Part shown: positions 1-64,000 of the stretch, piece by piece
Layout of the letters: every line of letters starts with the position of its first letter
Numbering within the stretch: the first letter of the stretch is position 1
NCBI RefSeq assembly: GCF_017357105.1
Contig: NZ_CP071596.1
Span: 2,852,001-2,916,000 of the forward strand
Source: Natronosalvus caseinilyticus
GTDB lineage: Archaea > Halobacteriota > Halobacteria > Halobacteriales > Natrialbaceae
Length of the DNA stretch: 64,000 bases
Direction: 5' to 3'
Notes under the pieces: model-generated
The model's database searches: none
What the model saw: the letters and a program-made list of their open reading frames with translations, nothing else
What the model was told of the DNA's origin: nothing
Made by a program: the position numbers and the translations under genes

Positions 1-97
1 GGTCGCGGGCCACAGGCACCGACCACAGCCACAGAAAACCTGTCGAGACACCCAAACTGGGAATAGGTAGATTCACCCTGCATGAACCAGAGCAAAT

Positions 98-133
98 GCC
101 CTATGGGAAACCCTATAGGAATTGCTATAGTCG
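98..133. repeat. 12-bp-phased TATAG box array, distal side of the par operon
   Basis: Three boxes, TATGG at 102, TATAG at 114 and TATAG at 126, begin exactly 12 bp apart. The last one overlaps the stop codon of the parA partner gene. The same box with the same period occurs four times upstream of parA (1369-1412). Phased short repeats on both sides of a partition operon are typical of centromere or operator sites bound by a small partner protein. The function is inferred; the period is seen directly. Confidence 0.6.
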
Positions 134-508
134 CTGACTGGCGTGTTCTTCGACCGCACCGCGGGTGGCATCGAGTTTGTCAGGTGCCGCGGTCTCGAAG
201 CCGAGGCGAAGGGCCAGCCGGAGCACCTCGCTCCGGTCGGGCTCACTCTCGTCCTCGATTCCCAGTGCGTCACGCAACTGTTCACCCGTCTCAACCAAAT
301 CATCCTCGTGGGCTTCAAGCGCACCGAGTAGCGCAGCCATCGGCCCGTCCCACACACTCACTGTCTTCTGTTTCCCACCAGCGTCAATCACCTCCAGTTC
401 ATCGAGGATTGCTTCCTGGAGTTCGTGCTGTTCCTGTTTACTACTCGCTTCGTCGAGGCGGTCGCCAGAACTGGTCTGTTCGCGTAGTTGTTCGAGGTCT
501 TCGTCCAT
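125..508 (-). CDS. Putative partition partner protein encoded behind ParA
   Basis: This 127-residue acidic protein starts 2 bp after the parA stop codon on the same strand, so the two genes form an operon. Its first 55 residues are rich in Glu, Gln and Asp and probably helical. The C-terminal third (about 88-127) contains SEVLRLALRLGFE, which could be a ribbon-helix-helix or HTH-like helix pair. I do not recognise a named family. Position, size and the flanking phased boxes suggest it is the DNA-binding partner of ParA, a ParB or SegB analogue. That role is inferred from context. Confidence 0.7.
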   Translation of the reverse strand: MDEDLEQLREQTSSGDRLDEASSKQEQHELQEAILDELEVIDAGGKQKTVSVWDGPMAALLGALEAHEDDLVETGEQLRDALGIEDESEPDRSEVLRLALRLGFETAAPDKLDATRGAVEEHASQRL

Positions 509-510
509 GG

Positions 511-1359
511 TTAGTCCTCCACGCGTTCGATGAGTGCCTCTGCGTCAGCGAGGAACGCCTCACGCGCGCGCTGTGCAGTCGTGCTCGGATTCTCCAGCTC
601 GAAGGCAGTCATACCCTGCTGGGTGGCGTTACGGATGTCCTGTGAGTACGGGACGTACTCAGGTGCAATTGTGTCGGGGTATTCCTCGTGGAACGCCTCC
701 AAGTACTCGGTGGCGAGGTTGGTGCGGTCGTCAACCTTGTTTGGAAGTACCATCACGAGTTCGACGTCGATCCCGAAGCTCGACCGAATCTTCTCAAGGT
801 CTTCGCGGAGTGCGCCAGCCTGCTCGGCTTCAAACGGCCCCATCTCAACCGGAGCGAGGACACGCCGGGCTGCCCAGAGACCATTGTAGGTGACGTTGTT
901 CGACATCCCGGGAAGATCGATGAGAACAATGTCGTAGGGGAGACCCTCCACATAGTCATCGAGGAACGCCTCCAGGCGCGCGTAGCGTTCGCCAGCATCA
1001 TCGATATTTCCCAGCTCGGAGTCCAGCGTATCGAGGCCCGGGTGGGCGGGGATGAGATCGACGTCTTCGTCGGTCTCGTAGACGAGGTCGTGGACGGCGT
1101 CGTCGCCAAGCTTCCCCGCGATGGTCGGCCAAGCGTCGTCGAAGACAGTGCTAATGTTGGGCCACGCTTCGTCGGCCTCAATGGCGTCCTGGACGTCGCT
1201 CCAGACGTCGAATGCTTTGGCGAGGTCGCCCTGCTTGCCAGCGAGATCGATTAGCAGGACATCGTGGCCCTGTTGGGTGAGTGCGACGCCGAGGTGTGCG
1301 ATACTGGTGGTTTTGCCTGTCCCTCCTTTATCGAGGAAGCTGGCGATTCGTGTAGTCAT
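511..1359 (-). CDS. parA: ParA-family partition ATPase
   Basis: The 282-residue protein begins with a deviant Walker A motif, KGGTGKTT, at residues 11-18, followed by VLLIDLAGKQGD (Walker A' region) and DIVLIDLPG (Walker B region). These are hallmarks of ParA/MinD/Soj P-loop ATPases that segregate plasmids or chromosomes by dynamic DNA binding. The size fits small ParA proteins without an N-terminal HTH. The ATG at 1359 follows 10 bp after the nearest box of the upstream array, so the array probably covers the promoter and autoregulates the operon. The presence of parA in an AT-rich, duplication-rich region suggests a plasmid or an integrated replicon. Confidence 0.9.
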   Translation of the reverse strand: MTTRIASFLDKGGTGKTTSIAHLGVALTQQGHDVLLIDLAGKQGDLAKAFDVWSDVQDAIEADEAWPNISTVFDDAWPTIAGKLGDDAVHDLVYETDEDVDLIPAHPGLDTLDSELGNIDDAGERYARLEAFLDDYVEGLPYDIVLIDLPGMSNNVTYNGLWAARRVLAPVEMGPFEAEQAGALREDLEKIRSSFGIDVELVMVLPNKVDDRTNLATEYLEAFHEEYPDTIAPEYVPYSQDIRNATQQGMTAFELENPSTTAQRAREAFLADAEALIERVED

Positions 1360-1368
1360 TCAAGGCCA

Positions 1369-1412
1369 CCTATAGGATTCACTGTAGTAATTCATATAGT
1401 GAGTGCTATAGG
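1369..1412. promoter_or_regulatory. 12-bp-phased TATAG box array upstream of parA
   Basis: TATAG-type boxes begin at 1371, 1383 (as TGTAG), 1395 and 1407, each exactly 12 bp after the last, immediately upstream of the parA start. The outer two are contained in CCTATAGG and GCTATAGG. Together with the three boxes at 102, 114 and 126 they bracket the operon. They could act as a parS-like centromere, as an autoregulatory operator, or as both. Confidence 0.65.
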
Positions 1413-1711
1413 TTTAAAGCTGCGTCAGACGCTGGTTCTGGAAGTCCACAGAAGCCGTACCAGAATCAGGGAGCGACATCTGTTCTCCCCGGGAGTATGG
1501 ATGACTCTGGGGCCGTAGATGTCCTCGTTAACTCCATCGAAAAAGTGCCCAGTGAGGAGTCCGTATCTGTGCTCAAGACACGATAAGTCCTACACACAAG
1601 TTGGTTCGAAGAGGACGCCTGCGCTAGCCGACGCGAGCACGACCTCTCCAGAACTGTCGTCTTTTCTGTAAATAGGGAGATATCGACACATAGAGACACC
1701 GGCCTTGGATT
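1413..1711. other. Intergenic stretch with no convincing gene
   Basis: Between the parA upstream array and the next gene I see only a 29-codon open frame, 1497-1586 on the plus strand, with acidic haloarchaeal-like composition. It is too short to support. No recognisable RNA gene or repeat was found here. Confidence 0.4.
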
Positions 1712-1936
1712 ATGAGTACAATCACCCCACCTTTCACCGCATTAGAATCGGATCTGCAACGTCTTCCTGCCTTCGCCGACACCCCTCAGTGTGAGTGGGT
1801 TAGGTGTTCCCAGAGGTTTATCAGTGACTGGTGGGCATTTCACCCAGACCCCACCATTGGCAAGAACACATATAGGCAAATCATCTTTCTTTTCCCCACA
1901 GACTTAACACAACGTGATCATATATACATAAATAAT

Positions 1937-2614
1937 ATGTCCAAAACAAATCCACGCTCCATAGCAGAAGAAGCAATCGAAACACTGGATGACTGCAAGC
2001 GAACGGGTGACAAAGTCAAAATCAGCGAAGATGCACTCGATGCCATCGGCATCGATCGTAACACTCGAGTCGCCAATTGGGGACGCAACAGTCTCCCTAT
2101 CACTTACAACCTGCACCGCAAACACGAAGTATGGCTACTCATCGAGACACATACGAACCAGCAAGGCCCAGAACGCACAATCCACTACATCACCGCCGGG
2201 AACCCATCGGTCGAACACGAAGAACTTGACCTCAATGCTGCCCGAGAAATCCTCGAAAACGCCGAACACTGGACAGCAAACACCGATCAAGCCATTACTG
2301 CAATCGAAAACCGACAGATGGCCATCAGCGATTGGTGGCGTGACGGGATCATCAATGGCAACCTGGCAGTGATCGGAGGCGAAAACCGGATGCACTTCAC
2401 CGCACCTACCACCACGATCGAGTACCACGGCGCGCCAGAACTCGATCGTGTTGAGAAAGACCTCTTCCGTGACGCAGCATCCGCAGTGCACCCTGTTGTC
2501 GGCGACCACGTCCGCGGCTACCAGCATCCCTTCAACGTCGAATACTCAACTGAAGTAACTTGGAGCACAGACCGGCTGAACCCAGAAGAACTCGTCGAGC
2601 AACACACAGCCTAA
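1937..2614 (+). CDS. Hypothetical protein (alternative upstream start at 1712)
   Basis: The frame is open from an ATG at 1712 (300 residues). The first 75 codons use AGG, TTA and ATA freely and end in an AT-rich tract (1918-1936) that looks like a promoter. I therefore favour the ATG at 1937, giving 225 residues and a nearly leaderless message. The protein starts MSKTNPRSIAEEAIE and then has GDKVKISEDALDAIGI, which vaguely recalls an AbrB-like beta element. The remainder is Trp- and His-rich and matches no family I know. It lies in the plasmid-like left end, with no obvious operon partner. Confidence 0.55.
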   Translation: MSKTNPRSIAEEAIETLDDCKRTGDKVKISEDALDAIGIDRNTRVANWGRNSLPITYNLHRKHEVWLLIETHTNQQGPERTIHYITAGNPSVEHEELDLNAAREILENAEHWTANTDQAITAIENRQMAISDWWRDGIINGNLAVIGGENRMHFTAPTTTIEYHGAPELDRVEKDLFRDAASAVHPVVGDHVRGYQHPFNVEYSTEVTWSTDRLNPEELVEQHTA

Positions 2615-2715
2615 CCCACTTATGAATCCAGTCTGGAGAGTTGGAATACCAGAGTACTACCCGGTTCTCAAGTAACCACGAGAAGAACTAACCCCGAACA
2701 CACCAACAATAGCAC

Positions 2716-3003
2716 ATGGCCCAGATCCCGAAAACACAGTTCACAATTCTCCAAGGAATTGTCGCCCACCCGAACGAGTCACCATCCCTGCTCGAACTCG
2801 ACGAGATGAACCCCAGTCTGGAACGAGAAGAGATTCAGGAACATCTGCAACAGCTCATCGACGCGAACATCGTGGAGAAACCCAATGCCCGAGACACTGT
2901 ATCGAACTACAGATTAACCGGCAGTGGACGAGATGAACTAACGGGAACCGGTCTCTTCAACGCTGAAACCACTCTCAAACACTATTATCTGAACACTTCG
3001 TGA
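2716..3003 (+). CDS. Small winged-helix DNA-binding protein
   Basis: The 95-residue protein fits a compact winged helix. Helices span about 5-19 (KTQFTILQGIVAH) and 33-51. The pattern SLLELDEMNPSLEREEIQEHL is followed by QQLIDANIVEKP, and a beta wing (VSNYRLTGSGRDEL) lies at about 63-75. This is the layout of small MarR/PadR-like haloarchaeal regulators. No effector domain is present, so its target cannot be predicted. It stands alone on the plus strand, 101 bp after the preceding gene. Confidence 0.65.
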   Translation: MAQIPKTQFTILQGIVAHPNESPSLLELDEMNPSLEREEIQEHLQQLIDANIVEKPNARDTVSNYRLTGSGRDELTGTGLFNAETTLKHYYLNTS

Positions 3004-3029
3004 ACCGGCTCAGACAGATACGAATTTCT

Positions 3030-3084
3030 ACCACGTCTTCCTGGTCGATACCATCTTGAAGCAACCCCACAAAACACACACCAT
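3030..3084. repeat. Left boundary of duplicated module A (leader homologous to 17896-17945)
   Basis: The sequence CTGGTCGATACCATCTTGAA and the following CAACCCCACAAA tract immediately precede the ATG at 3083. The same leader occurs before the ATG at 17952. It marks the left edge of a duplicated block that includes the following genes. Confidence 0.7.
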
Positions 3085-3448
3085 GACTGACGACCCGATT
3101 CTTGACGACGATTATATCGTCGCAAAACGCGAAGAAGTCCTGAATGCCCTAGACGAAGAAGGAATCTCCAAAGAAGAGCTCGCTGAGATGAGCGCTGACG
3201 AAGTGCTTGATGCGGTCGGCACGGCGATGGTGAAGAACCATCCCGACGATGGAGATTTTGATGTTGACGAGGAAGCTCGGAAAATCATCGAAGAGTCAGC
3301 CGAAATGGGTGACAGAGGTGCAAAATCGCCACCGGAAGGGAAGACGTGTGAAAGAGAGGGGTGTGACCGCGACGCAGTAGCTGGGCCAGGCGAGGAATGG
3401 CTATGCGCTGAGCACCAGAAAGAGTTCTTCAGCGAACGTCACAACTGA
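3083..3448 (+). CDS. Duplicated-module protein with C-terminal Cys/His motif (copy A)
   Basis: The 121-residue acidic protein has an N-terminal helical region containing ISKEELAEMSADEVLDAVG (about 28-46). Its C-terminal CxxxxC...CxxH motif (C89, C94, C108, H111) could bind one zinc ion. A paralogue at 17952-18311 has the same layout, with C89, C92, C106 and H109. The ATG at 3083 is chosen because homology at the protein level starts there; an upstream TTG at 3056 lies in the conserved leader. Its 3' end overlaps the convergent gene fragment 3439-3780 by 10 bp, an arrangement also seen in copy B. The function is unknown. Confidence 0.75.
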   Translation: MTDDPILDDDYIVAKREEVLNALDEEGISKEELAEMSADEVLDAVGTAMVKNHPDDGDFDVDEEARKIIEESAEMGDRGAKSPPEGKTCEREGCDRDAVAGPGEEWLCAEHQKEFFSERHN

Positions 3449-3780
3449 TCAGAATTCGTCGAGTGTTCGGTGTTCGCTTCCTCGGGCCAGTCGTCAGGGA
3501 TTGAGAGTCCGGGACTGGACTCTTCTCGAGACTCAATGTCGAGATCGTCTGAGAATTCGTTGTAGAACTTGTCGGCGAGTTCTCGCACAGCGATGGCCAT
3601 GTCTTCTTGGTTCTCGATTTCGGTCTGAGTCCGGAACTGCACGCCCTCGAGCGTGTCGTGTGACGTGTACAGCTTGGCCACTGCGTAGGCGTCACTATCC
3701 ACGTCGAACAGCCCCTCCAAGTTACCGGGTAGACAGACGTCGATGTTCGCGTGGCGGGTCTCGGCTCGAAACTGCGGTAA
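3439..3780 (-). pseudogene. 5'-truncated copy of the 18308-18709 protein
   Basis: The reading frame encodes NIDVC...EGLFDV...DAYAVAKLYTSHDTLEGVQFRTQTE and matches the 133-residue protein at 18308-18709 along its last 105 or so residues. Homology stops near 3780. There the first 25 or so codons and the ATG are missing, replaced by the end of an unrelated DUF7511 gene. The only nearby start is a TTG at 3720. The frame itself has no stop codons, so the protein may still be made as a fragment, but I read it as the remnant of an insertion or recombination event in module A. Confidence 0.65.
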
Positions 3781-3791
3781 ATACAGGTGGA

Positions 3792-3977
3792 CTACTGAGC
3801 ATCTTTTGGATGGATATACGAACCTTCCCTAGCAAGAATCCACTTCGTCTGTAGCTCGTCGTCTGTTGCATTCTCTGGAAATAATACACATTCATCAGCT
3901 TCTGGTGAGTTTTCAATTACAACCTGAATGAGCTCAGGATGGCTCGAAATATCACTTGAAGAGGCCGATTCAGGCAT
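3792..3977 (-). CDS. DUF7511-type small haloarchaeal protein
   Basis: The 61-residue protein contains IQVVIENSPEADECVLFPENATDDELQTKWILAREGSYIHPKD. This is the DUF7511 pattern: a beta strand, E/DEC followed by a short strand, then a Trp-containing WI.A.EGS motif. Family members are small, stand-alone haloarchaeal proteins of unknown function. A second member occurs at 36542-36769. The ATG at 3977 is preceded by an AT-rich promoter region and a perfect 18-bp palindrome at 4018-4035. The gene belongs to the 1.4-kb cassette that interrupts duplicated module A. Confidence 0.75.
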   Translation of the reverse strand: MPESASSSDISSHPELIQVVIENSPEADECVLFPENATDDELQTKWILAREGSYIHPKDAQ

Positions 3978-4017
3978 GTTACGCCACCCGACACCCGCCC
4001 TATAGAAAAATATTACA

Positions 4018-4035
4018 TATAGTCAATTGACTATA
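4018..4035. promoter_or_regulatory. Perfect 18-bp palindrome upstream of the DUF7511 gene
   Basis: TATAGTCAATTGACTATA reads the same on both strands. It lies 41-58 bp upstream of the ATG at 3977, just beyond an AT-rich TATA-like tract (about 4003-4015). Perfect symmetry at this position suggests the operator of a dimeric regulator. The adjacent GAF-HTH protein is a candidate, but that is inference. Confidence 0.6.
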
Positions 4036-4139
4036 GCTCTTTAAAACAACAATAGTGGAATCCTCTGATAGGTCAATACATATACTTACTGACCAACAAA
4101 AGCTTCGTCAGAACTGATAGAAGGGTCAACGCATAACGT

Positions 4140-5003
4140 CTACTCGGGGAATGAAGTATTATACTCTTTCAGCAGTCGAACAAGTGGTTCCACCTCGGAG
4201 AACTTCGGCCCCTTGGAGATGATCTCCGTCTTATTGTCCCACCTGATGTATCCGGCGTTGGCTAATTTGGGTAAATGCGTATGGTGCAGCCGTATTCGGT
4301 CGTTCTCGTGGTTTAGCCGTCGTTCGATGGTGACGATACTGGTCTCGGTGGTGTCTCCTAACAACGTCATGAGAATAACGCGTCTTGTGCGACTTGTGAG
4401 TGCGTCCATCATCAAGTCGATGACTTCCAAAGAAACGGCGCGTCCCTCGATAGTATCGGTACGCGTCTCCCGAATCAGCGGCTCATCCCGGAGGGACAAT
4501 ATGTACTCTACCCACTGGCCGTACATCTCGACAAGGATTTTCTCTTTGTCGATGAATGGTTCATCGCGGGCGGCAGTGTCCGCAAAACAGAGCGTTCCAT
4601 AGAGGTCGTTGTCAACCAAGACCGTCGTCCCGAGGTAACTCCCGAACTCGAGTGTTACATATGCTGGATCATCTTCCCACCCTTCAGCGAGGGCATCACT
4701 GACGGCCATTGTCCCTTCCGGGTCTGCGATGGTTTTCCGACAGTAGGTTTTGGAGAGTGGAACGGTGGTATCCGGTTTTAGATTCCCGTGGGAACCATGT
4801 ACGATTTCGAAAGATTCTGTCTCGTTTTCTAGATCGATATGCGACAGAAACGCGCAATTCAGCTCGAATTTGTCGGTTTCCTGTTCGAACAGTTGTTCGA
4901 GTTTGGTTCTTGGTTCGATATTGGGGGCCAACAGCGTTCGCCACAGGCGCTGGAAATAGGGCAATCCCCCACCCGCTTCCGATGTGCAGATACTATGTGT
5001 CAT
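4140..5003 (-). CDS. GAF sensor fused to a DUF7344-type winged helix
   Basis: The 287-residue protein has a GAF domain at about 30-172 (KTYCRKTIADPEG, SYLGTTVLVDNDLYGTLCFAD, DKEKILVEMYGQWVEYIL). It closely resembles the second GAF domain of the 1125-residue regulator at 6545-9922. After a linker there is a winged helix at about 190-285 (LMMDALTSRTRRVILMTLL, HHTHLPKLANAGYIRWD) of the DUF7344 type found elsewhere in this window. It is probably a one-component intracellular sensor; the ligand is unknown. Together with the DUF7511 gene it forms the cassette inserted in module A. Confidence 0.8.
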   Translation of the reverse strand: MTHSICTSEAGGGLPYFQRLWRTLLAPNIEPRTKLEQLFEQETDKFELNCAFLSHIDLENETESFEIVHGSHGNLKPDTTVPLSKTYCRKTIADPEGTMAVSDALAEGWEDDPAYVTLEFGSYLGTTVLVDNDLYGTLCFADTAARDEPFIDKEKILVEMYGQWVEYILSLRDEPLIRETRTDTIEGRAVSLEVIDLMMDALTSRTRRVILMTLLGDTTETSIVTIERRLNHENDRIRLHHTHLPKLANAGYIRWDNKTEIISKGPKFSEVEPLVRLLKEYNTSFPE

Positions 5004-5350
5004 TGAATGAGTTACGTGGCCGTGCGGCTAGCGAGCTTTTCCGATAGCTTGGATAAATAAGTATGTTGCGTGATACCATATAACTATGGCTGGAAGCCCT
5101 GGACTGGCGCCCAGAGACCCGCTCTTCGAGTGCTCCGTCTGCTAATTCAACACCCTGAACTGAACAGTTTAATTCCTTACGATGTGAATGTGCAAACAAT
5201 CCTATGACACCCCATATAAAGCTGGAGAGCAGGTGAACTGGTCTTTGCCTTTATCCTAGCTCTCTAAGGAGTACTAGCCGAACGGGAGCGGTCGCCCCGA
5301 CAATATGGGGTCAGGTGCGTCGGGGCGACTGTTCCCGGGATGAACACACT
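5004..5350. other. Intergenic region: junction of the inserted cassette and conserved module leader
   Basis: The left part (to about 5205) is the upstream region of the GAF-HTH gene. Homology to module B resumes near 5205 and continues through CAGGTGAACTGGTCTTTGCC to the next gene. The conserved part contains a strong hairpin, listed separately. No protein gene is seen. Confidence 0.6.
5291..5329. promoter_or_regulatory. Conserved 11-bp-stem hairpin upstream of a DUF7344 gene (copy A)
   Basis: GTCGCCCCGAC (5291-5301) pairs perfectly with GTCGGGGCGAC (5319-5329) around a 17-nt loop. The hairpin ends 21 bp before the ATG at 5351. Copy B has the same hairpin at 18814-18853. It could be a 5' leader structure controlling translation or an operator. 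Confidence 0.6.
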
Positions 5351-5773
5351 ATGAGAATGCAATCTCTACGCAATCCATTTCGTCGCATCAAAACCACAAT
5401 CACACGCGTACGTCACACTTACACCTCACAGTCACACGTCACGGACATCGATCACAGTGACATGCTGACCATTTTGTCGTCTGACTGGCGCAGGTGGGCA
5501 ATCGAGTATCTGTCCGACCACCCACCGGACAGCACAGTAACCGTCTCTGACCTGGCCGAGCACGTCACAGCCAAGCAAAACGAGTGCGCAGTTCAGGAAC
5601 TCAGTTCGAAACAAAGAGAACGCGTCTATATCGCCCTTTGTCAGCAGCACATGACGACTCTCGAAGAAACCATCGTTGACTACGACCGAGATAGGAAAAC
5701 CATCACACCGACCGAGACACCTGCACGCCTCTGGAGTGCATACCGCGCCTTCCAGCGCTCGCTTGACGGCTAG
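5351..5773 (+). CDS. DUF7344 winged-helix regulator (module copy A)
   Basis: The 140-residue protein has a basic N-terminal extension (MRMQSLRNPFRRIKTTITRVRHTY) and then a DUF7344 winged helix from about residue 36: LTILSSDWRRWAIEYLSDHP, VTVSDLAEHVT, ERVYIALCQQHMTTLEETIVDYDRDRKTITPT. The ATG at 5351 is preferred because it follows the conserved hairpin. A GTG at 5315 lies inside the stem region, and an internal ATG at 5462 starts the domain itself. The paralogue at 18968-19276 is closely related but has a 13-bp deletion in the extension. It probably binds DNA; targets are unknown. Confidence 0.75.
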   Translation: MRMQSLRNPFRRIKTTITRVRHTYTSQSHVTDIDHSDMLTILSSDWRRWAIEYLSDHPPDSTVTVSDLAEHVTAKQNECAVQELSSKQRERVYIALCQQHMTTLEETIVDYDRDRKTITPTETPARLWSAYRAFQRSLDG

Positions 5774-5885
5774 CGTCGCTACTCAACGGAGTAGAATGCT
5801 GGCTTAAATACGCGGAATTGCATCCAAAAGACGCGTCGGGATCGCCTCAGCTCACACACCACTCCGGGGTCGGTGATTTCAGAGT

Positions 5886-5911
5886 GGTGATTTCGACCCG
5901 ACTGCTACAAA
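5886..5911. repeat. Short dispersed repeat GGTGATTT-n-CTGCTACAAAG
   Basis: The sequence GGTGATTTCGACC followed by TGCTACAAAG recurs at 10163-10190 upstream of the large Bat-like gene, with a few substitutions. Both copies are intergenic. The function is unknown. Confidence 0.4.
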
Positions 5912-5923
5912 GGGGTTACTTGG

Positions 5924-6003
5924 ATACCGGTAAAGTACACGAAATTGTGTAATGAGAGTTATTAAACTGAACACCAAGCAGCGTGGGAGTCGGTAATCAA
6001 AAA
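5924..6003 (+). repeat. Copy R0 of the 80-bp repeat found between toxin-antitoxin cassettes
   Basis: The sequence ACCGGTAAAGTACACGAAAT continues through ATTGTGTAATG, TTATTAAACTGAACA and GTCGGTAA. It matches the full-length copies at 22396, 23223 and 26218. This copy lies about 16 kb from the toxin-antitoxin array, at the 3' side of a HalOD1 gene. Confidence 0.65.
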
Positions 6004-6073
6004 CAATCTTGTCAGTCCGTTATCCGTACCTCCGGAAAATTCCGCTAGTTATTTCCTACAGGGAGTCGGAGAT

Positions 6074-6448
6074 CTACTTTCTGTGGGGTGGTGCGTCATC
6101 TGGCGGTTCGATACGCATCGTGCCGTCACAGGAGATCGTTATCTCACAGGACGCAAAATCAAATGTGATGGACACACTCCCTTGCTTGGTGGAGTCGCTC
6201 CTTGAGTTGTCGAGTACTTGTTTCAATGCATCGGGATCGATAGTTGTGTACAGCGGATCTAACTCTACCGGGGTTTTACCTGTAATAGCTGCAACTGATC
6301 GAACGACAGTGGTGACTAGCGTCTCGGAATTTTCCACATCGTATTGGGCGTAGTAAGACTCAGTTTTCGGATCGTACCCGGCTCGGTCTTGTCGGAGAAA
6401 ACTCTTCAAGTCGGTTGACGCGTCCTCGTTACACTCGTTCTCACTCAT
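6074..6448 (-). CDS. Stand-alone HalOD1 domain protein
   Basis: The 124-residue protein matches the halobacterial output domain 1 layout: ESYYAQYDVENSETLVTTVVRSVAAITGKTPVELDPLYTTIDPDALKQVL, then VSITFDFASCEITISCDGTMRIEP. The domain occurs fused to receivers or alone in haloarchaeal signalling; its biochemical activity is not established. The ATG at 6448 is preferred to a GTG three bases upstream. It ends 71 bp from repeat R0 and lies downstream of, and in the same direction as, the large Bat-like gene. Other stand-alone HalOD1 genes are at 15178 and 16071. Confidence 0.75.
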   Translation of the reverse strand: MSENECNEDASTDLKSFLRQDRAGYDPKTESYYAQYDVENSETLVTTVVRSVAAITGKTPVELDPLYTTIDPDALKQVLDNSRSDSTKQGSVSITFDFASCEITISCDGTMRIEPPDDAPPHRK

Positions 6449-6544
6449 CACCCTATAGAGGGGGTTGAACCGCTAATGCGTTGTACCGCAATAACGAAAA
6501 ACCCTGCGAGAGATATACCTAAATAACAAACCCCGGGGATACAG

Positions 6545-9500
6545 TTATTCCTCGTCGAAAGCCAAGGAGAACACCTTCCGTTGGCCAGCACGGAGATGTT
6601 GCGTGAAAGTCGGCGGGGAAATACCGAGTGAATCAGCGATGTCCTGCCCAGTGCTCAACCGGGGTGACTCGAAAAACCCGCTCAGATAGGCCATCTTGAG
6701 AACTTCCGTCTGGCGGTCGGTGAGCGGTTCTTTGATTGCCGTCTGGATGTCCCGAACTGATTTGAGCGGTCTGTTACACGAGCGACGAGAGGTGAGTTCG
6801 ACCGCCGGATAGGTGTCGCGAAGGCTCTCGAGGAATGGGCGGACATCGGTACTCGACGGAAGATCTACGACAGCTGTTGCACGGTCTCCATCGAATGTGA
6901 GAGTGTGTATTGCGACTCCCTGCCCAGTGAGGGTTGGCACGAGTGTGGAACCGGACACGGTCGCCCTGAGTAAGAGTGAATCGTCACTCTCAGTGATCTG
7001 TTCGACCTCCTCGATGGCAGCACGATCGTTTGCAACTGTATCGACCGCCTCAGCCGAAGCACCGTTAACTGTGAGAAACACATGTGCTGAATCGTCTTCT
7101 GCGGGAACCAATCCCTCAAAACTGATCTGAGTGCCGACGTTTTGTGCGAGCGTTGCGAGCGTCGTGCCGGGCTCTGAAATCTGAAGCGTCAGTTCGACCA
7201 CGCTGTCCGTCTGGCGGGTCTCCGTAGACTCGACGGTATTGATCGAATAGGCGATCGTCTCACCGAGTTCTTCCAGTAATTCAATATCGCGTTCGCGACT
7301 CTGTTGGTGGTCTGCGTAGACTGCTAAGACGCCGTATAACGAGTCCTCGTAGGTCAACGGAACGGCACTACACGCTCGAACACCTTGCTCGAGTGTCTGA
7401 TCGCGCCATGGATCAAACTGAGAGTCCAAGATGATGTCATCGACGACTTGGACATCACGAGTTTTCACTGCCGTCCCGATGGGGCCCTGTCCTGTAGGTG
7501 CATCGTTACTGGTAATTGTGAGACTGTCCAAGTAGTCCGGTTCGACCCCAGCCCATTCACTGGGCGTAATCGTGTCGGTACCAGCATCGTGTTCTCCGAT
7601 CCATGCGAACTCAAACAGGTCGGAGTCCGCAAACTGGTCACAGACAGCCCGGTCGATTTCAGCCCGCGTCTCGGCTTGCACTAACGTCTGACCGATCCCA
7701 CGGATGATCGCATTGATCTGGCTAAGGCGGTGTAGCTCTGCATTCTGCTCATCTAATTCTCGTTCACGGTCAGCACGAGTGAACGCGGCCTCGACAGTTG
7801 CCGTCATCGTCTTGATGAACTCGACCTCAGACTCAGCAAACTCGCTCGATCCCGTCGTGGCAGTAAGTAATACGCCCTGATTCCTCAGTGGTACGATAAC
7901 GATTTTGTTCAACGAGTCGTGCTCTGTTCCTCCCTCGATGATCTGCATCTCGTTCGTAACGAATGCCTCCCAGACGGCTCCCTCTTGAGATTCTCCCAGT
8001 ATTTCCGATGGCAGGGCAGTTTCTGCATCAGATGTCTGTGTCGCTAGTGAGAGGCACCCAGATTCATCGTATTGCATAATGGCAGTTACCGGGAGATCAA
8101 ATGCTGACTCCGAACGGTCTATGACTTTCTGGGCGATGTCAGCCCACGTTTCCGTATTCATGAGGTCGCGACTTATCTCGTTGAGGCCCGTCAGCTGTTC
8201 CTCACGGTGTTCCCGTTCGAGTTCGTAGCTCAACCACTGACTCATCAGGTCGAGGAAGGTGTACTCGTCGTCGGTGAACTTCCGCTCGCGAGCGGAACTA
8301 TCGGCGAAACAGACTGAGCCGAAGACGCCATTGCTATCGGTCACCCTTGTCCCGAGATAGCAGCCGAGGCCATACTCCTGGTAGAGTGGGTCACCGTCCC
8401 AACCATTTGCTTCAGCGTCCTCGACTCCGACTGGAACGTCCAGCGAGATCGTCTTATTACAGTACTGGTCGGGTTTCGGAGAAAACATTGTACTACCCTC
8501 CTCTAGATCGGTGCCGTGGGTGCGGATAACTCGGAATTTCTCCCCTTCTTCCTTGAGGAGGAATCCCATGTCCAAACCGAACCGGTCACACCCTATGTCA
8601 AGAAGTTTCCCAATCTTGTCTTCGAGAGTAAGGTCTCGGGCAGAGGTTATTTCGTAGAGGGCGCGCTGAGCGCGGTCGCGTTCGGTACGTTCTAGTTCGT
8701 TGCTCACCCACTTCCCCATCAGTTCCAGAAATGTCCGCTCGTCGTCGGTGAACGACTCCTTGCGCGGCGACGTATCGTAGAACCAGAGCGTGCCGTATGG
8801 ATCACCGTCAGTGGTCACCCTGAGACCGAAATATGTCCTGACGCCGAGTTCCTGAAACACTGGGTCGGAGTCCCATTCCTCCCCGACAGTATCGGGCACG
8901 GCAGTGAGTTCAGTTTGGGTGATAGCCTGTCGGCAAAAACAGTCTTCACCAGGTTGTATTTCGAGAACGCCTGTTTCATCGGGCATCTCGGGGCCCACCA
9001 TAACCTCTGTCCGAAAATCGTCATCCCACGACGGGAGATACGAGAGGCTACCGCCCTTGAGATTGAAATAGTCACACCCGAGTTCCAACAACTTCTCTAC
9101 TGTCTCCTCAAACGGCAAATCATTATTTTCGGTTAGCTCGGAGAATTCGCGGAGGTACCGTTTGTGCTCTTGTAATTCCGATCTCGCTTCGGTCTGCTTC
9201 CGTAGTGACCCCATGATTTGGTCAATTTCCTGATCTGGGTTCTCTGGGCCGAGGAACTCCTCCGGGGGTATATAGTAATTGTTCTGAAAGATATCGTGGT
9301 CGGAGATCAGATGCGGATGTGTACTGATAATCTCCCGGATGACCTCCGATGGGAACCGATTGCGATTGTACTGACAGAGCCCGATGAAGTCCCTACTGTC
9401 AAAGACATTATTCGATAAGCTCTCGTATTCGATGAGAGCTTCGGTATCGGGTTCATCCCCGAGGGCCCAAGTCATCTCGCCGACGACCCGTAACGCTTCG

Positions 9501-9922
9501 TACTCCTCGGTCGCATCGTCGATCGTATCGTGTAGAAATTCAAGCACCCCCTCGCGATCGAACGTCCCACCGCGGAGATAGATGTCGTGTTTGGTATGGA
9601 TCGACAGTGCTCCTGATTTGAGGGCGCTATCCACATCAATACCGTGAGCGTTCATCGCCTCTAACACAACTTCTCGTGAGTTCTCGTCAGCGATGTATTG
9701 GACTCGCTCGCCCCGTTCTAACCCCTGACGTACAAAGGGGATGGCTGTCGCAAACTGGTCTTCGCGGTTCTCGTAGATGAGTGCAAAATGGTCGTTTGCA
9801 GCTTCATGGTCGTGGATAGGTTCGACTACTCCGCGAAAATCATCATCGTGACGAAGGGCCTCTTGAGTAGATTCGAGGCCAGATACTTCAGGCTCGTGGG
9901 TCTGTTTTGTTGTTCGATCCAT
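6545..9922 (-). CDS. Large multi-sensor Bat-like regulator (MEDS, four GAF domains, HTH)
   Basis: The 1125-residue protein begins with a MEDS domain (about 43-205; DHFALIYENREDQFATAIPFVRQGL, a DcmR/MEDS signature). Four GAF domains follow at about 266-412, 430-570, 588-714 and 745-895. A bacterio-opsin-activator N-terminal-like domain lies at about 905-1045 and an HTH_10 DNA-binding domain at 1067-1120 (LTDRQTEVLKMAYLSGFFESPR...TGQDIADSLGISPPTFTQHLR). No kinase or receiver is present, so it should act as a cytoplasmic one-component regulator sensing small ligands, redox or light. The GAF2 domain resembles the GAF of the 4140-5003 protein. Its target genes are not evident from position. Confidence 0.85.
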   Translation of the reverse strand: MDRTTKQTHEPEVSGLESTQEALRHDDDFRGVVEPIHDHEAANDHFALIYENREDQFATAIPFVRQGLERGERVQYIADENSREVVLEAMNAHGIDVDSALKSGALSIHTKHDIYLRGGTFDREGVLEFLHDTIDDATEEYEALRVVGEMTWALGDEPDTEALIEYESLSNNVFDSRDFIGLCQYNRNRFPSEVIREIISTHPHLISDHDIFQNNYYIPPEEFLGPENPDQEIDQIMGSLRKQTEARSELQEHKRYLREFSELTENNDLPFEETVEKLLELGCDYFNLKGGSLSYLPSWDDDFRTEVMVGPEMPDETGVLEIQPGEDCFCRQAITQTELTAVPDTVGEEWDSDPVFQELGVRTYFGLRVTTDGDPYGTLWFYDTSPRKESFTDDERTFLELMGKWVSNELERTERDRAQRALYEITSARDLTLEDKIGKLLDIGCDRFGLDMGFLLKEEGEKFRVIRTHGTDLEEGSTMFSPKPDQYCNKTISLDVPVGVEDAEANGWDGDPLYQEYGLGCYLGTRVTDSNGVFGSVCFADSSARERKFTDDEYTFLDLMSQWLSYELEREHREEQLTGLNEISRDLMNTETWADIAQKVIDRSESAFDLPVTAIMQYDESGCLSLATQTSDAETALPSEILGESQEGAVWEAFVTNEMQIIEGGTEHDSLNKIVIVPLRNQGVLLTATTGSSEFAESEVEFIKTMTATVEAAFTRADRERELDEQNAELHRLSQINAIIRGIGQTLVQAETRAEIDRAVCDQFADSDLFEFAWIGEHDAGTDTITPSEWAGVEPDYLDSLTITSNDAPTGQGPIGTAVKTRDVQVVDDIILDSQFDPWRDQTLEQGVRACSAVPLTYEDSLYGVLAVYADHQQSRERDIELLEELGETIAYSINTVESTETRQTDSVVELTLQISEPGTTLATLAQNVGTQISFEGLVPAEDDSAHVFLTVNGASAEAVDTVANDRAAIEEVEQITESDDSLLLRATVSGSTLVPTLTGQGVAIHTLTFDGDRATAVVDLPSSTDVRPFLESLRDTYPAVELTSRRSCNRPLKSVRDIQTAIKEPLTDRQTEVLKMAYLSGFFESPRLSTGQDIADSLGISPPTFTQHLRAGQRKVFSLAFDEE

Positions 9923-10314
9923 TGGCGCTATTTACTTACGAAGGCCCTTAAACTCGGGCATGGTACAGAGGCTAGAGAATATACAGAACGAACCCAAATC
10001 ACGACGCCAGCAGCGCCCAGAGTGACTGTTACCTCGTCAGTATCGAACCGGTCAGAGGTCTTGGCGCTGGATTTTTTCTCTGACACCCTTCGTTGAGAGC
10101 GTAGCAATCTTCTCTCACTTTCACAGTGACAAACTACACGCTCATACTACGATGATACAGTCGGTGATTTTGACCACATTGCTACAAAGAGTACCACGCT
10201 ATTGCGTCCCCATCGCTCCGGGTTACGCCGTCGCAAAATAGCACAAATGTCGCTTGATGGGGCGGGCCACCACGTCGTCGCCGCGGGCTCGAGCCTCGGG
10301 TTGAGTAGAGGAGA
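9923..10314. other. Intergenic region upstream of the Bat-like gene
   Basis: No gene is supported. The region holds the promoter of the Bat-like gene and a copy (10163-10190) of the short GGTGATTT/CTACAAAG repeat seen at 5886. Sequence 10191-10314 adjoins the truncated Lrp copy. Confidence 0.45.
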
Positions 10315-10497
10315 TCAGCGGGGTGCCCGTATGATTTCGCCGTTCTCTTCGAGCTTGGTGATACGATTGGCGACCGTGCTGGACGAGACGCCGACCTGTT
10401 CCCCAATGGCGTTCGTCGTGTTATTCCGAGCATCTTCCTGCAAGAGATACAGGATACCTTTGTCAACCGAGTCAAGTTCCTCCGAGGCCAGGGGCAA
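10315..10497 (-). pseudogene. Truncated Lrp/AsnC-type regulator fragment
   Basis: About 52 codons match the N-terminal HTH of the intact regulator at 16423-16911 almost exactly (SEELDSVDKGILYLLQEDAR, GVSSSTVANRITKLEENG). The original ATG has become CTG. After the HTH the sequence diverges abruptly at about 10330 and the whole RAM/effector domain is missing. This is a decayed partial duplicate. A TTG at 10497 could start a 60-residue peptide, but I regard it as non-functional. Confidence 0.75.
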
Positions 10498-10535
10498 TTA
10501 CGAGATACAGTTGACAGCAACAAACTGGTGGTCGC

Positions 10536-10907
10536 TTATAGCTGAGCGAGGAATGGTTCCAGTTGGCCAATCTCCTCAGTCGGTTCAACGAGGTTCCGAC
10601 TTGAATCATAATTGATGACTCCTTTCTCCTCCAATTTTGGAATGTGAACGTGGTGCAATGATATATGAACCTGCTGCACCTGTTTACTGGGGATTTCAGT
10701 TATTTCTGTGCCCTGTTCCTTTTCGACAACCTCGTTACGGATATCAGTAAGAGTTAGTGGTCGGTCATGAGTGAGAAGCAGGTCAAGAATTGCACGACGG
10801 CGGTGGTGAGAGAGCAATTCAAGGACTCCGTCTACCGAAGTATCCTCTACTGGTATGGCTATTTCTTCTTTTGGAGTTTCTCCACTCCCGCTGGTTTGCT
10901 CACTCAT
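10536..10907 (-). CDS. DUF7344 winged-helix regulator
   Basis: The 123-residue protein contains VDGVLELLSHHRRRAILDLLLTHDRPLTLTDIRNEV and HISLHHVHIPKLEEKGVINYD, the DUF7344 winged-helix pattern. The ATG at 10907 (MSEQTSGSGE) is chosen; upstream in-frame codons lie in promoter sequence containing GTATAAAG. Its closest relative is the 13274-13654 gene, and the duplication includes the upstream 130 bp with a dispersed CAGTTCGCAC repeat. It stands alone, so its target is unknown. Confidence 0.8.
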   Translation of the reverse strand: MSEQTSGSGETPKEEIAIPVEDTSVDGVLELLSHHRRRAILDLLLTHDRPLTLTDIRNEVVEKEQGTEITEIPSKQVQQVHISLHHVHIPKLEEKGVINYDSSRNLVEPTEEIGQLEPFLAQL

Positions 10908-11002
10908 TGTATCCCGTGGACAAGACACAGGCACCAGTGGGTATAAAGTTCTCGCCAATACGATTTGAAAATATGTTTTGATTATGTGGGTGACTCCGCT
11001 GT

Positions 11003-11040
11003 TCGTTCAGTTCGCACACGTAGTTGTCGTTCAGTACAGG
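11003..11040. repeat. Dispersed CAGTTCGCAC...CAGTACAGG repeat, copy a
   Basis: CAGTTCGCACACGTAGTTG is followed by CGTTCAGTACAGG. Related copies occur at 13741-13814, 15498-15553, 21984-22022 and 22333-22362, all between genes of the regulator island. Here it lies between a DUF7344 gene and a zinc-ribbon gene that are transcribed divergently. Confidence 0.6.
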
Positions 11041-11118
11041 AGCTGGTGTGTTCAATCAGAACTGGTTTAGCTCCCTGTAAAGTTTAAGTAATCTGACGAA
11101 GTTGGAAACTCTTAACGT

Positions 11119-11298
11119 ATGGGGGAAGATCGAGATTTTCTCGTGGTCTGCGACCGGTGTGGAAACGCATATGCGGCCATGATTACTGACGATGGAGAAA
11201 TAGTCCCGATTGGTTCTCGAAATGGTTGCAGATGTGGCGGGACATCGTTCTCCCGAGTAGACGAAGAAGATTTTGACGAAGCTACTGACGGCAGCTGA
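11119..11298 (+). CDS. Small zinc-ribbon protein, paralogue 1
   Basis: The 59-residue protein has CDRCGNAYAAMITDDGEIVPIGS followed by CRCGG, so C11, C14, C37 and C39 form a CxxC...CxC zinc-ribbon pattern, then an acidic tail. Two paralogues occur at 16981-17175 and 22053-22259 with the same spacing. All are near histidine kinase, receiver or Lrp genes. The frame has haloarchaeal acidic composition and a clean ATG and stop. It may be a small zinc-finger regulator; its activity is unknown. Confidence 0.65.
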   Translation: MGEDRDFLVVCDRCGNAYAAMITDDGEIVPIGSRNGCRCGGTSFSRVDEEDFDEATDGS

Positions 11299-11376
11299 TC
11301 AGTATGCAGTGTAGTGAACAGATAGATCAGTCCAGAGGAGGAAAACGGAACGTCATGGGAATCGTTCTGTGATTCC
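11297..11376. repeat. 80-bp dispersed repeat, copy f
   Basis: GATCAGTATGCAGTGTAGTG through CATGGGAATCGTTCTGTGA matches 17242-17321 along its full length. Both copies sit just beyond the 3' end of a minus-strand gene. Confidence 0.6.
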
Positions 11377-11388
11377 GGTACAGATAAT

Positions 11389-12945
11389 CTACGCACCTGA
11401 ACCAGCCACTGCTGGAAGAGTGAACGAAAACGTCGATCCTTCACCGGGTTCGGACTCGACCCATATTTCCCCCTCGTGACGTTCGACGATACGTTCGCAG
11501 ACTGCGAGGCCAATTCCCGTGCCTACATAGTCCCCGTCGCCGTGCAATCCCTCAAAGACCTCGAATATCTGTTCTTGATTGTCAGAATCGATTCCAATTC
11601 CTTGGTCAATAACAGAGACTATCCACTCTTCACCATTCTGTTCGGCGGTGACGTGTATCTTCGGTGGCTCCTCACCACTGTATTTGATCGCGTTAGACAG
11701 CAGATTCTGGAACAGTTGGCGCAACTGGTTTTCATCCCCTTCCACACGAGGAAGCCGATCTGTGGTTATTTCAGCCCCGCTTTCTTCGATTGTTACCCGT
11801 AAGTCCTCACAGACGTCGTCGAAAACGACATCAAGATCGACTGGCTCAAACTCGTTGCCCATCGTCTCGATCCGGGAATACTGGAGCAGCCCGTCGATCA
11901 TTGAACGCATGCGCTCGGCTCCGTCCACGGCGTACTCGAAGAATTCCTCGCCCTCCTCGTCGAGTTCATCTCCGTATCGGCGTTCGATGAGCTGGAGGTA
12001 GGTAGAAACCATCCGAAGTGGTTCTTGTAGATCGTGGGAGGCGGCATAGGCAAATTGCTCTAAGCGTTCGTTTGATTCCTCAAGATCGGCGACTAACTGT
12101 TCGAGTTTCTCCTCGTACTGTTTGCGTTCCGTGATGTCTTGGGACATCGCTAAGATGGCATACACGTCGCCGTCGTCATCGGTCAGCGGGTGCGTACGGA
12201 ACTCGAACACGCGTCCTTGCATCGTCACCTCGAATGAGGTCGGCTCGCCGGCGAGTGTTGTGCGATAGTGCGATTCGATAGTTTCTAGGATTTCGCCTGA
12301 ATACACTTCTTGAACCTCTTCTCCTTGGAGATCTGCGGCGACAAAATCGACTGATTCAAAGCCCTGACCGCCGACGATTGTATGGCGTAACTCGTCGTCC
12401 AAGAGAGCGACCCCGCCGTTTGGAAAGTTCTCCGCGAGCGTCCGGTATCGTTGCTCGGATTCCTCGAGTCGGGCGACGGTCTCTTCGAGTTCCGCTTGCG
12501 TTTCCTGTAGCTCCCGGTTCCGTTGTTTGAGGGTAAACGTCCGCGTTTTGGCCCGTGCATCATGCCTACCTGCGCCAGTGCCGGCGACGGCAGCAAGCGC
12601 CGGCAGGATGAGAAAGTTGTGGGCTGGATCGTTCAACTCGGCAACGAGTGCGATAACGACGAGGATGCTAACCATCACACCTATTGCACGGAAACACCAG
12701 ATGGCGACGGTATCGAAGAATTCGGGTCGGATCTCAGTCTGCGGCAGGCGATAGCTCCAATAGAAGAGAGTGATTCCAGTACCACCGATCAGAACAGAAA
12801 TAATCAGTTCCTCCTCAAGTGGTGTCGGTCTCGGGATACTCGCGAACGGCCATATGACACTCAGTATGATATATGCACTCCCGAGACCCAAGATGGCACG
12901 TCGCCCGCCGATAATTGACAAAATGCCGGTCAAGGGCTTCATCAC
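11389..12945 (-). CDS. Membrane histidine kinase with PAS domain
   Basis: The 518-residue protein has four hydrophobic segments in residues 10-125 (about 15-34, 46-63, 80-103, 111-125). A coiled coil lies at about 135-165, a PAS domain at about 165-280 (YRTLAENFPNGGVALLDDEL), a HisKA domain with phospho-acceptor H304 in ASHDLQEPLR, and a HATPase domain (N418, DQGIGI at 447-452, GTGIGLAVCERIVERH). No receiver gene is adjacent, so it is an orphan kinase. The N-terminal membrane unit (YRLPQTEIR, DARAKTR) is shared with the kinase at 19588-21474, showing paralogy. The signal and partner are unknown. Confidence 0.88.
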   Translation of the reverse strand: MMKPLTGILSIIGGRRAILGLGSAYIILSVIWPFASIPRPTPLEEELIISVLIGGTGITLFYWSYRLPQTEIRPEFFDTVAIWCFRAIGVMVSILVVIALVAELNDPAHNFLILPALAAVAGTGAGRHDARAKTRTFTLKQRNRELQETQAELEETVARLEESEQRYRTLAENFPNGGVALLDDELRHTIVGGQGFESVDFVAADLQGEEVQEVYSGEILETIESHYRTTLAGEPTSFEVTMQGRVFEFRTHPLTDDDGDVYAILAMSQDITERKQYEEKLEQLVADLEESNERLEQFAYAASHDLQEPLRMVSTYLQLIERRYGDELDEEGEEFFEYAVDGAERMRSMIDGLLQYSRIETMGNEFEPVDLDVVFDDVCEDLRVTIEESGAEITTDRLPRVEGDENQLRQLFQNLLSNAIKYSGEEPPKIHVTAEQNGEEWIVSVIDQGIGIDSDNQEQIFEVFEGLHGDGDYVGTGIGLAVCERIVERHEGEIWVESEPGEGSTFSFTLPAVAGSGA

Positions 12946-13273
12946 TCGTTAAAAATGGCGCCACTCGGTTATGCTTGCTGAACCACGTCCCCGATACATC
13001 CTCCCACTAAATATAAGAGAAATTATGAATAGAGCTTTTGCTGAACGTGGAGGCGTTCATCCCTCTGGGTAATCATGCCGGTGCATTCGCTCTGCAATTG
13101 ACCAACGAACAACCTAGTGATTAGAATTCTCCATAATCGTACCCGATGGGCGTTCAGTCCCGAAGGCGCCCTTCTCGGTGAATTTTGACGAACGAGGGAC
13201 GAGTGTCTGAGACCATCGCTCCCGATATTTCAGCCCGATGGAGAACACGCAATCGGCAGTATCTCCAAGTGAT
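12946..13273. other. Intergenic region upstream of the histidine kinase
   Basis: No coding potential that I would support and no repeat recognised. It carries the kinase promoter on the left and the 3' end of a DUF7344 gene on the right. Confidence 0.4.
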
Positions 13274-13654
13274 TTATAGTTGGTTGAGGAACGGTTCCAG
13301 TTGAGTAAGTTTCTCTGTCGGTTCAACGATATTCCGGTTCGGGTCATAATTGACGACTCCTTTATCCTCCAATTTTGGAATGTGAACGTGATGTAATGAT
13401 ATATGGGTCTGTTTTACCTGTTGACTAGGGATTTCGGTTATGTCTGTGTTTTGCTCCTCTTCGACAACCTCGTTACGCAGGTCATTGAGCGTTAATGGCC
13501 GGTCATGCGTAAGAAGGAAATCAAGAACTGCACGACGACGTTGGTGGGAGAGCAATTCAAGGATTTCATCTACCGAAACCTCCTCTACTAGCATTATTCC
13601 CTCGCTCTGAGGTTTCCCATTCTCTCTGGTTTCGTCACTCCCCTCGTAGTCCAT
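13274..13654 (-). CDS. DUF7344 winged-helix regulator, duplicate of the 10536 gene
   Basis: The 126-residue protein shares most residues with the 10536-10907 product over the winged helix (VDEILELLSHQRRRAVLDFLLTHDRPLTLNDLRNEV, HISLHHVHIPKLEDKGVVNYDPNRN). The two upstream regions also match (GTATAAAGTTC, GATGTTTTGATTATGTG). The ATG at 13654 is chosen by that alignment. It is transcribed divergently from another DUF7344 gene at 13938. It probably binds similar operators to its twin; whether they heterodimerise is unknown. Confidence 0.8.
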   Translation of the reverse strand: MDYEGSDETRENGKPQSEGIMLVEEVSVDEILELLSHQRRRAVLDFLLTHDRPLTLNDLRNEVVEEEQNTDITEIPSQQVKQTHISLHHVHIPKLEDKGVVNYDPNRNIVEPTEKLTQLEPFLNQL

Positions 13655-13740
13655 GGACAAGACACAGACATCGATGCGTATAAAGTTCACTCCCAACTAC
13701 CCCGAAAAGATGTTTTGATTATGTGAGTGAATGCGCTTTT

Positions 13741-13814
13741 CGTTCAGTTCGCACACGTACTTACCGAATAGCGTGTCCGCGAATCCCGTCCTCGAGGTCA
13801 GTGGTCAGTACAGG
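13741..13814. repeat. Dispersed CAGTTCGCAC...CAGTACAGG repeat, copy b (expanded)
   Basis: CGTTCAGTTCGCACACGTAC and GTCAGTACAGGG are the two halves of the repeat. Here they are separated by about 43 bp of other sequence instead of about 5 bp. Confidence 0.5.
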
Positions 13815-13937
13815 GATGCGTGTATTACCAGCTTGTTCCGGTGTTACTATTCGAGCTTGCGTCTGTCCGAATGTGATTTTTCGAGTGAATGAGAGTGTTA
13901 TCCGTGAGCCCCCTTGTTTTTGCTATGAGATCCGTCA

Positions 13938-14270
13938 ATGAGCCAGGAAACCCAAACAGTCTCGACCGAAACAGCATTACGGGTAGTGGCAGATCCGTGT
14001 CGGCGATCAATCCTCTCCCAGTTGATCGACGGCGAGGAGACCGTGATTACGACGGATACCCTCGTTGATCGTATCAATCTCGAGAATCCACCTCCGGAGA
14101 CCAATACAACTCACGCCGACCCCCTTCTTATCGACGTACACCATACACATCTCCCAAAACTGGAGGACGCAAATTTGATCGAGTACGACCCGCGTACGAA
14201 AACGATTCGGTATACCTCGAACGAGCGCGTCGAGAGGGTGCTCCAATTCGTCACCGAAGAGCTGGAATAG
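13938..14270 (+). CDS. DUF7344-type winged-helix regulator
   Basis: The 110-residue protein contains ALRVVADPCRRSILSQLIDGEETVITTDTLVDRI and LLIDVHHTHLPKLEDANLIEYDPRTKTIRYT, matching the winged-helix fold of the DUF7344 family. It ends 50 bp before a TrmB-family gene in the same direction and could be co-transcribed with it. It diverges more from the 10536/13274 pair than they do from each other. Confidence 0.75.
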   Translation: MSQETQTVSTETALRVVADPCRRSILSQLIDGEETVITTDTLVDRINLENPPPETNTTHADPLLIDVHHTHLPKLEDANLIEYDPRTKTIRYTSNERVERVLQFVTEELE

Positions 14271-14320
14271 GGGACTTGAGACGGTAGGGGCTTTTTGTCC
14301 TCGAGAGGTCACTAGTTATC

Positions 14321-15112
14321 ATGGTGAGTTTTGAGGAGGAGCAGGCCGAAGCCGAGGCGCTGGAACGATTGCAAGACCTTGGGCTGTCCCAGTACGAGGC
14401 TCAAACACTCATCAATCTCCTACGCCTCGGGGCGGGAACCGCACAGGACGTCACGCAAATCGGCGGTGTCCCTCGAACTCGCGTGTACGAATCGGCAGAG
14501 CGACTCCACGAATTGGGATTCATCGACATCCAGCACACGACGCCACGAAAATTCACCGTGATATCTAATGAAACGATCATCCGACTGCTCGCCACCAAAC
14601 GCGAGAACACGATTACCGAACTCGCGGAGTGTCTCGAGGAGATCGGCCCCGCCCAGCCACAACGCGAACAGTTCGGCGTCTGGACGGTCACTGGACGGGA
14701 GGCGGTGGCATCCCGCATTGAGGAGTTCATCGCCGACGCTGACGAGCAGATCGTCTACATGACTATCGACGACTTGCTCACCGACGAACACCTCGACAGG
14801 CTTCAGGCTGCCGCGGAGCGTGGCGTCGAGATTCACTTGGCGGGGATTTCCGACGAAGTCCAGAAACGCATCCAGGAATCGGTACCGGAAGCCGAACTGT
14901 TCGAGACCCTCTGGGAATGGGAGGAGACGCCCGCTGGAAGCCTGCTGATCACGGACGAAGAGACGGCGCTCGTGAGCGCGCGCGTGGACGATATCTCCAC
15001 TGCCGAAGAAATCGAGGAGACGGCGATCTGGGGTGCCGGCGACCGAAACAGTCTCGTCGTCGTCCTTCGGGCGATTTTCACCTGGCGACTCAACACGAAC
15101 CAGCCGTCGTAA
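14321..15112 (+). CDS. TrmB-family transcriptional regulator
   Basis: The 263-residue protein has an N-terminal TrmB winged helix at about 12-85 (LERLQDLGLSQYEAQTLINLLRLG, GVPRTRVYESAERLHELGFIDIQ). A coiled-coil linker at about 86-112 follows, and then a C-terminal domain at about 118-260 (WTVTGREAVASRIEEFIADADEQIVYMTIDDLL...LAGISDEV) resembling the phospholipase-D-like effector part of the family. TrmB proteins generally regulate sugar uptake or central metabolism, but this one has no metabolic gene nearby. A HalOD1 gene follows 65 bp downstream. Confidence 0.82.
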   Translation: MVSFEEEQAEAEALERLQDLGLSQYEAQTLINLLRLGAGTAQDVTQIGGVPRTRVYESAERLHELGFIDIQHTTPRKFTVISNETIIRLLATKRENTITELAECLEEIGPAQPQREQFGVWTVTGREAVASRIEEFIADADEQIVYMTIDDLLTDEHLDRLQAAAERGVEIHLAGISDEVQKRIQESVPEAELFETLWEWEETPAGSLLITDEETALVSARVDDISTAEEIEETAIWGAGDRNSLVVVLRAIFTWRLNTNQPS

Positions 15113-15177
15113 GGCTGCCCAATAGTTCACTCAGAAAGTCACACTACACTCTTGTTTCTCGATCCCGTGCGAAGAGT

Positions 15178-15477
15178 ATGGTCGCAGAACGAGACGGTAC
15201 CGATCAATCTACCGATGCACGCGAGCCATTATTCCGCCGAACATACGATTGGTCAGATACAGCAGCGAGTATGGCCACGCTCACTGCCCTCGGAACACTC
15301 GAAAAGGTCGATCCGGTGGAACTTCCCGATGTTCTCGGTACCACACTGTACGACCACATCGATCCCGAAGCGCTAGACACGCTTGTCGCTGGCGAAGAAC
15401 GTGTTGACCTGTCGTTCCTGATCGACGACTATCGGGTGCGAATCGACGGTGAGGAGCTGACGATTACTCGCCAGTGA
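15178..15477 (+). CDS. Stand-alone HalOD1 domain protein
   Basis: The 99-residue protein has the HalOD1 layout: FRRTYDWSDTAASMATLTALGTLEKVDPVELPDVLGTTLYDHIDPEALDTL, then a beta hairpin with VDLSFLIDDYRVRIDGEELTITR. The ATG at 15178 starts it. It follows the TrmB gene on the same strand. It is probably an accessory signalling module; its biochemical role is unknown. Confidence 0.7.
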   Translation: MVAERDGTDQSTDAREPLFRRTYDWSDTAASMATLTALGTLEKVDPVELPDVLGTTLYDHIDPEALDTLVAGEERVDLSFLIDDYRVRIDGEELTITRQ

Positions 15478-15497
15478 GGTAGCTAACGATCTCCTCG

Positions 15498-15553
15498 CGA
15501 TCAGTTCGCACATGTAGTGAGCAATCCGTCACCTTTCGTTCGATCAGTACAGG
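15498..15553. repeat. Dispersed CAGTTCGCAC...CAGTACAGG repeat, copy c
   Basis: GCGATCAGTTCGCACATGTA is followed, after about 18 bp, by CGTTCGATCAGTACAGGG. It lies between convergent HalOD1 and receiver genes. Confidence 0.55.
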
Positions 15554-15595
15554 GTAACTACTCAGCACAGATCAGACATCCGCAAAAGGTGAACA

Positions 15596-16054
15596 TTACG
15601 GCGGAATTGGTGGGAGCCGTGCCTTCTCAACCCAGAACTGCTCAAAAGTATCTACAAGAGAGATGAACTTGGCAGGATCTGTTGGTTTTGTCAGATAGGC
15701 GTTAGCGCGGGCATCATAGCACCGCGCAACATCCTCTTCAGCCTCCGAACTCGTGAGCATAAGCACAGGCAGTGGTTTGAGCCGGGGATCATCCCGAATC
15801 ATTTCAAGAACCTCGCACCCATCTCGACCGGGCAGATTCAAATCCAGCAGGATGAGATCGGGAAGCTCGTTATCTGAAGACGTTCGTAAGAACTCCACAG
15901 CGTCGTCACCATTAGTGACTGTCTGTAGTGCTACCTTCTGTTTGGCCGACTTGAATGCCTCTCGAGTGAGCCGAATATCACCGAGATTATCTTCGACAAG
16001 CAAAATGTCGATCTCGTCCTCGGTAGAGGACTGGTGGACAGTAGTGTTGTGCAT
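15596..16054 (-). CDS. Single-domain response regulator (Rcp1-like)
   Basis: The 152-residue protein is one receiver domain: IDILLVEDNLGDIRLTREAF (acidic pair), phospho-acceptor Asp in PDLILLDLNLPGRDG, LMLTSSEAEEDV (Ser switch) and YLTKPTDP (Lys). No output domain is fused. The ATG at 16054 follows the HalOD1 gene (stop at 16071) by 16 bp, so the two are probably co-transcribed as separate receiver and output proteins. The ending FEQFWVEKARLP resembles that of the 21464-21925 receiver (LEQFWLSIMRLP). Confidence 0.85.
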   Translation of the reverse strand: MHNTTVHQSSTEDEIDILLVEDNLGDIRLTREAFKSAKQKVALQTVTNGDDAVEFLRTSSDNELPDLILLDLNLPGRDGCEVLEMIRDDPRLKPLPVLMLTSSEAEEDVARCYDARANAYLTKPTDPAKFISLVDTFEQFWVEKARLPPIPP

Positions 16055-16070
16055 GGGTGATGGCCGAGAA

Positions 16071-16343
16071 TCAACTCTTGATACGCCCATGACCGTGATA
16101 CTGCTTCTCGACGGCCACATACCCGTCAGAGAACACGCTAACCTCGCAACCGTTGTAGTTGAATGTAACTTTTCCAACGGTCAGGGCATCGTCAAAAATG
16201 CGGTCTAAGGCCTCGGGATCAATGGCATCGTACAATGGGGGTGTGAGTTCTACAGGCCGAACACCTTCTGCTTCAGCAACTGCTTCAACTACAGTCTGAC
16301 TAACACACTTCTCGTCGGGTATTTCGGTCTGGATTTTGTTCAC
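16071..16343 (-). CDS. Stand-alone HalOD1 domain protein, upstream of a receiver gene
   Basis: The 90-residue protein (GTG start at 16343) shows the HalOD1 pattern: VVEAVAEAEGVRPVELTPPLYDAIDPEALDRIF, VGKVTFNYNGCEVSVFSDGYVAVE. It precedes the receiver gene at 15596-16054 by 16 bp. In haloarchaea, receiver and HalOD1 are often one polypeptide; here they are split. Direct interaction between the two products is a reasonable inference. Confidence 0.7.
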   Translation of the reverse strand: MNKIQTEIPDEKCVSQTVVEAVAEAEGVRPVELTPPLYDAIDPEALDRIFDDALTVGKVTFNYNGCEVSVFSDGYVAVEKQYHGHGRIKS

Positions 16344-16422
16344 AACCCCTGTAGACCATCCACCTCCTTAAACATATAGCTTGATTGATATTTTCCAGAA
16401 GGGCTTAAATAGGCTATGGAAA

Positions 16423-16911
16423 TCAGCCAGTGTCGTCCTCGTTCGTAAATTTCTTTCCGAAGTGATTGTAAGGGAACGCTCGAATCCGCTTCAACAAATC
16501 TATGCGCTCGATATCGACGCCCAATTCGCCCATCTCACCGATGCTCTTCTCAATTTCTTGCTTGTTCTGCCCGACCAACTCAATCGAGAGGTTTGCGTTA
16601 TTCGTTAGTAACTCACTGACACTCACCACACCAGGGACGCTTACGAGGTCGTCAACGATCTCCTCTTGGTCATCAATTGGAATCGTCGCCATGACGAGCA
16701 AGTGATGGCCCATCCCCGTTTGCTCGTAGTCAACTGTTGGGTGATATCCCGTGATAACGCCGTTTTCTTCGAGTTTGGTGATGCGATTGGCGACTGTGCT
16801 GGACGAGACGCCGACCTTTTCCCCGATGGCGTTCGTCGTGTTGTTCCGGGCATCTTCCTGCAAGAGATACAGGATGCCTTTGTCAACCGAGTCAAGTTCC
16901 TCCGAAGCCAT
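16423..16911 (-). CDS. Lrp/AsnC-family transcriptional regulator
   Basis: The 162-residue protein has an AsnC HTH at about 5-55 (DSVDKGILYLLQEDARNNTTNAIGEKVGVSSSTVANRITKLEENGVI) and a RAM-type effector domain at about 65-145 (GHHLLVMATIPIDDQEEIVDDLVSVPGVVSVSELL). It is a standard-length family member, probably an octameric or dimeric feast/famine-type regulator whose ligand is unknown. The ATG at 16911 is chosen. The first third is duplicated as a decayed fragment at 10315-10497. It lies between a HalOD1-receiver pair and a zinc-ribbon gene. Confidence 0.88.
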   Translation of the reverse strand: MASEELDSVDKGILYLLQEDARNNTTNAIGEKVGVSSSTVANRITKLEENGVITGYHPTVDYEQTGMGHHLLVMATIPIDDQEEIVDDLVSVPGVVSVSELLTNNANLSIELVGQNKQEIEKSIGEMGELGVDIERIDLLKRIRAFPYNHFGKKFTNEDDTG

Positions 16912-16980
16912 GATCAAGGGGCGTAATGGAGTCGTCACTAAAGTAGGTTCCCTTGATTTGTCCAGTACAGGCCGAGTAGT

Positions 16981-17175
16981 CTACATATCTACGTCTTCGA
17001 GAACAGAACCATCGTTGCTGAGAATACGGAGATCGCCATCCCCACAGGTACAAGTTCCGTCTCGTCCACTCCCAATAGGCCGTATTTCACCGTCAGGCCC
17101 AAGACGCACCGAATGGGCAGTCCCACAGTTTTCACAGACTGCTGCTGCCCGCTGTCTCTCACCTTCTCCTGCCAT
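16981..17175 (-). CDS. Small zinc-ribbon protein, paralogue 2
   Basis: The 64-residue protein has CENCGTAHSVRLGPDGEIRPIGS and CTCGDGDLRIL, with C14, C17, C42 and C44. It is very close to the 22053-22259 product and more distant from the 11119-11298 one. The ATG at 17175 is preferred to the GTG just upstream. It begins 66 bp upstream of the 80-bp repeat copy g. The function is unknown. Confidence 0.7.
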   Translation of the reverse strand: MAGEGERQRAAAVCENCGTAHSVRLGPDGEIRPIGSGRDGTCTCGDGDLRILSNDGSVLEDVDM

Positions 17176-17241
17176 CACTCTGGTTCTTGTGTGATGTACG
17201 AGTTAACTGTTATCCATAGGGAAAGAGAGATACCCTCCCTC

Positions 17242-17321
17242 TGATCAGTACGCAGGTGTAGTGAACGGATAGTTCATTCCATATAGGGCGAAAAAACGCC
17301 ATGTGAATCGTTCTATGACAC
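17242..17321. repeat. 80-bp dispersed repeat, copy g
   Basis: GATCAGTACGCAGGTGTAGT through CATGTGAATCGTTCTATGA matches 11297-11376. It lies at the 3' end of a small membrane-protein frame and appears to have replaced its natural C-terminus. Confidence 0.6.
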
Positions 17322-17458
17322 CCTCGAACAACAAGCTGGGACACTCCAGCTCCAGCAAGGAATCCGATCGCTACGAACATCAGGTTGAAACCTGCTTGGT
17401 CTTCAGTAACTGAACTGCCGGCCACTATCGGTTCTGCGTCTGCGTCTGTTTCTGACAT
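17322..17458 (-). CDS. Short membrane-protein frame ending in a repeat
   Basis: The ATG at 17458 opens MSETDADAEPIVAGSSVTEDQAGFNLMFVAIGFLAGAGVSQLVV, a short acidic head followed by one hydrophobic helix. This is a plausible single-pass protein. The frame then runs into the repeat at 17242-17321 and continues as unlikely sequence to a stop at 17210. It is either a genuine small membrane protein with a new tail or a truncated gene. Confidence 0.4.
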
Positions 17459-17511
17459 TGTAACTAGAAGTACGCCCTACCGTCGTTTAAACAAAAGAAC
17501 AGAGTCTGGTG

Positions 17512-17868
17512 CTATTCTTTGAGCGCGTCAGGAACTAGATCGTCGGCCACCGGTTCAATCTCGATCGCTTCCAACAACGTCGCGTATTCTTCATCACGAG
17601 CATCCAGACCGTCTACTTCCCACACCTCGACAATCACTTGGATTACTGCCTCGACCGACTCTGGCGGCATCTGGATGTCCGATAACCAGCGGTCAGACGA
17701 ACTGTGCAGCCATTCCTGCGACTCGGGTGCATCGAATAGCTCCGCATGGCGCTGCCGAATGCGCTGAAAGAACTCATCTTGCTCTTCAGAAACCTCAATG
17801 TCGTACAGATCTACATCCGGGTCTGGATCTGGATTAACCATACTGCGGGCGACAGACTCTGGATACAT
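17512..17868 (-). CDS. Hypothetical acidic protein
   Basis: The 118-residue protein is strongly acidic (VNPDPDPDVDLYDIEVSEEQDEFFQRIRQRHAELF). It ends with helical segments such as PESVEAVIQVIVEVWEVDGLDARDEEYATLLEAIEIEP. I recognise no domain. The ATG at 17868 could be replaced by an internal ATG giving MVNPDP (near 17841). It is transcribed divergently from module B. Codon use and composition fit a real haloarchaeal gene. Confidence 0.6.
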   Translation of the reverse strand: MYPESVARSMVNPDPDPDVDLYDIEVSEEQDEFFQRIRQRHAELFDAPESQEWLHSSSDRWLSDIQMPPESVEAVIQVIVEVWEVDGLDARDEEYATLLEAIEIEPVADDLVPDALKE

Positions 17869-17951
17869 CAACGTGCCGTGTGCCCGCGTGCGATCTCGAA
17901 GAAGCCGTGCTGGTCGATACCATCTTGAAGCAACCCCACAAACACCTATTC

Positions 17952-18311
17952 ATGACCACCGACCCACAGTTCGACGAAGAACACATCGAACAAAAACGCG
18001 AAGAAATCCTGAACGCCCTATCCGAAGAAGGAATCACAAAAAACGATCTCGCAGAGATGAACCCTGACGAAGTCCTTGACGCGGTCGGCACGGCGATGAT
18101 AAAACAGCAGAACGCCGATGACGACTTCGACGTTGACGAGGAAGCCCGGAAAATCGTCGAGGAGTCAGCCGAGATGGGCGACAGTATGGCAGACACCCCA
18201 CCGGAAGGGCAGACGTGTGAGCGCTGCGACCGCGACGCAGTGTCTGGGCCTGGTGAGGAGTGGCTATGCGAGAAGCATCAGAAAGAGTTCTTCGAAGAAC
18301 GTCACAACTAG
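17952..18311 (+). CDS. Duplicated-module protein with C-terminal Cys/His motif (copy B)
   Basis: The 119-residue protein is homologous to the 3083-3448 product over its whole length (EEIEQKREEILNAL-like helix, LAEMNPDEVLDAVGTAM, FDVDEEARKIVEESAEMGD). It ends with a putative zinc site C89, C92, C106, H109 (CERCDRDAV...WLCEKHQKEFFEERHN). The ATG at 17952 follows the conserved module leader. Its stop codon overlaps the stop of the convergent gene 18308-18709 by 4 bp. The function is unknown. Confidence 0.75.
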   Translation: MTTDPQFDEEHIEQKREEILNALSEEGITKNDLAEMNPDEVLDAVGTAMIKQQNADDDFDVDEEARKIVEESAEMGDSMADTPPEGQTCERCDRDAVSGPGEEWLCEKHQKEFFEERHN

Positions 18312-18709
18312 AATTCGTCGAGCGTCTTGTGCTCCGCGTCTTCCTCCCAGTCGTCCGGGATCGTCAGGCCCGGGGCGGGTTCTTCTCGAGACTCAACGTC
18401 GAGATCGTCGCTGAATTCGTCGTAGAACTTGTCGGCGAGGTCGCGCACGACGATGGCCATGTCTTCCTGGTTCTCGACCTCCGTTTGGATTCGGAATTGA
18501 ACGCCCTCGAGCGTGTCGTGTGACGTGTACAGCTTGGCCACCGCCCAAGCATCTTCGTCGACGTCGAACAGCCCTTCAGAATTCTGTGGTGCGCACACGT
18601 CGATGTAGGCGTTGAGGGTTTCGTGTTCGAAGCACATGCGTCGGGCTGTTCGCATGGCCATTCCCGGGTTCCGGTGCCAATCGTTGGGGAGCATTGCAGT
18701 GTTCTTCAT
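18308..18709 (-). CDS. Conserved module protein, intact copy
   Basis: The 133-residue protein (MKNTAMLPNDWHRNPGMAMRT...NAYIDVC...EGLFDVDEDAWAVAKLYTSHDTLEGVQFRIQTEVENQEDMAIVVRDLADKFYDEFSDDLDVESREEP) has no domain I recognise. It resembles a small alpha/beta protein with an acidic tail. A 5'-truncated paralogue lies at 3439-3780. The tail-to-tail overlap with the preceding gene is kept in both module copies, so the two genes probably form a functional pair or antisense-coupled unit. The ATG at 18709 is clear. Confidence 0.7.
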   Translation of the reverse strand: MKNTAMLPNDWHRNPGMAMRTARRMCFEHETLNAYIDVCAPQNSEGLFDVDEDAWAVAKLYTSHDTLEGVQFRIQTEVENQEDMAIVVRDLADKFYDEFSDDLDVESREEPAPGLTIPDDWEEDAEHKTLDEF

Positions 18710-18813
18710 CTTGCGTGTATGTACGCGATACCCCGGTTTAAAGCTCAGAAACAGGTGAGCTGGTCTTTGCCTTTATCACTAGACCATGAGCAGTACTGGC
18801 CGAAGCGGGTGCG

Positions 18814-18853
18814 GGTCGCCCCGACAGTAGATGTCGGGTACGTCGGGACGACC
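18814..18853. promoter_or_regulatory. Conserved hairpin upstream of a DUF7344 gene (copy B)
   Basis: GGTCGCCCCGAC (18814-18825) pairs with GTCGGGACGACC (18842-18853) with one mismatch, which would be a G-U pair in RNA copied from the opposite strand. It matches the hairpin at 5291-5329 in position and sequence. Confidence 0.55.
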
Positions 18854-18869
18854 TGCGCCCGAAACACCA

Positions 18870-18973
18870 ATGAAAATGCAAATCTGCAATCCGGTTAGTC
18901 GCATCAAAGCCGCCATCACACGCGCGCGTCACAGTCACACGTCACACCCATCGATCACAGTGAAGTATTGACC
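18870..18973 (+). other. Frameshifted leader corresponding to the N-terminal extension of module A
   Basis: An ATG at 18870 opens MKMQICNPVSRIKAAITRAR, aligning with MRMQSLRNPFRRIKTTITRV of the 5351 gene. Relative to copy A, 13 bases are missing after ACGCGCGCGTCAC, so this frame hits a stop next to the start of the DUF7344 domain. Confidence 0.6.
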
Positions 18974-19276
18974 ATCTTGTCGTCCGACCGGCGCCGCTGG
19001 GCCATCGAGCACCTGGCCGATCAGCCACCGGACGACGTGGTGACGGTGTCCGATCTTGCAGAAGCAGTGGCCGCGCGCGAAAACGACTGCACCGTGAACG
19101 AACTCTCCTCGAAACAAAGAGAACGCGTCTACATCAGCCTCTGTCAGCAGCACATGACGATCCTCGAGGAAACTATCGTGGACTACGACCACGACCGGAA
19201 AACCATCACACCGACCGAGACACCCGCACGCCTCTGGATTGCATACCAATCCTTCTGCGAGACGCTTGATGGCTAG
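18968..19276 (+). CDS. DUF7344 winged-helix protein (module copy B), start uncertain
   Basis: The open frame encodes LTILSSDRRRWAIEHLADQPPDDVVTVSDLAEAV and ERVYISLCQQHMTILEETIVDYDHDRKTITPTETPARLW, closely matching the C-terminal 103 residues of the 5351-5773 product. The N-terminal extension is out of frame because of a 13-bp deletion, leaving only a TTG at 18968 as a start. Either translation begins at that TTG, producing a bare winged helix, or the gene is a recent pseudogene. Confidence 0.5.
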   Translation: MTILSSDRRRWAIEHLADQPPDDVVTVSDLAEAVAARENDCTVNELSSKQRERVYISLCQQHMTILEETIVDYDHDRKTITPTETPARLWIAYQSFCETLDG

Positions 19277-19587
19277 CGTCGTTACTCGGAGGCGTGGAAT
19301 GCTGGCGCAATAAGACATGTCCGTCTACTCGGTCACCTGACCGCCTGCGCCAGCACTCGACACTCACCCCCGCTTTCGTAAATACCCGCAGAAATACGTC
19401 TGAGAGACCAAAGTATGTGGCCAGTGGATTCGTTTGAGCAGCGTGTTGAAATCCGCCATAGATAGAGAGATCCGCGAGAGGAGAGCCAATTGAGGTGCCA
19501 TTGGTGGAGACAAATCAGGTTGCCGCAGACTCCCTCATTGAATTCCGCATAGCAACGTTATAGGAGCCCCCTTACAGATTACGGGTA
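19277..19587. other. Intergenic region with an inverted repeat
   Basis: TGCTGGCGCA (19300-19309) and TGCGCCAGCA (19346-19355) form a perfect 10-bp inverted repeat with a 36-nt spacer, just after the module B DUF7344 gene. The remainder up to the histidine kinase holds no gene that I can support. Confidence 0.45.
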
Positions 19588-21474
19588 ATGGGCTTTAGGG
19601 ATCGGATCGGTTCCGACGTTGTTGGGAGGAAATTTATTGTAGCCCTTGGAGGGCTTTTCGTCGCACTCGTAGTCAGCTATCCGTTCCTCCCCATTGTTGA
19701 CGATGCATCGTCCGAACTCTGGATTGTGCTTGGCATTTTAGTTGGTATCCCCGGTCTCGTCCTGTTGTACGGTGGCTATCGGTTACCTCAAACAGACATC
19801 CGTTCTGAACTCTATCCTATCATCGGCAAGTGGTGCCTTCGCGGCATTGTGGTCGGTCTCGCTATCATCCTTCCTATCGTTCTTGCCAGTGACGATCCAA
19901 ATATCGTCGGAAATACACTCTTGCTCACGGCACTGGGCAGTCTCGCGGGCTTCGGCGCAGGTGGGTACGACGCACGGGCCAAAACACGGCAACTCGAACT
20001 CCAAGAAACAGTCGATCAACTGGAAACCTCGAATGCGCGCCTTGAACGACACCAGCAGTACACCAACGATATTCTCGACGCAATCGATGACGTGTTCTAT
20101 GTTTTAGACGAAAATGACTCTCTCACACGGTGGAACCAAAGCCTCTCAGAGGTTTCTGGCTACACGGACGATGAAATAGCATCAATGGCTGTAGCTGACT
20201 TCTTCGAGGACGATGACCGTGATACAGCCAAGGCTGCAATCCGCAAGGGCTTCGAGAGCGACTCAGTAGATGTAGAACTCGAGCTGCGCACTAAGGACGG
20301 TGATACCGTTCCCTTCGAGTTTGTTGGATCTACGCTCGAGAACACGTCCGGAGACCCTGTTCTGGCCGGCATCGGGCGCGACGTTACGGATCGTGTCGAG
20401 CGGGAACAAGAACTCCAGCGCGTCCGCGAGCGGATGGAATTCGCCCTCAATGCTACCGATGCGGTCGTCTGGGACTGGAACGTCGAGGAGGATCAGGCCA
20501 CATTCTATCCTTCGGCGGAGTCGCTGTATGGAACCCCAGTCGAAACCTGGGAGGACTTTATCGAAGTGATCCATCCAGAGGATAGACAGAAGACACAAGA
20601 GGCTATCGAGAACACTCTGGAAACGGGCGAGCCGAAGCACGAAGAGATTCGTATCGTTCGAGACGGAGAAGTGCGGTGGATCGAGGCTCCTGGGCAGCCA
20701 GTCCAAGATGATGACGGGCCGACGTGGATGATCGGCGTGGCCCGGGACATCACCGAGCGGAAGACATACGAGCGCAAGCTCGAGGACTCGAACGAGCGAC
20801 TCGAACAGTTCGCCTACGCGGCCTCCCACGACCTCCAAGAACCGCTTCGGATGGTATCGAGTTATCTGCGGTTGATCGAGAACCGAGCCGACGAGGAACT
20901 GACCGAGGAGACCGAAGAGTTCCTCGAATTTGCCGTGGACGGGGCTGACCGCATGCGTGACATGATCGACGGGTTACTGGCGTACTCACGCGTGGAGACC
21001 CAGGGAGAGGCGCTCGAACCGATCGACCTCAACGAAGTGGTGGAAGACGTGCGAGACGACCTCGAGATACGTATAACTGAAAGTGATGCCGACGTAGATA
21101 TTGAGGAGCTACCTCGTGTGGTGGGAGATGAACATCAGTTACGGCAGGTGTTTCAGAACGTATTGAGCAACGCGATTGAGTATAGTGGGGACGAGCCGCC
21201 ACGAGTGCATATTTCCGCCATCCGGAACGGTTCGATGTGGGAAGTGTCGGTTCGGGATGAGGGGATCGGAATCGAGCCGGACGAACAAGATCGTATTTTT
21301 GAGGTCTTCCAGCGGCTCCAATCCCGTAACGACCACGGGGGCTCAGGTATTGGCCTGGCACTATGCGAGCGGATCGTCGAACGTCACGGTGGCGAAATCC
21401 GGGTTGAGTCCGAGCCAGGCGAGGGAGCGACGTTCTCATTTACTCTTCCAGCGGAGGATGAGCATGACGAGTGA
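19588..21474 (+). CDS. Membrane histidine kinase with two PAS domains
   Basis: The 628-residue protein has about four transmembrane segments in residues 15-125. Two PAS domains follow at about 155-270 (DILDAIDDVFYVLDENDSLTRWNQ) and 280-392 (MEFALNATDAVVWDWNVEEDQ, PAS_3-like). The HisKA domain carries H414 in ASHDLQEPLR, and the HATPase domain has N, DEGIGI and GSGIGLALCERIVERH boxes. The N-terminal membrane unit and the kinase core resemble the 11389-12945 kinase, with one PAS domain more. Its stop overlaps the start of a receiver gene, so the pair forms a classic two-component operon. Confidence 0.9.
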   Translation: MGFRDRIGSDVVGRKFIVALGGLFVALVVSYPFLPIVDDASSELWIVLGILVGIPGLVLLYGGYRLPQTDIRSELYPIIGKWCLRGIVVGLAIILPIVLASDDPNIVGNTLLLTALGSLAGFGAGGYDARAKTRQLELQETVDQLETSNARLERHQQYTNDILDAIDDVFYVLDENDSLTRWNQSLSEVSGYTDDEIASMAVADFFEDDDRDTAKAAIRKGFESDSVDVELELRTKDGDTVPFEFVGSTLENTSGDPVLAGIGRDVTDRVEREQELQRVRERMEFALNATDAVVWDWNVEEDQATFYPSAESLYGTPVETWEDFIEVIHPEDRQKTQEAIENTLETGEPKHEEIRIVRDGEVRWIEAPGQPVQDDDGPTWMIGVARDITERKTYERKLEDSNERLEQFAYAASHDLQEPLRMVSSYLRLIENRADEELTEETEEFLEFAVDGADRMRDMIDGLLAYSRVETQGEALEPIDLNEVVEDVRDDLEIRITESDADVDIEELPRVVGDEHQLRQVFQNVLSNAIEYSGDEPPRVHISAIRNGSMWEVSVRDEGIGIEPDEQDRIFEVFQRLQSRNDHGGSGIGLALCERIVERHGGEIRVESEPGEGATFSFTLPAEDEHDE

Positions 21475-21925
21475 GTATGGGAGTGCCGAACCGGCTGACG
21501 TCCTCCTCGTTGAGGATAATCCTGGCGACATACGTCTCACGAAAGAGGCATTCAAGGACGGGAAGATAGCGAACACACTCCACGTTGTCGAAAACGGTGT
21601 TGACGCCCTCGATTTCCTCTTTCAACGGAATGACTACGCTGACGCACCGCGCCCCGATATCGTTCTGTTAGACCTCAATCTCCCCCGCAAAAATGGTGAC
21701 GAGGTGCTTGCAGAACTTCACGAGGATTCGAACCGTAGGCGTATTCCGGTGATTGTCCTCACGAGTTCGGAAGAAGAAATGGATGTCGTCAAGTCCTACG
21801 AACTGTGTGCGAGCGGGTACCTGACGAAGCCAGTTGATCCCGGCGAGTTTATCAACATGATACAGGAGTTAGAGCAGTTCTGGCTCTCGATCATGCGGTT
21901 ACCGACTGACACGGATCTCGATTGA
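21464..21925 (+). CDS. Single-domain response regulator paired with the kinase
   Basis: The 153-residue receiver has DVLLVEDNPGDIRLTKEAF, phospho-acceptor Asp in PDIVLLDLNLPRKNG, VIVLTSSEEEMDV and YLTKPVDPGEF. There is no output domain, as in Rcp1/CheY-type proteins. The start overlaps the kinase stop by 11 bp (ATG 21464) or 17 bp (ATG 21458), suggesting translational coupling. It is a close paralogue of the 15596-16054 receiver. The output is presumably protein-protein contact, possibly with a HalOD1 or Bat-like protein in the island. Confidence 0.88.
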   Translation: MTSEYGSAEPADVLLVEDNPGDIRLTKEAFKDGKIANTLHVVENGVDALDFLFQRNDYADAPRPDIVLLDLNLPRKNGDEVLAELHEDSNRRRIPVIVLTSSEEEMDVVKSYELCASGYLTKPVDPGEFINMIQELEQFWLSIMRLPTDTDLD

Positions 21926-21983
21926 GAAGCGCCGTGTATTCATCATACTTTTTTGAATACTAGTGTGAAATGTCCTAATTATC

Positions 21984-22022
21984 GGCGATCAGTTCGCACG
22001 TGTGGTTGCCGTTCAGTATAGG
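21984..22022. repeat. Dispersed CAGTTCGCAC...CAGTATAGG repeat, copy d
   Basis: GCGATCAGTTCGCACGTGTG followed by CCGTTCAGTATAGG matches copy a with four substitutions. It lies between the convergent receiver and zinc-ribbon genes. Confidence 0.6.
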
Positions 22023-22052
22023 TATCTCACTTCTCATCTGGTACTGAAAGAA

Positions 22053-22259
22053 TTATTTTTGTGTCTTTGATTCGGCATCAGTTACCAGATCCGAGTCGTC
22101 GCTTACAATCCGAAAATCGCCATCTCCGCACGTACACTCAGGCCCCCTTCCAGTACCGATTGGCAAAATCTCACCCACTGGCCCAATACGAACCGAGTGG
22201 GCGGTTCCACAGTTTTCACAGATTGCCGCTGCCCGACGGTTCTCGTCTCCGTTGACCAT
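22053..22259 (-). CDS. Small zinc-ribbon protein, paralogue 3
   Basis: The 68-residue protein has CENCGTAHSVRIGPVGEILPIGT and CTCGDGDFRIVSDD, with C14, C17, C42 and C44, then a charged tail. It is nearly the same as the 16981-17175 product over residues 8-52. Like the other two copies it lies next to a dispersed CAGTTCGCAC-type repeat and near a two-component gene. It is probably a small zinc-binding regulator or adaptor. Confidence 0.7.
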   Translation of the reverse strand: MVNGDENRRAAAICENCGTAHSVRIGPVGEILPIGTGRGPECTCGDGDFRIVSDDSDLVTDAESKTQK

Positions 22260-22332
22260 TTGAGCCCTATCGTTGATTGTGTGGTTATCTGAGTTAACTG
22301 TTCCCCTCTATCAAGTTGCCCACCAACAACTG

Positions 22333-22362
22333 CTCAGTTCACACGTGTATTGAGCGATCCAG
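22333..22362. repeat. Degenerate CAGTTCACAC repeat, copy e
   Basis: CTCAGTTCACACGTGTATTG followed by GATCCAGTGG is a diverged copy of the dispersed repeat. The flanking 22260-22491 interval has no gene. Confidence 0.4.
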
Positions 22363-22395
22363 TGGATAGCTGAGTTTCTGCGGTTCACTCGTTTG

Positions 22396-22475
22396 GAAAC
22401 CGGTAAAGTACACACAATCGTGTTACGTGAGTTATTGAACTGAACAAGGTCGAGCAGCGCGAAAATAGGTAACAG
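22396..22475 (+). repeat. Toxin-antitoxin array repeat R1
   Basis: This full-length copy runs from GAAACCGGTAAAGTACAC through the symmetric ACACACAATCGTGT core and GAACTGAACAAGGTCGAGCA to ATAGGTAACAG. It ends 16 bp short of the vapC1 stop codon. Copies R2 (23223) and R5 (26218) are full length; R3 (24345) and R4 (25421) are partial. Confidence 0.75.
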
Positions 22476-22491
22476 CCAACACAATCGTGCC

Positions 22492-22884
22492 TTAGTACGA
22501 CCGTACTTCGAGGCCGCCGATACGGCCAAAGTGCTTGGTGTTTCTCGTGATAACCGGTTCATCGTTGAGAAGCGCAGTCGCAGCGATAATACAGTCTTCT
22601 CGCTCAATCCGTTCGCCACGGTTGATCAGCTCACCGGAGAGTTTTCCGGCTTTTCGCATCACGGTGTGGTCGGCGCTCACGACGTGTTTTGTTTCTAGTA
22701 TCTCGAGAATGCGTTCTCGCTTCGTCTCCGGTGTTTGAGACCGAGCAACACCCTCGTAGAGTTCCAAAACCGTCACGGAGGACACTTTCTGTGGTTGCGC
22801 TTCTTTTTCGACGATATCGAGAAGTCGTTTTGCGTTTTCATCGCCCCGAAGTAAGTCGATAATGAACGAGGTGTCCTGAATCAT
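22492..22884 (-). CDS. vapC: VapC-type PIN-domain toxin 1
   Basis: The 130-residue protein begins MIQDTSFIIDLLRG and has the PIN acidic set D4, E41 (VLELYEG), D97 (EREDCIIAATAL) and N115 in TRNTKHF. This is the VapC layout of Mg-dependent ribonucleases. It overlaps the upstream antitoxin gene by 4 bp (ATGA). It is about 88% identical to the 25488-25880 toxin. VapC toxins cleave RNA, often initiator tRNA, and are neutralised by the cognate VapB; the exact target here is unknown. Confidence 0.88.
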   Translation of the reverse strand: MIQDTSFIIDLLRGDENAKRLLDIVEKEAQPQKVSSVTVLELYEGVARSQTPETKRERILEILETKHVVSADHTVMRKAGKLSGELINRGERIEREDCIIAATALLNDEPVITRNTKHFGRIGGLEVRSY

Positions 22885-23141
22885 TCCGACGTCTCGTCGT
22901 CTACGGCTTCATCTAACTCTACTGTGAGGCGGTCACTCCGCTCTCTGGACTTCGTTCGTCCCTCTTCGATAGCGGCCTCGAGGTCTGCCGCCTCGTCCTC
23001 GGAGAGGATTCCCGTAACCTCGTTCCACGACCGTTCTCCAGCGAGGCGCTTGACGGTTTCACTGAAGCTTTCACCCTCTTTTTTTCGGGATTTCAGCCGC
23101 TCATAGGCTTCCTCGTCGAGTGAAATCGTTTTCGTTGCCAT
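22881..23141 (-). CDS. vapB: VapB-type antitoxin 1
   Basis: The 86-residue protein has an N-terminal DNA-binding part (MATKTISLDEEAYERLKSRKKEGESFSETVKRL, an RHH/DUF217-type antitoxin pattern) and an acidic C-terminal tail that should wrap the toxin. The ATG at 23141 is chosen because it matches the twin at 26137; upstream sequence is promoter. An inverted repeat, AGTAC-ACA-GTACT at 23145-23157, lies between the TATA-like TTTTTAAG (minus strand, 23166-23173) and the ATG, a good autoregulatory operator. Confidence 0.85.
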   Translation of the reverse strand: MATKTISLDEEAYERLKSRKKEGESFSETVKRLAGERSWNEVTGILSEDEAADLEAAIEEGRTKSRERSDRLTVELDEAVDDETSE

Positions 23142-23144
23142 TGC

Positions 23145-23157
23145 AGTACACAGTACT
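23145..23157. promoter_or_regulatory. Probable VapBC1 operator
   Basis: AGTACACAGTACT is an inverted repeat 4 bp upstream of the vapB1 ATG and 9 bp downstream of a TATA-like box. The second VapBC unit has the related GTAGT-n-ACTAC at the same place (26139-26156). Confidence 0.55.
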
Positions 23158-23222
23158 ACATGCATGCTTAAAAATACTGGTTCGAAGCCCCTCCTTTCAG
23201 TAGAAAAATGAGCCAACGTAAC

Positions 23223-23306
23223 GAAACCGGCAAAATACACGAAACAGTGTAACGTGAATTATCGACCTGAACAAGGTCGAGCAGCGAGAGAACCGGTAAG
23301 GTTCAA
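23223..23306 (+). repeat. Toxin-antitoxin array repeat R2
   Basis: Full-length copy: GAAACCGGCAAAATACACG, ACACGAAACAGTGT core, CGACCTGAACAAGGTCGAGC, then GAACCGGTAAG. It separates VapBC1 from the next cassette and has the same orientation as R1 and R5. Confidence 0.75.
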
Positions 23307-23375
23307 AACATACGTTATAGGCGTTCAATCCTCCAAATAGGAATATAAAATTCGGTTCTGCGGGATTCTTCGCGT

Positions 23376-23484
23376 TTACTCGGAGTCGATGAGCACCCGG
23401 AAGACTGGATACTCGTCCGGTCGAACACGTTCCAACAACACCGCTCGGGTACCCTGCTCAGTCTCGATGAGAGGAATACCGTGA
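23376..23484 (-). pseudogene. C-terminal remnant of an unidentified gene
   Basis: The minus frame encodes LHGIPLIETEQGTRAVLLERVRPDEYPVFRVLIDSE followed by a stop at 23376. It has good haloarchaeal composition but an in-frame TAG immediately upstream and no start. It is probably the tail of a gene lost during cassette exchange. I do not recognise the family. Confidence 0.4.
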
Positions 23485-23556
23485 AGCTAGCGGTCAGTTC
23501 TTGCTGCTGTGTCTCCATCCAAAGACACAAGATTCTGTGTCTACATAGTTTTCTGT

Positions 23557-23787
23557 ATGCCCAGTATCACCGTCAATGTCGACGACGATCTCAAAGATCG
23601 GATGGAGAGACATCCGGAAATCAACTGGAGCGAGGTCACCCGCCAGGCGATCCAAGAGAAAATCGAGACACTCGAAGTGATGGACGAGCTCACATCCGGA
23701 AGCGAACTCACCGAGAGCGACGTCGCAGAAATAGCCAACAAGGTCAACGAGAGCGCACGCGACCGCGTCGAAGAGGATTTGGAGTAG
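23557..23787 (+). CDS. Ribbon-helix-helix antitoxin of the PIN-toxin pair
   Basis: The 76-residue protein begins MPSITVNVDDDLKDRMERHPEINWSEVTRQAIQEKIETLE, a ribbon-helix-helix (CopG/MetJ-like) DNA-binding motif. An acidic tail follows (SELTESDVAEIANKVNESARDRVEEDLE) that should bind a PIN toxin. The ATG at 23557 is chosen because the RHH strand starts there. The toxin gene starts 10 bp after its stop. It is on the opposite strand from the VapBC units. Confidence 0.85.
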   Translation: MPSITVNVDDDLKDRMERHPEINWSEVTRQAIQEKIETLEVMDELTSGSELTESDVAEIANKVNESARDRVEEDLE

Positions 23788-23796
23788 TCCCGACGA

Positions 23797-24213
23797 ATGA
23801 AGTTGGTTATCGACGCCAATGTCGTCATCTCAGCGCTCATCGCCGACTCGAAAACCCGCGAACTCATCGTTACGCTCGAACCAGATCTCGTGACACCCGA
23901 GTTCGTCCACGACGAAATCGAGAACTACACGGAGTTGATCGTCGATAAATCTGGGATGCACCCGGATCGAGTCGCGCAGTTCATTGACCTCCTGTTTCAG
24001 TATATTGAGGTCGTCCCCGCCAGCAAGTTCTATCCCTATATCAAGGAGGCCAACGCGGCGATCGGTGAGACTGATCCCGACGATGTGCTGTACGTCGCGT
24101 GTGCCCTCGCCAGTGACGCGGACATCTGGAGCGACGACACCGACTTCGATGAGCAAGATATCGTCGAGACCCATTCGACGACCGACGTGATCGACTCGTT
24201 CGACACGCGCTAA
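23797..24213 (+). CDS. PIN-domain toxin (PIN_3/COG1569-like)
   Basis: The 138-residue protein starts MKLVIDANVVISALIADSKTRELI. PIN acidic residues are D6, E40 (HDEIENY), D95/D96 (ETDPDDVLYVACAL) and D113/D114 (DIWSDDTDF). This is a different PIN branch from the two VapC proteins, closer to the predicted nucleases paired with RHH proteins. It is expected to be a Mg-dependent RNase held inactive by the 23557-23787 antitoxin. The repeat R3 follows 131 bp downstream. Confidence 0.85.
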   Translation: MKLVIDANVVISALIADSKTRELIVTLEPDLVTPEFVHDEIENYTELIVDKSGMHPDRVAQFIDLLFQYIEVVPASKFYPYIKEANAAIGETDPDDVLYVACALASDADIWSDDTDFDEQDIVETHSTTDVIDSFDTR

Positions 24214-24344
24214 CCGACCGATACTAACAATTATAGGCCTCGGCAGTTTCGTTTATATATGTCGCCTAGTGAAGGACGCTAAACCCTATATTCGACAGGA
24301 TGATTTTGTGATCAGACGTTGTTTTCGCGAGAATCCATGGTGGA

Positions 24345-24390
24345 TTTCATCGAACTGAACAAAGTAGAACAGCGCGAGTCTAGGTAGCAC
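24345..24390 (+). repeat. Toxin-antitoxin array repeat R3 (partial)
   Basis: TTTCATCGAACTGAACAAAG through AGAACAGCGCGAGTCTAGGT matches the right half of R1 and R2. The left half with the ACAC-n-GTGT core is missing. Confidence 0.65.
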
Positions 24391-24436
24391 ATAACGCTCT
24401 TAGCTATACGTTCGATACCGCGTTATTTATCAAGCG

Positions 24437-24577
24437 ATGCTCGCGGTATTCTCCGCCCGAGCAAGTCGAGTGATTACTGAACGCGAACTCGTGAAAGATG
24501 CCCTTCGTGTGACCAGCGGAAGCGTCCTCATCGGATTCGGAGTTAAACTGGCGCTCGAACGAAGAACTCCGGCTTAG
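24437..24577 (+). CDS. Possible 46-residue small protein
   Basis: The frame encodes MLAVFSARASRVITERELVKDALRVTSGSVLIGFGVKLALERRTPA with a clean ATG and TAG. A helical head is followed by a hydrophobic stretch (SVLIGFGVKLAL) and a basic end, so it could be a small membrane-associated protein or a remnant. There is no recognisable partner. It sits between R3 and the MazF-like operon. Confidence 0.35.
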   Translation: MLAVFSARASRVITERELVKDALRVTSGSVLIGFGVKLALERRTPA

Positions 24578-24750
24578 GTTTACGAGAGAATACTCACGTT
24601 GCCAACTGCCGTTCCGGACGCTATGAAGAATGCAGTAACGTAGATGGAATCTGTAACGTCAGTCCGAGATTTGAACAAGGTTTCCCAAAGGCCATCACAC
24701 GAAGACCGATAGCGCCGGTCGCAGGTGTAGTTGACCCGGAAATCGGTGAC

Positions 24751-25104
24751 TCAATCCAGCCCGAGACTCAGTTTCAGTGCTTCGTCCACCTCGGACATGG
24801 TCGGCTCGCTCAGACTCCCGATAACCGAGTGAATCCGCTTTTCGATAGAGACGACGCGAATCTGGTCGAGGCGAACTGAGGAGTCCTTCTCGAACGGTGA
24901 CCCATCCTCTTCGACCAGCACTTCGAACGGGTAGCCTCGATGCGTACCTGTCGCTAGAGCAACGATGGTCGTACTGGAGTTGCGATTTCCAATATCGTTT
25001 TGCACGACCACCGCAGGCCGAGTCTTTTTCATCTCGTGGCCCTCGGCAGGGTCGAGACGAACGACTACGACGTCACCGCGCCGAACCTCGGTCTTCTCGC
25101 TCAT
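24751..25104 (-). CDS. mazF: MazF/PemK-family toxin
   Basis: The 117-residue protein has the PemK-like fold signature: VRRGDVVVVRLDPAEGHEMKKTRPAVVVQND, then STTIVALATGT and SSVRLDQIRVVSIEKRI. Conserved residues include R9, G10, D11 and the KTRP turn at 27-30. Family members are sequence-specific endoribonucleases. Its start overlaps the upstream antitoxin stop by 4 bp (ATGA). The gene uses typical haloarchaeal codons. Confidence 0.88.
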   Translation of the reverse strand: MSEKTEVRRGDVVVVRLDPAEGHEMKKTRPAVVVQNDIGNRNSSTTIVALATGTHRGYPFEVLVEEDGSPFEKDSSVRLDQIRVVSIEKRIHSVIGSLSEPTMSEVDEALKLSLGLD

Positions 25105-25340
25105 TCATCGAGTCCGTTCCATGCCTCGTCAGATGCTCCCTTCCACTCCTCAGCGAGATGGTCGGCGCTCTCGGATGCCTCGCGGTACGCGGCAGCTAAT
25201 TCGTCCTCGTCAGGTCGGTCAGATTCGACTTCGACGACGGCGACAGTCACGCGCTTGTTCGCGTACTCCGTCCCGAGGTAGATTCGACCTCGGTCGTCAG
25301 TCTCGTTGGTTTGTAGGTCGTGAGCATCTACTTTCGTCAT
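25101..25340 (-). CDS. Antitoxin partner of the MazF-like toxin
   Basis: The 79-residue protein has an N-terminal beta-rich part (MTKVDAHDLQTNETDDRGRIYLGTEYANKRVTVAVVEVE) compatible with an AbrB/MazE swapped-hairpin domain. Its acidic helical tail (DEDELAAAYREASESADHLAEEWKGASDEAW) is suited to toxin binding. The ATG at 25340 is preferred to one 9 bp upstream. Identification rests mainly on the overlap with the MazF-like gene. Confidence 0.8.
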   Translation of the reverse strand: MTKVDAHDLQTNETDDRGRIYLGTEYANKRVTVAVVEVESDRPDEDELAAAYREASESADHLAEEWKGASDEAWNGLDE

Positions 25341-25420
25341 GGTACGCACTACGGGTCACTTCTGGATAAGCCTTACCCACTATTACCCACAGTGGCTATC
25401 CTCTGTGAGCGTACCAAGGA

Positions 25421-25470
25421 TTTCACCTGGCTGAATAAGGTTGAGCAAAGGGGAAACCGGTAGCAGTTAC
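25421..25470 (+). repeat. Toxin-antitoxin array repeat R4 (partial)
   Basis: CACCTGGCTGAATAAGGTTG and GAAACCGGTAGCAGTTAC match the right half of R1 and R2. It ends 18 bp before the vapC2 stop, nearly the same spacing as R1 to vapC1. Confidence 0.65.
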
Positions 25471-25487
25471 TCTATCGATAATTTCCA

Positions 25488-25880
25488 CTAGTACGACTGT
25501 ACCTCCAGGTCATCGACACGGTTGAAATGTTTGGTATTTCTCGTGATAATCGGCTCATCGTTCAGGAGGGCAGTTGCTGCGATAATACAATCCTCTCGCT
25601 CGATCCGCCTGCCGCCGTTAATTAGTTCACCGGAGAGTTTCCCGGCTTTTCGCATGACGGCCTGGTCGGCACTTACCACGTGCTTCGTTTCCAGTACGTC
25701 AAGGATACGTTCTCGTTTCGTTTCTGGCGCTTGTGAACGGGCGACACCCTCGTAGAGTTCGAGCACCGTTACGGAGGACACTTTCTGTGGTCGTGATTCC
25801 TTCTCAACGATGTCGAGAATCCGTTTTGCGTTTTCGTCACCACGTAACAGGTCGATGATAAACGATGTATCCTGAATCAT
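25488..25880 (-). CDS. vapC: VapC-type PIN-domain toxin 2
   Basis: The 130-residue protein differs from VapC1 (22492-22884) at about 16 positions and keeps the PIN residues D4, E41, D97 and N115. It overlaps its antitoxin gene by 4 bp. Differences cluster near residues 20-32, 58-75 and 88-92 and at the C-terminus (120-128), where toxin-antitoxin contacts are likely. That may help keep the two systems separate. Confidence 0.88.
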   Translation of the reverse strand: MIQDTSFIIDLLRGDENAKRILDIVEKESRPQKVSSVTVLELYEGVARSQAPETKRERILDVLETKHVVSADQAVMRKAGKLSGELINGGRRIEREDCIIAATALLNDEPIITRNTKHFNRVDDLEVQSY

Positions 25881-26137
25881 TCCGCCTTCTCGTTACCAAC
25901 GGCTTCGTCTAGCTCCGCTGTGAGGCGGTTACTCCGCTCTTTGGACCGAGTGCGCCCCTCCTGGATAGCGCTTTCGAGGTCCGTCGCCTCCTCCTCGGAA
26001 AGGATACCTGCGACTTCGTTCCACGACCGTTCTCCCGCGAGGCGTTTGACGGTTTCACTGAAACTCTCCCCTTCTTTCTTTCGAGCCTTCAACCGCTCGT
26101 AGGCTTCTTCGTCGAGTGAAATCGTTTTTGTCGCCAT
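25877..26137 (-). CDS. vapB: VapB-type antitoxin 2
   Basis: The 86-residue protein is the twin of VapB1: MATKTISLDEEAYERLKARKKEGESFSETVKRLAGERSWNEVAGILSEEEATDLESAIQEG. The ATG at 26137 is set by that alignment. Upstream are the inverted repeat GTAGT-n-ACTAC and a TTTTTAAG promoter box, as in the first unit. Confidence 0.85.
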   Translation of the reverse strand: MATKTISLDEEAYERLKARKKEGESFSETVKRLAGERSWNEVAGILSEEEATDLESAIQEGRTRSKERSNRLTAELDEAVGNEKAE

Positions 26138-26138
26138 T

Positions 26139-26156
26139 GTAGTACACAGCACTACA
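26139..26156. promoter_or_regulatory. Probable VapBC2 operator
   Basis: TGTAGTACACAGCACTACA contains GTAGT and ACTAC as inverted arms. It starts 2 bp upstream of the vapB2 ATG and lies downstream of a TATA-like box at about 26161-26170, the same layout as VapBC1. Confidence 0.5.
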
Positions 26157-26217
26157 TGCACACTTAAAAAGTATGGCGTCTAGACCATGCTCGTTACGAA
26201 CGGAGAACGGCGGACTG

Positions 26218-26297
26218 GAAAAGCGGCAAAGTACACAGAACTGTGTAACGTAAATTATCGACCTAAACAGCGTCGAGCAGCAAGAAAGTCGATAGCC
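26218..26297 (+). repeat. Toxin-antitoxin array repeat R5
   Basis: Full-length copy: GCGGCAAAGTACACAGAACT, ACACAGAACTGTGT core, CGACCTAAACAGCGTCGAGC, then GTCGATAGCC. It closes the array on the right. The 26298-26428 sequence beyond it contains no gene. Confidence 0.7.
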
Positions 26298-26428
26298 GGA
26301 TTCGGCTGTTTCAGGGCATCTATTGCTGACCGGGTAGTCAACTTCCGGCTTGTGTTTACCTCGTAGTCGGATTAACGTAATATCATCCATCCATCATTAA
26401 GGGGAAGTTCGGGCCCAGCTTGCTCTGG

Positions 26429-27415
26429 TTACGACGCATCCGGCGTTCGTGACGCAGAGACACGTGCGCGACCGATGGCAGTGATTACTACCGCAGCACT
26501 CGCTGCAATCGCCGCACCAAAAATGAGAACTATACTTGCCGTGTGAAGTGGTTCGACGCCGAGTAGCGCACTCAGCTTTTTCAGAGCTACAGCCAGGCTT
26601 CCTACGAGCAGTACTGCTGCGAAGTATTCCTTGATGACGTCCTCGTCGACGAGCGTCGATGCTCCTGCACCGATGCGAGCACCGAGCGCACTTCCCACGA
26701 GTAGCAAACTAACAACGGGGAGGGAAACCGCGCCGGTTCGTGCGTAGACAAACGCGCCGAACGCACCGGACACGGTGATTTGAAGGATGTCAGTTCCGAC
26801 GGCGATTCCAGCAGGAACGCCGAGTCCATATAGCATCGCGGGCAGTAGCAGGAATCCTCCACCAACACCGAGGAATCCAGAGAGCGTTCCGACGATCCCA
26901 CCGATTGCCAGGATAACCCAGACTGACACCCTGACGTCACCGGTCAACGACACCATCGGAGGACAGTCAAAAGTTTGTACACGATTAGTGAGATTATCTC
27001 CGAGATATTCGTCCCTCTCCTGACGTGCATCACGCAGGGTGAACAGTCCGACGAGGGCGAGAAGGGTGATGTACGCGACGCCGATGACGAGGCCAGCCGA
27101 CCCGAACTCTTCCAGTACCACGACTGCTCGTCTCCCGACTTCGATCCCGGCGGTCATAGCCACCGTCAGCAACGCGACGAGTTTGTAGTCGATCTGACCG
27201 TGGGTGCGATGCCTGAGCGCGGCCACGACGCTCGTCCCGAACACGAAGGCGAGTCCACTTCCGACTGCCACTTTTGCCGGATAGCCAAGGACGAGCAGCG
27301 CTGGCGTGACGAGGAACGACCCACCCATCCCGAAGAACCCGAAGAGAACACCGACCAGCAGACCAAATCCGACGAAGACGGCAATCGATACGAGGCTTAA
27401 TCCGAGGAATTCCAT
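26429..27415 (-). CDS. TauE/SafE-family anion exporter (DUF81)
   Basis: The 328-residue membrane protein has two homologous halves, each beginning with a glycine-rich motif: FGFFGMGGSFLVTPALLVLGYP at about 25-46 and GFLGVGGGFLLLPAMLYGLGVP at about 179-200. This is diagnostic of the TauE/SafE family. About eight hydrophobic helices are present. The family moves sulfite, sulfoacetate or other organic sulfonates and anions; the substrate is not set by sequence. The start overlaps the preceding small membrane-protein gene by 19 bp, so they are one operon. Confidence 0.88.
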   Translation of the reverse strand: MEFLGLSLVSIAVFVGFGLLVGVLFGFFGMGGSFLVTPALLVLGYPAKVAVGSGLAFVFGTSVVAALRHRTHGQIDYKLVALLTVAMTAGIEVGRRAVVVLEEFGSAGLVIGVAYITLLALVGLFTLRDARQERDEYLGDNLTNRVQTFDCPPMVSLTGDVRVSVWVILAIGGIVGTLSGFLGVGGGFLLLPAMLYGLGVPAGIAVGTDILQITVSGAFGAFVYARTGAVSLPVVSLLLVGSALGARIGAGASTLVDEDVIKEYFAAVLLVGSLAVALKKLSALLGVEPLHTASIVLIFGAAIAASAAVVITAIGRARVSASRTPDAS

Positions 27416-27693
27416 GCGGAGTCTCCACCGAGCAACTCACGAATCGACGGCTTGACGATTGCCACGAGAGCGCCGTAACCGACGTACAGCACGATAGCCT
27501 CGGCGAGTACGAGGCCGACAACCGTTAGAGCCTGCACAGTTCCACTCGGTACTGTATACGTATCGCGGATGACGGGAAACGTAGCTGCGACCAGTAGAAC
27601 GCCGACCGAAACCCCGAGTATACTCACGAACACGACGCGGGCGGTCGACGGTCGCTGCGGGGCACCTACCGATTCGCTCTCGAATTTACTCAT
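27397..27693 (-). CDS. Small two-helix membrane protein (DUF7512-like)
   Basis: The 98-residue protein has hydrophobic helices at about 21-41 (VVFVSILGVSVGVLLVAATFPV) and 52-78 (TVQALTVVGLVLAEAIVLYVGYGALVAIV), the latter resembling DUF7512. Such proteins are often next to TauE-type transporters in haloarchaea. Its ATG at 27693 overlaps the stop codon of the flavoprotein gene, and its 3' end overlaps the TauE gene. It is probably an accessory subunit; no biochemical role is known. Confidence 0.7.
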   Translation of the reverse strand: MSKFESESVGAPQRPSTARVVFVSILGVSVGVLLVAATFPVIRDTYTVPSGTVQALTVVGLVLAEAIVLYVGYGALVAIVKPSIRELLGGDSAWNSSD

Positions 27694-29122
27694 CGATGCC
27701 ATCCCCACCGTTAGTTTGCACAGCCCCGGACGGTGTGATGTTCTGGTTACGGCTGAAGAAATTCGTCGGGTCGTACTCGTCCTTCAGCGCAACTAATCGC
27801 TCGTAGGCAGGTCCGAACGTGGTCCGCATCATGTCCTCGCCTTCCTCGAGGAATCCAGGGAAGTTGAGGTAGACCGACCCGTCCGAGAACTGCCGCATGT
27901 CGTCGAGACAGTCACGCACCCACTCGAGGTTGGCATCGTCGTCGTCCGGACGTTCCCAGTTGGCTTCGACACCCAGCAGGAATGGAGCGTGCCGCCCCGC
28001 GAACGCACTGTCCTCGGGGTCGACCTGAGCGATTGCGCCCCCTAGCTGCCAGACGTCGACCGTCGAGAGCGGAGAGGGTGCCACGTCGGCCCAGTAGGCG
28101 ATGCGGTCGATGGCGGACTCTGACAGTCCGTCGAGATACAGCGACTTCCAGTAGTAGCGCATCCCGTCTGGGTAGTCCTCATCGAGGATCTGCTGGAGGT
28201 CGGTGTAGGGCATCACCCCGCTGAAATCAGCGATCGGCTCTGCGAGTTCACGCAGGGCGGACAGCGCTCGTGTCCCGTTGTCGACGGGTCCGGCGTAGCA
28301 TCCCATAATGGCGAATTTCTGGCGATGGACGTCGTCGCCCTCGAACAGTTCTTCGTCGGGCAGTTCGCCCGCGAAGACGAGCGTGCTCACCTCGTCGGGT
28401 GACGATTCGACGTACTCGCGGTACGCTCGCAGGCAATCAGTCAGCTGATCACTCGGATAGAACACCAGGCAGGCCGCCACGTCGGGCCCAATCGGATGGA
28501 GTTCGAACTCGAAGCCGGTGACGACTCCGAAGTTTCCGCCGCCCCCGCGAAGTCCCCAGAAGAGGTCCTCGTGTTCGTCCTCGCTGGCAGTCAGATAGTC
28601 GCCATCCGCGGTAACGAGGTCCACGGAGCGGAGGTTGTCACAACTGAGGCCGTACCTACACCGGAGGTGGCCAATCCCACCGCCGAGGGTGAGTCCCGCG
28701 ACACCCGTGTCCGAGACGACGCCGCCGGGGGTCGCCAGCCCGAACACCTGCGTCTCGTGATCGACGTCTGCCCACGTGGCGCCGGCTTGAACCCACGCCG
28801 TCCGTTCGTCAGGGTCGACCCACACGCTCCTCATCTCGGACAGGTCGATAACGAGGCCGTCATCACAGACGGCAGTCCCGGCGACGTTGTGGCCACCACC
28901 GCGAACCGCCACCACCAGGTCGTGTTCACGGGCGACATGTACTGCGATGATGACGTCGGCGACTCCACGACACCGAGCGATGAGTGCGGGTCGCTTGTCG
29001 ATCATCCCGTTCCAGACGGCGCGTGCATCGTCATAGTGGGGATCGGTGGGTCGAATCAGATCGCCGTGAAATTCCGCTTCGAACTGTTCGATCCGATCGT
29101 CACCGGCCTTTTGACGTGTCAT
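27686..29122 (-). CDS. FAD-linked oxidoreductase with BBE domain
   Basis: The 478-residue protein has a PCMH-type FAD domain (VVAVRGGGHNVAGTAVCDDGLVIDLS) whose His in GGGH is the usual covalent flavin site. TPGGVVSDTGVAGLTLGGGIGHL and a C-terminal berberine-bridge element (YLNFPG...RLVALKDEYDPTNFFSRNQNI) follow. The second covalent Cys of bicovalent members appears absent (VVSDTGVAG). The ATG at 29122 is preferred to a GTG two codons upstream. It is the first gene of an operon with the small membrane protein and TauE. The substrate is unknown. Confidence 0.88.
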   Translation of the reverse strand: MTRQKAGDDRIEQFEAEFHGDLIRPTDPHYDDARAVWNGMIDKRPALIARCRGVADVIIAVHVAREHDLVVAVRGGGHNVAGTAVCDDGLVIDLSEMRSVWVDPDERTAWVQAGATWADVDHETQVFGLATPGGVVSDTGVAGLTLGGGIGHLRCRYGLSCDNLRSVDLVTADGDYLTASEDEHEDLFWGLRGGGGNFGVVTGFEFELHPIGPDVAACLVFYPSDQLTDCLRAYREYVESSPDEVSTLVFAGELPDEELFEGDDVHRQKFAIMGCYAGPVDNGTRALSALRELAEPIADFSGVMPYTDLQQILDEDYPDGMRYYWKSLYLDGLSESAIDRIAYWADVAPSPLSTVDVWQLGGAIAQVDPEDSAFAGRHAPFLLGVEANWERPDDDDANLEWVRDCLDDMRQFSDGSVYLNFPGFLEEGEDMMRTTFGPAYERLVALKDEYDPTNFFSRNQNITPSGAVQTNGGDGIDE

Positions 29123-29271
29123 GCCCACCTGTACGGCGTCACAGCTGTTGGCCTCACCTGTCGAGCGCTGTTCGATGGGATGAGCGGCGTTTCAGACCGT
29201 GAGAGGAGTTACGAAGCACGAACGGGATAGAGTTACCCTCGTTGCCGACGATTCTCTAGGAAGTGAGCCAG

Positions 29272-30183
29272 ATGATGCCTGACAAACACGGTAGATACGG
29301 TGACGACCGTCACCTCCGACCAGGCTCGCCGATCTTCGAGGCCATTCTGGAGAACGAGCGAAACCGTCGCCAGCTCGGCCACCGGCTGAACACAGCAGGA
29401 AATCGCGTGGATACAGACCAGCTCGGCGATATCGTCCGACATGGACCCGTCCTCGAAGCACTCCTAGAAGAACCTCTCGACCGTGGAGAGATCGAAGACC
29501 GTCTCGACGTTTCTCGAGCGACGAGTCACCGCTTCACACAGTGGCTCGGCGAACAGGGATTCGCCGAGAAAGTCGACGGGCGGTTTCGATTGACCGGCCG
29601 AGGCGAAGTCGTCGCAGAGGAAGTGCTCCGATTCGAGGCGAACGTACATACTGCACAGAAGCTGACACCGCTGCTCGACGTGATCTGTGAAAACCACCGA
29701 GAGTTCGTCGTCGAACCGTTCGTGGACGCGACCGTTACCGTCGCAGAACCAGATGACCCGTACCGGCCTGTCGAACGGTTTATCTCACTCGTCCGGGAGT
29801 CGGAGACGTTCCGTGGATTCAATACGACACACATGGCACCACTTGCTCTCGGCGGATTCCACGAGCAACTGTTCGATGCAACTGACACGGAAATCGTCTA
29901 CCTCCCCCATATCGCCGAGACGCTCTTCGACACGTATCCCGAGCGTGCTCAGAAGGCGATCGAGAGTGGCCACCTCGCCCTTCGAACGCGCGACCAACTG
30001 CCGTATGGGCTCGCTCTCTTCGACGAGTGCGTCGGAATAGGAGGATACGACGAAACGACGGGGCTCATGCAGGTGTTCGTCGATACAGACGAACCAATTG
30101 CACGCGAGTGGGCCGAACGTGTCTACGCCTCTATCAGAGAGGATTCGGAGCAACTCGACGACCGAGCCGATTCGACACGCTAA
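29272..30183 (+). CDS. HTH regulator with DUF1724 (FilR1-type) domain
   Basis: The 303-residue protein has a winged helix at about 50-110 (GPVLEALLEEPLDRGEIEDRLDVSRATSHRFTQWLGEQGFAEKVDGRFRLTGRGE). It ends with a DUF1724/FilR1-like domain at about 150-285 (FRGFNTTHMAPLALGGFHEQLFDATDTEIVYLPHIAETLF). Such proteins are archaeal transcription factors. A GTG at 29263 is an alternative start. It is transcribed divergently from the flavoprotein-TauE operon with about 150 bp between them, so regulation of that operon is plausible. Confidence 0.8.
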   Translation: MMPDKHGRYGDDRHLRPGSPIFEAILENERNRRQLGHRLNTAGNRVDTDQLGDIVRHGPVLEALLEEPLDRGEIEDRLDVSRATSHRFTQWLGEQGFAEKVDGRFRLTGRGEVVAEEVLRFEANVHTAQKLTPLLDVICENHREFVVEPFVDATVTVAEPDDPYRPVERFISLVRESETFRGFNTTHMAPLALGGFHEQLFDATDTEIVYLPHIAETLFDTYPERAQKAIESGHLALRTRDQLPYGLALFDECVGIGGYDETTGLMQVFVDTDEPIAREWAERVYASIREDSEQLDDRADSTR

Positions 30184-30237
30184 CAGTACTTCGAAATTCG
30201 ACGTGGTGTGAACCCGAAACGTCGTTCTGGATTCGAG

Positions 30238-30633
30238 TCAGCCGACCTGGTCCTGAATCACCATCACCTTCACCCGACGCACCCCGTCGAAGTCGCGCAG
30301 TCGATAGGTGAGTTCTCGAACGCGGTCGGCGCTTCCCCGGCAGAACAGCGACTCGAGACACCACTCCTGCTGGTGGGTGTGGCTCGTGTTGAGGATGACG
30401 TCCTGGAACTCGTGCTGGGCGGTGTGGAGTTCCCGGATCACGTCGTGGTGACGGTAATCGAAGCCGACGAGGGCGACCACCTCGCCGGTCGTCTCCTCCA
30501 GCCGCGAATGTGACTCGATGTACTCGAGCATTGCCTCTCTCACGGCTCGAGAGCGGTTGTCGAGTCCCTGGTCCTGCCAGACCTGGTCGAACGCGTCGAC
30601 GACGTCGTCGGGAATGCTAAAACTGGTTCGCAT
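30238..30633 (-). CDS. nikR: Nickel-responsive regulator NikR
   Basis: The 131-residue protein has an N-terminal ribbon-helix-helix (MRTSFSIPDDVVDAFDQVWQDQGLDNRSRAVREAML) and a C-terminal ACT-like nickel domain. The metal site is H74, H85, H87 and C92 in QHEFQDVILNTSHTHQQEWCLE. In E. coli NikR the equivalent residues are H76, H87, H89 and C95, so the His-Cys spacing is one residue shorter here. The ATG at 30633 is set by the RHH strand. It diverges from a nickel/cobalt transporter gene, the expected target. Confidence 0.9.
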   Translation of the reverse strand: MRTSFSIPDDVVDAFDQVWQDQGLDNRSRAVREAMLEYIESHSRLEETTGEVVALVGFDYRHHDVIRELHTAQHEFQDVILNTSHTHQQEWCLESLFCRGSADRVRELTYRLRDFDGVRRVKVMVIQDQVG

Positions 30634-30730
30634 GGTGGTTCGTTGCTGGGAAAAGCAGGCCGCGTATGATGAATCCCCCGTTTCGGTAGTAACAATGGTT
30701 AAGCCGGGCGTCCCGCGATAGGCGACACGA
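30634..30730. promoter_or_regulatory. Divergent nikR/transporter promoter region
   Basis: The 97-bp gap holds both promoters. A GTATGA half-site like that of bacterial NikR operators is present at 30665-30670, but no matching downstream half-site is visible, so the operator cannot be assigned with confidence. Confidence 0.4.
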
Positions 30731-31609
30731 ATGATCCCGTCCGATCTAACAGGGCTGTTCCTCGGGGCGGTCGTCCTCGGGGCTATACACGGCATCGAGC
30801 CAGGGCACGGGTGGCCGGTGGCGGCGTCGTACGCGCTCGATCAGACGAACAAGTGGGTGTACGGGTTCGCGGCGAGTTTCATCCTCGGCGTCGGCCACCT
30901 CGTGAGCAGCATCGCGATGGTGGGGGCCTTCTTCTACGCGAAGTCGTACTTCGAACTCACGCAGGTGAACGAACCGCTGACGATACCCGGTGGCGTACAG
31001 ATTGGCGGTCCGGTCAGTCTGGTCGCTGGCATCTTGCTCATCGGGCTCGGCGTTCGGGAGTATCGTCACGGGCACAGTCATGGACACGGACACTCACACG
31101 ATGGAGACGGGCACGGTCAGGGCCACTCACACGACGGACATGGGCACTCACACGAGTCCCATCACCACGATCACGACCATCACGAGCACCACCACGAAGA
31201 CGACCACGACCACCACGAAAGCGCCGGACTTCTGACCCGACTGAAACGCGCACTCCCGTTCGTCGGTGGCCACGACCACGACCACACTCACGACCACGGG
31301 CACGGCAACCTCGAGGACGCCGCCGACCGCGGACTCCTCGGCATCGCCTGGTTCGCCTTCCTCCTCGGATTCGCCCACGAGGAGGAGTTCGAAATCATCG
31401 CCCTCTGTTCGGGGTCGAACTACTGCCTCGAGTTGATGGCCGCTTACGCGATCACCGTCATCATTGGAATCGTCACCCTGACCATGCTGCTGGTCGCGGG
31501 TTACGAACGTCACGAAGAGACGGTCGAGAAGTACACGCCGTACCTGCCGGCGTTCTCCGCGGCTGTCCTCATCGTAATGGGGCTCGGGTTCGTCGCAGGA
31601 GTGCTATGA
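30731..31609 (+). CDS. NicO-family nickel/cobalt transporter with His-rich loop
   Basis: The 292-residue membrane protein begins MIPSDLTGLFLGAVVLGAIHGIEPGHGWPVAASYAL; HGIEPGHG is the family's metal motif. A long loop at about 113-198 is extremely rich in His, Asp and Gly (HGHSHGHGHSHDGDGHGQGH and similar), as in RcnA-like proteins. FAHEEEFEIIALC and four C-terminal helices follow. The family includes both nickel/cobalt exporters and importers; NikR next door suggests nickel control. The direction of transport cannot be fixed from sequence. Confidence 0.85.
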   Translation: MIPSDLTGLFLGAVVLGAIHGIEPGHGWPVAASYALDQTNKWVYGFAASFILGVGHLVSSIAMVGAFFYAKSYFELTQVNEPLTIPGGVQIGGPVSLVAGILLIGLGVREYRHGHSHGHGHSHDGDGHGQGHSHDGHGHSHESHHHDHDHHEHHHEDDHDHHESAGLLTRLKRALPFVGGHDHDHTHDHGHGNLEDAADRGLLGIAWFAFLLGFAHEEEFEIIALCSGSNYCLELMAAYAITVIIGIVTLTMLLVAGYERHEETVEKYTPYLPAFSAAVLIVMGLGFVAGVL

Positions 31610-31696
31610 ATCCGCTCAGTAGTTCGTCAGTCGGTCGATGAAAATTCGCCGCAAAATCGCGTTTCAGCCTTCAGGCTCGCAAGGAGAGCAGTCGGC

Positions 31697-33961
31697 TTAC
31701 TGGAACGTTCGGCCGACCTGCTCTTCTTTCGGCTGGGGTTCGCTCGACTGGAACTGCGATTCGATCTCCTCGTAGCGCTCGCGCGTCTCCTGGGTCACGC
31801 TCGGAGGAACCTCCTCGAGCGCTTGCTCGAAGTGAGCCTTGCTGACCCGGACGTTCCCGACGGCATCGCCGATGTCCTCGGGATCGACCGTCTCGATGAA
31901 CTCGCGCGTCGCGGCCATAGACGCCTCGCGGCAGACGGCCTCGATGTCCGCACCGACGTAGCCTTCCGTCTGACTCGCGAGCCAGTCGAGGTCGATTCCC
32001 TCGGCCAGCGGTTTGTCGCGGGTGTGGACCTCGAAGATCTTCTTGCGGGCCTCCTCGTCCGGGACGGGAACGTGGATGTGACGGTCGAGTCGCCCGGGTC
32101 GGAGCAAGGCCGTGTCGATCAGGTCCGGCCGGTTCGTCGTTGCGATAACGACCACGTCCTCGAGTTCCTCGAGGCCGTCGAGTTCGGTCAGGAGCTGGGA
32201 GACGACACGCTCCCCGACACCCGAATCCATCTGGCCGCTGCCACGTTCGGTCGCGATGGAGTCGATCTCGTCGAAGAAGATCACGGTCGGTGCGTTCGAC
32301 CGGGCCTTCTCGAACACCTCGCGGACGCCCTTCTCGGACTCGCCGACGTACTTGTTCAGCAGTTCGGGACCCTTGATCGAGATGAAGTTCGACTGGGCCT
32401 CGTTGGCGACGGCCTTCGCGAGCAGGGTCTTCCCGGTCCCCGGCGGACCGTACATGAGGACGCCCTTCGCGGCCTCCATGTCCATCGCCTGGAAGACCTC
32501 GGGGTAGTCCAGCGGCCACTGAATGGTCTCCTGGAGTCGGTCTTTGGTCTGCATGAGACCGCCGACGTCGTTCCAGGTGACGTCCGGCACCTCGACGAAC
32601 ACCTCGCGGAGCGCCGATGGCGTGATGCCCTTGAGCGCCTCCTTGAAGTCCTTCTCGGTGACGCGCAGGCGCTCGAGCACCTCGGCATCGATCTCCTCCT
32701 GTTCGAGGTCGAGTTCGGGCCGGATGCGCCGAAGCGCGTTCATTGCCGCTTCCTTCGTCAGGCTCTCGAGGTCGGCACCCACGAAGCCGTGGGTGTTCTC
32801 GGCGTACTGATCGAGGTCGACGCTGTCCGAGAGGGGCATCCCGCGGGTGTGCACCTGCAGGATCTCCGTCCGGCCGTCCTTGTCCGGAACGCCGATCTCG
32901 ATCTCGCGGTCGAACCGGCCGCCACGTCGGAGCGCGGGGTCGATGGCGTCGACGCGGTTGGTTGCCGCGATGACGGTGACTCGTCCGCGCTCCTCGAGGC
33001 CGTCCATCAGCGAAAGCAGCTGGGCGACGACGCGTCGTTCGACGTCGCCGCCGGCGTCCTCGCGCTTGGCCGCGATCGAGTCGAGTTCGTCGACGAAGAC
33101 GATCGCCGGGGCGTTCTCCTCGGCTTCCTCGAACACCTCGCGGAGCTTCTCTTCGGATTCTCCGTAGTACTTCGACATGATCTCCGGCCCGGAGATGGTC
33201 TGGAAGTGGGCGTCAATCTCGTTGGCGACGGCTTTGGCCATCAGGGTCTTCCCCGTTCCCGGCGGGCCGTGCAGGAGAACGCCCTTCGGCGGCTCGATGC
33301 CGAGCTGCTGGAACAGTTCCGGGTGGCGCATCGGCAACTCGATCATCTCGCGAACCTGATCGAGTTCGCTGTCGAGACCACCGATGTCCTCGTAGGTGAC
33401 GTTCGGGATTCCTTCCTGGCCAGAGCCGCTGCCGGCGCTGATCTGTTCGGCAGGCGTCTCGGAGATCTGAATCTCCGTCGAGTCCGTGATCACGACTGTC
33501 CCTTTCGGGGACGTCGAGGCGATCTTCAGAGGGACCGACTGACCGGAGCTGGCCATCGGGCCGAACGAGAGCGAGAAGGGCACCGTCTGGCCCTCGGTGA
33601 CGGCCTGGCCACTCAGTTTGTCGCGTACGAGCGGGCCGATGTCACCGCGGATCCGGAGATTCTGGGGAAGCGCCACGGTGACGCTCGAGGCCTGTTTCAC
33701 GTCGGCTTTCTCGACAGTGACGCGGTCGTCGATGCCGACGCCGGCCTCCTGGCGGATGCGACCGTCGATGCGGACGACGCCTCGGCCCTCATCCTCGGGG
33801 TACCCCGGCCAGACGCGGGCGACGGCCCGGTCCTCGCCGTTGCCCTCGATCAGGATGTAATCGCCGTTCTCGAGGCCGAGTTCGCTCATCGACGAGCGGT
33901 CGATGGCGGCCAGTCCGCGACCTGCGTCTTTTTGCTTGAGGGGTCTGACGGTGAGTTTCAT
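31697..33961 (-). CDS. cdc48: CDC48/VCP-type AAA+ ATPase
   Basis: The 754-residue protein has a double-psi beta-barrel CDC48 N-domain (about 1-180) and two AAA modules. Walker A motifs GPPGTGKT are at 232-239 and 505-512; Walker B motifs are IVFVDELD (287-294, with Leu replacing the usual Ile) and IFFDEID (561-567). The length is typical of archaeal CDC48. It acts as a hexameric protein unfoldase, usually feeding the proteasome. Its start overlaps the DUF7127 gene by 4 bp. The C-terminal tail ends EEQVGRTFQ. Confidence 0.95.
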
Positions 33962-34206
33962 TGGGATGCCTCCAGGTCGATAGTGAGGACGCCGTTTTTC
34001 ATAAACGCTTGCGCGTCACTCGCCTGTGCTGGCACCTCGAGTTCGTACTGTTCGTCGCCAGCGACGACGAGAACGGTCCCGTCGACGACCTCGGCGGATG
34101 CGTCGACGGAGTCGCCGCCAAAGTCGATGACGATCGTCGATCCGTCGTCGTTCTCGAACCGACGGACCAGTCGTTCGTCGTCGCGAGCAAGTTGTGCTAT
34201 TTTCAT
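33958..34206 (-). CDS. DUF7127-type small protein upstream of cdc48
   Basis: The 82-residue protein ([59 protein letters not shown]) looks like an all-beta domain resembling half an Hsp20-like sandwich. I know this as a haloarchaeal conserved protein found beside CDC48, and name it DUF7127 with moderate confidence. The 4-bp overlap with cdc48 implies co-translation and possibly an adaptor or cofactor role. Confidence 0.75.
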
Positions 34207-34233
34207 TGTAACTAACCCAAGGTAAGCAGTACT

Positions 34234-34245
34234 AGTATAAATATC
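34234..34245 (-). promoter_or_regulatory. TATA box of the DUF7127-cdc48 operon
   Basis: ATATTTATACT on the minus strand lies about 30 bp upstream of the ATG at 34206, placing the transcription start near the start codon. This gives a leaderless or short-leader message as is usual in haloarchaea. Confidence 0.5.
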
Positions 34246-34400
34246 TTCCGTAAGGAATCGCCATACGTGAACAGAAATACCGATAGCGATAGTTTTGCGG
34301 TCCTACCCCCATTGGTCGACGAAAACCGACGACGACAGTGACGAGACGAATGAGTCCCCCGTCATTCCCACTTATCAGGGCGCCCGTCGTGTATCTACGC

Positions 34401-35177
34401 ATGCACACGGTGGAACACCAAGAACGCGAAACGGCATACGTGCGTGCCGACCGCGACGGGTCAGGGGACCCGATCTGTTTCGTTCACGGAAGCGGCGGTT
34501 CGAGCGCCGTCTGGAAGTCCCAGCACCGCCTCGGCAGTCAGCACCCCATCGTCGCGCTCGATCTGAGCGGTCACGGAGACTCCACGGACGTCGACGCCAA
34601 TCCAGGCTACTCGACGCTCTCGGCGTACGCTGACGACGTCATCGCGGTCCTCGAGGAGACGGACGCTCGCATGCTCGTCGGCAACTCCCTGGGTGGGGCC
34701 GTCACCATGCACGTCCTCCTCGAGCGAGCGGACGAGGTCGACCTCGACGGAGCGATACTGACCGGAACGGGGGCACGACTGGGCGTGCTCGAGGACCTTC
34801 GCTGGTGGCTCGAGAACGACTTCGAGCGGGCGATCGAGTTCCTGCACGAACCGGACCGGCTCTTTCACGACCCGGACCAGCGCCTGCGATCGATCTCGAT
34901 GGAGACCATGCGCGAGTGCGGGCAGACGGTCACGCGACGGGACTTCCTCACGTGCCACGAGTTCGACGTCAGAGATCGACTTCACGAGGTCGACGTTCCC
35001 GTCCGGGCGATCTACGGCGAACACGACCAGCTCACGCCGCCGTGGTTCCACGAGTTCCTCGTCGAGGAGATTTCGGACGCCGACGGGGTCGAGATAGCCG
35101 ACGCCGCCCACCTCTCGATGCTCGAGCGACCGACCGCGTTCAACGAAGCGCTGGTCGGATTCCTCGAGAGACTATAG
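34401..35177 (+). CDS. Alpha/beta-hydrolase
   Basis: The 258-residue protein shows the alpha/beta-hydrolase order: oxyanion motif FVHGSGGSSAVW at about 27-38, nucleophile elbow GNSLGG with S96, acid in YGEHDQLTPPWF and base in DAAHLSMLE. The ATG at 34401 starts the fold; an upstream in-frame ATG (34338) adds an unlikely head. The substrate cannot be predicted; esterase, C-C hydrolase or haloperoxidase-like activities are all possible. It stands alone. Confidence 0.85.
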   Translation: MHTVEHQERETAYVRADRDGSGDPICFVHGSGGSSAVWKSQHRLGSQHPIVALDLSGHGDSTDVDANPGYSTLSAYADDVIAVLEETDARMLVGNSLGGAVTMHVLLERADEVDLDGAILTGTGARLGVLEDLRWWLENDFERAIEFLHEPDRLFHDPDQRLRSISMETMRECGQTVTRRDFLTCHEFDVRDRLHEVDVPVRAIYGEHDQLTPPWFHEFLVEEISDADGVEIADAAHLSMLERPTAFNEALVGFLERL

Positions 35178-35414
35178 ATCGTTTTATTCTATATAGCACT
35201 ACGTATGAGAGGTATTCTCGAGTGATCTCTCACGATCAAAATAGTCTGGTATAGAATTTCGGGTTGGTAAGTAGCGGTCTTCGGCAGCCCTATTCCCTAC
35301 GTACGTCTGGCGAAAACCAACTTCATAGTACAAATCTACCGGCATGTGCTACTGAGACGAGGACGATCTATAGATTTGTATAGATTTATATGTTCGTGAT
35401 TGCGTGGTTTCGGT
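35178..35414. promoter_or_regulatory. Upstream region of the PhoU-type gene with tandem TATAGATTT
   Basis: TATAGATTTG and TATAGATTTA are tandem 10-bp repeats at 35369-35388, 26-45 bp upstream of the ATG at 35415. They occupy the TATA/BRE position and may be doubled promoter elements or a phosphate-response site. The rest of the gap holds no gene. Confidence 0.45.
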
Positions 35415-36410
35415 ATGGAGACGCGAAAAGTCCAGGTGACCGGCGGGTCGACGTACACCGTCTCACTCCCGAAGTCCTGGGCAACCGCGAACGACGTCAG
35501 CGCCGGATCGGTCGTCGAGTGCTATCCGGAGGACGACGCCCTCCTGTTGACGCCCCAGCGCGAGAGCGACCGCCAGAAAGGAACCCTCGACATCTCCAAC
35601 CTCGAGGGCGAGCGTCTCACTCGGGCGGTCATGACGATGTACGTCAGCGGCTTCGACATCATCGCGCTCGAGGCCAGTCGCATCACGACCGACCAGCGCC
35701 GGGCGATCAGGAGCGCGACCCAGGGGCTGGTCGGCGTCGAAGTCCTCGAGGAGACGACCAACAGCGTCGTCATCCAGGACCTGCTCGACTCCTCGGAGCT
35801 GTCAATCGTCAACGCTGTCAACCGCATGCGCCTGATCGCCGCCTCGATGCTCGAGGACGCCGTCACGGCGCTCATCGAGAACGACGACGACATCGCTCGT
35901 GACGTGATCGAGCGCGACGACGACGTCGACCGGCTCTGGCTCGTCGTTTCCCGCATCTTCCGTGCGACGCTCCGCTCGCCCCGGGCCTCCGAAGAACTCG
36001 GCGTCTCCCGTGAGGACTGCTTCGACTATCACTCCAGCGCCCGCCAGCTCGAGCGCGTCGCCGATCACGCGGTCAAGATCAGCAAACTCGCGATGAAGCT
36101 CGAGGACGTCTCCGAGGAGGTCGCCGACGCGCTGGTCGAGCTGTACGACGAGACGTTCGACGTCTTCGAGAAGTCCCTCGACGCGCTCTTCGCCGACGAC
36201 AGCGACGAGGCGACGGAGCTGGGTCACGACGCGCTCGAGGCCGTACTCGAGATCGACGAGCACACGCGGTCGATCGACCACATGCTCCGGGACCTCGACT
36301 CGGTCCAGGCCCAGTCGCTCGGCCTGATCGTCGACTCGCTCTCCCGAAGCGCCGATTACGGCGGGAACATCGCGGAGACGGCACTCCAGAAGGCGGCGCC
36401 CCGTCCCTGA
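35415..36410 (+). CDS. phoU: AbrB-PhoU phosphate-signalling regulator
   Basis: The 331-residue protein begins with a SpoVT/AbrB-like domain (METRKVQVTGGSTYTVSLPKSWA) and continues with two PhoU helical bundles (about 110-215, VNRMRLIAASMLEDAVTALIENDDDIARDVIERDDDVDRLW; about 215-325, EDVSEEVADALVELYDETFDVFEKSLDALF). This is the archaeal PhoU architecture linking metal-binding PhoU bundles to a possible DNA-binding domain. The pst genes begin about 1 kb downstream, consistent with a role in phosphate control. Confidence 0.9.
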   Translation: METRKVQVTGGSTYTVSLPKSWATANDVSAGSVVECYPEDDALLLTPQRESDRQKGTLDISNLEGERLTRAVMTMYVSGFDIIALEASRITTDQRRAIRSATQGLVGVEVLEETTNSVVIQDLLDSSELSIVNAVNRMRLIAASMLEDAVTALIENDDDIARDVIERDDDVDRLWLVVSRIFRATLRSPRASEELGVSREDCFDYHSSARQLERVADHAVKISKLAMKLEDVSEEVADALVELYDETFDVFEKSLDALFADDSDEATELGHDALEAVLEIDEHTRSIDHMLRDLDSVQAQSLGLIVDSLSRSADYGGNIAETALQKAAPRP

Positions 36411-36541
36411 CTGTGGTCCTCGTCAGTCCTCCATAGCGGTACGTAGCCATCCGGCCGCATCGGGAATACAACTAGCAGCGATTTTTACGAGGTCGCTCGA
36501 GGCCCCGAATACAGGGTCCCCAGGAGGACGCTGGTATACCA

Positions 36542-36769
36542 ATGACGACTGTGTCCAACGGTTCCGACACGCGAACGGCGACCGATCCCGGCGACGGAAA
36601 GGCGGCACCACCGATGTACACGGCGATTATCGTTCGCTACGACGACCGTCCCGCCCGCTGTACGATCGCACCGCGGGACGCATCTGCAGGCGAGGCTGGA
36701 TTCGACACGATGACGACGTGGCTCACCGCGAACGCAGACGTGTTCGTCGACCTCGAGGAGATGCGGTGA
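36542..36769 (+). CDS. DUF7511-type small protein
   Basis: The 75-residue protein has a 24-residue disordered head, then YTAIIVRYDDRPARCTIAPRDASAGEAGFDTMTTWLTANADVFVDLEEMR. This is the DUF7511 pattern also seen at 3792-3977. It lies between the PhoU gene and rps8e. The function is unknown. Confidence 0.7.
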   Translation: MTTVSNGSDTRTATDPGDGKAAPPMYTAIIVRYDDRPARCTIAPRDASAGEAGFDTMTTWLTANADVFVDLEEMR

Positions 36770-36797
36770 CAGTGACGGAAAATCGACGACCGAGCGC

Positions 36798-37169
36798 TTA
36801 CTCGAGAAGGACGGCGTTGACCTGACCGACCTGCCCGGGTCGCGAGGTGACGCGGGCCTGGCCTTCACTCGTGTCGATGACGGCGCCTTTCGTGATGATG
36901 TTTCGACGCACGTAGTTCGGATTGGCGTCGTTCTCGACGACGTCCGTGATCTCGGCGGTCACCGTCTCCTCGCCCGTGCTGACGCTGGCAACGTTCGTCG
37001 CGAGCGCGCGAGTCTTCTCGCCGTTACCGCGGGCGTCGATGGTACGAAAGCGAGACTCGCCGACCTGGGTCTCGGTCGGGTGGCGACCGAGCTGGTGTTT
37101 TCGTCGGTTGTTGAAGGACTTCAGTCGTCCGCCGGTGCGCTTTCGCGTAGAGCGTCCCTGGTCTTGCAT
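36798..37169 (-). CDS. rps8e: 30S ribosomal protein S8e
   Basis: The 123-residue protein (MQDQGRSTRKRTGGRLKSFNNRRKHQLGRHPTETQVGESRFRTIDARGNGEKTRALATNVASV...NPNYVRRNIITKGAVIDTSEGQARVTSRPGQVGQVNAVLLE) is unmistakably archaeal S8e. The ATG at 37169 matches the known N-terminus; the open frame upstream is not coding. This is a core translation gene and supports the chromosomal nature of the right part of the window. Confidence 0.95.
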   Translation of the reverse strand: MQDQGRSTRKRTGGRLKSFNNRRKHQLGRHPTETQVGESRFRTIDARGNGEKTRALATNVASVSTGEETVTAEITDVVENDANPNYVRRNIITKGAVIDTSEGQARVTSRPGQVGQVNAVLLE

Positions 37170-37309
37170 ACGCTCACGAAGTCGCGGCGCATACTTGAAT
37201 GCACCTCTTCGGATCGACGCCTCGAGCCGCCCGTCCCGGCGACGTTCGCTCGAGCGATCGGCATCGATGGAGGCTAAGCGAAGCGACGCTGTCGACGGCC
37301 TCAGGTTTC

Positions 37310-37371
37310 GTTCGATACCTCCGATACCTCCGATACGTCCGATACGTCCGATACGTCCGATACGTTCGATT
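37310..37371. repeat. Tandem 9-bp repeat upstream of pstS1
   Basis: TCCGATACC/TCCGATACG is repeated about 6.5 times without interruption, between the divergent starts of rps8e (37169) and pstS1 (37463). The repeat ends 38 bp before the pstS1 TATA box. It might be a multimerised operator or a slippage product. Confidence 0.75.
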
Positions 37372-37409
37372 ACGGTCCCAACGATACCAGTATTGGCGAC
37401 TCTGTAGCC

Positions 37410-37418
37410 GTATATACC
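37410..37418 (+). promoter_or_regulatory. TATA box of pstS1
   Basis: GTATATACC lies 45-53 bp upstream of the pstS1 ATG, leaving a leader of about 20 nt. Confidence 0.45.
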
Positions 37419-37462
37419 AGTCATAGCATCGTACTTACGGAGATAGGGGAATCCCTCATTCG

Positions 37463-38545
37463 ATGGTCGACAATCAGCTTCGAACGGTGAGCGGTCTGGC
37501 AACGCGACGGAAGGTCATCGCGGCGACTGGCGCCGTGGGGACGGGTCTGATTGCCGGATGTGCAGAGAACGAAGCGAGCGGCGACGGGAACAGTGGTAAC
37601 GGCGGCAACGCCAATGGAAACGGAAATGGCAATGGCAACACCGAAAACACCGTCGAGGGAACCGTCCGTATCTCCGGAAGCAGCACCGTCTTCCCCGTCT
37701 CGGAAGCCGCTGGTGAGGAGTTCTCCACCATGCACGGCGGGTTCGAGTACGAACTCTCGAGCGACGGGAGCACCGGCGGGATAGAGAACTTCTTCATCCC
37801 CGGTGAGAGCGCCGTCACTGGCTCGAGTCGGCCGATACTCGAGGAAGAAATCGAGGGCTGTCAGGACACCGGCTTTCAGCCGATCGAGTTTCAGTGCGCG
37901 GGCGACGCGCTGACGGCGATCGTCAATCCGGAGAACGACTGGCTCGACTGCGTCGACTACGAGACGATGCAGGAAGTATGGCTCCCGGACGACGCGCCCG
38001 AGACGTGGGCCGACATCGACCCCGAGTGGCCCGACGAGGAAATCGAGCTCTTCGGCCCCGCCACGACGTCGGGGACGTACGACTACTGGACGGGCGAAGT
38101 GCTCGACGACTTCCGGAGCATCCGCGAGGACTTCCAGGGAACCGAGGAGGACGATCTCATCGCGGAGGGCGTCGCCGGGAATCCGTACGCACACGGCTAT
38201 CTTCCCTATGCGTACTACGACAACAATCCCGAGGGCATCAAGGCGCTCGAGTTCGACGGCGGCGACGGGTGTACGGCGCCGAGCCTCGAGGCCGCCTCCG
38301 ATGGATCATACCCGCTCGCACGCCCGATCTTCTGGTACGTCAACCAGAACAAGCTCCAGGAGGACGAGGCCGTACAGGCGTTCGTCGAGTTCGCTATCGA
38401 GCTGTCGGGCGACTTCGAGATCGTCTCCGAGGAGATCGGCTACGTCGCCATGAACGACGACGAGGTGCAGGAGAACCTCGAGCGCCTCCAGGCCGCGATC
38501 GATGGCGAGATCAGCGACGAAGACGCGATCCCGTCGGCAAACTGA
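37463..38545 (+). CDS. pstS: Phosphate-binding lipoprotein PstS1
   Basis: The 360-residue protein has a twin-arginine-like signal (TRRKVIAATGAVGTGLIAGC) with lipobox Cys33, then an Asn/Gly-rich linker (about 42-62). The mature domain has [20 protein letters not shown] and FGPATTSGTYDYW, the phosphate-contact loops of PstS. It is anchored outside the membrane and delivers phosphate to PstC1-PstA1. A second, shorter PstS lies at 41601. Confidence 0.92.
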   Translation: MVDNQLRTVSGLATRRKVIAATGAVGTGLIAGCAENEASGDGNSGNGGNANGNGNGNGNTENTVEGTVRISGSSTVFPVSEAAGEEFSTMHGGFEYELSSDGSTGGIENFFIPGESAVTGSSRPILEEEIEGCQDTGFQPIEFQCAGDALTAIVNPENDWLDCVDYETMQEVWLPDDAPETWADIDPEWPDEEIELFGPATTSGTYDYWTGEVLDDFRSIREDFQGTEEDDLIAEGVAGNPYAHGYLPYAYYDNNPEGIKALEFDGGDGCTAPSLEAASDGSYPLARPIFWYVNQNKLQEDEAVQAFVEFAIELSGDFEIVSEEIGYVAMNDDEVQENLERLQAAIDGEISDEDAIPSAN

Positions 38546-38581
38546 CCCTCGACGGTCGTTCAGTACTCCCATGGCACTAAC

Positions 38582-39574
38582 ATGCATTCGACGAGGGACC
38601 CACCGATGAGCGGCGACGTTTCGCAACGCGAGTGGCAACGCCCGGAAGCGAACGTTCGCCGGGAGCGGATCTACGAGTATGCGCTTCTGGGCTGTGCGAC
38701 GCTGACCGTCGTGATCACGGTGGGGATTCTCTACACGCTCTTTTCGGACGCGCTGTACTTCTTCGAAGAGTACGCTGGCTTGCTCGACGGCTCGATCGCG
38801 AACGCCCTCTCGGAGTTCGTCACCGGGAAGAACTGGCGGCCGACGATTCGGCCGTACGCCTACGGCCTGTTGCCGCTGCTGAGCGGCACGATCGTCGTCA
38901 CCGTCGCTGCCGCCGCCATCGCGCTTCCGTGCGGCCTCGGCGCGGCGATCTACCTGAGCGAGTACGCCCGCCCGACGACGAGAGCGTATCTGAAGCCAGC
39001 GCTCGAGGTGCTGGCGGGCGTTCCGACGATCGTTTACGGCTACTTCGCGCTCGCGTACGTCACGCCGTTCCTCGACCGATTCCTGCCGCTATCGACGTTC
39101 AACGCGCTGTCGGCCTCGATCATGATGGGGATCATGATCGTCCCGATGATCTCCTCGATCAGCGAGGATGCCCTGCGTGCGGTTCCCGATTCACTTCGGG
39201 AGGCGGGGTATGGGCTGGGCGCGACGAAATTCGACGTGTCGGTTCGCGTCATCGTGCCCGCGGCGTTTTCGGGGATCATCTCGTCGTTCATCCTCGCGCT
39301 CTCGCGAGCCATCGGCGAAACCATGATCGTCACCGTCGCGGCCGGGCAGAACCCGAAGATGCTGATCGTCGATCCGACCAGACTCGACGAGAACCTGTAC
39401 GACTCGATCCAGACGATCACCTCGGCGATGGTACAGGCCGCAGGATCGGACACGGCGGGCGGAACGCCGGTGTTCTGGTCGATGTTCGCCCTCGGCCTCG
39501 CGCTGTTCGTCGTCACCTTCACGATGAATCTGATCGCCGACGCCGTCCAGCGTCGCTACAGGGAGGTGTACTAG
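38582..39574 (+). CDS. pstC: Phosphate ABC permease PstC1
   Basis: The 330-residue membrane protein has about six helices. The binding-protein-dependent transport signature is [45 protein letters not shown]. An internal ATG at 38606 (MSGDVSQREW) would give 322 residues and is equally likely. It follows pstS1 and ends immediately before pstA1, with the ribosome-binding-like GGGAGGTG inside its last codons. Confidence 0.9.
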   Translation: MHSTRDPPMSGDVSQREWQRPEANVRRERIYEYALLGCATLTVVITVGILYTLFSDALYFFEEYAGLLDGSIANALSEFVTGKNWRPTIRPYAYGLLPLLSGTIVVTVAAAAIALPCGLGAAIYLSEYARPTTRAYLKPALEVLAGVPTIVYGYFALAYVTPFLDRFLPLSTFNALSASIMMGIMIVPMISSISEDALRAVPDSLREAGYGLGATKFDVSVRVIVPAAFSGIISSFILALSRAIGETMIVTVAAGQNPKMLIVDPTRLDENLYDSIQTITSAMVQAAGSDTAGGTPVFWSMFALGLALFVVTFTMNLIADAVQRRYREVY

Positions 39575-41170
39575 ATGGGAATTCGCACCAACGAACGCGA
39601 GTGGGTCGGCGGCTCGAGCACCCTGGCGAGAATCCGCGGCGGAGCGTTCAAGTACGTCTGTCTCAGCACCGCGCTGTTCGGCATCGTCACGCTCTTCGTG
39701 CTACTCGCGTACGTCGCGATCGACGCAGTCGAGTTGCGCGAGGCCGACCCTGCCTGGTTCGCCATCGTCGGAGCGACCCTCGTCTTCCCAATCGCGCTGT
39801 TCGGCTGGCGGGTTCGGGGAACCCCGGCGGCCGACGTCGCGAAGACGAGCGTCGGCGGCGTGTTGCTCGCGGCGGGCCTCGGCTGCTTCCTGACCGTTGC
39901 GTTCACGGTCGTCACCCCCTACGTGTGGGCGGCGTACGTTCTGCTGGCGGTCGCGCCCACTGTCGCGGCAGCGCGGTACGGCGACCGTTTCGAGCGACTC
40001 GACGGCTCCGGTCCGCTCGTGATGGCGACCGTCGCGCTGGGCGTGATCGTCGCGACCGCCCTGCTAGGGCCGATCACCGCCATCCTCGGACTGGCGAAGC
40101 CGTGGATCCTGTACCTGCTCACGGCGACCGTTCCCGTCGCCGGTGCGCTCCTCTGGTGGGCGAGGACTCGAGACGACCATGCGGCCGGTGTCGCCGCCGC
40201 ATTGACCGTCGCGGCGACCGTCGGACTCGGCCTCCTCGTCGAGGTCGGAGCGCTCGAGAGCGCCGGCGCGCCGATCGCCTTCCTGCTCGGGTTCGTCGGT
40301 CCGGCGACCGTCGTTCTCGCGGACGGCTACCGTCGCGGCCCCGCCGCCAGGATCGGTCTGCTCGCGATCCCGATTATCCTGGGCGGCGCGGTCGCGGCCG
40401 TCGTCGCCTCCTTGCTGCTGGGAGTCCCGATGCCCAACCCCTGGCTTCGGCCGGAGTTCTTCCAGCAGGGGCCGTCCCGAACCCCCGAAAAAGCTGGCCT
40501 CTACCCGCCGATCGTCGGGTCGATATTCATGCTGATCGTGATGATCGTCGCCGTGTTCCCCCTCGGCGTCGGTGCGGCGATCTATCTGGAGGAGTACGCC
40601 ACGGACAACTGGCTCACTCGCCTCATTCGCATCAATCTCACCAACCTGGCGGGCGTGCCATCGGTCGTCTACGGACTCCTCGGTCTGGCGATCATCGCTC
40701 GTCACTTCGGCTTCGGACGGGGAACGGTCATTACGGCGGGGTTAACCGTGGGGCTACTCGTCTTGCCGATCGTCATCATTTCGACCCAGGAGGCGATTCG
40801 GTCGGTGCCGAACTCGGTCCGACAGGCGTCCTACGGGATGGGTGCGAGTCGATGGCAGACGACGCGAGAGGTCGTCCTCCCGGAGGCGTTCCCCGGCATC
40901 CTGACCGGAACGATTCTGGCGCTCGGCCGAGCAATCGGGGAGACCGCGCCGCTCATCATGATCGGGGCCGCGACGTCGGTCTCGAGCGCCCCGGATTCGC
41001 TGTTCGGGACCGTCACCGCGATGCCGCTCCAGATCTTCTCCTGGCGGAGTTACTTCGACCCAGACTTCCGGTACGGCGTCGTGGCGGCGGGCGTCATCAC
41101 GCTCCTCGTTATCCTTCTCGGCATGAACGCGGCCGCGATCATCCTGCGAAACCGCCTCGAGAAACGGTGA
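39575..41170 (+). CDS. pstA: Phosphate ABC permease PstA1 with long N-terminal membrane extension
   Basis: The 531-residue protein is far longer than typical PstA (about 280-300). The C-terminal 280 residues are PstA-like ([83 protein letters not shown]). The first 240 or so residues contain about eight hydrophobic segments in Ala/Val/Gly-rich sequence between the first helix and the permease core. This extension is absent from PstA2 (299 residues). Its role is unknown. The start follows the pstC1 stop directly, with SD GGAGGTG. Confidence 0.88.
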   Translation: MGIRTNEREWVGGSSTLARIRGGAFKYVCLSTALFGIVTLFVLLAYVAIDAVELREADPAWFAIVGATLVFPIALFGWRVRGTPAADVAKTSVGGVLLAAGLGCFLTVAFTVVTPYVWAAYVLLAVAPTVAAARYGDRFERLDGSGPLVMATVALGVIVATALLGPITAILGLAKPWILYLLTATVPVAGALLWWARTRDDHAAGVAAALTVAATVGLGLLVEVGALESAGAPIAFLLGFVGPATVVLADGYRRGPAARIGLLAIPIILGGAVAAVVASLLLGVPMPNPWLRPEFFQQGPSRTPEKAGLYPPIVGSIFMLIVMIVAVFPLGVGAAIYLEEYATDNWLTRLIRINLTNLAGVPSVVYGLLGLAIIARHFGFGRGTVITAGLTVGLLVLPIVIISTQEAIRSVPNSVRQASYGMGASRWQTTREVVLPEAFPGILTGTILALGRAIGETAPLIMIGAATSVSSAPDSLFGTVTAMPLQIFSWRSYFDPDFRYGVVAAGVITLLVILLGMNAAAIILRNRLEKR

Positions 41171-41600
41171 TCGGGGTGACAGGAGGGCAGCCCCGTGCCT
41201 TGCTGGGGACCTGTTCATCGTGCACGATGGAACTTCGTTTGATGGAACTGGTACCGATCAAACCGCGACGACCGTTAGATGTTCGGCGCGGGAATACGCC
41301 GATAACGATGGCATCGGCGAGTTCTGCTCCTCTCGAGTCTTCATCCGTCGACGAGAATGCGTCGGGTCGATCTCCCGACAACCGGGTCTCGACATATATA
41401 GCGCGCCGACGTATTCGGGAGGCCGAAAATCGCTTGCAACTCGAGCTACATATCGGTGCTCTTGCTGAAGACACATACCGCCGCTACAACCCCCAAGCGC
41501 ACTCGAATCGCGGAGAATCGCCTTTCGCCACGTATGACTATATAGAACTATGTTCTCATCATAGTAGACTATTTACCTCGTCTGGGGTATCCATCCGGTG
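41171..41600. other. Intergenic region between the two pst sets
   Basis: There is no convincing gene. Plus-strand open frames here lack family features. The right end contains the pstS2 promoter (TATATAG at 41539-41545) and an inverted repeat. Confidence 0.5.
41547..41565. promoter_or_regulatory. Inverted repeat at the pstS2 promoter
   Basis: ACTATG (41547-41552) and CATAGT (41560-41565) are perfect inverted arms with a 7-bp spacer. They begin 2 bp after the TATATAG box and 36 bp before the pstS2 ATG, where a bound repressor would block initiation. Confidence 0.55.
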
Positions 41601-42575
41601 ATGTCGAGAGACGCCTCTGGCGTGCCGTCGACCGGTCTCGGGAGACGGGAACTGCTCGCCGCGACGGGGGTCGCGGCGACCGCCGGGCTGGCCGGTTGTA
41701 CCGACGTACTGGCTGAAGAGGGGAAACAGGTACCGATCGCCGGAAGCAGCACGGTCTTTCCCGTGACCGAAGCCGTCGCCGCGGCGTACTTCGAGGAACG
41801 ACCGAACGTCAACGTCTCCATCAGTCAGACGGGGACCGGCGGCGGTTTCTCGAACTTCTTCTGTCCGGGCATGACCGCGATCAACAACGCAAGTCGCGAG
41901 GTCGCGGACATCGAACGCGAACAGTGTAGCGAGAACGGAATCGAACCGATCGAGTTCACCATCGCGAGGGACGCGCTGACTGTCGTCGTCAACCCCGACG
42001 CCGACTGGGTTGACTGCCTCACCGTCGAGGAACTCCGGGAGATCTGGCGCACCGACGGCGCTCAGCGCTGGAGCGACGTGCGAGACGACTGGCCCGACGA
42101 GGAGTTCGAACTGTACGGGGCCGACACCACCTCCGGCACGTTCGACTACTTCGTCGAGGCGATCATCGGCGAGGACGCGAACCACCGAAGCGACTACCAC
42201 GCGACCGAGAAGGATCGGACCATCGTCCAGGGCGTTCGCGGTTCCAAACACGCCATCGGCTACTTCGGGTTCGCCTACTACGTCGAAAACCCAGACCAGA
42301 TCAAGGCAGTCGGCATCGACGACGGCGACGGCTGCGTCGAACCGTCGATCGAGACGGCCATGAACGACGAGTACACCCCGCTGTCGCGACCGTTGTTCAT
42401 CTACGCCGCCGACCAGGCGCTCGTCGAGCCCGAGATTCAGGACTTCCTCCGCTTTTACATCGAGCAGTCGGCGACCGACCTCGTCGAGGAGGTCGGTTAC
42501 GTCCCCGTCACCGAAGAAGTGCGTGACGAGAACCTCGAGAAACTCGAGACGGCCATCGACGAGGTGACCGCATGA
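41601..42575 (+). CDS. pstS: Phosphate-binding lipoprotein PstS2
   Basis: The 324-residue protein has a Tat-like signal ([20 protein letters not shown], lipobox Cys33) and the PstS phosphate loops [20 protein letters not shown] and [16 protein letters not shown]. It lacks the Asn/Gly linker of PstS1. The ATG at 41601 is preferred to the overlapping GTG at 41598. Its stop overlaps the pstC2 start (ATGA). Confidence 0.92.
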
Positions 42576-43501
42576 GCGCGATGGACCTCTCCCACGACGG
42601 GAATCGGACGGCCCGTGGCGTTTTCTTCAAATACCTCTTCACGCTGTGTGCGCTGGTGTCGATCCTGACGACGGTCGCCATCGTCCTGACGCTGTTGCTC
42701 GACGCGGTGGACTTCTTCGCCGCCGTCTCGCCGATCGACTTCCTCTTTGGCACCCGCTGGAGTCCGACGAACGAGCCCGTCGCCTTCGGCGTGTTGCCGC
42801 TGATCACGGGGACGCTCACCATCACGTTCGGGGCTGCCGCCATCGCCCTGCCGATCGGCCTGCTGACGGCCATCTACCTGAGCGAGTACGCCTCGAGTCG
42901 TCGACGGGCCTACCTCAAGCCGGCGCTCGAGGTGCTGGCAGGCGTGCCGACGGTCGTCTACGGGTACTTCGCGCTCGTGTACGTGACGCCGGCGCTGGAC
43001 GCGATTCCGTTCGTGGAGCTGTCGACGTTCAACGCACTGTCGGCCTCGATCATGGTCGGCATCATGATCATCCCGATGGTCTCCTCGATCAGCGAGGACG
43101 CGATGAGCGCGGTGCCGGACTCGCTCCGGCAGGCCAGTTACGGGCTAGGGGCGACGAAGTTCACAGTCTCCACGTCCGTCGTCGTCCCCGCGGCGCTGTC
43201 GGGCATCTTCTCGTCATTCATCCTCGCGCTCTCGCGAGCGATCGGCGAAACCATGATCGTCGCCATCGCGGCGGGGCAGACGCCCAAATTGATCGACCTG
43301 ACCGATCCGGCCGCACTGTTCCTCGAGTCGGTCCAGACGATGACCGCGGCGATGGTCCAGATCGGGACGAACGACGTCGTCGGCCAGTCGGTAGCCTACA
43401 AGAGCCTGTTCGCGGTCGGCCTGACGCTGTTCGTGATCACCTTCGTGATGAACCTCGTGAGCGAATTTATCGCCTCGCGCTACCGGGAGGTGTACCAGTG
43501 A
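42572..43501 (+). CDS. pstC: Phosphate ABC permease PstC2
   Basis: The 309-residue protein has six helices and the permease signature [54 protein letters not shown]. It is homologous to PstC1 throughout. It overlaps pstS2 by 4 bp and pstA2 by 1 bp, so translation is coupled. Confidence 0.92.
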
Positions 43502-44400
43502 TGGCGGCCGAAACCGGCACCAACGACCAGTCGGTCGAGGACTCCGGCTTCGGACGCGTGAGTCGAACGAAGGACGTCGCCTTCCGCTGGCTGACCCTCG
43601 CGGCGGCGCTGGTCGGCATCCTCTCGCTCGCGGTCTTGCTGGCGTACGTCGCCGTCGACGCGATCGGCTGGCTCGACTGGCAGTTCCTCACCAATCCGCC
43701 CCACCCGAACCCGTTCGAGGCGGGCATCCTCCCGGCGCTGGTCGGGTCGATCGCGCTCATGCTCCTGATCGCGCTCGTAACCTTCCCGCTGGGCGTCGGC
43801 GCGGCGATTTACCTCGAGGAGTACGCGAGCGACGGCCCCCTCACGACGTTCATCCAGATCAACATCGCCAACCTGGCGGGCGTTCCGTCTGTCGTCTACG
43901 GCCTGCTCGGACTGGGCCTGTTCGTGAGCCTCATCGGCCTCGGCTTCGGGACCCTGATCGTGGCCGCGTTCACCGTCGCCCTGCTCATCTTACCCATCGT
44001 CATCATCTCCGCCCAGGAGGCGATCCGGGCCGTCCCCGACTCCCAGCGCCAGGCCTCCTACGGGATGGGCGCGACGAAATGGCAGACGATCCGCAACGTC
44101 GTCCTGCCGCGGGCGATGCCCGGGATCCTGACCGGGACCATCCTCGCGCTCGGTCGAGCCATCGGCGAGACGGCCCCGCTCATCATGATCGGCGCGCCGA
44201 CGACCGTCTTCGGCGTCCCGAACAGCCTCCTCAGCAAGGTCAGCGCGATGCCCATGCAGATCTACACCTGGGCGCAGTACCCCGAAGCCGAGTTCCAGTA
44301 CGGGGTCGTCGCCGCCGGCGTCGTCACCCTGCTCGTCGTCTTGCTGTCGATCAACTCCGTCGCGATCCTCATCCGGAACCACTACCAGCACGACCAATGA
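43501..44400 (+). CDS. pstA: Phosphate ABC permease PstA2
   Basis: The 299-residue protein has typical PstA length, with [38 protein letters not shown] and [45 protein letters not shown]. It lacks the extension of PstA1. GGAGGTG precedes the start. It overlaps pstB by 4 bp. Confidence 0.92.
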
Positions 44401-45272
44401 CCCGAGAACCCATGACCACCTCGAAGACCGAATCGAGCGACGACCACGCCTCCCCGACGCCGAAGACCGACAGCCTGGCCGACCGGGGTACCGAAACTGA
44501 TTCATCGACCACCACCGACGGTCGAACGATCCTCGAGAGTCGCGGCCTCGACGTCTACTACGGCGACGACCAGGCGCTCCAGGACGTCTCCGTGGAACTG
44601 CCCGAGAAGCAGGTGACCGCGGTCATCGGCCCCTCCGGCTGCGGGAAGTCGACGTTCCTCCGATGTATCAACCGCATGAACGACCTCGTGGACGCCGCCC
44701 GCGTCGAGGGCGAACTGCTGTTCGATGGGAAGAACGTCTACGACGACGACGTCGACCCCGTCGCCCTGCGCCGCAAAATCGGAATGGTGTTCCAACAGCC
44801 CAATCCGTTCCCCAAGTCGATCCGGGACAACGTCGCCTACGGCCTGAAGGTGCAAGGCATCGACGATAACGTCGACGAGCGCGTCGAACGCGCCCTCGAG
44901 CGTGCCGCGTTGCTCGAGGAGGTCGAGGATCAACTGGACTCGAGCGGGCTCGACCTCTCTGGTGGGCAGCAACAGCGCCTGTGCATCGCTCGCGCCATCG
45001 CCACCGACCCCGAGGTCATCCTGATGGACGAGCCAGCGTCGGCGCTCGACCCCGTCGCCACCTCGAAGATCGAGGACCTGATCGAGGAGCTGGCCAACGA
45101 CTACACCGTCGTCATCGTCACCCACAACATGCAGCAGGCGGCCCGAATTTCGGACAAGACCGCCGTCTTCCTCACCGGCGGGGAACTCGTCGAGTTCGAC
45201 GACACGACGAAGATTTTCGAGAATCCCGAGAGCCAGCGCGTCGAGGACTACATCACCGGCAAGTTCGGATAG
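44397..45272 (+). CDS. pstB: Phosphate ABC transporter ATPase PstB
   Basis: The 291-residue protein has a 40-residue acidic head, then Walker [10 protein letters not shown] at 78-86, signature [16 protein letters not shown], Walker [14 protein letters not shown] and the H-loop [15 protein letters not shown]. The ATG at 44397 overlaps the pstA2 stop; an ATG at 44412 is an alternative. It is the only ATPase in the two pst sets, so it may energise both permease pairs. Confidence 0.93.
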
Positions 45273-45331
45273 CCTCGAGGTGGCGTTCGAGCGGGCGGCG
45301 GGCCCTTCGGTGCGCTCAGGCCGACGTCAGA

Positions 45332-45844
45332 TCAGCCGAGTTCTTTTTCCATGACGATCTCGTCGTACTCGCGATACTCGAGCGGGTAGCGACCCGTCCC
45401 TTCGTATTCGCGGCGCCGGTACAGGTCGGGCAGGTACGGATGATCCTCGGGCGTCGTGAGCCAGACGGTTTCGATTCCGGCGTCTCGAGCGACCGCCTCG
45501 GCCCGGTTGAGGAGCGCCGTCCCGATGCCGGCTCCCTGGCACTGTTCGTGGACGCCGAGTCGGCTGAGTTTCATCCGACCGGGGTCCGTCGATTCGAGGC
45601 GAACACCGCCGACGACCTCACCGCAACCCGATTCGGCTCCGTCGCCTTCTTCGCCCGTATCGGCCCCCAGAACCGCGACGTAGACGCGGTGATTCCGGAT
45701 CCACTCCACGACCTCGTCTTCGGTCACGGTTTCGGCTTTGGCCGGGAAGCCCAATCGACGGTTCTCCCGGTACGCGTTGTGATACGTTGCGACCAGTTCG
45801 GCGGCGTCGCCGACGGTCGCTCGTCGAATGCGAACGTCGTCCAT
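45332..45844 (-). CDS. GNAT-family N-acetyltransferase
   Basis: The 170-residue protein has GNAT motifs: RIRRATVGDAAELVATYHNAY at the N-terminus and the acetyl-CoA loop LSRLGVHEQCQGAGIGTALLNRAEAVARDAG (Q/RxxGxG/A) at about 111-141, then a C-terminal strand ending REYDEIVMEKELG. The ATG at 45844 is chosen over a longer open frame. The substrate is unknown. Confidence 0.85.
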   Translation of the reverse strand: MDDVRIRRATVGDAAELVATYHNAYRENRRLGFPAKAETVTEDEVVEWIRNHRVYVAVLGADTGEEGDGAESGCGEVVGGVRLESTDPGRMKLSRLGVHEQCQGAGIGTALLNRAEAVARDAGIETVWLTTPEDHPYLPDLYRRREYEGTGRYPLEYREYDEIVMEKELG

Positions 45845-45926
45845 GGCGGTAGATACTCGAGAATCGTATTTGCGATTTTGGTCGCCAGTGAGGCGACGGT
45901 CCCCGACTGCGCGACGACAGCCAGCG

Positions 45927-46856
45927 TTAGCTCCTGGTCGTCGCACGCAGGTTCACGAACTCGTCGCGGATGGCCCGGCGCTTGACCAGGACGAACCCGA
46001 TCGCGATCAAGACGAAACCGAACACCGTCGTCCCGGTGATCACCTCGTCGAGGAGCAACCAGCCGAAAATCGCGGCGAACACCGGCGCGACGTAGGAAAC
46101 CATGTTGATCTCGATCGGGCCGAGGCGCTCGAGCAAGGTGAAGTACAGGAGGAAGCCGAAGGCACTCGAGACGAGCGCGAGGTAGGCGAGCGCCCAGAAC
46201 GCGTTCGGGTGGAGCCACGACGCCGGCTCGATCGGTTCGCGCAGCCCGAGGCTCAGCAGGTGCATGAGGATCGCGCCGCCGATCATCGACCAGGCCTCCA
46301 TCGTCTCGATGGCCATCTCGGCGTCGAGCCGACGGGTGAGGACGCTCCCGAGGGCAAACGACGCCGCGGCGAGGAAGACGAGGCCGGTCGCGATTGCGTT
46401 CGCCGAGAGCAGGTCGTTTGGGTCCGGCTGGGCGATGACGACGACTCCACAGAGGCCGATTCCGACGCCAATCAGTCCGACCGCCGAGAGCGCGTCCGAG
46501 GGGACGAGCGCACGGGCGAACCCGGTCGTGAGGACGGGCGAGAGCGACACGACGATCGCGGCGGCGGCTGCTGTCGTGTTGAGCTGACCGACGAAGAGGA
46601 ATGCGTGGTAGGCCGCGATGAGAAGCACCGATCCGATCGTGACGAGCAACCACTGGTCGCGTCCGCTCGGGAGCAAGTCACCACCGTCGACGACGTACGC
46701 GGCGTAGGCCAGCATGATGATGCCAGCGACGTCGTACCGAAGCGCGGCGAAGAGCACGGGCGGGAAGTACTCGAGGCCGGCCCCGATGGCGACGAACGCG
46801 GTTCCCCAGACGGCTGCCAGCGCGAGAAAGAGGGCGAAGTTTCGGTATCTGCTCAC
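45927..46856 (-). CDS. EamA-family (DMT) transporter
   Basis: The 309-residue protein has ten hydrophobic helices in two EamA repeats (about 5-135 and 150-290), starting FALFLALAAVWGTAFVAIGAGLEYFPPVLFAALRYD and including the repeat-2 element FLLYFTLLERLGPIEINMVSYVAPVFAAIFGWLLLDE. The GTG at 46856 is the start. The substrate is unknown; the family exports or imports metabolites. It is downstream of and parallel to the UspA gene. Confidence 0.88.
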   Translation of the reverse strand: MSRYRNFALFLALAAVWGTAFVAIGAGLEYFPPVLFAALRYDVAGIIMLAYAAYVVDGGDLLPSGRDQWLLVTIGSVLLIAAYHAFLFVGQLNTTAAAAAIVVSLSPVLTTGFARALVPSDALSAVGLIGVGIGLCGVVVIAQPDPNDLLSANAIATGLVFLAAASFALGSVLTRRLDAEMAIETMEAWSMIGGAILMHLLSLGLREPIEPASWLHPNAFWALAYLALVSSAFGFLLYFTLLERLGPIEINMVSYVAPVFAAIFGWLLLDEVITGTTVFGFVLIAIGFVLVKRRAIRDEFVNLRATTRS

Positions 46857-46900
46857 GAGTGGAGATTCGCCACGGGCGACCTATGCGTTTCGATCCGAAA

Positions 46901-47380
46901 TCATTGCGACGGACCGTTCGTCTGCGTTCCGTCCCCGGCCGGTTCGACGTGCGTCTGATCGGCCCGGCGGACGACGAGGACGTCGTAGGTGTCGTCGGCG
47001 GCGACGCTACTCACCGAGGTGACGAGCCGGCCAGCGTTCTCGCTGCCGATACAAACCATCGACGCGCTTTCCTCGCGGGCGATGCGTCGGATCCGTTTGG
47101 CGATCGTCCCCGACGGGGCGTATCGGTCCACTCGCTCGACGCGGAAGGAAGCGTCCGGACACACCGTTTCCACCCGTTCGCGAAGTCCCCGCACGATCGC
47201 GTCGCCGTCGAAAGCCTTCTCGTCGTCGATCCAGCCACGGTCGGCGGCGTAGGAACGATTTCCCACTGGAACGGAGGTTACAGCCAGGATCGGTTCGTCG
47301 AACACGGCAGCGAACCGGGTTGCCTTCCACAATGCAGCCTCGGCGAGTTCCGAGCCGTCGAACGGGACGATAAGTGACAT
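46901..47380 (-). CDS. Universal stress protein (UspA family)
   Basis: The 159-residue protein starts MSLIVPFDGSELAEAALWKATRFAAVFDEPILAVTSVPV and ends the fold with SMVCIGSENAGRLVTSVSSVAADDTYDVLVVRR. The typical G-x2-G-x9-G-S/T ATP motif is only partly kept (GSENAGRL...SVSSV), so ATP binding is uncertain. A disordered tail (THVEPAGDGTQTNGPSQ) follows. Confidence 0.82.
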   Translation of the reverse strand: MSLIVPFDGSELAEAALWKATRFAAVFDEPILAVTSVPVGNRSYAADRGWIDDEKAFDGDAIVRGLRERVETVCPDASFRVERVDRYAPSGTIAKRIRRIAREESASMVCIGSENAGRLVTSVSSVAADDTYDVLVVRRADQTHVEPAGDGTQTNGPSQ

Positions 47381-47440
47381 ACCGAACGCACGCTCGAGGA
47401 GCGGATAAACGGGGCTTCTCGTTCTCGCCCCCCTGGAACG

Positions 47441-48262
47441 TCACTCGAGGCTGAGTCCGGCGTGCCAGCGGTCGACGCCGGCCTCGCGCTTGACCGCGTC
47501 CATCTTCGCCAGCAGGTGCGTCGCCAGCGAGGCGGTTTCGGCTGCTCGAGACTCGCCCTCGGTGCGGAATTCGCCGGTCACGCGGTTGGCGTAGACCGAG
47601 CAGACCGCCCCGGCCCGGAGGCCGTAGACGTTCGCGATGGTGAGGATGGCGCTGGCTTCCATCTCGATGTTGGCGACGTTGGCCTCGGTGAGTTCGTCGA
47701 TCAGATCGTCGGCGCCGGCGGCCTCGAAGCCGTCGAATCCGGGTCGTCCCTGTCCAGCGTAGAAGGAGTCGGCGCTCATCGTAACGCCGGTGTGGTAGTC
47801 GTAGCCCAGGCGCTCGGCGGCGGCGACCAGCGCGCTGACGACCTCGTAGTCGGCCGTGGCGGGGTAGTCATCGCGGACGTACTCGTCGCTCGTGCCCTCC
47901 TGGCGAACACCGCCGGTCGTGATCACGAGGTCGCCGACGCTCATCTCCGCTTGAAGCGCCCCACAGGAACCTACCCGGATGAACGTCTCGCATCCGACGC
48001 GGGCGAGTTCCTCGACGGCGATGGCCGCCGAAGGGCTACCGATTCCCGTCGAGGTGACCGAAATCGGCGTCCCGTCGTAGGTGCCAGTCGCCGTGCGGTA
48101 CTCGCGGTGGTGCGCGCGCTCCTCGTGGTCGTCCCAGTGGGCGACGATCTTCTCGACGCGCTCGGGATTCCCCGGCAAGAGGACGGTGTCAGCCACGTCG
48201 TCGGCCGCGACCTCGAGGTGGTACTGTACGTCGGCGTTCGGGTCTTCGCTGTCGCCGGCCAT
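47441..48262 (-). CDS. Nucleoside phosphorylase (uridine phosphorylase type)
   Basis: The 273-residue protein belongs to the PNP/UDP family: HLEVAADDVADTVLLPGNPERVEKI, GIGSPSAAIAVEELARVGCETFIRVGSCGAL (phosphate site), and NIEMEASAILTIANVYGLRAGAVC (nucleoside ribose site, NIEMEA). These point to uridine phosphorylase rather than purine phosphorylase, but the base specificity should be treated as probable. The ATG at 48262 is chosen because the upstream frame is promoter and antisense of the next gene. Confidence 0.88.
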   Translation of the reverse strand: MAGDSEDPNADVQYHLEVAADDVADTVLLPGNPERVEKIVAHWDDHEERAHHREYRTATGTYDGTPISVTSTGIGSPSAAIAVEELARVGCETFIRVGSCGALQAEMSVGDLVITTGGVRQEGTSDEYVRDDYPATADYEVVSALVAAAERLGYDYHTGVTMSADSFYAGQGRPGFDGFEAAGADDLIDELTEANVANIEMEASAILTIANVYGLRAGAVCSVYANRVTGEFRTEGESRAAETASLATHLLAKMDAVKREAGVDRWHAGLSLE

Positions 48263-48320
48263 AGAGACTCGAGAGTAGTCGCGCCATCGTATATAAATGC
48301 TGGAGGACCGTACGGGGCGT

Positions 48321-48842
48321 ATGGGCACCGATCCGGACGCCGGGGCGAAAGCGGAACCCGAGGCGGGCGCCGAACCCGAGTCAGACGGAGCGGCCGCCGA
48401 CAGAGCGAACGGAGAGTCGACGCTCACCGACACCTACGTCGCCGCCCTCCAGCACGATCTGGTCGACCTCGAGTCCGAGACCACGCTCGTCGGCGTCGTC
48501 CGCCAGCCGACTTCGTGGTTTCACGCCGCCGTCGACGAGAACCTGCCGGCGCTCGGGCCGCCGTCGCCGTTGCTCGAGGACGCCAAAACGGCCACAGAGG
48601 ACCTGAAGATGGCCGGCATGTGCGACGAGGGCGCCCACAACGCGTCCTGGGAGCAAGTGGAGTTCGAGGACCGGTACCGGGAGCACCTCGAGACCGAGAG
48701 TGAGGCCCGGGAGGCGCTCGCGGAACTCGAGGGGCGACTCGAGGACGGCGAATCAATTGCTCTCGTCTGTTTCGAGAACACGGGTAAAAAGCGCTGTCAC
48801 CGGACCGTGTTGCGAGAGGTCCTCGAGGCCACACGGGACTGA
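48321..48842 (+). CDS. DUF488-type protein
   Basis: The 173-residue protein has a 40-residue acidic low-complexity head and ends in IALVCFENTGKKRCHRTVLREVLEA. The CFE...CHR motif is characteristic of DUF488. The ATG at 48321 is preferred to an upstream one at 48297. The stop codon lies inside the first unit of a 53-bp tandem repeat. The biochemical role is unknown. Confidence 0.75.
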   Translation: MGTDPDAGAKAEPEAGAEPESDGAAADRANGESTLTDTYVAALQHDLVDLESETTLVGVVRQPTSWFHAAVDENLPALGPPSPLLEDAKTATEDLKMAGMCDEGAHNASWEQVEFEDRYREHLETESEAREALAELEGRLEDGESIALVCFENTGKKRCHRTVLREVLEATRD

Positions 48843-48951
48843 CTGCCTTCCTCGAGGTTGCCCTGACTACCTTCCTCGAGGCCACACGGGACTGACTGCC
48901 TTCCTCGAGGTTGCCCTGACTACCTTCCTCGAGGCCACACGGGACTGACTG
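48825..48951. repeat. 53-bp tandem repeat, 2.4 copies
   Basis: Units at 48825-48877 and 48878-48930 are identical, and 48931-48951 repeats the first 21 bp. Each unit begins GAGGCCACACGGGACTGACT and includes CCTTCCTCGAGGTTGCC. The first copy contains the last codons and stop of the DUF488 gene; the later copies are non-coding tail. This is a recent tandem duplication. Confidence 0.9.
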
Positions 48952-48978
48952 TCGACTCGTCTCGAGACCGAAACCGCC

Positions 48979-49266
48979 TCAGTCCACGTTCTCCGGCGAC
49001 GCACACGACGGCGAGACGACTCGCCCGGCGAGGCGACCGTCCACGACGCGGCCCAGGATTTCGACTTCGACCTCGAGCGGTCCCTCGGGCGGCCGCCCCG
49101 TCGGCGAATCGAGGGTCTCGAGCCCCTCACAGACCACGACGTCCATCGGGCTCCGGTCGGAGGGATGTGCGGCGATCAGCGTTCCGTCGTCGGCGCTCGT
49201 GACCTCGAGGCAGTAGCGTTCCCCGATGCCGAGTGAACCACTGACCAGGTCGCGAATCGACGTCAT
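48979..49266 (-). CDS. Hypothetical protein, zinc-finger operon
   Basis: The 95-residue protein (MTSIRDLVSGSLGIGERYCLEVTSADDGTLIAAHPSDRSPMDVVVCEGLETL...PLEVEVEILGRVVDGRLAGRV) is beta-rich and looks like an OB-like or small barrel fold. I do not recognise the family. It starts 4 bp after the stop of the zinc-finger gene, so the two form an operon. Confidence 0.65.
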   Translation of the reverse strand: MTSIRDLVSGSLGIGERYCLEVTSADDGTLIAAHPSDRSPMDVVVCEGLETLDSPTGRPPEGPLEVEVEILGRVVDGRLAGRVVSPSCASPENVD

Positions 49267-49270
49267 CGGT

Positions 49271-49447
49271 TCAGAGCCGATTGATGTCCACGTCGTCGGG
49301 GTCGTTCGGATTCACCGTGTTGGCGCAGTTCGCACAGAGGCCGACACCCTCCTCGTAGTGGACCCGACAGACGAGGGCGCCGCAGTTGTCACACCGCTCC
49401 TCGGCCGACCGCGTTTCACAGATCTGACAGAGGCCGCTGACGCTCAT
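49271..49447 (-). CDS. Small zinc-finger protein
   Basis: The 58-residue protein contains CQIC (C7, C10), CDNCG (C19, C22), CRVH (C27, H30) and CANC (C38, C41), which can form two zinc sites in the style of haloarchaeal mini zinc-finger proteins. The ATG at 49447 and stop at 49271 give a clean frame. It is the first gene of a two-gene operon. Such proteins affect swarming or biofilm formation in some haloarchaea, but no role can be assigned here. Confidence 0.75.
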   Translation of the reverse strand: MSVSGLCQICETRSAEERCDNCGALVCRVHYEEGVGLCANCANTVNPNDPDDVDINRL

Positions 49448-49532
49448 AGGCGAGGTACGGACTCGAGTGGCTTCAAACCGGTGCCGGCACTGGGGACATA
49501 GTTCGCTCGAGCAGGAGAAACGGTCAATAGTA

Positions 49533-49559
49533 CATTTTCTATAGCAACTTCAGAAAATG
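49533..49559. promoter_or_regulatory. Inverted repeat upstream of the zinc-finger gene
   Basis: CATTTTCT and AGAAAATG are perfect 8-bp arms with an 11-bp spacer, about 86 bp upstream of the ATG at 49447 and in an AT-rich patch. It may be an operator or a transcription-end structure of the gene above. Confidence 0.4.
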
Positions 49560-49696
49560 CATTATTAGCCATCGGGAGAGGAAATGCCGTTCGATGCCCG
49601 CAACGCTGGCCTGAAGAGACGCCGAGGCCCGGAGGGTTGAGTTCTTTCGTGACGCTGGGAACCGGAGTTGAACGCCGTCGAAGGGCTCGTACGCCG

Positions 49697-50746
49697 CTAC
49701 TCGTCTTCGCTGTTCCCGTCGCCGTCGGTACCGGATTCGTCGGTTTTCTCGCCAGTATCTTCCTCAGCCTCTTCCGATTCGTTGGATTCCTCGTCCGCTT
49801 GGTCGTTCGTCTCTTCTCCACCATCCGCTCCGTCGTCGCGTTCTACTTCCTCGACTTCGACGTCCTTGCCTGCGATCCCACTTTCGGAGATTACGGGTTT
49901 CAGGTTGTAATCGGATCCCTGTCCGCGTTTCACGACGTTGATGTCGAAGACGAAACCGACCGGGTCATCGGCACCGATCTCGAACGAGTGGGTAATCTGT
50001 AACTTTTCGCTCGGGAGCTTGACGTTCGCCTGCTCGCCATCGACGATACCCTCGACCGCCGAGACGTGGAGTTCGATCTTTCGGTAGATACCCGGGGACA
50101 GTTCACCCTCGAACACGGAGACCGCTCGCTCGCCGACGAGGTTCGTGAGGTCGACCGTCCTTCCCTCGAGGTCGACGATGTAGAATCCGCGCTTTCGTTC
50201 GACGCCGTCGGAAGTGTCGTTCTCGTCATCGTTGCCTTCCCCGTTTTCATCGCCCTCGTCACCTTCGTCACCGTCGGATTCCCCGTCCGCGTCTACATCC
50301 TCTTCGCCATCGTCACTCGAGTCCTGCTGATCGTCGGCGTCCTCTTCGGTTTCGTTCGATTCCTCGCTTCCGTCTTTTTCAGTTTCGCTCGAGTCCTCGT
50401 CGTCGCCCTCGTCCCCACCACCGTCGAAAATTCGGGCGTAATCGAGCGTGACGTCCAGCCGTTCGAAGTCGCCGATGTCGGCCGGCATGTCGCTGATCAG
50501 CAGTCTGAAATTCCCCTCCTGGGTGCGCTCCTCGGAGCCACCAGTTTGTGACCCATCGTCGGACTGCGTGTCCTGGTCGGGCGTCCCCTCGTCGCTCGAT
50601 TTCTCGGGACTGTCACCGGACGTACACCCGGCGAGCGCCGTCGCACCGACGCTACCGCCGGCGGCGATGAACGCTCGGCGTCCCACGCCGGGTTTCGATT
50701 GGTGGTTCGCCCGCCTCGACTCGTCGCTTTCTCGATCGTTTGGCAT
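49697..50746 (-). CDS. DUF4382 lipoprotein with acidic linkers
   Basis: The 349-residue protein has a Tat-like lipoprotein signal (GRRAFIAAGGSVGATALAGC, Cys41). Its DUF4382-like domain (FRLLISDMPADIGDFERLDVTLDYARIFD, then GFYIVDLEGRTVDLTNLVGERAVSVFEGELSPGIYRKIELHVS) is split by about 75 residues of Asp/Glu/Ser, and a second acidic tail follows. The inserts may be adaptation to high salt or flexible surface spacers. It should be exported folded and anchored outside the membrane. The function is unknown. Confidence 0.82.
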   Translation of the reverse strand: MPNDRESDESRRANHQSKPGVGRRAFIAAGGSVGATALAGCTSGDSPEKSSDEGTPDQDTQSDDGSQTGGSEERTQEGNFRLLISDMPADIGDFERLDVTLDYARIFDGGGDEGDDEDSSETEKDGSEESNETEEDADDQQDSSDDGEEDVDADGESDGDEGDEGDENGEGNDDENDTSDGVERKRGFYIVDLEGRTVDLTNLVGERAVSVFEGELSPGIYRKIELHVSAVEGIVDGEQANVKLPSEKLQITHSFEIGADDPVGFVFDINVVKRGQGSDYNLKPVISESGIAGKDVEVEEVERDDGADGGEETNDQADEESNESEEAEEDTGEKTDESGTDGDGNSEDE

Positions 50747-51102
50747 TACTCCTTCCAGACAGGAACCGGGTAAAGCAGTGCCGTTCGTTCTGGAGATTCA
50801 GAATCGTTTGTGAACGGTTTTGCTTCCGTGCTCAAAGGGCTGAAATGCCCGCCAGACAGCCCAACGATCGGTTCGAACAGAAGGTCGAACGAAAGAGCGT
50901 TCGTTTTAAGCTCGAGGCCGCGTCCCGGCTACACGTCGTCACCACTCGGCCCGCCACCGCTCGGCTTGCCAACCCTGGGCCGAATCACTCAGTGAACGCA
51001 AACGGTCGCGTATTCGACGCGGGGGTCGACGACACTTCGAGGCGAGACCGACGTGTGTTCGGTCGCCGCATCCTTTAGGCCGCTCGAGTCCCTATCTCGA
51101 GT
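50747..51102. other. Intergenic region without supported genes
   Basis: Divergent promoter space between the lipoprotein and J-domain genes. Open frames here lack family features. No repeat was noticed. Confidence 0.45.
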
Positions 51103-51681
51103 GTGCAACGGTCACCGATCGTGTTGCTCGTCGCCGCGCTGTTCGCGGGCATGACGGCCCTGCTCGTGATCGGCTCGTTCGTCTCGCGCTCGCCGATTCC
51201 GTTCGTCGTCGCGGTTCCGCTCGGAGCAACGGCCTACTTCATGTACTACCACGGCAGCGGAAAACTCCTCGAGAGCCTTCGCCGTCGCCAGGTACGGAGT
51301 CGCCAGCGACAGCACGAACGGACGCGACACGCCCGGGGCAACCGCGACCGCGGCGGCTTCGGAGCCGGTCCACGTGCTCGAGGCGACCCGCGAACGCGTG
51401 GGGAGCGCGAGGCCCGGTTCGGTGTCGGTCTGGGTGGGGATGGGTCCGGATCTGGCCCCACAGGCTGGCGCAGTGAAGATCCCCGAAATCGAGTGTCCGC
51501 GACCTCGAGTGAGCCGACGACCGCCGAAGCCCGGAGCGTGCTCGGCGTCGACCCGACGGCCGACCAGGCAACGATCAAGCGGGCCTATCGAGACCGCGTC
51601 AAGGACGTTCACCCCGACCGCGGCGGCGACGAGGCGGAGTTCAAGCGGGTGACGGCGGCCTACGATCGCCTCCGCGAGTGA
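51103..51681 (+). CDS. Membrane-anchored J-domain protein
   Basis: The 192-residue protein (GTG start) has two N-terminal hydrophobic helices (about 5-26 and 30-48), a long Arg/Gly-rich linker, and a C-terminal J-domain. The J-domain (ARSVLGVDPTADQATIKRAYRDRVKDVHPDRGGDEAEFKRVTAAYDRL) contains the HPD tripeptide needed to stimulate DnaK. It probably recruits Hsp70 to the membrane. Confidence 0.85.
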   Translation: MQRSPIVLLVAALFAGMTALLVIGSFVSRSPIPFVVAVPLGATAYFMYYHGSGKLLESLRRRQVRSRQRQHERTRHARGNRDRGGFGAGPRARGDPRTRGEREARFGVGLGGDGSGSGPTGWRSEDPRNRVSATSSEPTTAEARSVLGVDPTADQATIKRAYRDRVKDVHPDRGGDEAEFKRVTAAYDRLRE

Positions 51682-51773
51682 AGACATGACACTCTGTGTC
51701 ACAGTCTCCCTCGAGAGAGACACGTTGACATTCGGCAGGAAGGCTTTTGCCGTGTGACTCGCTATCACCGGAT

Positions 51774-53375
51774 ATGAGCCGTGACCGGGCCCTGCTGGAG
51801 CGGGCCCTGGAACGTGGCGAACAGGACGGTGGGAACGTCGAGTTCAAGGAACGACTGCTCGAGTCGATCCACCTCGAAGGGGGGCGACGGGAGAGTCTCG
51901 CCGCACAGCTCCGTCACCGGGTCCTCTCGGGCGACGGCGAGGCGACGTACGTCGTCGGCGTCACCGACGACGGCGGCCTCGCCGGCATCGACGTCGACAC
52001 CTTCTCGGAGTCGATGGACGTGCTCTCGCTGCTCGCGGAGGAAGCCGAGTGTCACATCGAGGACGTCCAGACCTGGGGGATCGAGGGCGGCGTCGTCGGC
52101 ATCGCCCTGATCCGCGAGGGCGCCGTCCTCGAGACGGACGACCAGCACGTCGTCGTCGGGACGGCCGGTCACGTCGACCACGGAAAGAGCACCCTGGTTG
52201 GCTCGCTCGTCACCGGCCGCCCGGACGACGGCGACGGCGCGACGCGGGCCTTCCTCGACGTCCAGCCCCACGAGGTCGAGCGGGGGCTGTCCGCGGACCT
52301 CTCCTACGCCGTCTACGGCTTCGACGACGATGGCCCGGTGCACGTCGTGAATCCGAACCGAAAACAGGACCGCGCGGCCGTCGTCGAAGAGGCCGACCGC
52401 CTCGTCTCGTTCGTCGACACCGTCGGTCACGAGCCCTGGCTCCGGACCACGATCCGCGGCCTCGTCGGACAGAAACTCGACTACGGCCTGCTCGTGGTCG
52501 CCGCCGACGACGGGCCGACGCGCACGACACGCGAACACCTGGGGGTGTTACTCGCCACGGAACTCCCCACGGTGGTCGCGCTCACCAAGACCGACCTCGT
52601 CGACGACGACCGCATCGAGGAGGTCGTCCTCGAGGTCGAGCGCCTCCTCCGGGACGTCGGCAAGTCCCCGCTCCGGGTTGGCCGTCACGGCGTCGACGCC
52701 GCCGTCGAGGAAATTGGCGACACCGTCGTCCCCATCGTCGAAACCAGCGCAATCACGATGGACGGCCTCGACGTCCTGGACGAACTGTTCGACCGACTGC
52801 CGAAGACCGCCAGTGACGACGGCGAGTTCCGGATGTACATCGACCGGAGCTACGCCGTGACCGGCGTCGGCGCCGTCGCCTCGGGGACGGTCATGCGCGG
52901 CGAAGTCGAGGCAGGCGACGAACTCCTGCTCGGACCGATGGCCGACGGCTCGTTCCGCGAGGTCGAGGTTCGTTCGATCGAGATGCACTACCACCGCGTG
53001 GATCAGGCCCAGTCTGGGCGGATCGTCGGCATCGCGCTCAAGGGCGTCGAGGAGGCGGAGATCGAGCGCGGGATGGTCCTCCTGCCCGGCGACGCCGATC
53101 CCACGCCCGTTCGTGAGTTCGAGGCCGAGGTGATGGTGCTCAACCACCCCACGCGAATCGGCGACGGCTACGAACCCGTCGTCCACCTCGAGACCATCGG
53201 CGAGGCCGCGGCGTTCTATCCCGAGGACGGGCGCCTCCTGCCGGGCGACAAGGGCACAACCCGGGTGCGGTTCAAGTTCCGCTCGTACCTCGTCGAGGAG
53301 GGCCAGAAGTTCGTCTTCCGCGAGGGTCGGAGCAAGGGCGTCGGGACGGTGACGGACATCTCACCGACGACGTAA
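51774..53375 (+). CDS. GTPBP1-like translational GTPase
   Basis: The 533-residue protein has an N-terminal region (about 1-125), then an EF-Tu-like G domain with GHVDHGKS (132-139), DTVGHE (G3) and TKTD (G4), and two beta-barrel domains (MYIDRSYAVTGVGAVASGTVMRGEVEAGDELLLGP; TTRVRFKFRSYLVEEGQKFVFREGRSKGVGTV). The order matches the GTPBP1/GTPBP2 family of archaeal and eukaryotic GTPases. A role in RNA or ribosome quality control is inferred from the family. The ATG at 51774 is chosen. Confidence 0.9.
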   Translation: MSRDRALLERALERGEQDGGNVEFKERLLESIHLEGGRRESLAAQLRHRVLSGDGEATYVVGVTDDGGLAGIDVDTFSESMDVLSLLAEEAECHIEDVQTWGIEGGVVGIALIREGAVLETDDQHVVVGTAGHVDHGKSTLVGSLVTGRPDDGDGATRAFLDVQPHEVERGLSADLSYAVYGFDDDGPVHVVNPNRKQDRAAVVEEADRLVSFVDTVGHEPWLRTTIRGLVGQKLDYGLLVVAADDGPTRTTREHLGVLLATELPTVVALTKTDLVDDDRIEEVVLEVERLLRDVGKSPLRVGRHGVDAAVEEIGDTVVPIVETSAITMDGLDVLDELFDRLPKTASDDGEFRMYIDRSYAVTGVGAVASGTVMRGEVEAGDELLLGPMADGSFREVEVRSIEMHYHRVDQAQSGRIVGIALKGVEEAEIERGMVLLPGDADPTPVREFEAEVMVLNHPTRIGDGYEPVVHLETIGEAAAFYPEDGRLLPGDKGTTRVRFKFRSYLVEEGQKFVFREGRSKGVGTVTDISPTT

Positions 53376-53388
53376 TCGGAGATTCGGC

Positions 53389-53928
53389 CTAATCGGATTC
53401 ACTCTCCATATCCGGCTCGAGCGTCCCACGCTCGAGAACCTCGGACGTCTCGGCGTACCGCCCCGCGAGTTCCACGTAGTGATCCGCAGCGGTTGCCCAC
53501 GGCGAATTCTCGACCTCCTTTCTGACTTTGGCGGGGGCACCGACGACCAGCACCGACTCGGGGACAGTGGTGTCCTCTGTGACGACACTATTTGCAGCGA
53601 CCAGGCTCTCCGCGCCGACCGTCGCCCGGTCGAGGACGATTGCCCCCATCCCGACCATCGCCCGCTCGCCAACCGTCGCGGCGTGGACGATCGCGTTGTG
53701 GCCGACGGTCGCGTAGGGGCCAATCGTCGACCCCTCGTGAACTGTCGCGTTGTCCTGGACGTTCGCGCCTTCCTCGAGGACGATTTCGCCGTGGTCGCCC
53801 CGGAGCACGGCCCCCGGCCAGACGCTAGCGTCGGCTTCGATCGTGACGTTACCGATGACGTCTGCGCGCTCGTCGACGTATGCCGAATCCGCGATCGTCG
53901 GTTCTCGGCCGTCGAAGGATCGGATCAT
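53389..53928 (-). CDS. Gamma-carbonic-anhydrase-like acyltransferase-fold protein
   Basis: The 179-residue protein is a left-handed beta helix with hexapeptide repeats (YVDERADVIGNVTIEADASVWPGAVLRGD, VQDNATVHEG, IGPYATVGHNAIVHAATVGERAMVGMGAIV). Gamma-CA metal-ligand positions H68 (NATVHEG), H86 (VGHNAIVH) and H91 are present. Family members are trimeric metal enzymes or paralogues such as PaaY/YrdA. Carbonic anhydrase activity is possible but not certain. Confidence 0.85.
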   Translation of the reverse strand: MIRSFDGREPTIADSAYVDERADVIGNVTIEADASVWPGAVLRGDHGEIVLEEGANVQDNATVHEGSTIGPYATVGHNAIVHAATVGERAMVGMGAIVLDRATVGAESLVAANSVVTEDTTVPESVLVVGAPAKVRKEVENSPWATAADHYVELAGRYAETSEVLERGTLEPDMESESD

Positions 53929-54513
53929 GAACCAAATTAGCGCTGGCTCGAGTAAGGGTTACTGGTACTCGCCGAGCACACATGTCTAATTCAAATAATA
54001 GTCTTTACTGTGTTATATCAATATACAATTTGTACCGTCCGATGGAGATGGTCGAATCGATCCTGTCGGCGTTAAACGATCGTTCAGGGGCTAAATCTGT
54101 TCTCGAGGAGGTATACGGTCGATGAGGAACGATATTCGTGAGAACGTTCGCGAATGGCAGAGCACCGATCGACTGTAGCGGGAAGGCGTTCGAATGTGGC
54201 GATATATCGATTGAATATGGCCAATAGAAGCAATACAGATGGCACACATTCGAAAAGAGCGGATTCCACTGAGCGCTAGCAGAACGAACAGCAGAAAACA
54301 TCGAATTTTATATGGTTAGGTGAAAATACCATTTTATATATCTTTCTTGTACCGAAACGCGCCCACGACCCGTCCGAACCGATGCTAGCGATTCGAATAC
54401 GATCGACGAACGAGAGAGTGGTGAGTTGTTAGCAAATTGAGGGGGATCCCGGCGGCGGGTCGACGTGGGACCCGAAAGTCAAAGACGCGGCAACTCATAG
54501 CGGGAACCAAGCG
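53929..54513. other. AT-rich intergenic region
   Basis: This 585-bp gap has no supported gene. A strong TATA-like TTTTATATATC is at 54332-54342, about 170 bp upstream of the next ATG, suggesting either a long leader or an unannotated short transcript. Confidence 0.45.
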
Positions 54514-57500
54514 ATGGCACGCAACGATGCCGGGGGCCGAGACGACGGTACAGCGCTCGCGCTCGACGACCGGTCGAACTACGACTACGTTAGCGACGAC
54601 CTCAAGCGCCCTGACCTGGTCGAGGATCTCCGTCGCCGAATCGATGGCGAGGTGCGATTCGACGTGTACACTCGACAGCTGTACGCGACAGATGCGTCTG
54701 CCTACGAGGTAACACCCATCGGCGTCGTCTTTCCGCGAACCACGGCGGAAGTCGCCTCGGTGGTCAGTTACTGTGCCGATCGGGAGATTCCGGTGCTCCC
54801 TCGTGGCGGCGGCACGAGCCTCGCGGGTCAGACGGTCAACGAGGCAATCGTGCTGGATTTCACGCGCCACATGGACGGCATCCTCGAAGTCGACGCCGAT
54901 GCAAAAATCGCTCGCACGCAGGCTGGAACGGTTCTCGAGGATCTGAACCAGCGACTCGCCCCCGACGGTCTGAAATTCGCGCCGGATCCCGCTTCCGGCA
55001 ATCGGAGCGTAATCGGCGGGGCGATCGGAAACAATTCGACCGGGGCTCACTCCCTCAAATACGGCAAGACCGACGCCTACGTCGAGTCCTGCGAGGTCGT
55101 GCTCGCCGACGGGTCTGTCGAAACCTTCGGGGAGGTGACCGTATCGAAACTGCGCGAACGAGCAGACGCCAGAGCCGACGACATCCTGCCGCGAATCTAC
55201 GCCGGCGTCCTCACGATTATCGACGACCACGCCGACGACGTCGAGGTGCGATATCCGGCGCTCAAGCGCAACGTCTCGGGATACAACCTCGACCGACTGC
55301 TCGAGGAGGCCGAGACGGGATCGGTAAACCTCGCACGACTGCTCGCCGGCAGCGAGGGGACGCTCGCGATCGTGACGGAGGCGACGGTCGCCCTCGAGCC
55401 GGTTCCCGAGACGAAGGCCATCGCGCTGCTGACCTACGAGCGCTTACACGACGCCGTCGCCGACGTCGAACCCGTCCTCAAGCACGAACCGGCGGCCGTC
55501 GAACTCATCGACGACATGCTGCTCGAATTAGCGAGCGAGACGGCCGAGTTCGCGGAGGTTGTCTCGGTGCTGCCCGACGAGACGAACGCGGCGTTGCTCG
55601 TGGAGTTCTACGCGAGCGACGACCGGAAGGGAAGGGAGAAGGTCGCGAGATTGGTCGACGATCGGGTCCGATCCGGCGAGCGCGAGCGAGCGCGAACCGA
55701 CGACGGAGGGTCGGAAAACGAAGGGCGGAGCGGGCGCAATGCGACCGCCCTCGAGGCGCTCGAGGCCCACGAATCCGACGAGCGGGCGACGTTCTGGAAG
55801 ATGCGCAAGGCCGCGAACCCGATCTTGCTCTCGCGAACCTCCGACGCCAAACACATCAGCTTTATCGAGGACTGCGCCGTTCCCGCCGAGCACTTGCCCG
55901 CGTTCGTCGACAGGTTCCAGGACGTGCTCGAGAAGTCCGGCACGTTCGCCTCGTTTTACGGCCACGCCGGCCCCGGCGTGTTGCACATTCGCCCGCTCAT
56001 CGACGCGAAGTCGGCGAAGGATCGGGAGACGATGGTGGCCATCTCGGACGCGGTGACCGACCTCGTGGTCGAGTTCGGCGGGGCGGTCTCGGGCGAACAC
56101 GGCGACGGCCGGGCCCGAACCCAGTGGAACCGGAAGCTCTACGGCGACGTGCTCTGGAAGGCGTTTCGCGACCTGAAGACTGCGTTCGACCCCGACTGGC
56201 TCCTGAATCCAGGCCAGGTCTGCGGCGACGTCGACATGACCGAGAACCTCCGGTTCGACGGCGAGTACGCGTTCGATGCAGGGTTCGAACCCGCCCTCGA
56301 GTGGGACAACGAAAATGGCATGCAGGGGATGGTCGAGCTCTGTCACGGCTGTGGCGGCTGTCGCGGTACCCAGGAGAACACCGGCGGCGTGATGTGTCCA
56401 ACCTACCGGGCCGCCGACGAGGAGATCACCACCACACGGGGGCGGGCGAACATGCTCCGGCAGGCCATGAGCGGCGACCTGCCGGACGACCCGACGGACG
56501 AGGAGTTCGCCACTGAGGTGCTCGACCTCTGTATCGGCTGCAAGGGCTGCGCGAAGGATTGCCCGAGCGAGGTCGACATGGCTAAACTCAAAGCAGAAGT
56601 GAGCCACGCTCGTCACCAGCGAGAGGGGGCGAGTCTCCGCGATCGGCTCTTCGCGAACGTCGATACGCTCGCTCGAATCGGGAGCGCGACCGCACCGCTC
56701 TCGAACGTCCTCCCCTCACTGCCGGGGGGTCGCCTCGTCGCGGAACGAACGCTCGGCATCGCCCGCGAACGAACGCTACCGACGTTCGAGCGGGAGACGC
56801 TCCAGGACTGGTTTCGAGCGCGCGACGGCTCTCGAGTCCCCCGCTCGACGGCCGACCGCCGCGCCGTTCTCTTCCCGGACACGTATACGAACTACAGTCA
56901 CCCCGAGGTCGGAAAGGCCGCGATACGGGTGTTCGAGGGGGCGAACGTCCACGTCAGTCTCGCCGGCCAGACGGACAGCGGTCGGCCCGCTCATTCGAAG
57001 GGATTTCTCGAGAAATCGCGCCGAACGGCCGCCGAAAACGTCGACGCGCTCGCACCCCTCGTGGAGAACGGGTGGGACGTCGTTCTCGTCGAACCGTCCG
57101 ACGCCGTCATGTTTCAGTCCGACTATCTCGATTTGCTCTCGGGAGGCGACGTCGAGACCGTCGCCGAACACACCTACGGCGTCTGCGAGTACCTCGACGG
57201 GTTCGGGCTGGACGAGTCGATCGACTTCGACGCCCCATCAGTCTCGCTCTCGTATCACGGGCACTGCCACCAGAAGGCGACGAAGAAGGACCACCACGCG
57301 GTCGGCGTCCTTCGTCGAGCGGGCTTCGCCGTCGATCCGATCGACTCGACGTGCTGTGGGATGGCCGGCACCTTCGGCTACGAGTCCGAACACCACGCGA
57401 TGAGTACGGCCATCGGCGAAATTCTCGAGGGGCAACTCGGAGAGAGCACGGGAGATGTCGTCGTTGCCCCCGGGGCCTCCTGCCGAACCCAGCTCGATGA

Positions 57501-57594
57501 CCTCGAGGTCGACACCAATCACGACCTGCTCTCGGCAGACGGCCAGGGTCCGCCGACGCCGGTTCAGGTGCTCGCGGACGCGCTCCCGCGGTAG
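54514..57594 (+). CDS. FAD/Fe-S D-lactate-dehydrogenase-like oxidoreductase
   Basis: The 1026-residue protein fuses a PCMH FAD domain (VLPRGGGTSLAGQTV, GGAIGNNSTGAHSLKYGK) and a FAD-oxidase C-terminal domain (to about 570) with two 4Fe-4S motifs (CHGCGGCRGTQENTGGVMCP and CIGCKGCAKDCPSE) and a CCG domain (SLSYHGHCHQ, STCCGMAGTFGYESEHH). This is the Dld/GlpC-like architecture that oxidises D-2-hydroxy acids such as D-lactate or 2-hydroxyglutarate and passes electrons to the membrane. The acidic insert at about 390-415 (ERERARTDDGGSENEG) is halophile-like. Confidence 0.9.
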   Translation: MARNDAGGRDDGTALALDDRSNYDYVSDDLKRPDLVEDLRRRIDGEVRFDVYTRQLYATDASAYEVTPIGVVFPRTTAEVASVVSYCADREIPVLPRGGGTSLAGQTVNEAIVLDFTRHMDGILEVDADAKIARTQAGTVLEDLNQRLAPDGLKFAPDPASGNRSVIGGAIGNNSTGAHSLKYGKTDAYVESCEVVLADGSVETFGEVTVSKLRERADARADDILPRIYAGVLTIIDDHADDVEVRYPALKRNVSGYNLDRLLEEAETGSVNLARLLAGSEGTLAIVTEATVALEPVPETKAIALLTYERLHDAVADVEPVLKHEPAAVELIDDMLLELASETAEFAEVVSVLPDETNAALLVEFYASDDRKGREKVARLVDDRVRSGERERARTDDGGSENEGRSGRNATALEALEAHESDERATFWKMRKAANPILLSRTSDAKHISFIEDCAVPAEHLPAFVDRFQDVLEKSGTFASFYGHAGPGVLHIRPLIDAKSAKDRETMVAISDAVTDLVVEFGGAVSGEHGDGRARTQWNRKLYGDVLWKAFRDLKTAFDPDWLLNPGQVCGDVDMTENLRFDGEYAFDAGFEPALEWDNENGMQGMVELCHGCGGCRGTQENTGGVMCPTYRAADEEITTTRGRANMLRQAMSGDLPDDPTDEEFATEVLDLCIGCKGCAKDCPSEVDMAKLKAEVSHARHQREGASLRDRLFANVDTLARIGSATAPLSNVLPSLPGGRLVAERTLGIARERTLPTFERETLQDWFRARDGSRVPRSTADRRAVLFPDTYTNYSHPEVGKAAIRVFEGANVHVSLAGQTDSGRPAHSKGFLEKSRRTAAENVDALAPLVENGWDVVLVEPSDAVMFQSDYLDLLSGGDVETVAEHTYGVCEYLDGFGLDESIDFDAPSVSLSYHGHCHQKATKKDHHAVGVLRRAGFAVDPIDSTCCGMAGTFGYESEHHAMSTAIGEILEGQLGESTGDVVVAPGASCRTQLDDLEVDTNHDLLSADGQGPPTPVQVLADALPR

Positions 57595-57729
57595 GCGATA
57601 ACCGGTATCGGTAATCCGTTATCGGTATCTCGACTGTTCGAAAAATCGATAGCGAGATCGCGTGGAGTCCGAGCGAGCGAAACGCGCGCTCAAACGAGCG
57701 AAACGCGTCGATGATCGCCTGTAACGCGC

Positions 57730-58899
57730 TCAGTTCAGCGCGTAGCTCAGGGCGTCGGTCGCCTTGTTCCCCGCGCCGGTGTTGATGATGAGGATTTCGT
57801 CGTCCTCGTCCAGTTCGCCCTCCTCGGCCATCTGCATGGCCGCCGCCAGGGCCGCGCCGGGTTCGACGCACATCTCGATGCCGGCGTGTCGCGCGGCCGC
57901 CAGCGCGCCCTCGAGGGCCTCGCTGTCGGAGACGGCGACGCCGGTGCCGCCGGTCTCGTAGACGGCCTCGAGCATCCAGGGCGACGCCCCGGGATCGGGA
58001 ACTTCGATTCCGCGGGCGATGGATTCGGGACAGTCCCAGGCTTCGTGTACCTCTCTGTGTTCCTCGATGGCGTCGACGACCGGCGCACAGCCCTTCGACT
58101 GAGCGACGTTGAGGCTGGGCGGGGTCTCGTCCTCGAGCCAGCCAAGTTCGGCGAGTTCCTGATAGGCTTTCCAGATGCCGATCAGGCCCACGCCGCCGCC
58201 GGTCGGGTAGAAGATTTCGTCGGGACTGCCCCAGTCGTACTGTTCGAAGAGCTCGAGGCCCATCGTCTTCTTGCCCTCGTGTCTGAACGGCGTCTGGAAC
58301 GTCGCGACGGTGTACCACCCCTTCTCGTCTCGCAACTCGCCGAATTTCCCGCCGGCCTTGTCGAGTTTGCCGTCGACAAGGTGGAGGTCCGCGCCGTGGG
58401 CCTCGACCATCGTCTTCTGGATGTCGTTCGACTGGTAGTTGAGGACGACGGTACAGTCGATGCCCGCTCGAGCCGTGTACGCGGCGGCGGCCTGGCCGGC
58501 GTTGCCGGCCGAGGGGATGGCGACCTCTCGGATTCCCTGCTGGGAGGCCCCGGAGACCGAGGCCGACGCGCCGCGGTCCTTGAAGGTATTCGTCGGGTTC
58601 TGCCCCTCGTCCTTGATCGCGACGCGGGCGACGCCCATCTCCTCGGCGAGTTCGGGACACTCGACGACCGGGGTGTTGCCTTCACCCATCGAGACGATGT
58701 CATCCGTGTCGAGGATGGGGAGGAGTTCGCGGTACTTCCACATCGAGCCGTTTCGGGTTTCGATCTCCTCGCGGGAGACGTCGATGGCGTCGTAGTCGTA
58801 CTTCGGATCGAGGATGCCCCCGCACTCGGGGCAGGGGAACTCGGTGTGCTCTAGGTCGTAGGTCGAGCCACAGTCGTAGCACTCGAAGTGGCTAACCAC
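57730..58899 (-). CDS. thrC: Threonine synthase
   Basis: The 389-residue protein starts with a zinc ribbon (C7, C10, C23, C26) and then the fold type II PLP core: EGNTPVVECPELAEEMGVARVAIKDEGQNPTNTFKDRGAS with the PLP Lys, PSAGNAGQAAAAYTARAG, and PTGGGVGLIGIWKAYQE. It converts O-phosphohomoserine to threonine. The GTG at 58899 places the ribbon seven residues from the start; a longer open frame to 59253 overlaps the divergent dehydrogenase gene and is not coding. Confidence 0.9.
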   Translation of the reverse strand: MVSHFECYDCGSTYDLEHTEFPCPECGGILDPKYDYDAIDVSREEIETRNGSMWKYRELLPILDTDDIVSMGEGNTPVVECPELAEEMGVARVAIKDEGQNPTNTFKDRGASASVSGASQQGIREVAIPSAGNAGQAAAAYTARAGIDCTVVLNYQSNDIQKTMVEAHGADLHLVDGKLDKAGGKFGELRDEKGWYTVATFQTPFRHEGKKTMGLELFEQYDWGSPDEIFYPTGGGVGLIGIWKAYQELAELGWLEDETPPSLNVAQSKGCAPVVDAIEEHREVHEAWDCPESIARGIEVPDPGASPWMLEAVYETGGTGVAVSDSEALEGALAAARHAGIEMCVEPGAALAAAMQMAEEGELDEDDEILIINTGAGNKATDALSYALN

Positions 58900-59017
58900 G
58901 CTGTTCGTTCTGGTCACGGTAACGTAGTCGGATCCGTCGCTCCGGATAAAAAAGGTTCGGGTTCGAGACGATTCCCGCCGCCTAGAGTTTATTAGCGCGC
59001 GTTCGGTGGGTGTAGGC

Positions 59018-60103
59018 ATGGACCTCGAGACGGCGATCGGTAACGGCTGTGCGCGCGACTGGGAGACGGTCGACCCGGGCGACGTGGATCCGGTTCGATT
59101 CGCCGTAATCGGACTCGGCTGGTTTACCAGAGGACGAGCCCTGCCCGCCCTCGAGTCGAGCAACCGGTGCGTTCCTTCGGTGCTGGTCAGCGGCTCGGCC
59201 GAGAAGGCCCAGCGACTCGCCGACGAAACGGACGGAGCCACGTGCGGGCTCACCTACAATCAGTTCCACGACGGCGTCGCCCGTGACGCCTACGACGCAA
59301 TCTACGTCGTCACCCCGAACGCCCTCCACCTCGAGTACGTCGAGACGGCTGCCGAGTACGGCAAGCACGTCCTCTGTGAGAAACCGATGGAGCGTTCGAG
59401 CGACCGCGCCCGGGAACTTGAGGCCGTCGCCGCGGACGCCGGCGTCGACCTCATGATCGCCTATCGGATGCACACCGAACCAGCCGTCCGACGCGCCCGC
59501 GAACTCGTCGAGGAGGGCTACGTCGGATCGCCGATGGCCGTCGATGGCCAGATGTCACAGCGACTGCTCGACCGGATAAACCCCGACCCGGGGCAGTGGC
59601 GTCTCGACGAGGACCTCGCCGGCGGCGGCGCGCTCTTCGACATCGGCATCTACCCGCTCAACACCGCTCGCTTCCTGCTCGGCTCGGATCCCATCGCGGT
59701 CACGGGAACCACCTCGAGCACCCACGACGCCTTTGACGACGTTGACGAGACGGTTTCGTTCGCGCTCCGGTTCCCCGACGGCGTGACCGGGCGGTGTTAC
59801 GCCAGCCACAACGCCCGCCAGGCCAGTTCCATCACGGTGACTGGGACGGAAGGACAGGTCCGCGTCGAACCCGCGTTCTTCCAGGACCAGCGTCGAACGC
59901 TGTACGTCTCCCGCGGCGACGGGCGCGCCTCGATCGAACTCGATCCAGTCGATCAGATGCTCGAGGAGTTCGATTACTTCGCCGATCGCGTCCGCGGGAG
60001 CGCGGAGCTGCACCCGGACGGAGAGCACGGAATCGCCGACATGGACATCATGGAAGCAGTCTACGAGGGGGCCGAAGAAGATCGGTGGGTCTCGCTCGAG
60101 TGA
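59018..60103 (+). CDS. Gfo/Idh/MocA-family sugar dehydrogenase (xylose dehydrogenase-like)
   Basis: The 361-residue protein has an N-terminal Rossmann motif (VRFAVIGLGWFTRGRALPALE) and the family's catalytic segment HVLCEKPMERS with the active Lys. The C-terminal domain has GGGALFDIGIYPLNTARFLLG. It resembles haloarchaeal D-xylose 1-dehydrogenases and glucose-fructose oxidoreductases. The nearby aldehyde dehydrogenase, lyase and sugar permeases support a sugar-oxidation role. The exact sugar is inferred. Confidence 0.82.
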   Translation: MDLETAIGNGCARDWETVDPGDVDPVRFAVIGLGWFTRGRALPALESSNRCVPSVLVSGSAEKAQRLADETDGATCGLTYNQFHDGVARDAYDAIYVVTPNALHLEYVETAAEYGKHVLCEKPMERSSDRARELEAVAADAGVDLMIAYRMHTEPAVRRARELVEEGYVGSPMAVDGQMSQRLLDRINPDPGQWRLDEDLAGGGALFDIGIYPLNTARFLLGSDPIAVTGTTSSTHDAFDDVDETVSFALRFPDGVTGRCYASHNARQASSITVTGTEGQVRVEPAFFQDQRRTLYVSRGDGRASIELDPVDQMLEEFDYFADRVRGSAELHPDGEHGIADMDIMEAVYEGAEEDRWVSLE

Positions 60104-60141
60104 TGGAGAAAGGTCGATGGCCGTAGTCGCGTGACTCCGAC

Positions 60142-61620
60142 CTAGACGTCCGTGAATCCCTGGTGGAATCCGACGAGCTTCTCTCGCGAGAAGTGTTCGA
60201 CCGCGTACTTGATTCCCTCCTTTCCGACGCCTGAATCCTTGAACCCACCGTAGGGCATGTGGTCGGCCCGGAACCCGCTGACGGTGTTGATGTTGACCCC
60301 ACCGGCGTCGATGGCGTCGGCCGCTCGCTTCGCCCGGTCGATGTCCTGAGTGAACAGGCCGGCCTCGAGGCCGTAATTGGTGTTGTTTGCTTCCTCGATT
60401 GCCTTGTCGAAGGAGTCGACGCTGATGACGGGCACGAGCGGGCCAAACGTCTCTTCTTTCGCGGCCGGCATCTCCGGCGTCACGCCCGAAAGGACGGTGG
60501 GTTCGAAGACCCACTCGCCGAGGTCGCCGCCGTAGTTCCCGCCGCACTCGACAGTCGCGCCCTGCTCGACGGTCTCCTCGAAAATCTCGACGACGTCCTC
60601 GAACTGGTCGCCGTCGACCATCGCCGCGAGGTCAGTCTCTTCGTCGAACGGGTCGCCGATTGTCAGGTTCCGGCAGGCGTCAACCATCGCGTCGACGAGT
60701 TCGTCCTCGATCGACTCGTGGACGATGACGCGCTCCACGCTGTTACAGACCTGACCCGCGTTCGAGCATGCGCCGCCGACGACCTCCTCGGCGGCCGCCT
60801 CGACGTCCGTGTCGTGCCAGACGATGGTCGGGTCGTTACCGCCCAGCTCGAGGGTCAGCTCCTTCATGCCGCTGTTCTCGGCGAGGTACTTTCCGACGCC
60901 GGTGGAACCGGTGAAGGAGATTGCCTCGACGGCGTCGTGGGCCAGGAGTTCGTCGCCGACGGTCGAACCGCTGCCGGTGACGACGTTCACGAGGCCGTCC
61001 GGCGCGGGGGAGTCCTCGACGGCCTCCTGCAAGCACTCGAACAGTAGGATGGCGCTGAGGGGCGTGTTGGTTGCGGGCTTGCCGACGACGGCGTTCCCCG
61101 CGGCGAGAGCGGGACCGACCTTGTGAACCATCAGATTGAGCGGGAAGTTGAACGGCGTGATGGCGGCGACGACGCCGAGGGGTTCGCGCTGGGTGAAACA
61201 GTGGTCTTTTGCGAAGCCCTTCTGGGCGTCCATCGGAACGTATTCGCCGAACATCCGTTTCGCCTGCTCCGCGGAGAGGCGCAGGGTCTGTGTCGCTCGG
61301 TCGACCTCGGTTCGGGCTTCGCCGATCGGTTTCCCCTGTTCGCCCGTGATCACCTGCGCAACCTCCTCCGCGCGCTCCTCGAGACGGTCGGCCGTATCCT
61401 CCAGTAGTTCGTACCGCTGGTACGCCGAGAGCGTCGACGCGTCGAAGGCGGCCTCGGCGGCCTCGATCGCGTCGCGTACCTGCGCGTCGGTGGCCATCGG
61501 TACCGAGCCGATCCGTTCGCCGTCGTAAGGGTGGACGACGTCCGTTCGGTTCTCGCTGTCGGTCCACTCGCCCGCGATGAGCATCCGCTTGTCGAGACTG
61601 CTAGCTACGTCCAGACTCAT
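60142..61620 (-). CDS. NAD(P)-dependent aldehyde dehydrogenase
   Basis: The 492-residue protein has the ALDH signatures LELGGNDPTIV (general base Glu) and GGACSNAGQVCNSVERV (catalytic Cys), and NAD-binding FTGSTGVGKYL. It resembles the glyceraldehyde/semialdehyde group (succinate semialdehyde, 2,5-dioxovalerate or glyceraldehyde dehydrogenases). In this cluster it could oxidise 2-oxoglutarate semialdehyde or an aldehyde from the neighbouring lyase. Confidence 0.88.
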   Translation of the reverse strand: MSLDVASSLDKRMLIAGEWTDSENRTDVVHPYDGERIGSVPMATDAQVRDAIEAAEAAFDASTLSAYQRYELLEDTADRLEERAEEVAQVITGEQGKPIGEARTEVDRATQTLRLSAEQAKRMFGEYVPMDAQKGFAKDHCFTQREPLGVVAAITPFNFPLNLMVHKVGPALAAGNAVVGKPATNTPLSAILLFECLQEAVEDSPAPDGLVNVVTGSGSTVGDELLAHDAVEAISFTGSTGVGKYLAENSGMKELTLELGGNDPTIVWHDTDVEAAAEEVVGGACSNAGQVCNSVERVIVHESIEDELVDAMVDACRNLTIGDPFDEETDLAAMVDGDQFEDVVEIFEETVEQGATVECGGNYGGDLGEWVFEPTVLSGVTPEMPAAKEETFGPLVPVISVDSFDKAIEEANNTNYGLEAGLFTQDIDRAKRAADAIDAGGVNINTVSGFRADHMPYGGFKDSGVGKEGIKYAVEHFSREKLVGFHQGFTDV

Positions 61621-61708
61621 GCTCGAACAGTTGGGGAAGGGAAGAATAAGTCTTGCGACGAGGTCGAATCATCCCAAATTATAACTTGTCGGTGAGCAAC
61701 TACGGTGT

Positions 61709-62614
61709 ATGGACCTGTCGGGAACAGTCGTTCCCATGGCTACGCCTATCGACGGAACTGGCCAGGGTATCGACGAAACCACCCTCGCGGACTTTACGCG
61801 CACACTGATCGACGGCGGCGTCAACGGCCTCTTTCCGGGAAGCTCTATCGGCGAGTTCTCGAGTCTGAGCACCACCGAACACGAGACGGTCGTCCGGACC
61901 GTAACCACGGCAGCGGACGGCGACACGACCGTCCTCGCTGGCTGTTGCGGAACGAGTGTTGGGGACGTCCGATCGAAACTCGAGACGGCAGCCGATGCCG
62001 GCGCCGACGCGGCCGTCGTCGTCTCGCCGTACTACTTGAACACGACACAGCGCGGTCTCGCGCGATTTTTCACGATGATCGCGGACGAGAGCCCGCTCCC
62101 GCTGTTGCTCTACAATATCCCCGGCCTCACCGGCAACGAGATCTCGGTGGACACCGTTGCCACGATGGCCGAACACGACGCCATCGTCGGCCTGAAAGAC
62201 ACGTCAGGGGATCTCATCTACCAGCATCGAGTGATCGAAGCAACGCCCGAGTCGTTCGCGGTCTTCAACGGAATGACGGCTACTGCCGCCCCCTCGCTCG
62301 ACGTCGGGATCGACGGCCTCATCGCCGGACCGGCGAACGTGTTTCCGGAAGCGCTCGCCGAACTGTACGCGGCCTACGACCGCGGTGACGACCGGACGGT
62401 CACTCGCCTCACTCGAGACCTCGTCATGCCGCTGGTCAGCGCCTACCAGGATCTCCCAACGGCGGCGGCCATCAAGTACCTCGTGCAACTCGAGGGGCTG
62501 GACCTCGGCGAACCGCTGCCGCCGCTCGCGCCGCTCTCGGGCGAGCAGCGGCGACGCCTCAAAGCGTGCCACCAGGAGGTCGTCGACGCGGTCGACGTCA
62601 GCGTGGTCAAGTAA
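61709..62614 (+). CDS. DHDPS/KDG-aldolase-family lyase
   Basis: The 301-residue protein is a DapA-type (beta/alpha)8 barrel: GSSIGEFSSLSTTEHETVVRTV (GxxGE motif), YNIPGLTGNEIS (active Tyr) and VGLKDTSGDL (Schiff-base Lys). Family members include dihydrodipicolinate synthase, N-acetylneuraminate lyase and 2-keto-3-deoxygluconate aldolase. The neighbouring oxidative enzymes and sugar ABC permeases favour a 2-keto-3-deoxy sugar-acid aldolase. Confidence 0.82.
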   Translation: MDLSGTVVPMATPIDGTGQGIDETTLADFTRTLIDGGVNGLFPGSSIGEFSSLSTTEHETVVRTVTTAADGDTTVLAGCCGTSVGDVRSKLETAADAGADAAVVVSPYYLNTTQRGLARFFTMIADESPLPLLLYNIPGLTGNEISVDTVATMAEHDAIVGLKDTSGDLIYQHRVIEATPESFAVFNGMTATAAPSLDVGIDGLIAGPANVFPEALAELYAAYDRGDDRTVTRLTRDLVMPLVSAYQDLPTAAAIKYLVQLEGLDLGEPLPPLAPLSGEQRRRLKACHQEVVDAVDVSVVK

Positions 62615-62813
62615 CGCAGCGTTCGTCGCGGGTCGGGTTCTGATTCACGTTCTACTGCGATAGCACACTTCGACGTACGCGTACCGACGACGTGGCGTCT
62701 GACAAACAGTAGGAGATGCCGGATCGAGATTCGTTCGAATCCGCCTCGAGACCGAGAGCGACACTCGAGGTGCGAGCGATTCCGCAACGAATAATTCGCG
62801 CAGAATCCCGCGG
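62615..62813. other. Convergent gene gap
   Basis: No gene or clear repeat is visible between the lyase and the ABC permease gene, which converge here. Confidence 0.4.
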
Positions 62814-63758
62814 TCAGGCCTTCCCGACGCCGGCGGTCATCCCCTCGACGATCTTCTTCTGGAAGACGAGCATGAACACCATGAGCGGCACGAGCGACAT
62901 GAACACCGCCGCCGTGATCGTTCCCCAGGGGGAGTTGAACTGGCCGCCGAAGAGTGCGATCCCCACCGTGATCGTTCGTTTCGAATCCTGCGTCATGAAC
63001 GTCAGGGCGAACAGGAACTCGTTCCAGGCGTAGATGAACACGATGATCGCCGTCGTCGCCATGGCGGGCATCGACACCGGGAGGATGATACGAAACAGCA
63101 CGCCGACGCGCGAGAGCCCATCCATGAGGCCGGCTTCCTCGAGTGAGGCGGGAAGCTCGTTGAAGTACGCCTGGAAGATCCACACCGCGAACGGCATCTG
63201 GAAGGCCGCGTAGGGGAGGATCAGGCCCAGGTACTGGTTGAGGCCGAAGAACGGCCCGAACGCCGTTCCCTGGAGATCGATCGCCAGCTTGTACAGCGGG
63301 ATGAGCCGGGAGATGAACGGGAGCAGCGCCGCGAACAGGATGATCAACAGCACCTGTAGCTTGTAGGGGAACCGGAGTCGCGAGAGCGCGTACCCGGCCA
63401 TCGCGCCGAGGACGACGTCGATGAACGCCGTCGCCGACGCGACGATGGCGCTGTTGATCAGGTACCGACCGACGGGACGCTCTTGCAAGGCCGTTCGATA
63501 GTTCTCGAGCGTGAGAGGGAACTGCTGGACGAGGGTTGGTTGGCCGTCCTCGATCGCGATGGTGTAGGGGAGGAACTCCTGCGGAAAGACGAACAGCTCT
63601 GATGGCGGCTTCAGGGAACTGAGCAGGATCCAGAAGACCGGGAACATCGAGATCGACACCATAGCCAGGATGGAGCCGTAGAATCCAAGCCGCTTTCCGA
63701 CATCCCAGAGGGCGACGTCTTCGAGCCTCGTCTCGCGAACTGAATCGACGATGCTCAT
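62814..63758 (-). CDS. Sugar ABC transporter permease (MalG/CUT1 type)
   Basis: The 314-residue membrane protein has about six helices and the EAA loop YFNELPASLEEAGLMDGLSRVGVLFRIILPVSMPAMATTAIIVFIYAWNEFLFAL, characteristic of CUT1-family second permeases. It begins immediately after the stop of the preceding permease on the same strand. It probably imports the sugar or sugar acid degraded by the adjacent enzymes. Confidence 0.9.
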   Translation of the reverse strand: MSIVDSVRETRLEDVALWDVGKRLGFYGSILAMVSISMFPVFWILLSSLKPPSELFVFPQEFLPYTIAIEDGQPTLVQQFPLTLENYRTALQERPVGRYLINSAIVASATAFIDVVLGAMAGYALSRLRFPYKLQVLLIILFAALLPFISRLIPLYKLAIDLQGTAFGPFFGLNQYLGLILPYAAFQMPFAVWIFQAYFNELPASLEEAGLMDGLSRVGVLFRIILPVSMPAMATTAIIVFIYAWNEFLFALTFMTQDSKRTITVGIALFGGQFNSPWGTITAAVFMSLVPLMVFMLVFQKKIVEGMTAGVGKA

Positions 63759-63759
63759 C

Positions 63760-64000
63760 TCACCGCACCTCCGGTTCGTAGAGGGTGGCGACGTAGATCA
63801 GTGCGATCACCAGCGCGATCATGGTGATGACCGTCGCGGCCGCAGAGCCCAGCGCGAATCCGCCGTTGGTCGGTCCAGGATTGTTGTAGGCGGCCTGCTG
63901 GGTGTAGAGGACGAGCGTCGTCGTCGCCTCTCCGGGACCGCCGCCGGTGAGTCCGTACGGAAGCCCGAACGCCTGGAACGCGGGCAACGTCCGGAAGATC
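63760..64000 (-). CDS. Sugar ABC transporter permease (MalF/CUT1 type), 3' part only
   Basis: The visible 80 or so C-terminal residues include IFRTLPAFQAFGLPYGLTGGGPGEATTTLVLYTQQAAY and a last helix, AATVITMIALVIALIYVATLYEPEVR, as in MalF-type permeases. The frame is open to the window edge, so the start lies outside. It ends 1 bp before the MalG-type gene, confirming an operon. Confidence 0.8.
   Translation of the reverse strand, partial: IFRTLPAFQAFGLPYGLTGGGPGEATTTLVLYTQQAAYNNPGPTNGGFALGSAAATVITMIALVIALIYVATLYEPEVR

Follow-up and report, generated by a model that had tools for sequence, protein, structure and literature searches.

Integrons, and the clusters of attC sites without an integrase that are called CALINs, have been reported also in Archaea (PMC9668308), and the accessible main text of that report contains neither the word Halobacter nor the word haloarchaea. 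For archaeal integrated elements, the available part of PMC6563490 states that 14 of the 68 mapped elements used protein-coding genes, and that the targets differ. Strand-biased circularizing elements (SEs), GInts, RITs and Tn554 carry two or three catalytic recombinases, according to the part of PMC10214605 at hand. The gene aroQ is not described as an integration site in the accessible portions of PMC8371274, PMC9668308, PMC7923331, PMC11078007, PMC10214605, PMC6563490, PMC10266531 and PMC4158269, and we found no description of an order-wide cassette site at this gene in the open-access literature, so far as its texts were available.

The window that we analysed is a stretch of 64,000 nucleotides (G000:C1:2852001-2916000, G000 being the window's own two-contig haloarchaeal genome). 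A first-pass annotation had described a sharp change near 26.4 kb from AT-richer accessory DNA to GC-rich, core-like DNA, coinciding with a repeat (R5), as if an element had integrated or a plasmid had fused there. GC content, codon usage and a change-point analysis agree on this change. GC is 0.529 at positions 1-26256 as compared to 0.636 at 26257-64000, and GC3, taken over called genes of 100 aa or more, is 0.60 in 51 island genes as compared to 0.82 in 30 genes to the right. The maximum-likelihood change point has an LLR of 378, whereas 200 shuffles of 500-bp blocks reach 59.5 at most. The statistical step lies at 27009, about 0.75 kb to the right of the junction rather than on it, because positions 26257-27414 have a GC of 0.571. 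Of the gene content reported for the two sides, we found toxin-antitoxin (TA) genes and the parA locus on the left, the latter as a ParA-family ATPase gene (511-1359, reverse strand, Pfam AAA_31), and Cdc48 and phosphate-type ABC transporter proteins on the right. The transporter genes form two tandem sets (37463-41170 and 41622-45272) that are 70-84% alike in parts (repeat families D4, D6, D14, D17 and D20), and the chromosomal part of the window also holds a 53-bp tandem repeat in 2.5 perfect copies (48820-48951).

An empty site near 26.3 kb, which the annotation had suggested looking for in relatives, is present in G004, a relative that is about 91% identical. Both flanks match between the two genomes with 86-94% identity per block; the left alignment stops inside the 3' end of a chorismate mutase gene (aroQ), the right one begins at window position 26257, and the two meet at G004 C1 ~2635253-2635275, where aroQ runs straight into the DNA that lies to the right of window 26257. 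The first gene of the chromosomal right flank, a TauE/SafE permease gene (26429-27415, reverse strand), also stands at this empty site. The aroQ product is a weak but clear chorismate mutase by NCBIfam, with a best score of 69.7 bits below a cut-off of 77, and the same gene is annotated as 'chorismate mutase', after 'shikimate kinase', in Haloterrigena alkaliphila.

The island inserted into the 3' end of aroQ is 65,099 bp long, counted between its two end cores (G000:C1:2813164-2878262). Its left end lies in aroQ at window coordinate -38836 (G000:C1:2813164), 39 kb beyond the window's left edge, and its right 26.3 kb occupy positions 1-26262 (no strand assigned), as delimited by GC, change point and the G004 empty site. 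The best single low-GC block, from -38900 to 27050, covers nearly the same stretch; GC is 0.527 in the island and 0.635 in its flanks. Direct repeats derived from the target stand at both ends, namely the aroQ core at -38836 and, at 26263-26296 on the forward strand, an attachment-like, decayed copy of the last 34 nt of aroQ, which is placed by the G004 alignment and weakly matched by an HMM (E 0.3). Synteny with G004 puts the junction at this repeat copy, as the annotation had held; R5 corresponds, as far as can be told, to our families D11/D12 (copy 26216-26311), and the junction core ends 2 bp to the left of the interval given there (26298-26428). The aroQ product ends in IELNKIEQNYHIRDENDTQWDDN before the stop in the window's genome and in IELNKVEQRESR before the stop in G004, so that the final codons of aroQ come from the element that entered. 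G017, which belongs to another genus, has a replacement tail almost identical to that of the window's genome.

Empty site, end repeats and an integrase at one end are thus all present, which upholds the integrated element among the two possibilities that the annotation had offered. To judge from the sequence comparisons, the boundary is very probably the right end of a composite 65.1-kb island that would have entered by site-specific recombination at the 3' end of aroQ. An integrated element in the end of a coding gene is an already known archaeal kind. Like the elements of PMC6563490, as far as the accessible text describes them, the island was inserted site-specifically, replaced the gene end with its stop codon and carries TA and restriction cargo; unlike them, it belongs to a system in which one gene is the site across an order, and arrays of small TA cassettes are not mentioned in that part of the source. 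A tRNA as insertion target was rejected, since the window has none.

At the left island end, 110 bp past the aroQ stop and convergent with aroQ, lies the gene of a 373-aa tyrosine recombinase (PF00589, E 1e-10), followed by ORFs of 174 and 150 aa in a three-gene operon. Among the homologous integrase loci (L071-L079) the 174-aa partner is conserved in 9 of 9 and the 150-aa ORF in 8 of 9. The partner has no Pfam match and a weak similarity to an integrase profile, and PF00589 is matched by one of the three operon proteins. With Tn554, SEs, GInts and RITs, as the available part of PMC10214605 presents them, the island shares a multi-gene recombinase operon, a protein without a catalytic motif and a fixed target; in contrast to them, with their two or more catalytic tyrosine recombinases in one operon, it shows one catalytic recombinase, a partner and another small protein. 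Elsewhere in the island, at window -11561 to -10923, lies a further gene for a tyrosine recombinase, of shorter length (212 aa, PF00589). Other cargo includes Orc1/Cdc6, GmrSD, type IIG restriction-like, HKD/Snf2 helicase-like and NucS-like proteins. A viral origin was rejected, as IMG/VR held no exact match to the core and a phage collection no match to the integrase; with the TA genes as query, the one phage matched was ChaoS9 (one virus, two records), whose PIN pair is 68% identical.

Two other genera harbor integrase islands at the aroQ site, of 71.7 kb in G079 and 32.5 kb in G013, with the same integrase operon adjoining aroQ, and each of these islands closes with a core whose arm is of a cassette type. 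The G079 island, which was compared without its middle 30 kb, is 98% identical to the window's genome over 11.3 kb (window ~-1009 to 10296) and 95-96% identical over 3.7 kb (13274 to 16937). An identity of 98% across genera points to recent horizontal transfer. Restriction, NucS-like and helicase genes at window -27455 to -18015 are 77-89% identical to those of the G013 aroQ island, and this block looks like a shared defence module. Toxin genes of four families were more alike, by over 5 points, than the aroQ genes of the same genomes in 173 of 325, 110 of 209, 85 of 152 and 33 of 77 pairs.

Besides the copies at its two ends, the island carries five internal cores (starting at 5967, 22440, 23267, 24355 and 25431), all on the forward strand. 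The last five cores, the right-end one included, delimit four TA cassettes of 0.8-1.1 kb (22440-26262; no strand assigned to the cassettes themselves), in the order VapBC, RHH/PIN_2, PemIK and VapBC. Cassette 1 (22440-23266) begins with the core 22440-22473 (nhmmer E 3.1e-8) and holds vapC (22492-22884) and vapB (22881-23141) on the reverse strand, with products that match PIN and VAPB_antitox. Cassette 2 (23267-24354; core 23267-23300, E 6.6e-7) has its genes on the forward strand, a putative RHH antitoxin gene without Pfam match (23557-23787) and a PIN_2 toxin gene (23797-24213). Cassette 3 (24355-25430; core 24355-24388, E 2e-8) encodes a PemK/MazF-like toxin (24751-25104) and a putative antitoxin without Pfam match (25101-25340), both on the reverse strand. 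Cassette 4 (25431-26262; core 25431-25464, E 0.0021) has vapC (25488-25880) and vapB (25877-26137) as reverse-strand ORFs and is 80% identical to cassette 1 over 300 nt. Comparison of arms places the left arm of the right-end core at 26218-26262 on the forward strand, of the type TACAC-n6-GTGTAACG. The core at 5967-5996 is a variant that lacks 3 nt in frame but keeps its arm intact. It was noticed when the sequence was read and lies outside the HMM hits at E<=1; the same variant (LNTKQR..SR and stop) is present in the G079 island at C1 ~1997600.

This arrangement is widespread in the family. The gene aroQ is present in 117 of 119 genomes, and we sampled 115 further aroQ loci, most with about 16 kb of downstream DNA. 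The last 48 nt of aroQ have same-strand copies downstream at 52 of 114 loci (E<=1e-4; one locus was too short). Four other segments of the gene, used as controls, gave 1, 0, 0 and 4 such loci, a segment beyond the stop codon gave 3, and the reverse complement gave 0. A model built on the gene end finds a downstream copy in 71 of 115 loci at E<=0.01 and in 74 at E<=0.1, with no inverted downstream copy among the 115 loci at E<=1, and 41 of the 115 loci have no segment between cores. The remaining loci, together with the window's genome (four segments), yield 126 inter-core segments, commonly 0.7-1.2 kb long and 81 of them up to 1200 nt, with sharp length peaks at 752-754, 784, 826-834 and 1088 nt. 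The window's fourth cassette, whose end core reaches only E 0.3, is for that reason outside this count. One of five TA families is present in 88 of the 126 segments, including the window's 61-kb first segment, which counts as TA because of a vapC copy inside it, and in 68 of the 81 short ones. The 38 segments with none of the five families carry, as read by eye from the translations, metabolic-looking genes (e.g., HisH-like, cupin, methyltransferases, nickel transporter-like), several of which recur. Arrays of two or more cassettes number 37; the TA families stand in varying order in them, and one family was found at positions 1 to 4. Among 74 pairs of loci that share the start of their flank, we use the 7 whose common flank is 1.2 kb or longer, which differ by whole cassettes, since many of the 74 'flanks' are another cassette whose end core was missed; cassette number is therefore undercounted. 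The greater decay expected of distal cores shows only when weak hits are included (p 0.007) and is not robust, with p 0.08 and 0.36 at stricter cut-offs.

The cores themselves bear the mark of a coding sequence. Their entropy at codon positions 1, 2 and 3 is 0.42, 0.32 and 1.05 bits (permutation p 1.5e-4), and 95 of 113 read ten codons plus stop (LNKVEQRENR). The 41 copies beyond the first of each array have the same codon pattern (0.37, 0.38 and 0.95 bits). This codon-type conservation indicates that cores have been selected as the end of aroQ. A pair of loci shows how they are exchanged. L164 has no cassette, and the core at the end of its aroQ is CTGAACAAGGTGGAGCAGCGAGAGAATCGGTAAC, while at L131, whose right flank is 96% identical over 1.4 kb, the CTGAACAAGGTGGAGCAGCGAGAGAATCGGTAAC core stands unchanged at the right end of a two-cassette array and the core in aroQ is a different one. 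The first difference between the two aroQ cores is at core position 12, which places the exchange within CTGAACAAGGT; with a crossover there, incoming DNA supplies the remaining aroQ codons and the stop, and the old core moves to the far right end. The arms upstream of the cores fall into few types, each common to different cassettes, and the same types are found at the right ends of the G079 and G013 islands.

By the tests made, the aroQ arrays work like a TA-rich integron but are not an integron. With integrons and CALINs, as far as PMC9668308 was accessible, they share serial cassettes, here in varying order, a single site orientation, a fixed insertion point, TA-rich cargo and the frequent lack of an integrase gene; unlike these, the aroQ system has as its site a coding end, with a 34-nt core and a one-sided arm, and neither IntI nor a consistent hairpin of the attC kind.

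Of the 119 family genomes, 15 have integrases closely like the window genome's (E<1e-45), and an intact one of this type stands near aroQ at 2 of 115 loci (G079 and G013) and in the window's genome; further traces beside aroQ come from L104, which keeps a remnant, and from L099, with a weak match (E 7e-5). A search for integrases with an HxxRH motif among the 115 loci gave convincing results at L175 and L180 only. Intact integrases near aroQ being rare, most arrays have no enzyme at hand, and since arrays are much commoner than such integrases, the cassettes either depend on a recombinase acting in trans, or have a different one, or for the most part do not move. We propose that the operon of tyrosine recombinase, 174-aa partner and 150-aa protein would catalyse insertion of the large islands. 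As to which recombinase moves the small cassettes, we infer that those without an integrase use the same attachment site in trans. New cassettes would enter next to aroQ, so that arrays would grow outwards from the gene, as in an integron, and the TA cargo may resist loss of the array. Halobacteriales would then have a cassette-capture system of their own, independent of integrons, with aroQ as entry site, cassettes that bring codon-conserved ends, and islands that supply a recombinase in trans for TA and metabolic cassettes lacking one, a proposal to which we give about equal weight for and against.

The most serious alternative is that the small TA cassettes are not mobile units at all, and instead are what internal deletion left of larger, integrase-carrying islands inserted at aroQ. 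The remnant in L104 would fit, as it is the C-terminal part of an integrase in a 3.1-kb segment beside a PIN pair; so would G017 (locus L177), where an aroQ tail like the island-supplied one has no integrase within 16 kb, and the identity of the cores and arms of TA-type cassettes with those of the islands. However, the sharp length peaks and the recurrence of the same unit at different array positions in many genomes are unlike random deletion, and the seven locus pairs with long shared flanks differ by whole cassettes. We thus think this explanation doubtful, if worth keeping in mind. The other possibility offered in the first-pass annotation, fusion of a plasmid to the chromosome through homologous recombination or an IS and no site-specific system, draws on the plasmid-like Orc1/Cdc6 and ParA genes of the island; it fares worse, because the junction lies exactly at a site-specific repeat, the aroQ core, that recurs at the same gene in many genomes and across genera, and the integrase operon adjoins the junction in the same layout as in G079 and G013, and we regard it as highly improbable. 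We give hardly any credence to a reading of the repeats as regulatory or terminator elements common to TA operons rather than attachment sites: in leftward operons the arm lies upstream of the first gene and could hold a promoter or operator, but the same types of core and arm occur in cassettes whose genes point rightward, and the core corresponds to coding sequence at the 3' end of aroQ, shows codon-type conservation and is exchanged with that of aroQ. A true integron, with an IntI integrase and attC sites, would agree with a TA-rich cassette array beside a fixed insertion point and is almost certainly not what we see, since nothing in the genome exceeds the cut-off of TIGR02249, the model for integron integrases (highest score 37 of 265 bits), the island integrase is weakly XerA/XerC-like and has no listed match to that model, and the five own sites fold into different structures (z +0.91, -3.43, -0.94, -2.67 and -1.58), two of them better than most shuffles but not alike.

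If the arrays are indeed the product of cassette capture at aroQ, cassette capture with TA-rich arrays has evolved in archaea, at least once, separately from integrons, and is anchored there on a biosynthetic gene that looks essential. Each insertion would rewrite the end of aroQ, and the gene would thereby both record and select the history of insertions. The site would then also offer an easy starting point in the search for new TA, restriction and metabolic cargo of archaea, and its recombinase would be a testable one for halophile genetics.

The range of the core extends beyond the family. A degenerate core pattern is found in at least 93 of 119 family genomes and, across the class, in at least 240 of 391, the reversed pattern giving 0 in both cases. 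Of 290 genomes from outside the family, at least 31 match the core pattern more than once. Twenty of the latter were taken, which give no frequency because they had been picked for several matches; aroQ was in the stretch in 19 of them, a downstream copy was present in all 19 (E<=0.1), and 11 had one of the five TA families. Among the named aroQ loci, 38 of 80 have a copy within 10 kb. Cores beside TA operons away from aroQ were seen, by eye and among the matches listed, only at the G079 island end and, twice, at the start of one G097 contig. The TA region matches 26 plasmid records, of which several come from genera with aroQ on a secondary replicon and others match by a PIN or PemK pair only. 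In several Natrialbaceae (e.g., L280), aroQ and its array are found not on the chromosome but on records of 160-250 kb that are called plasmids.
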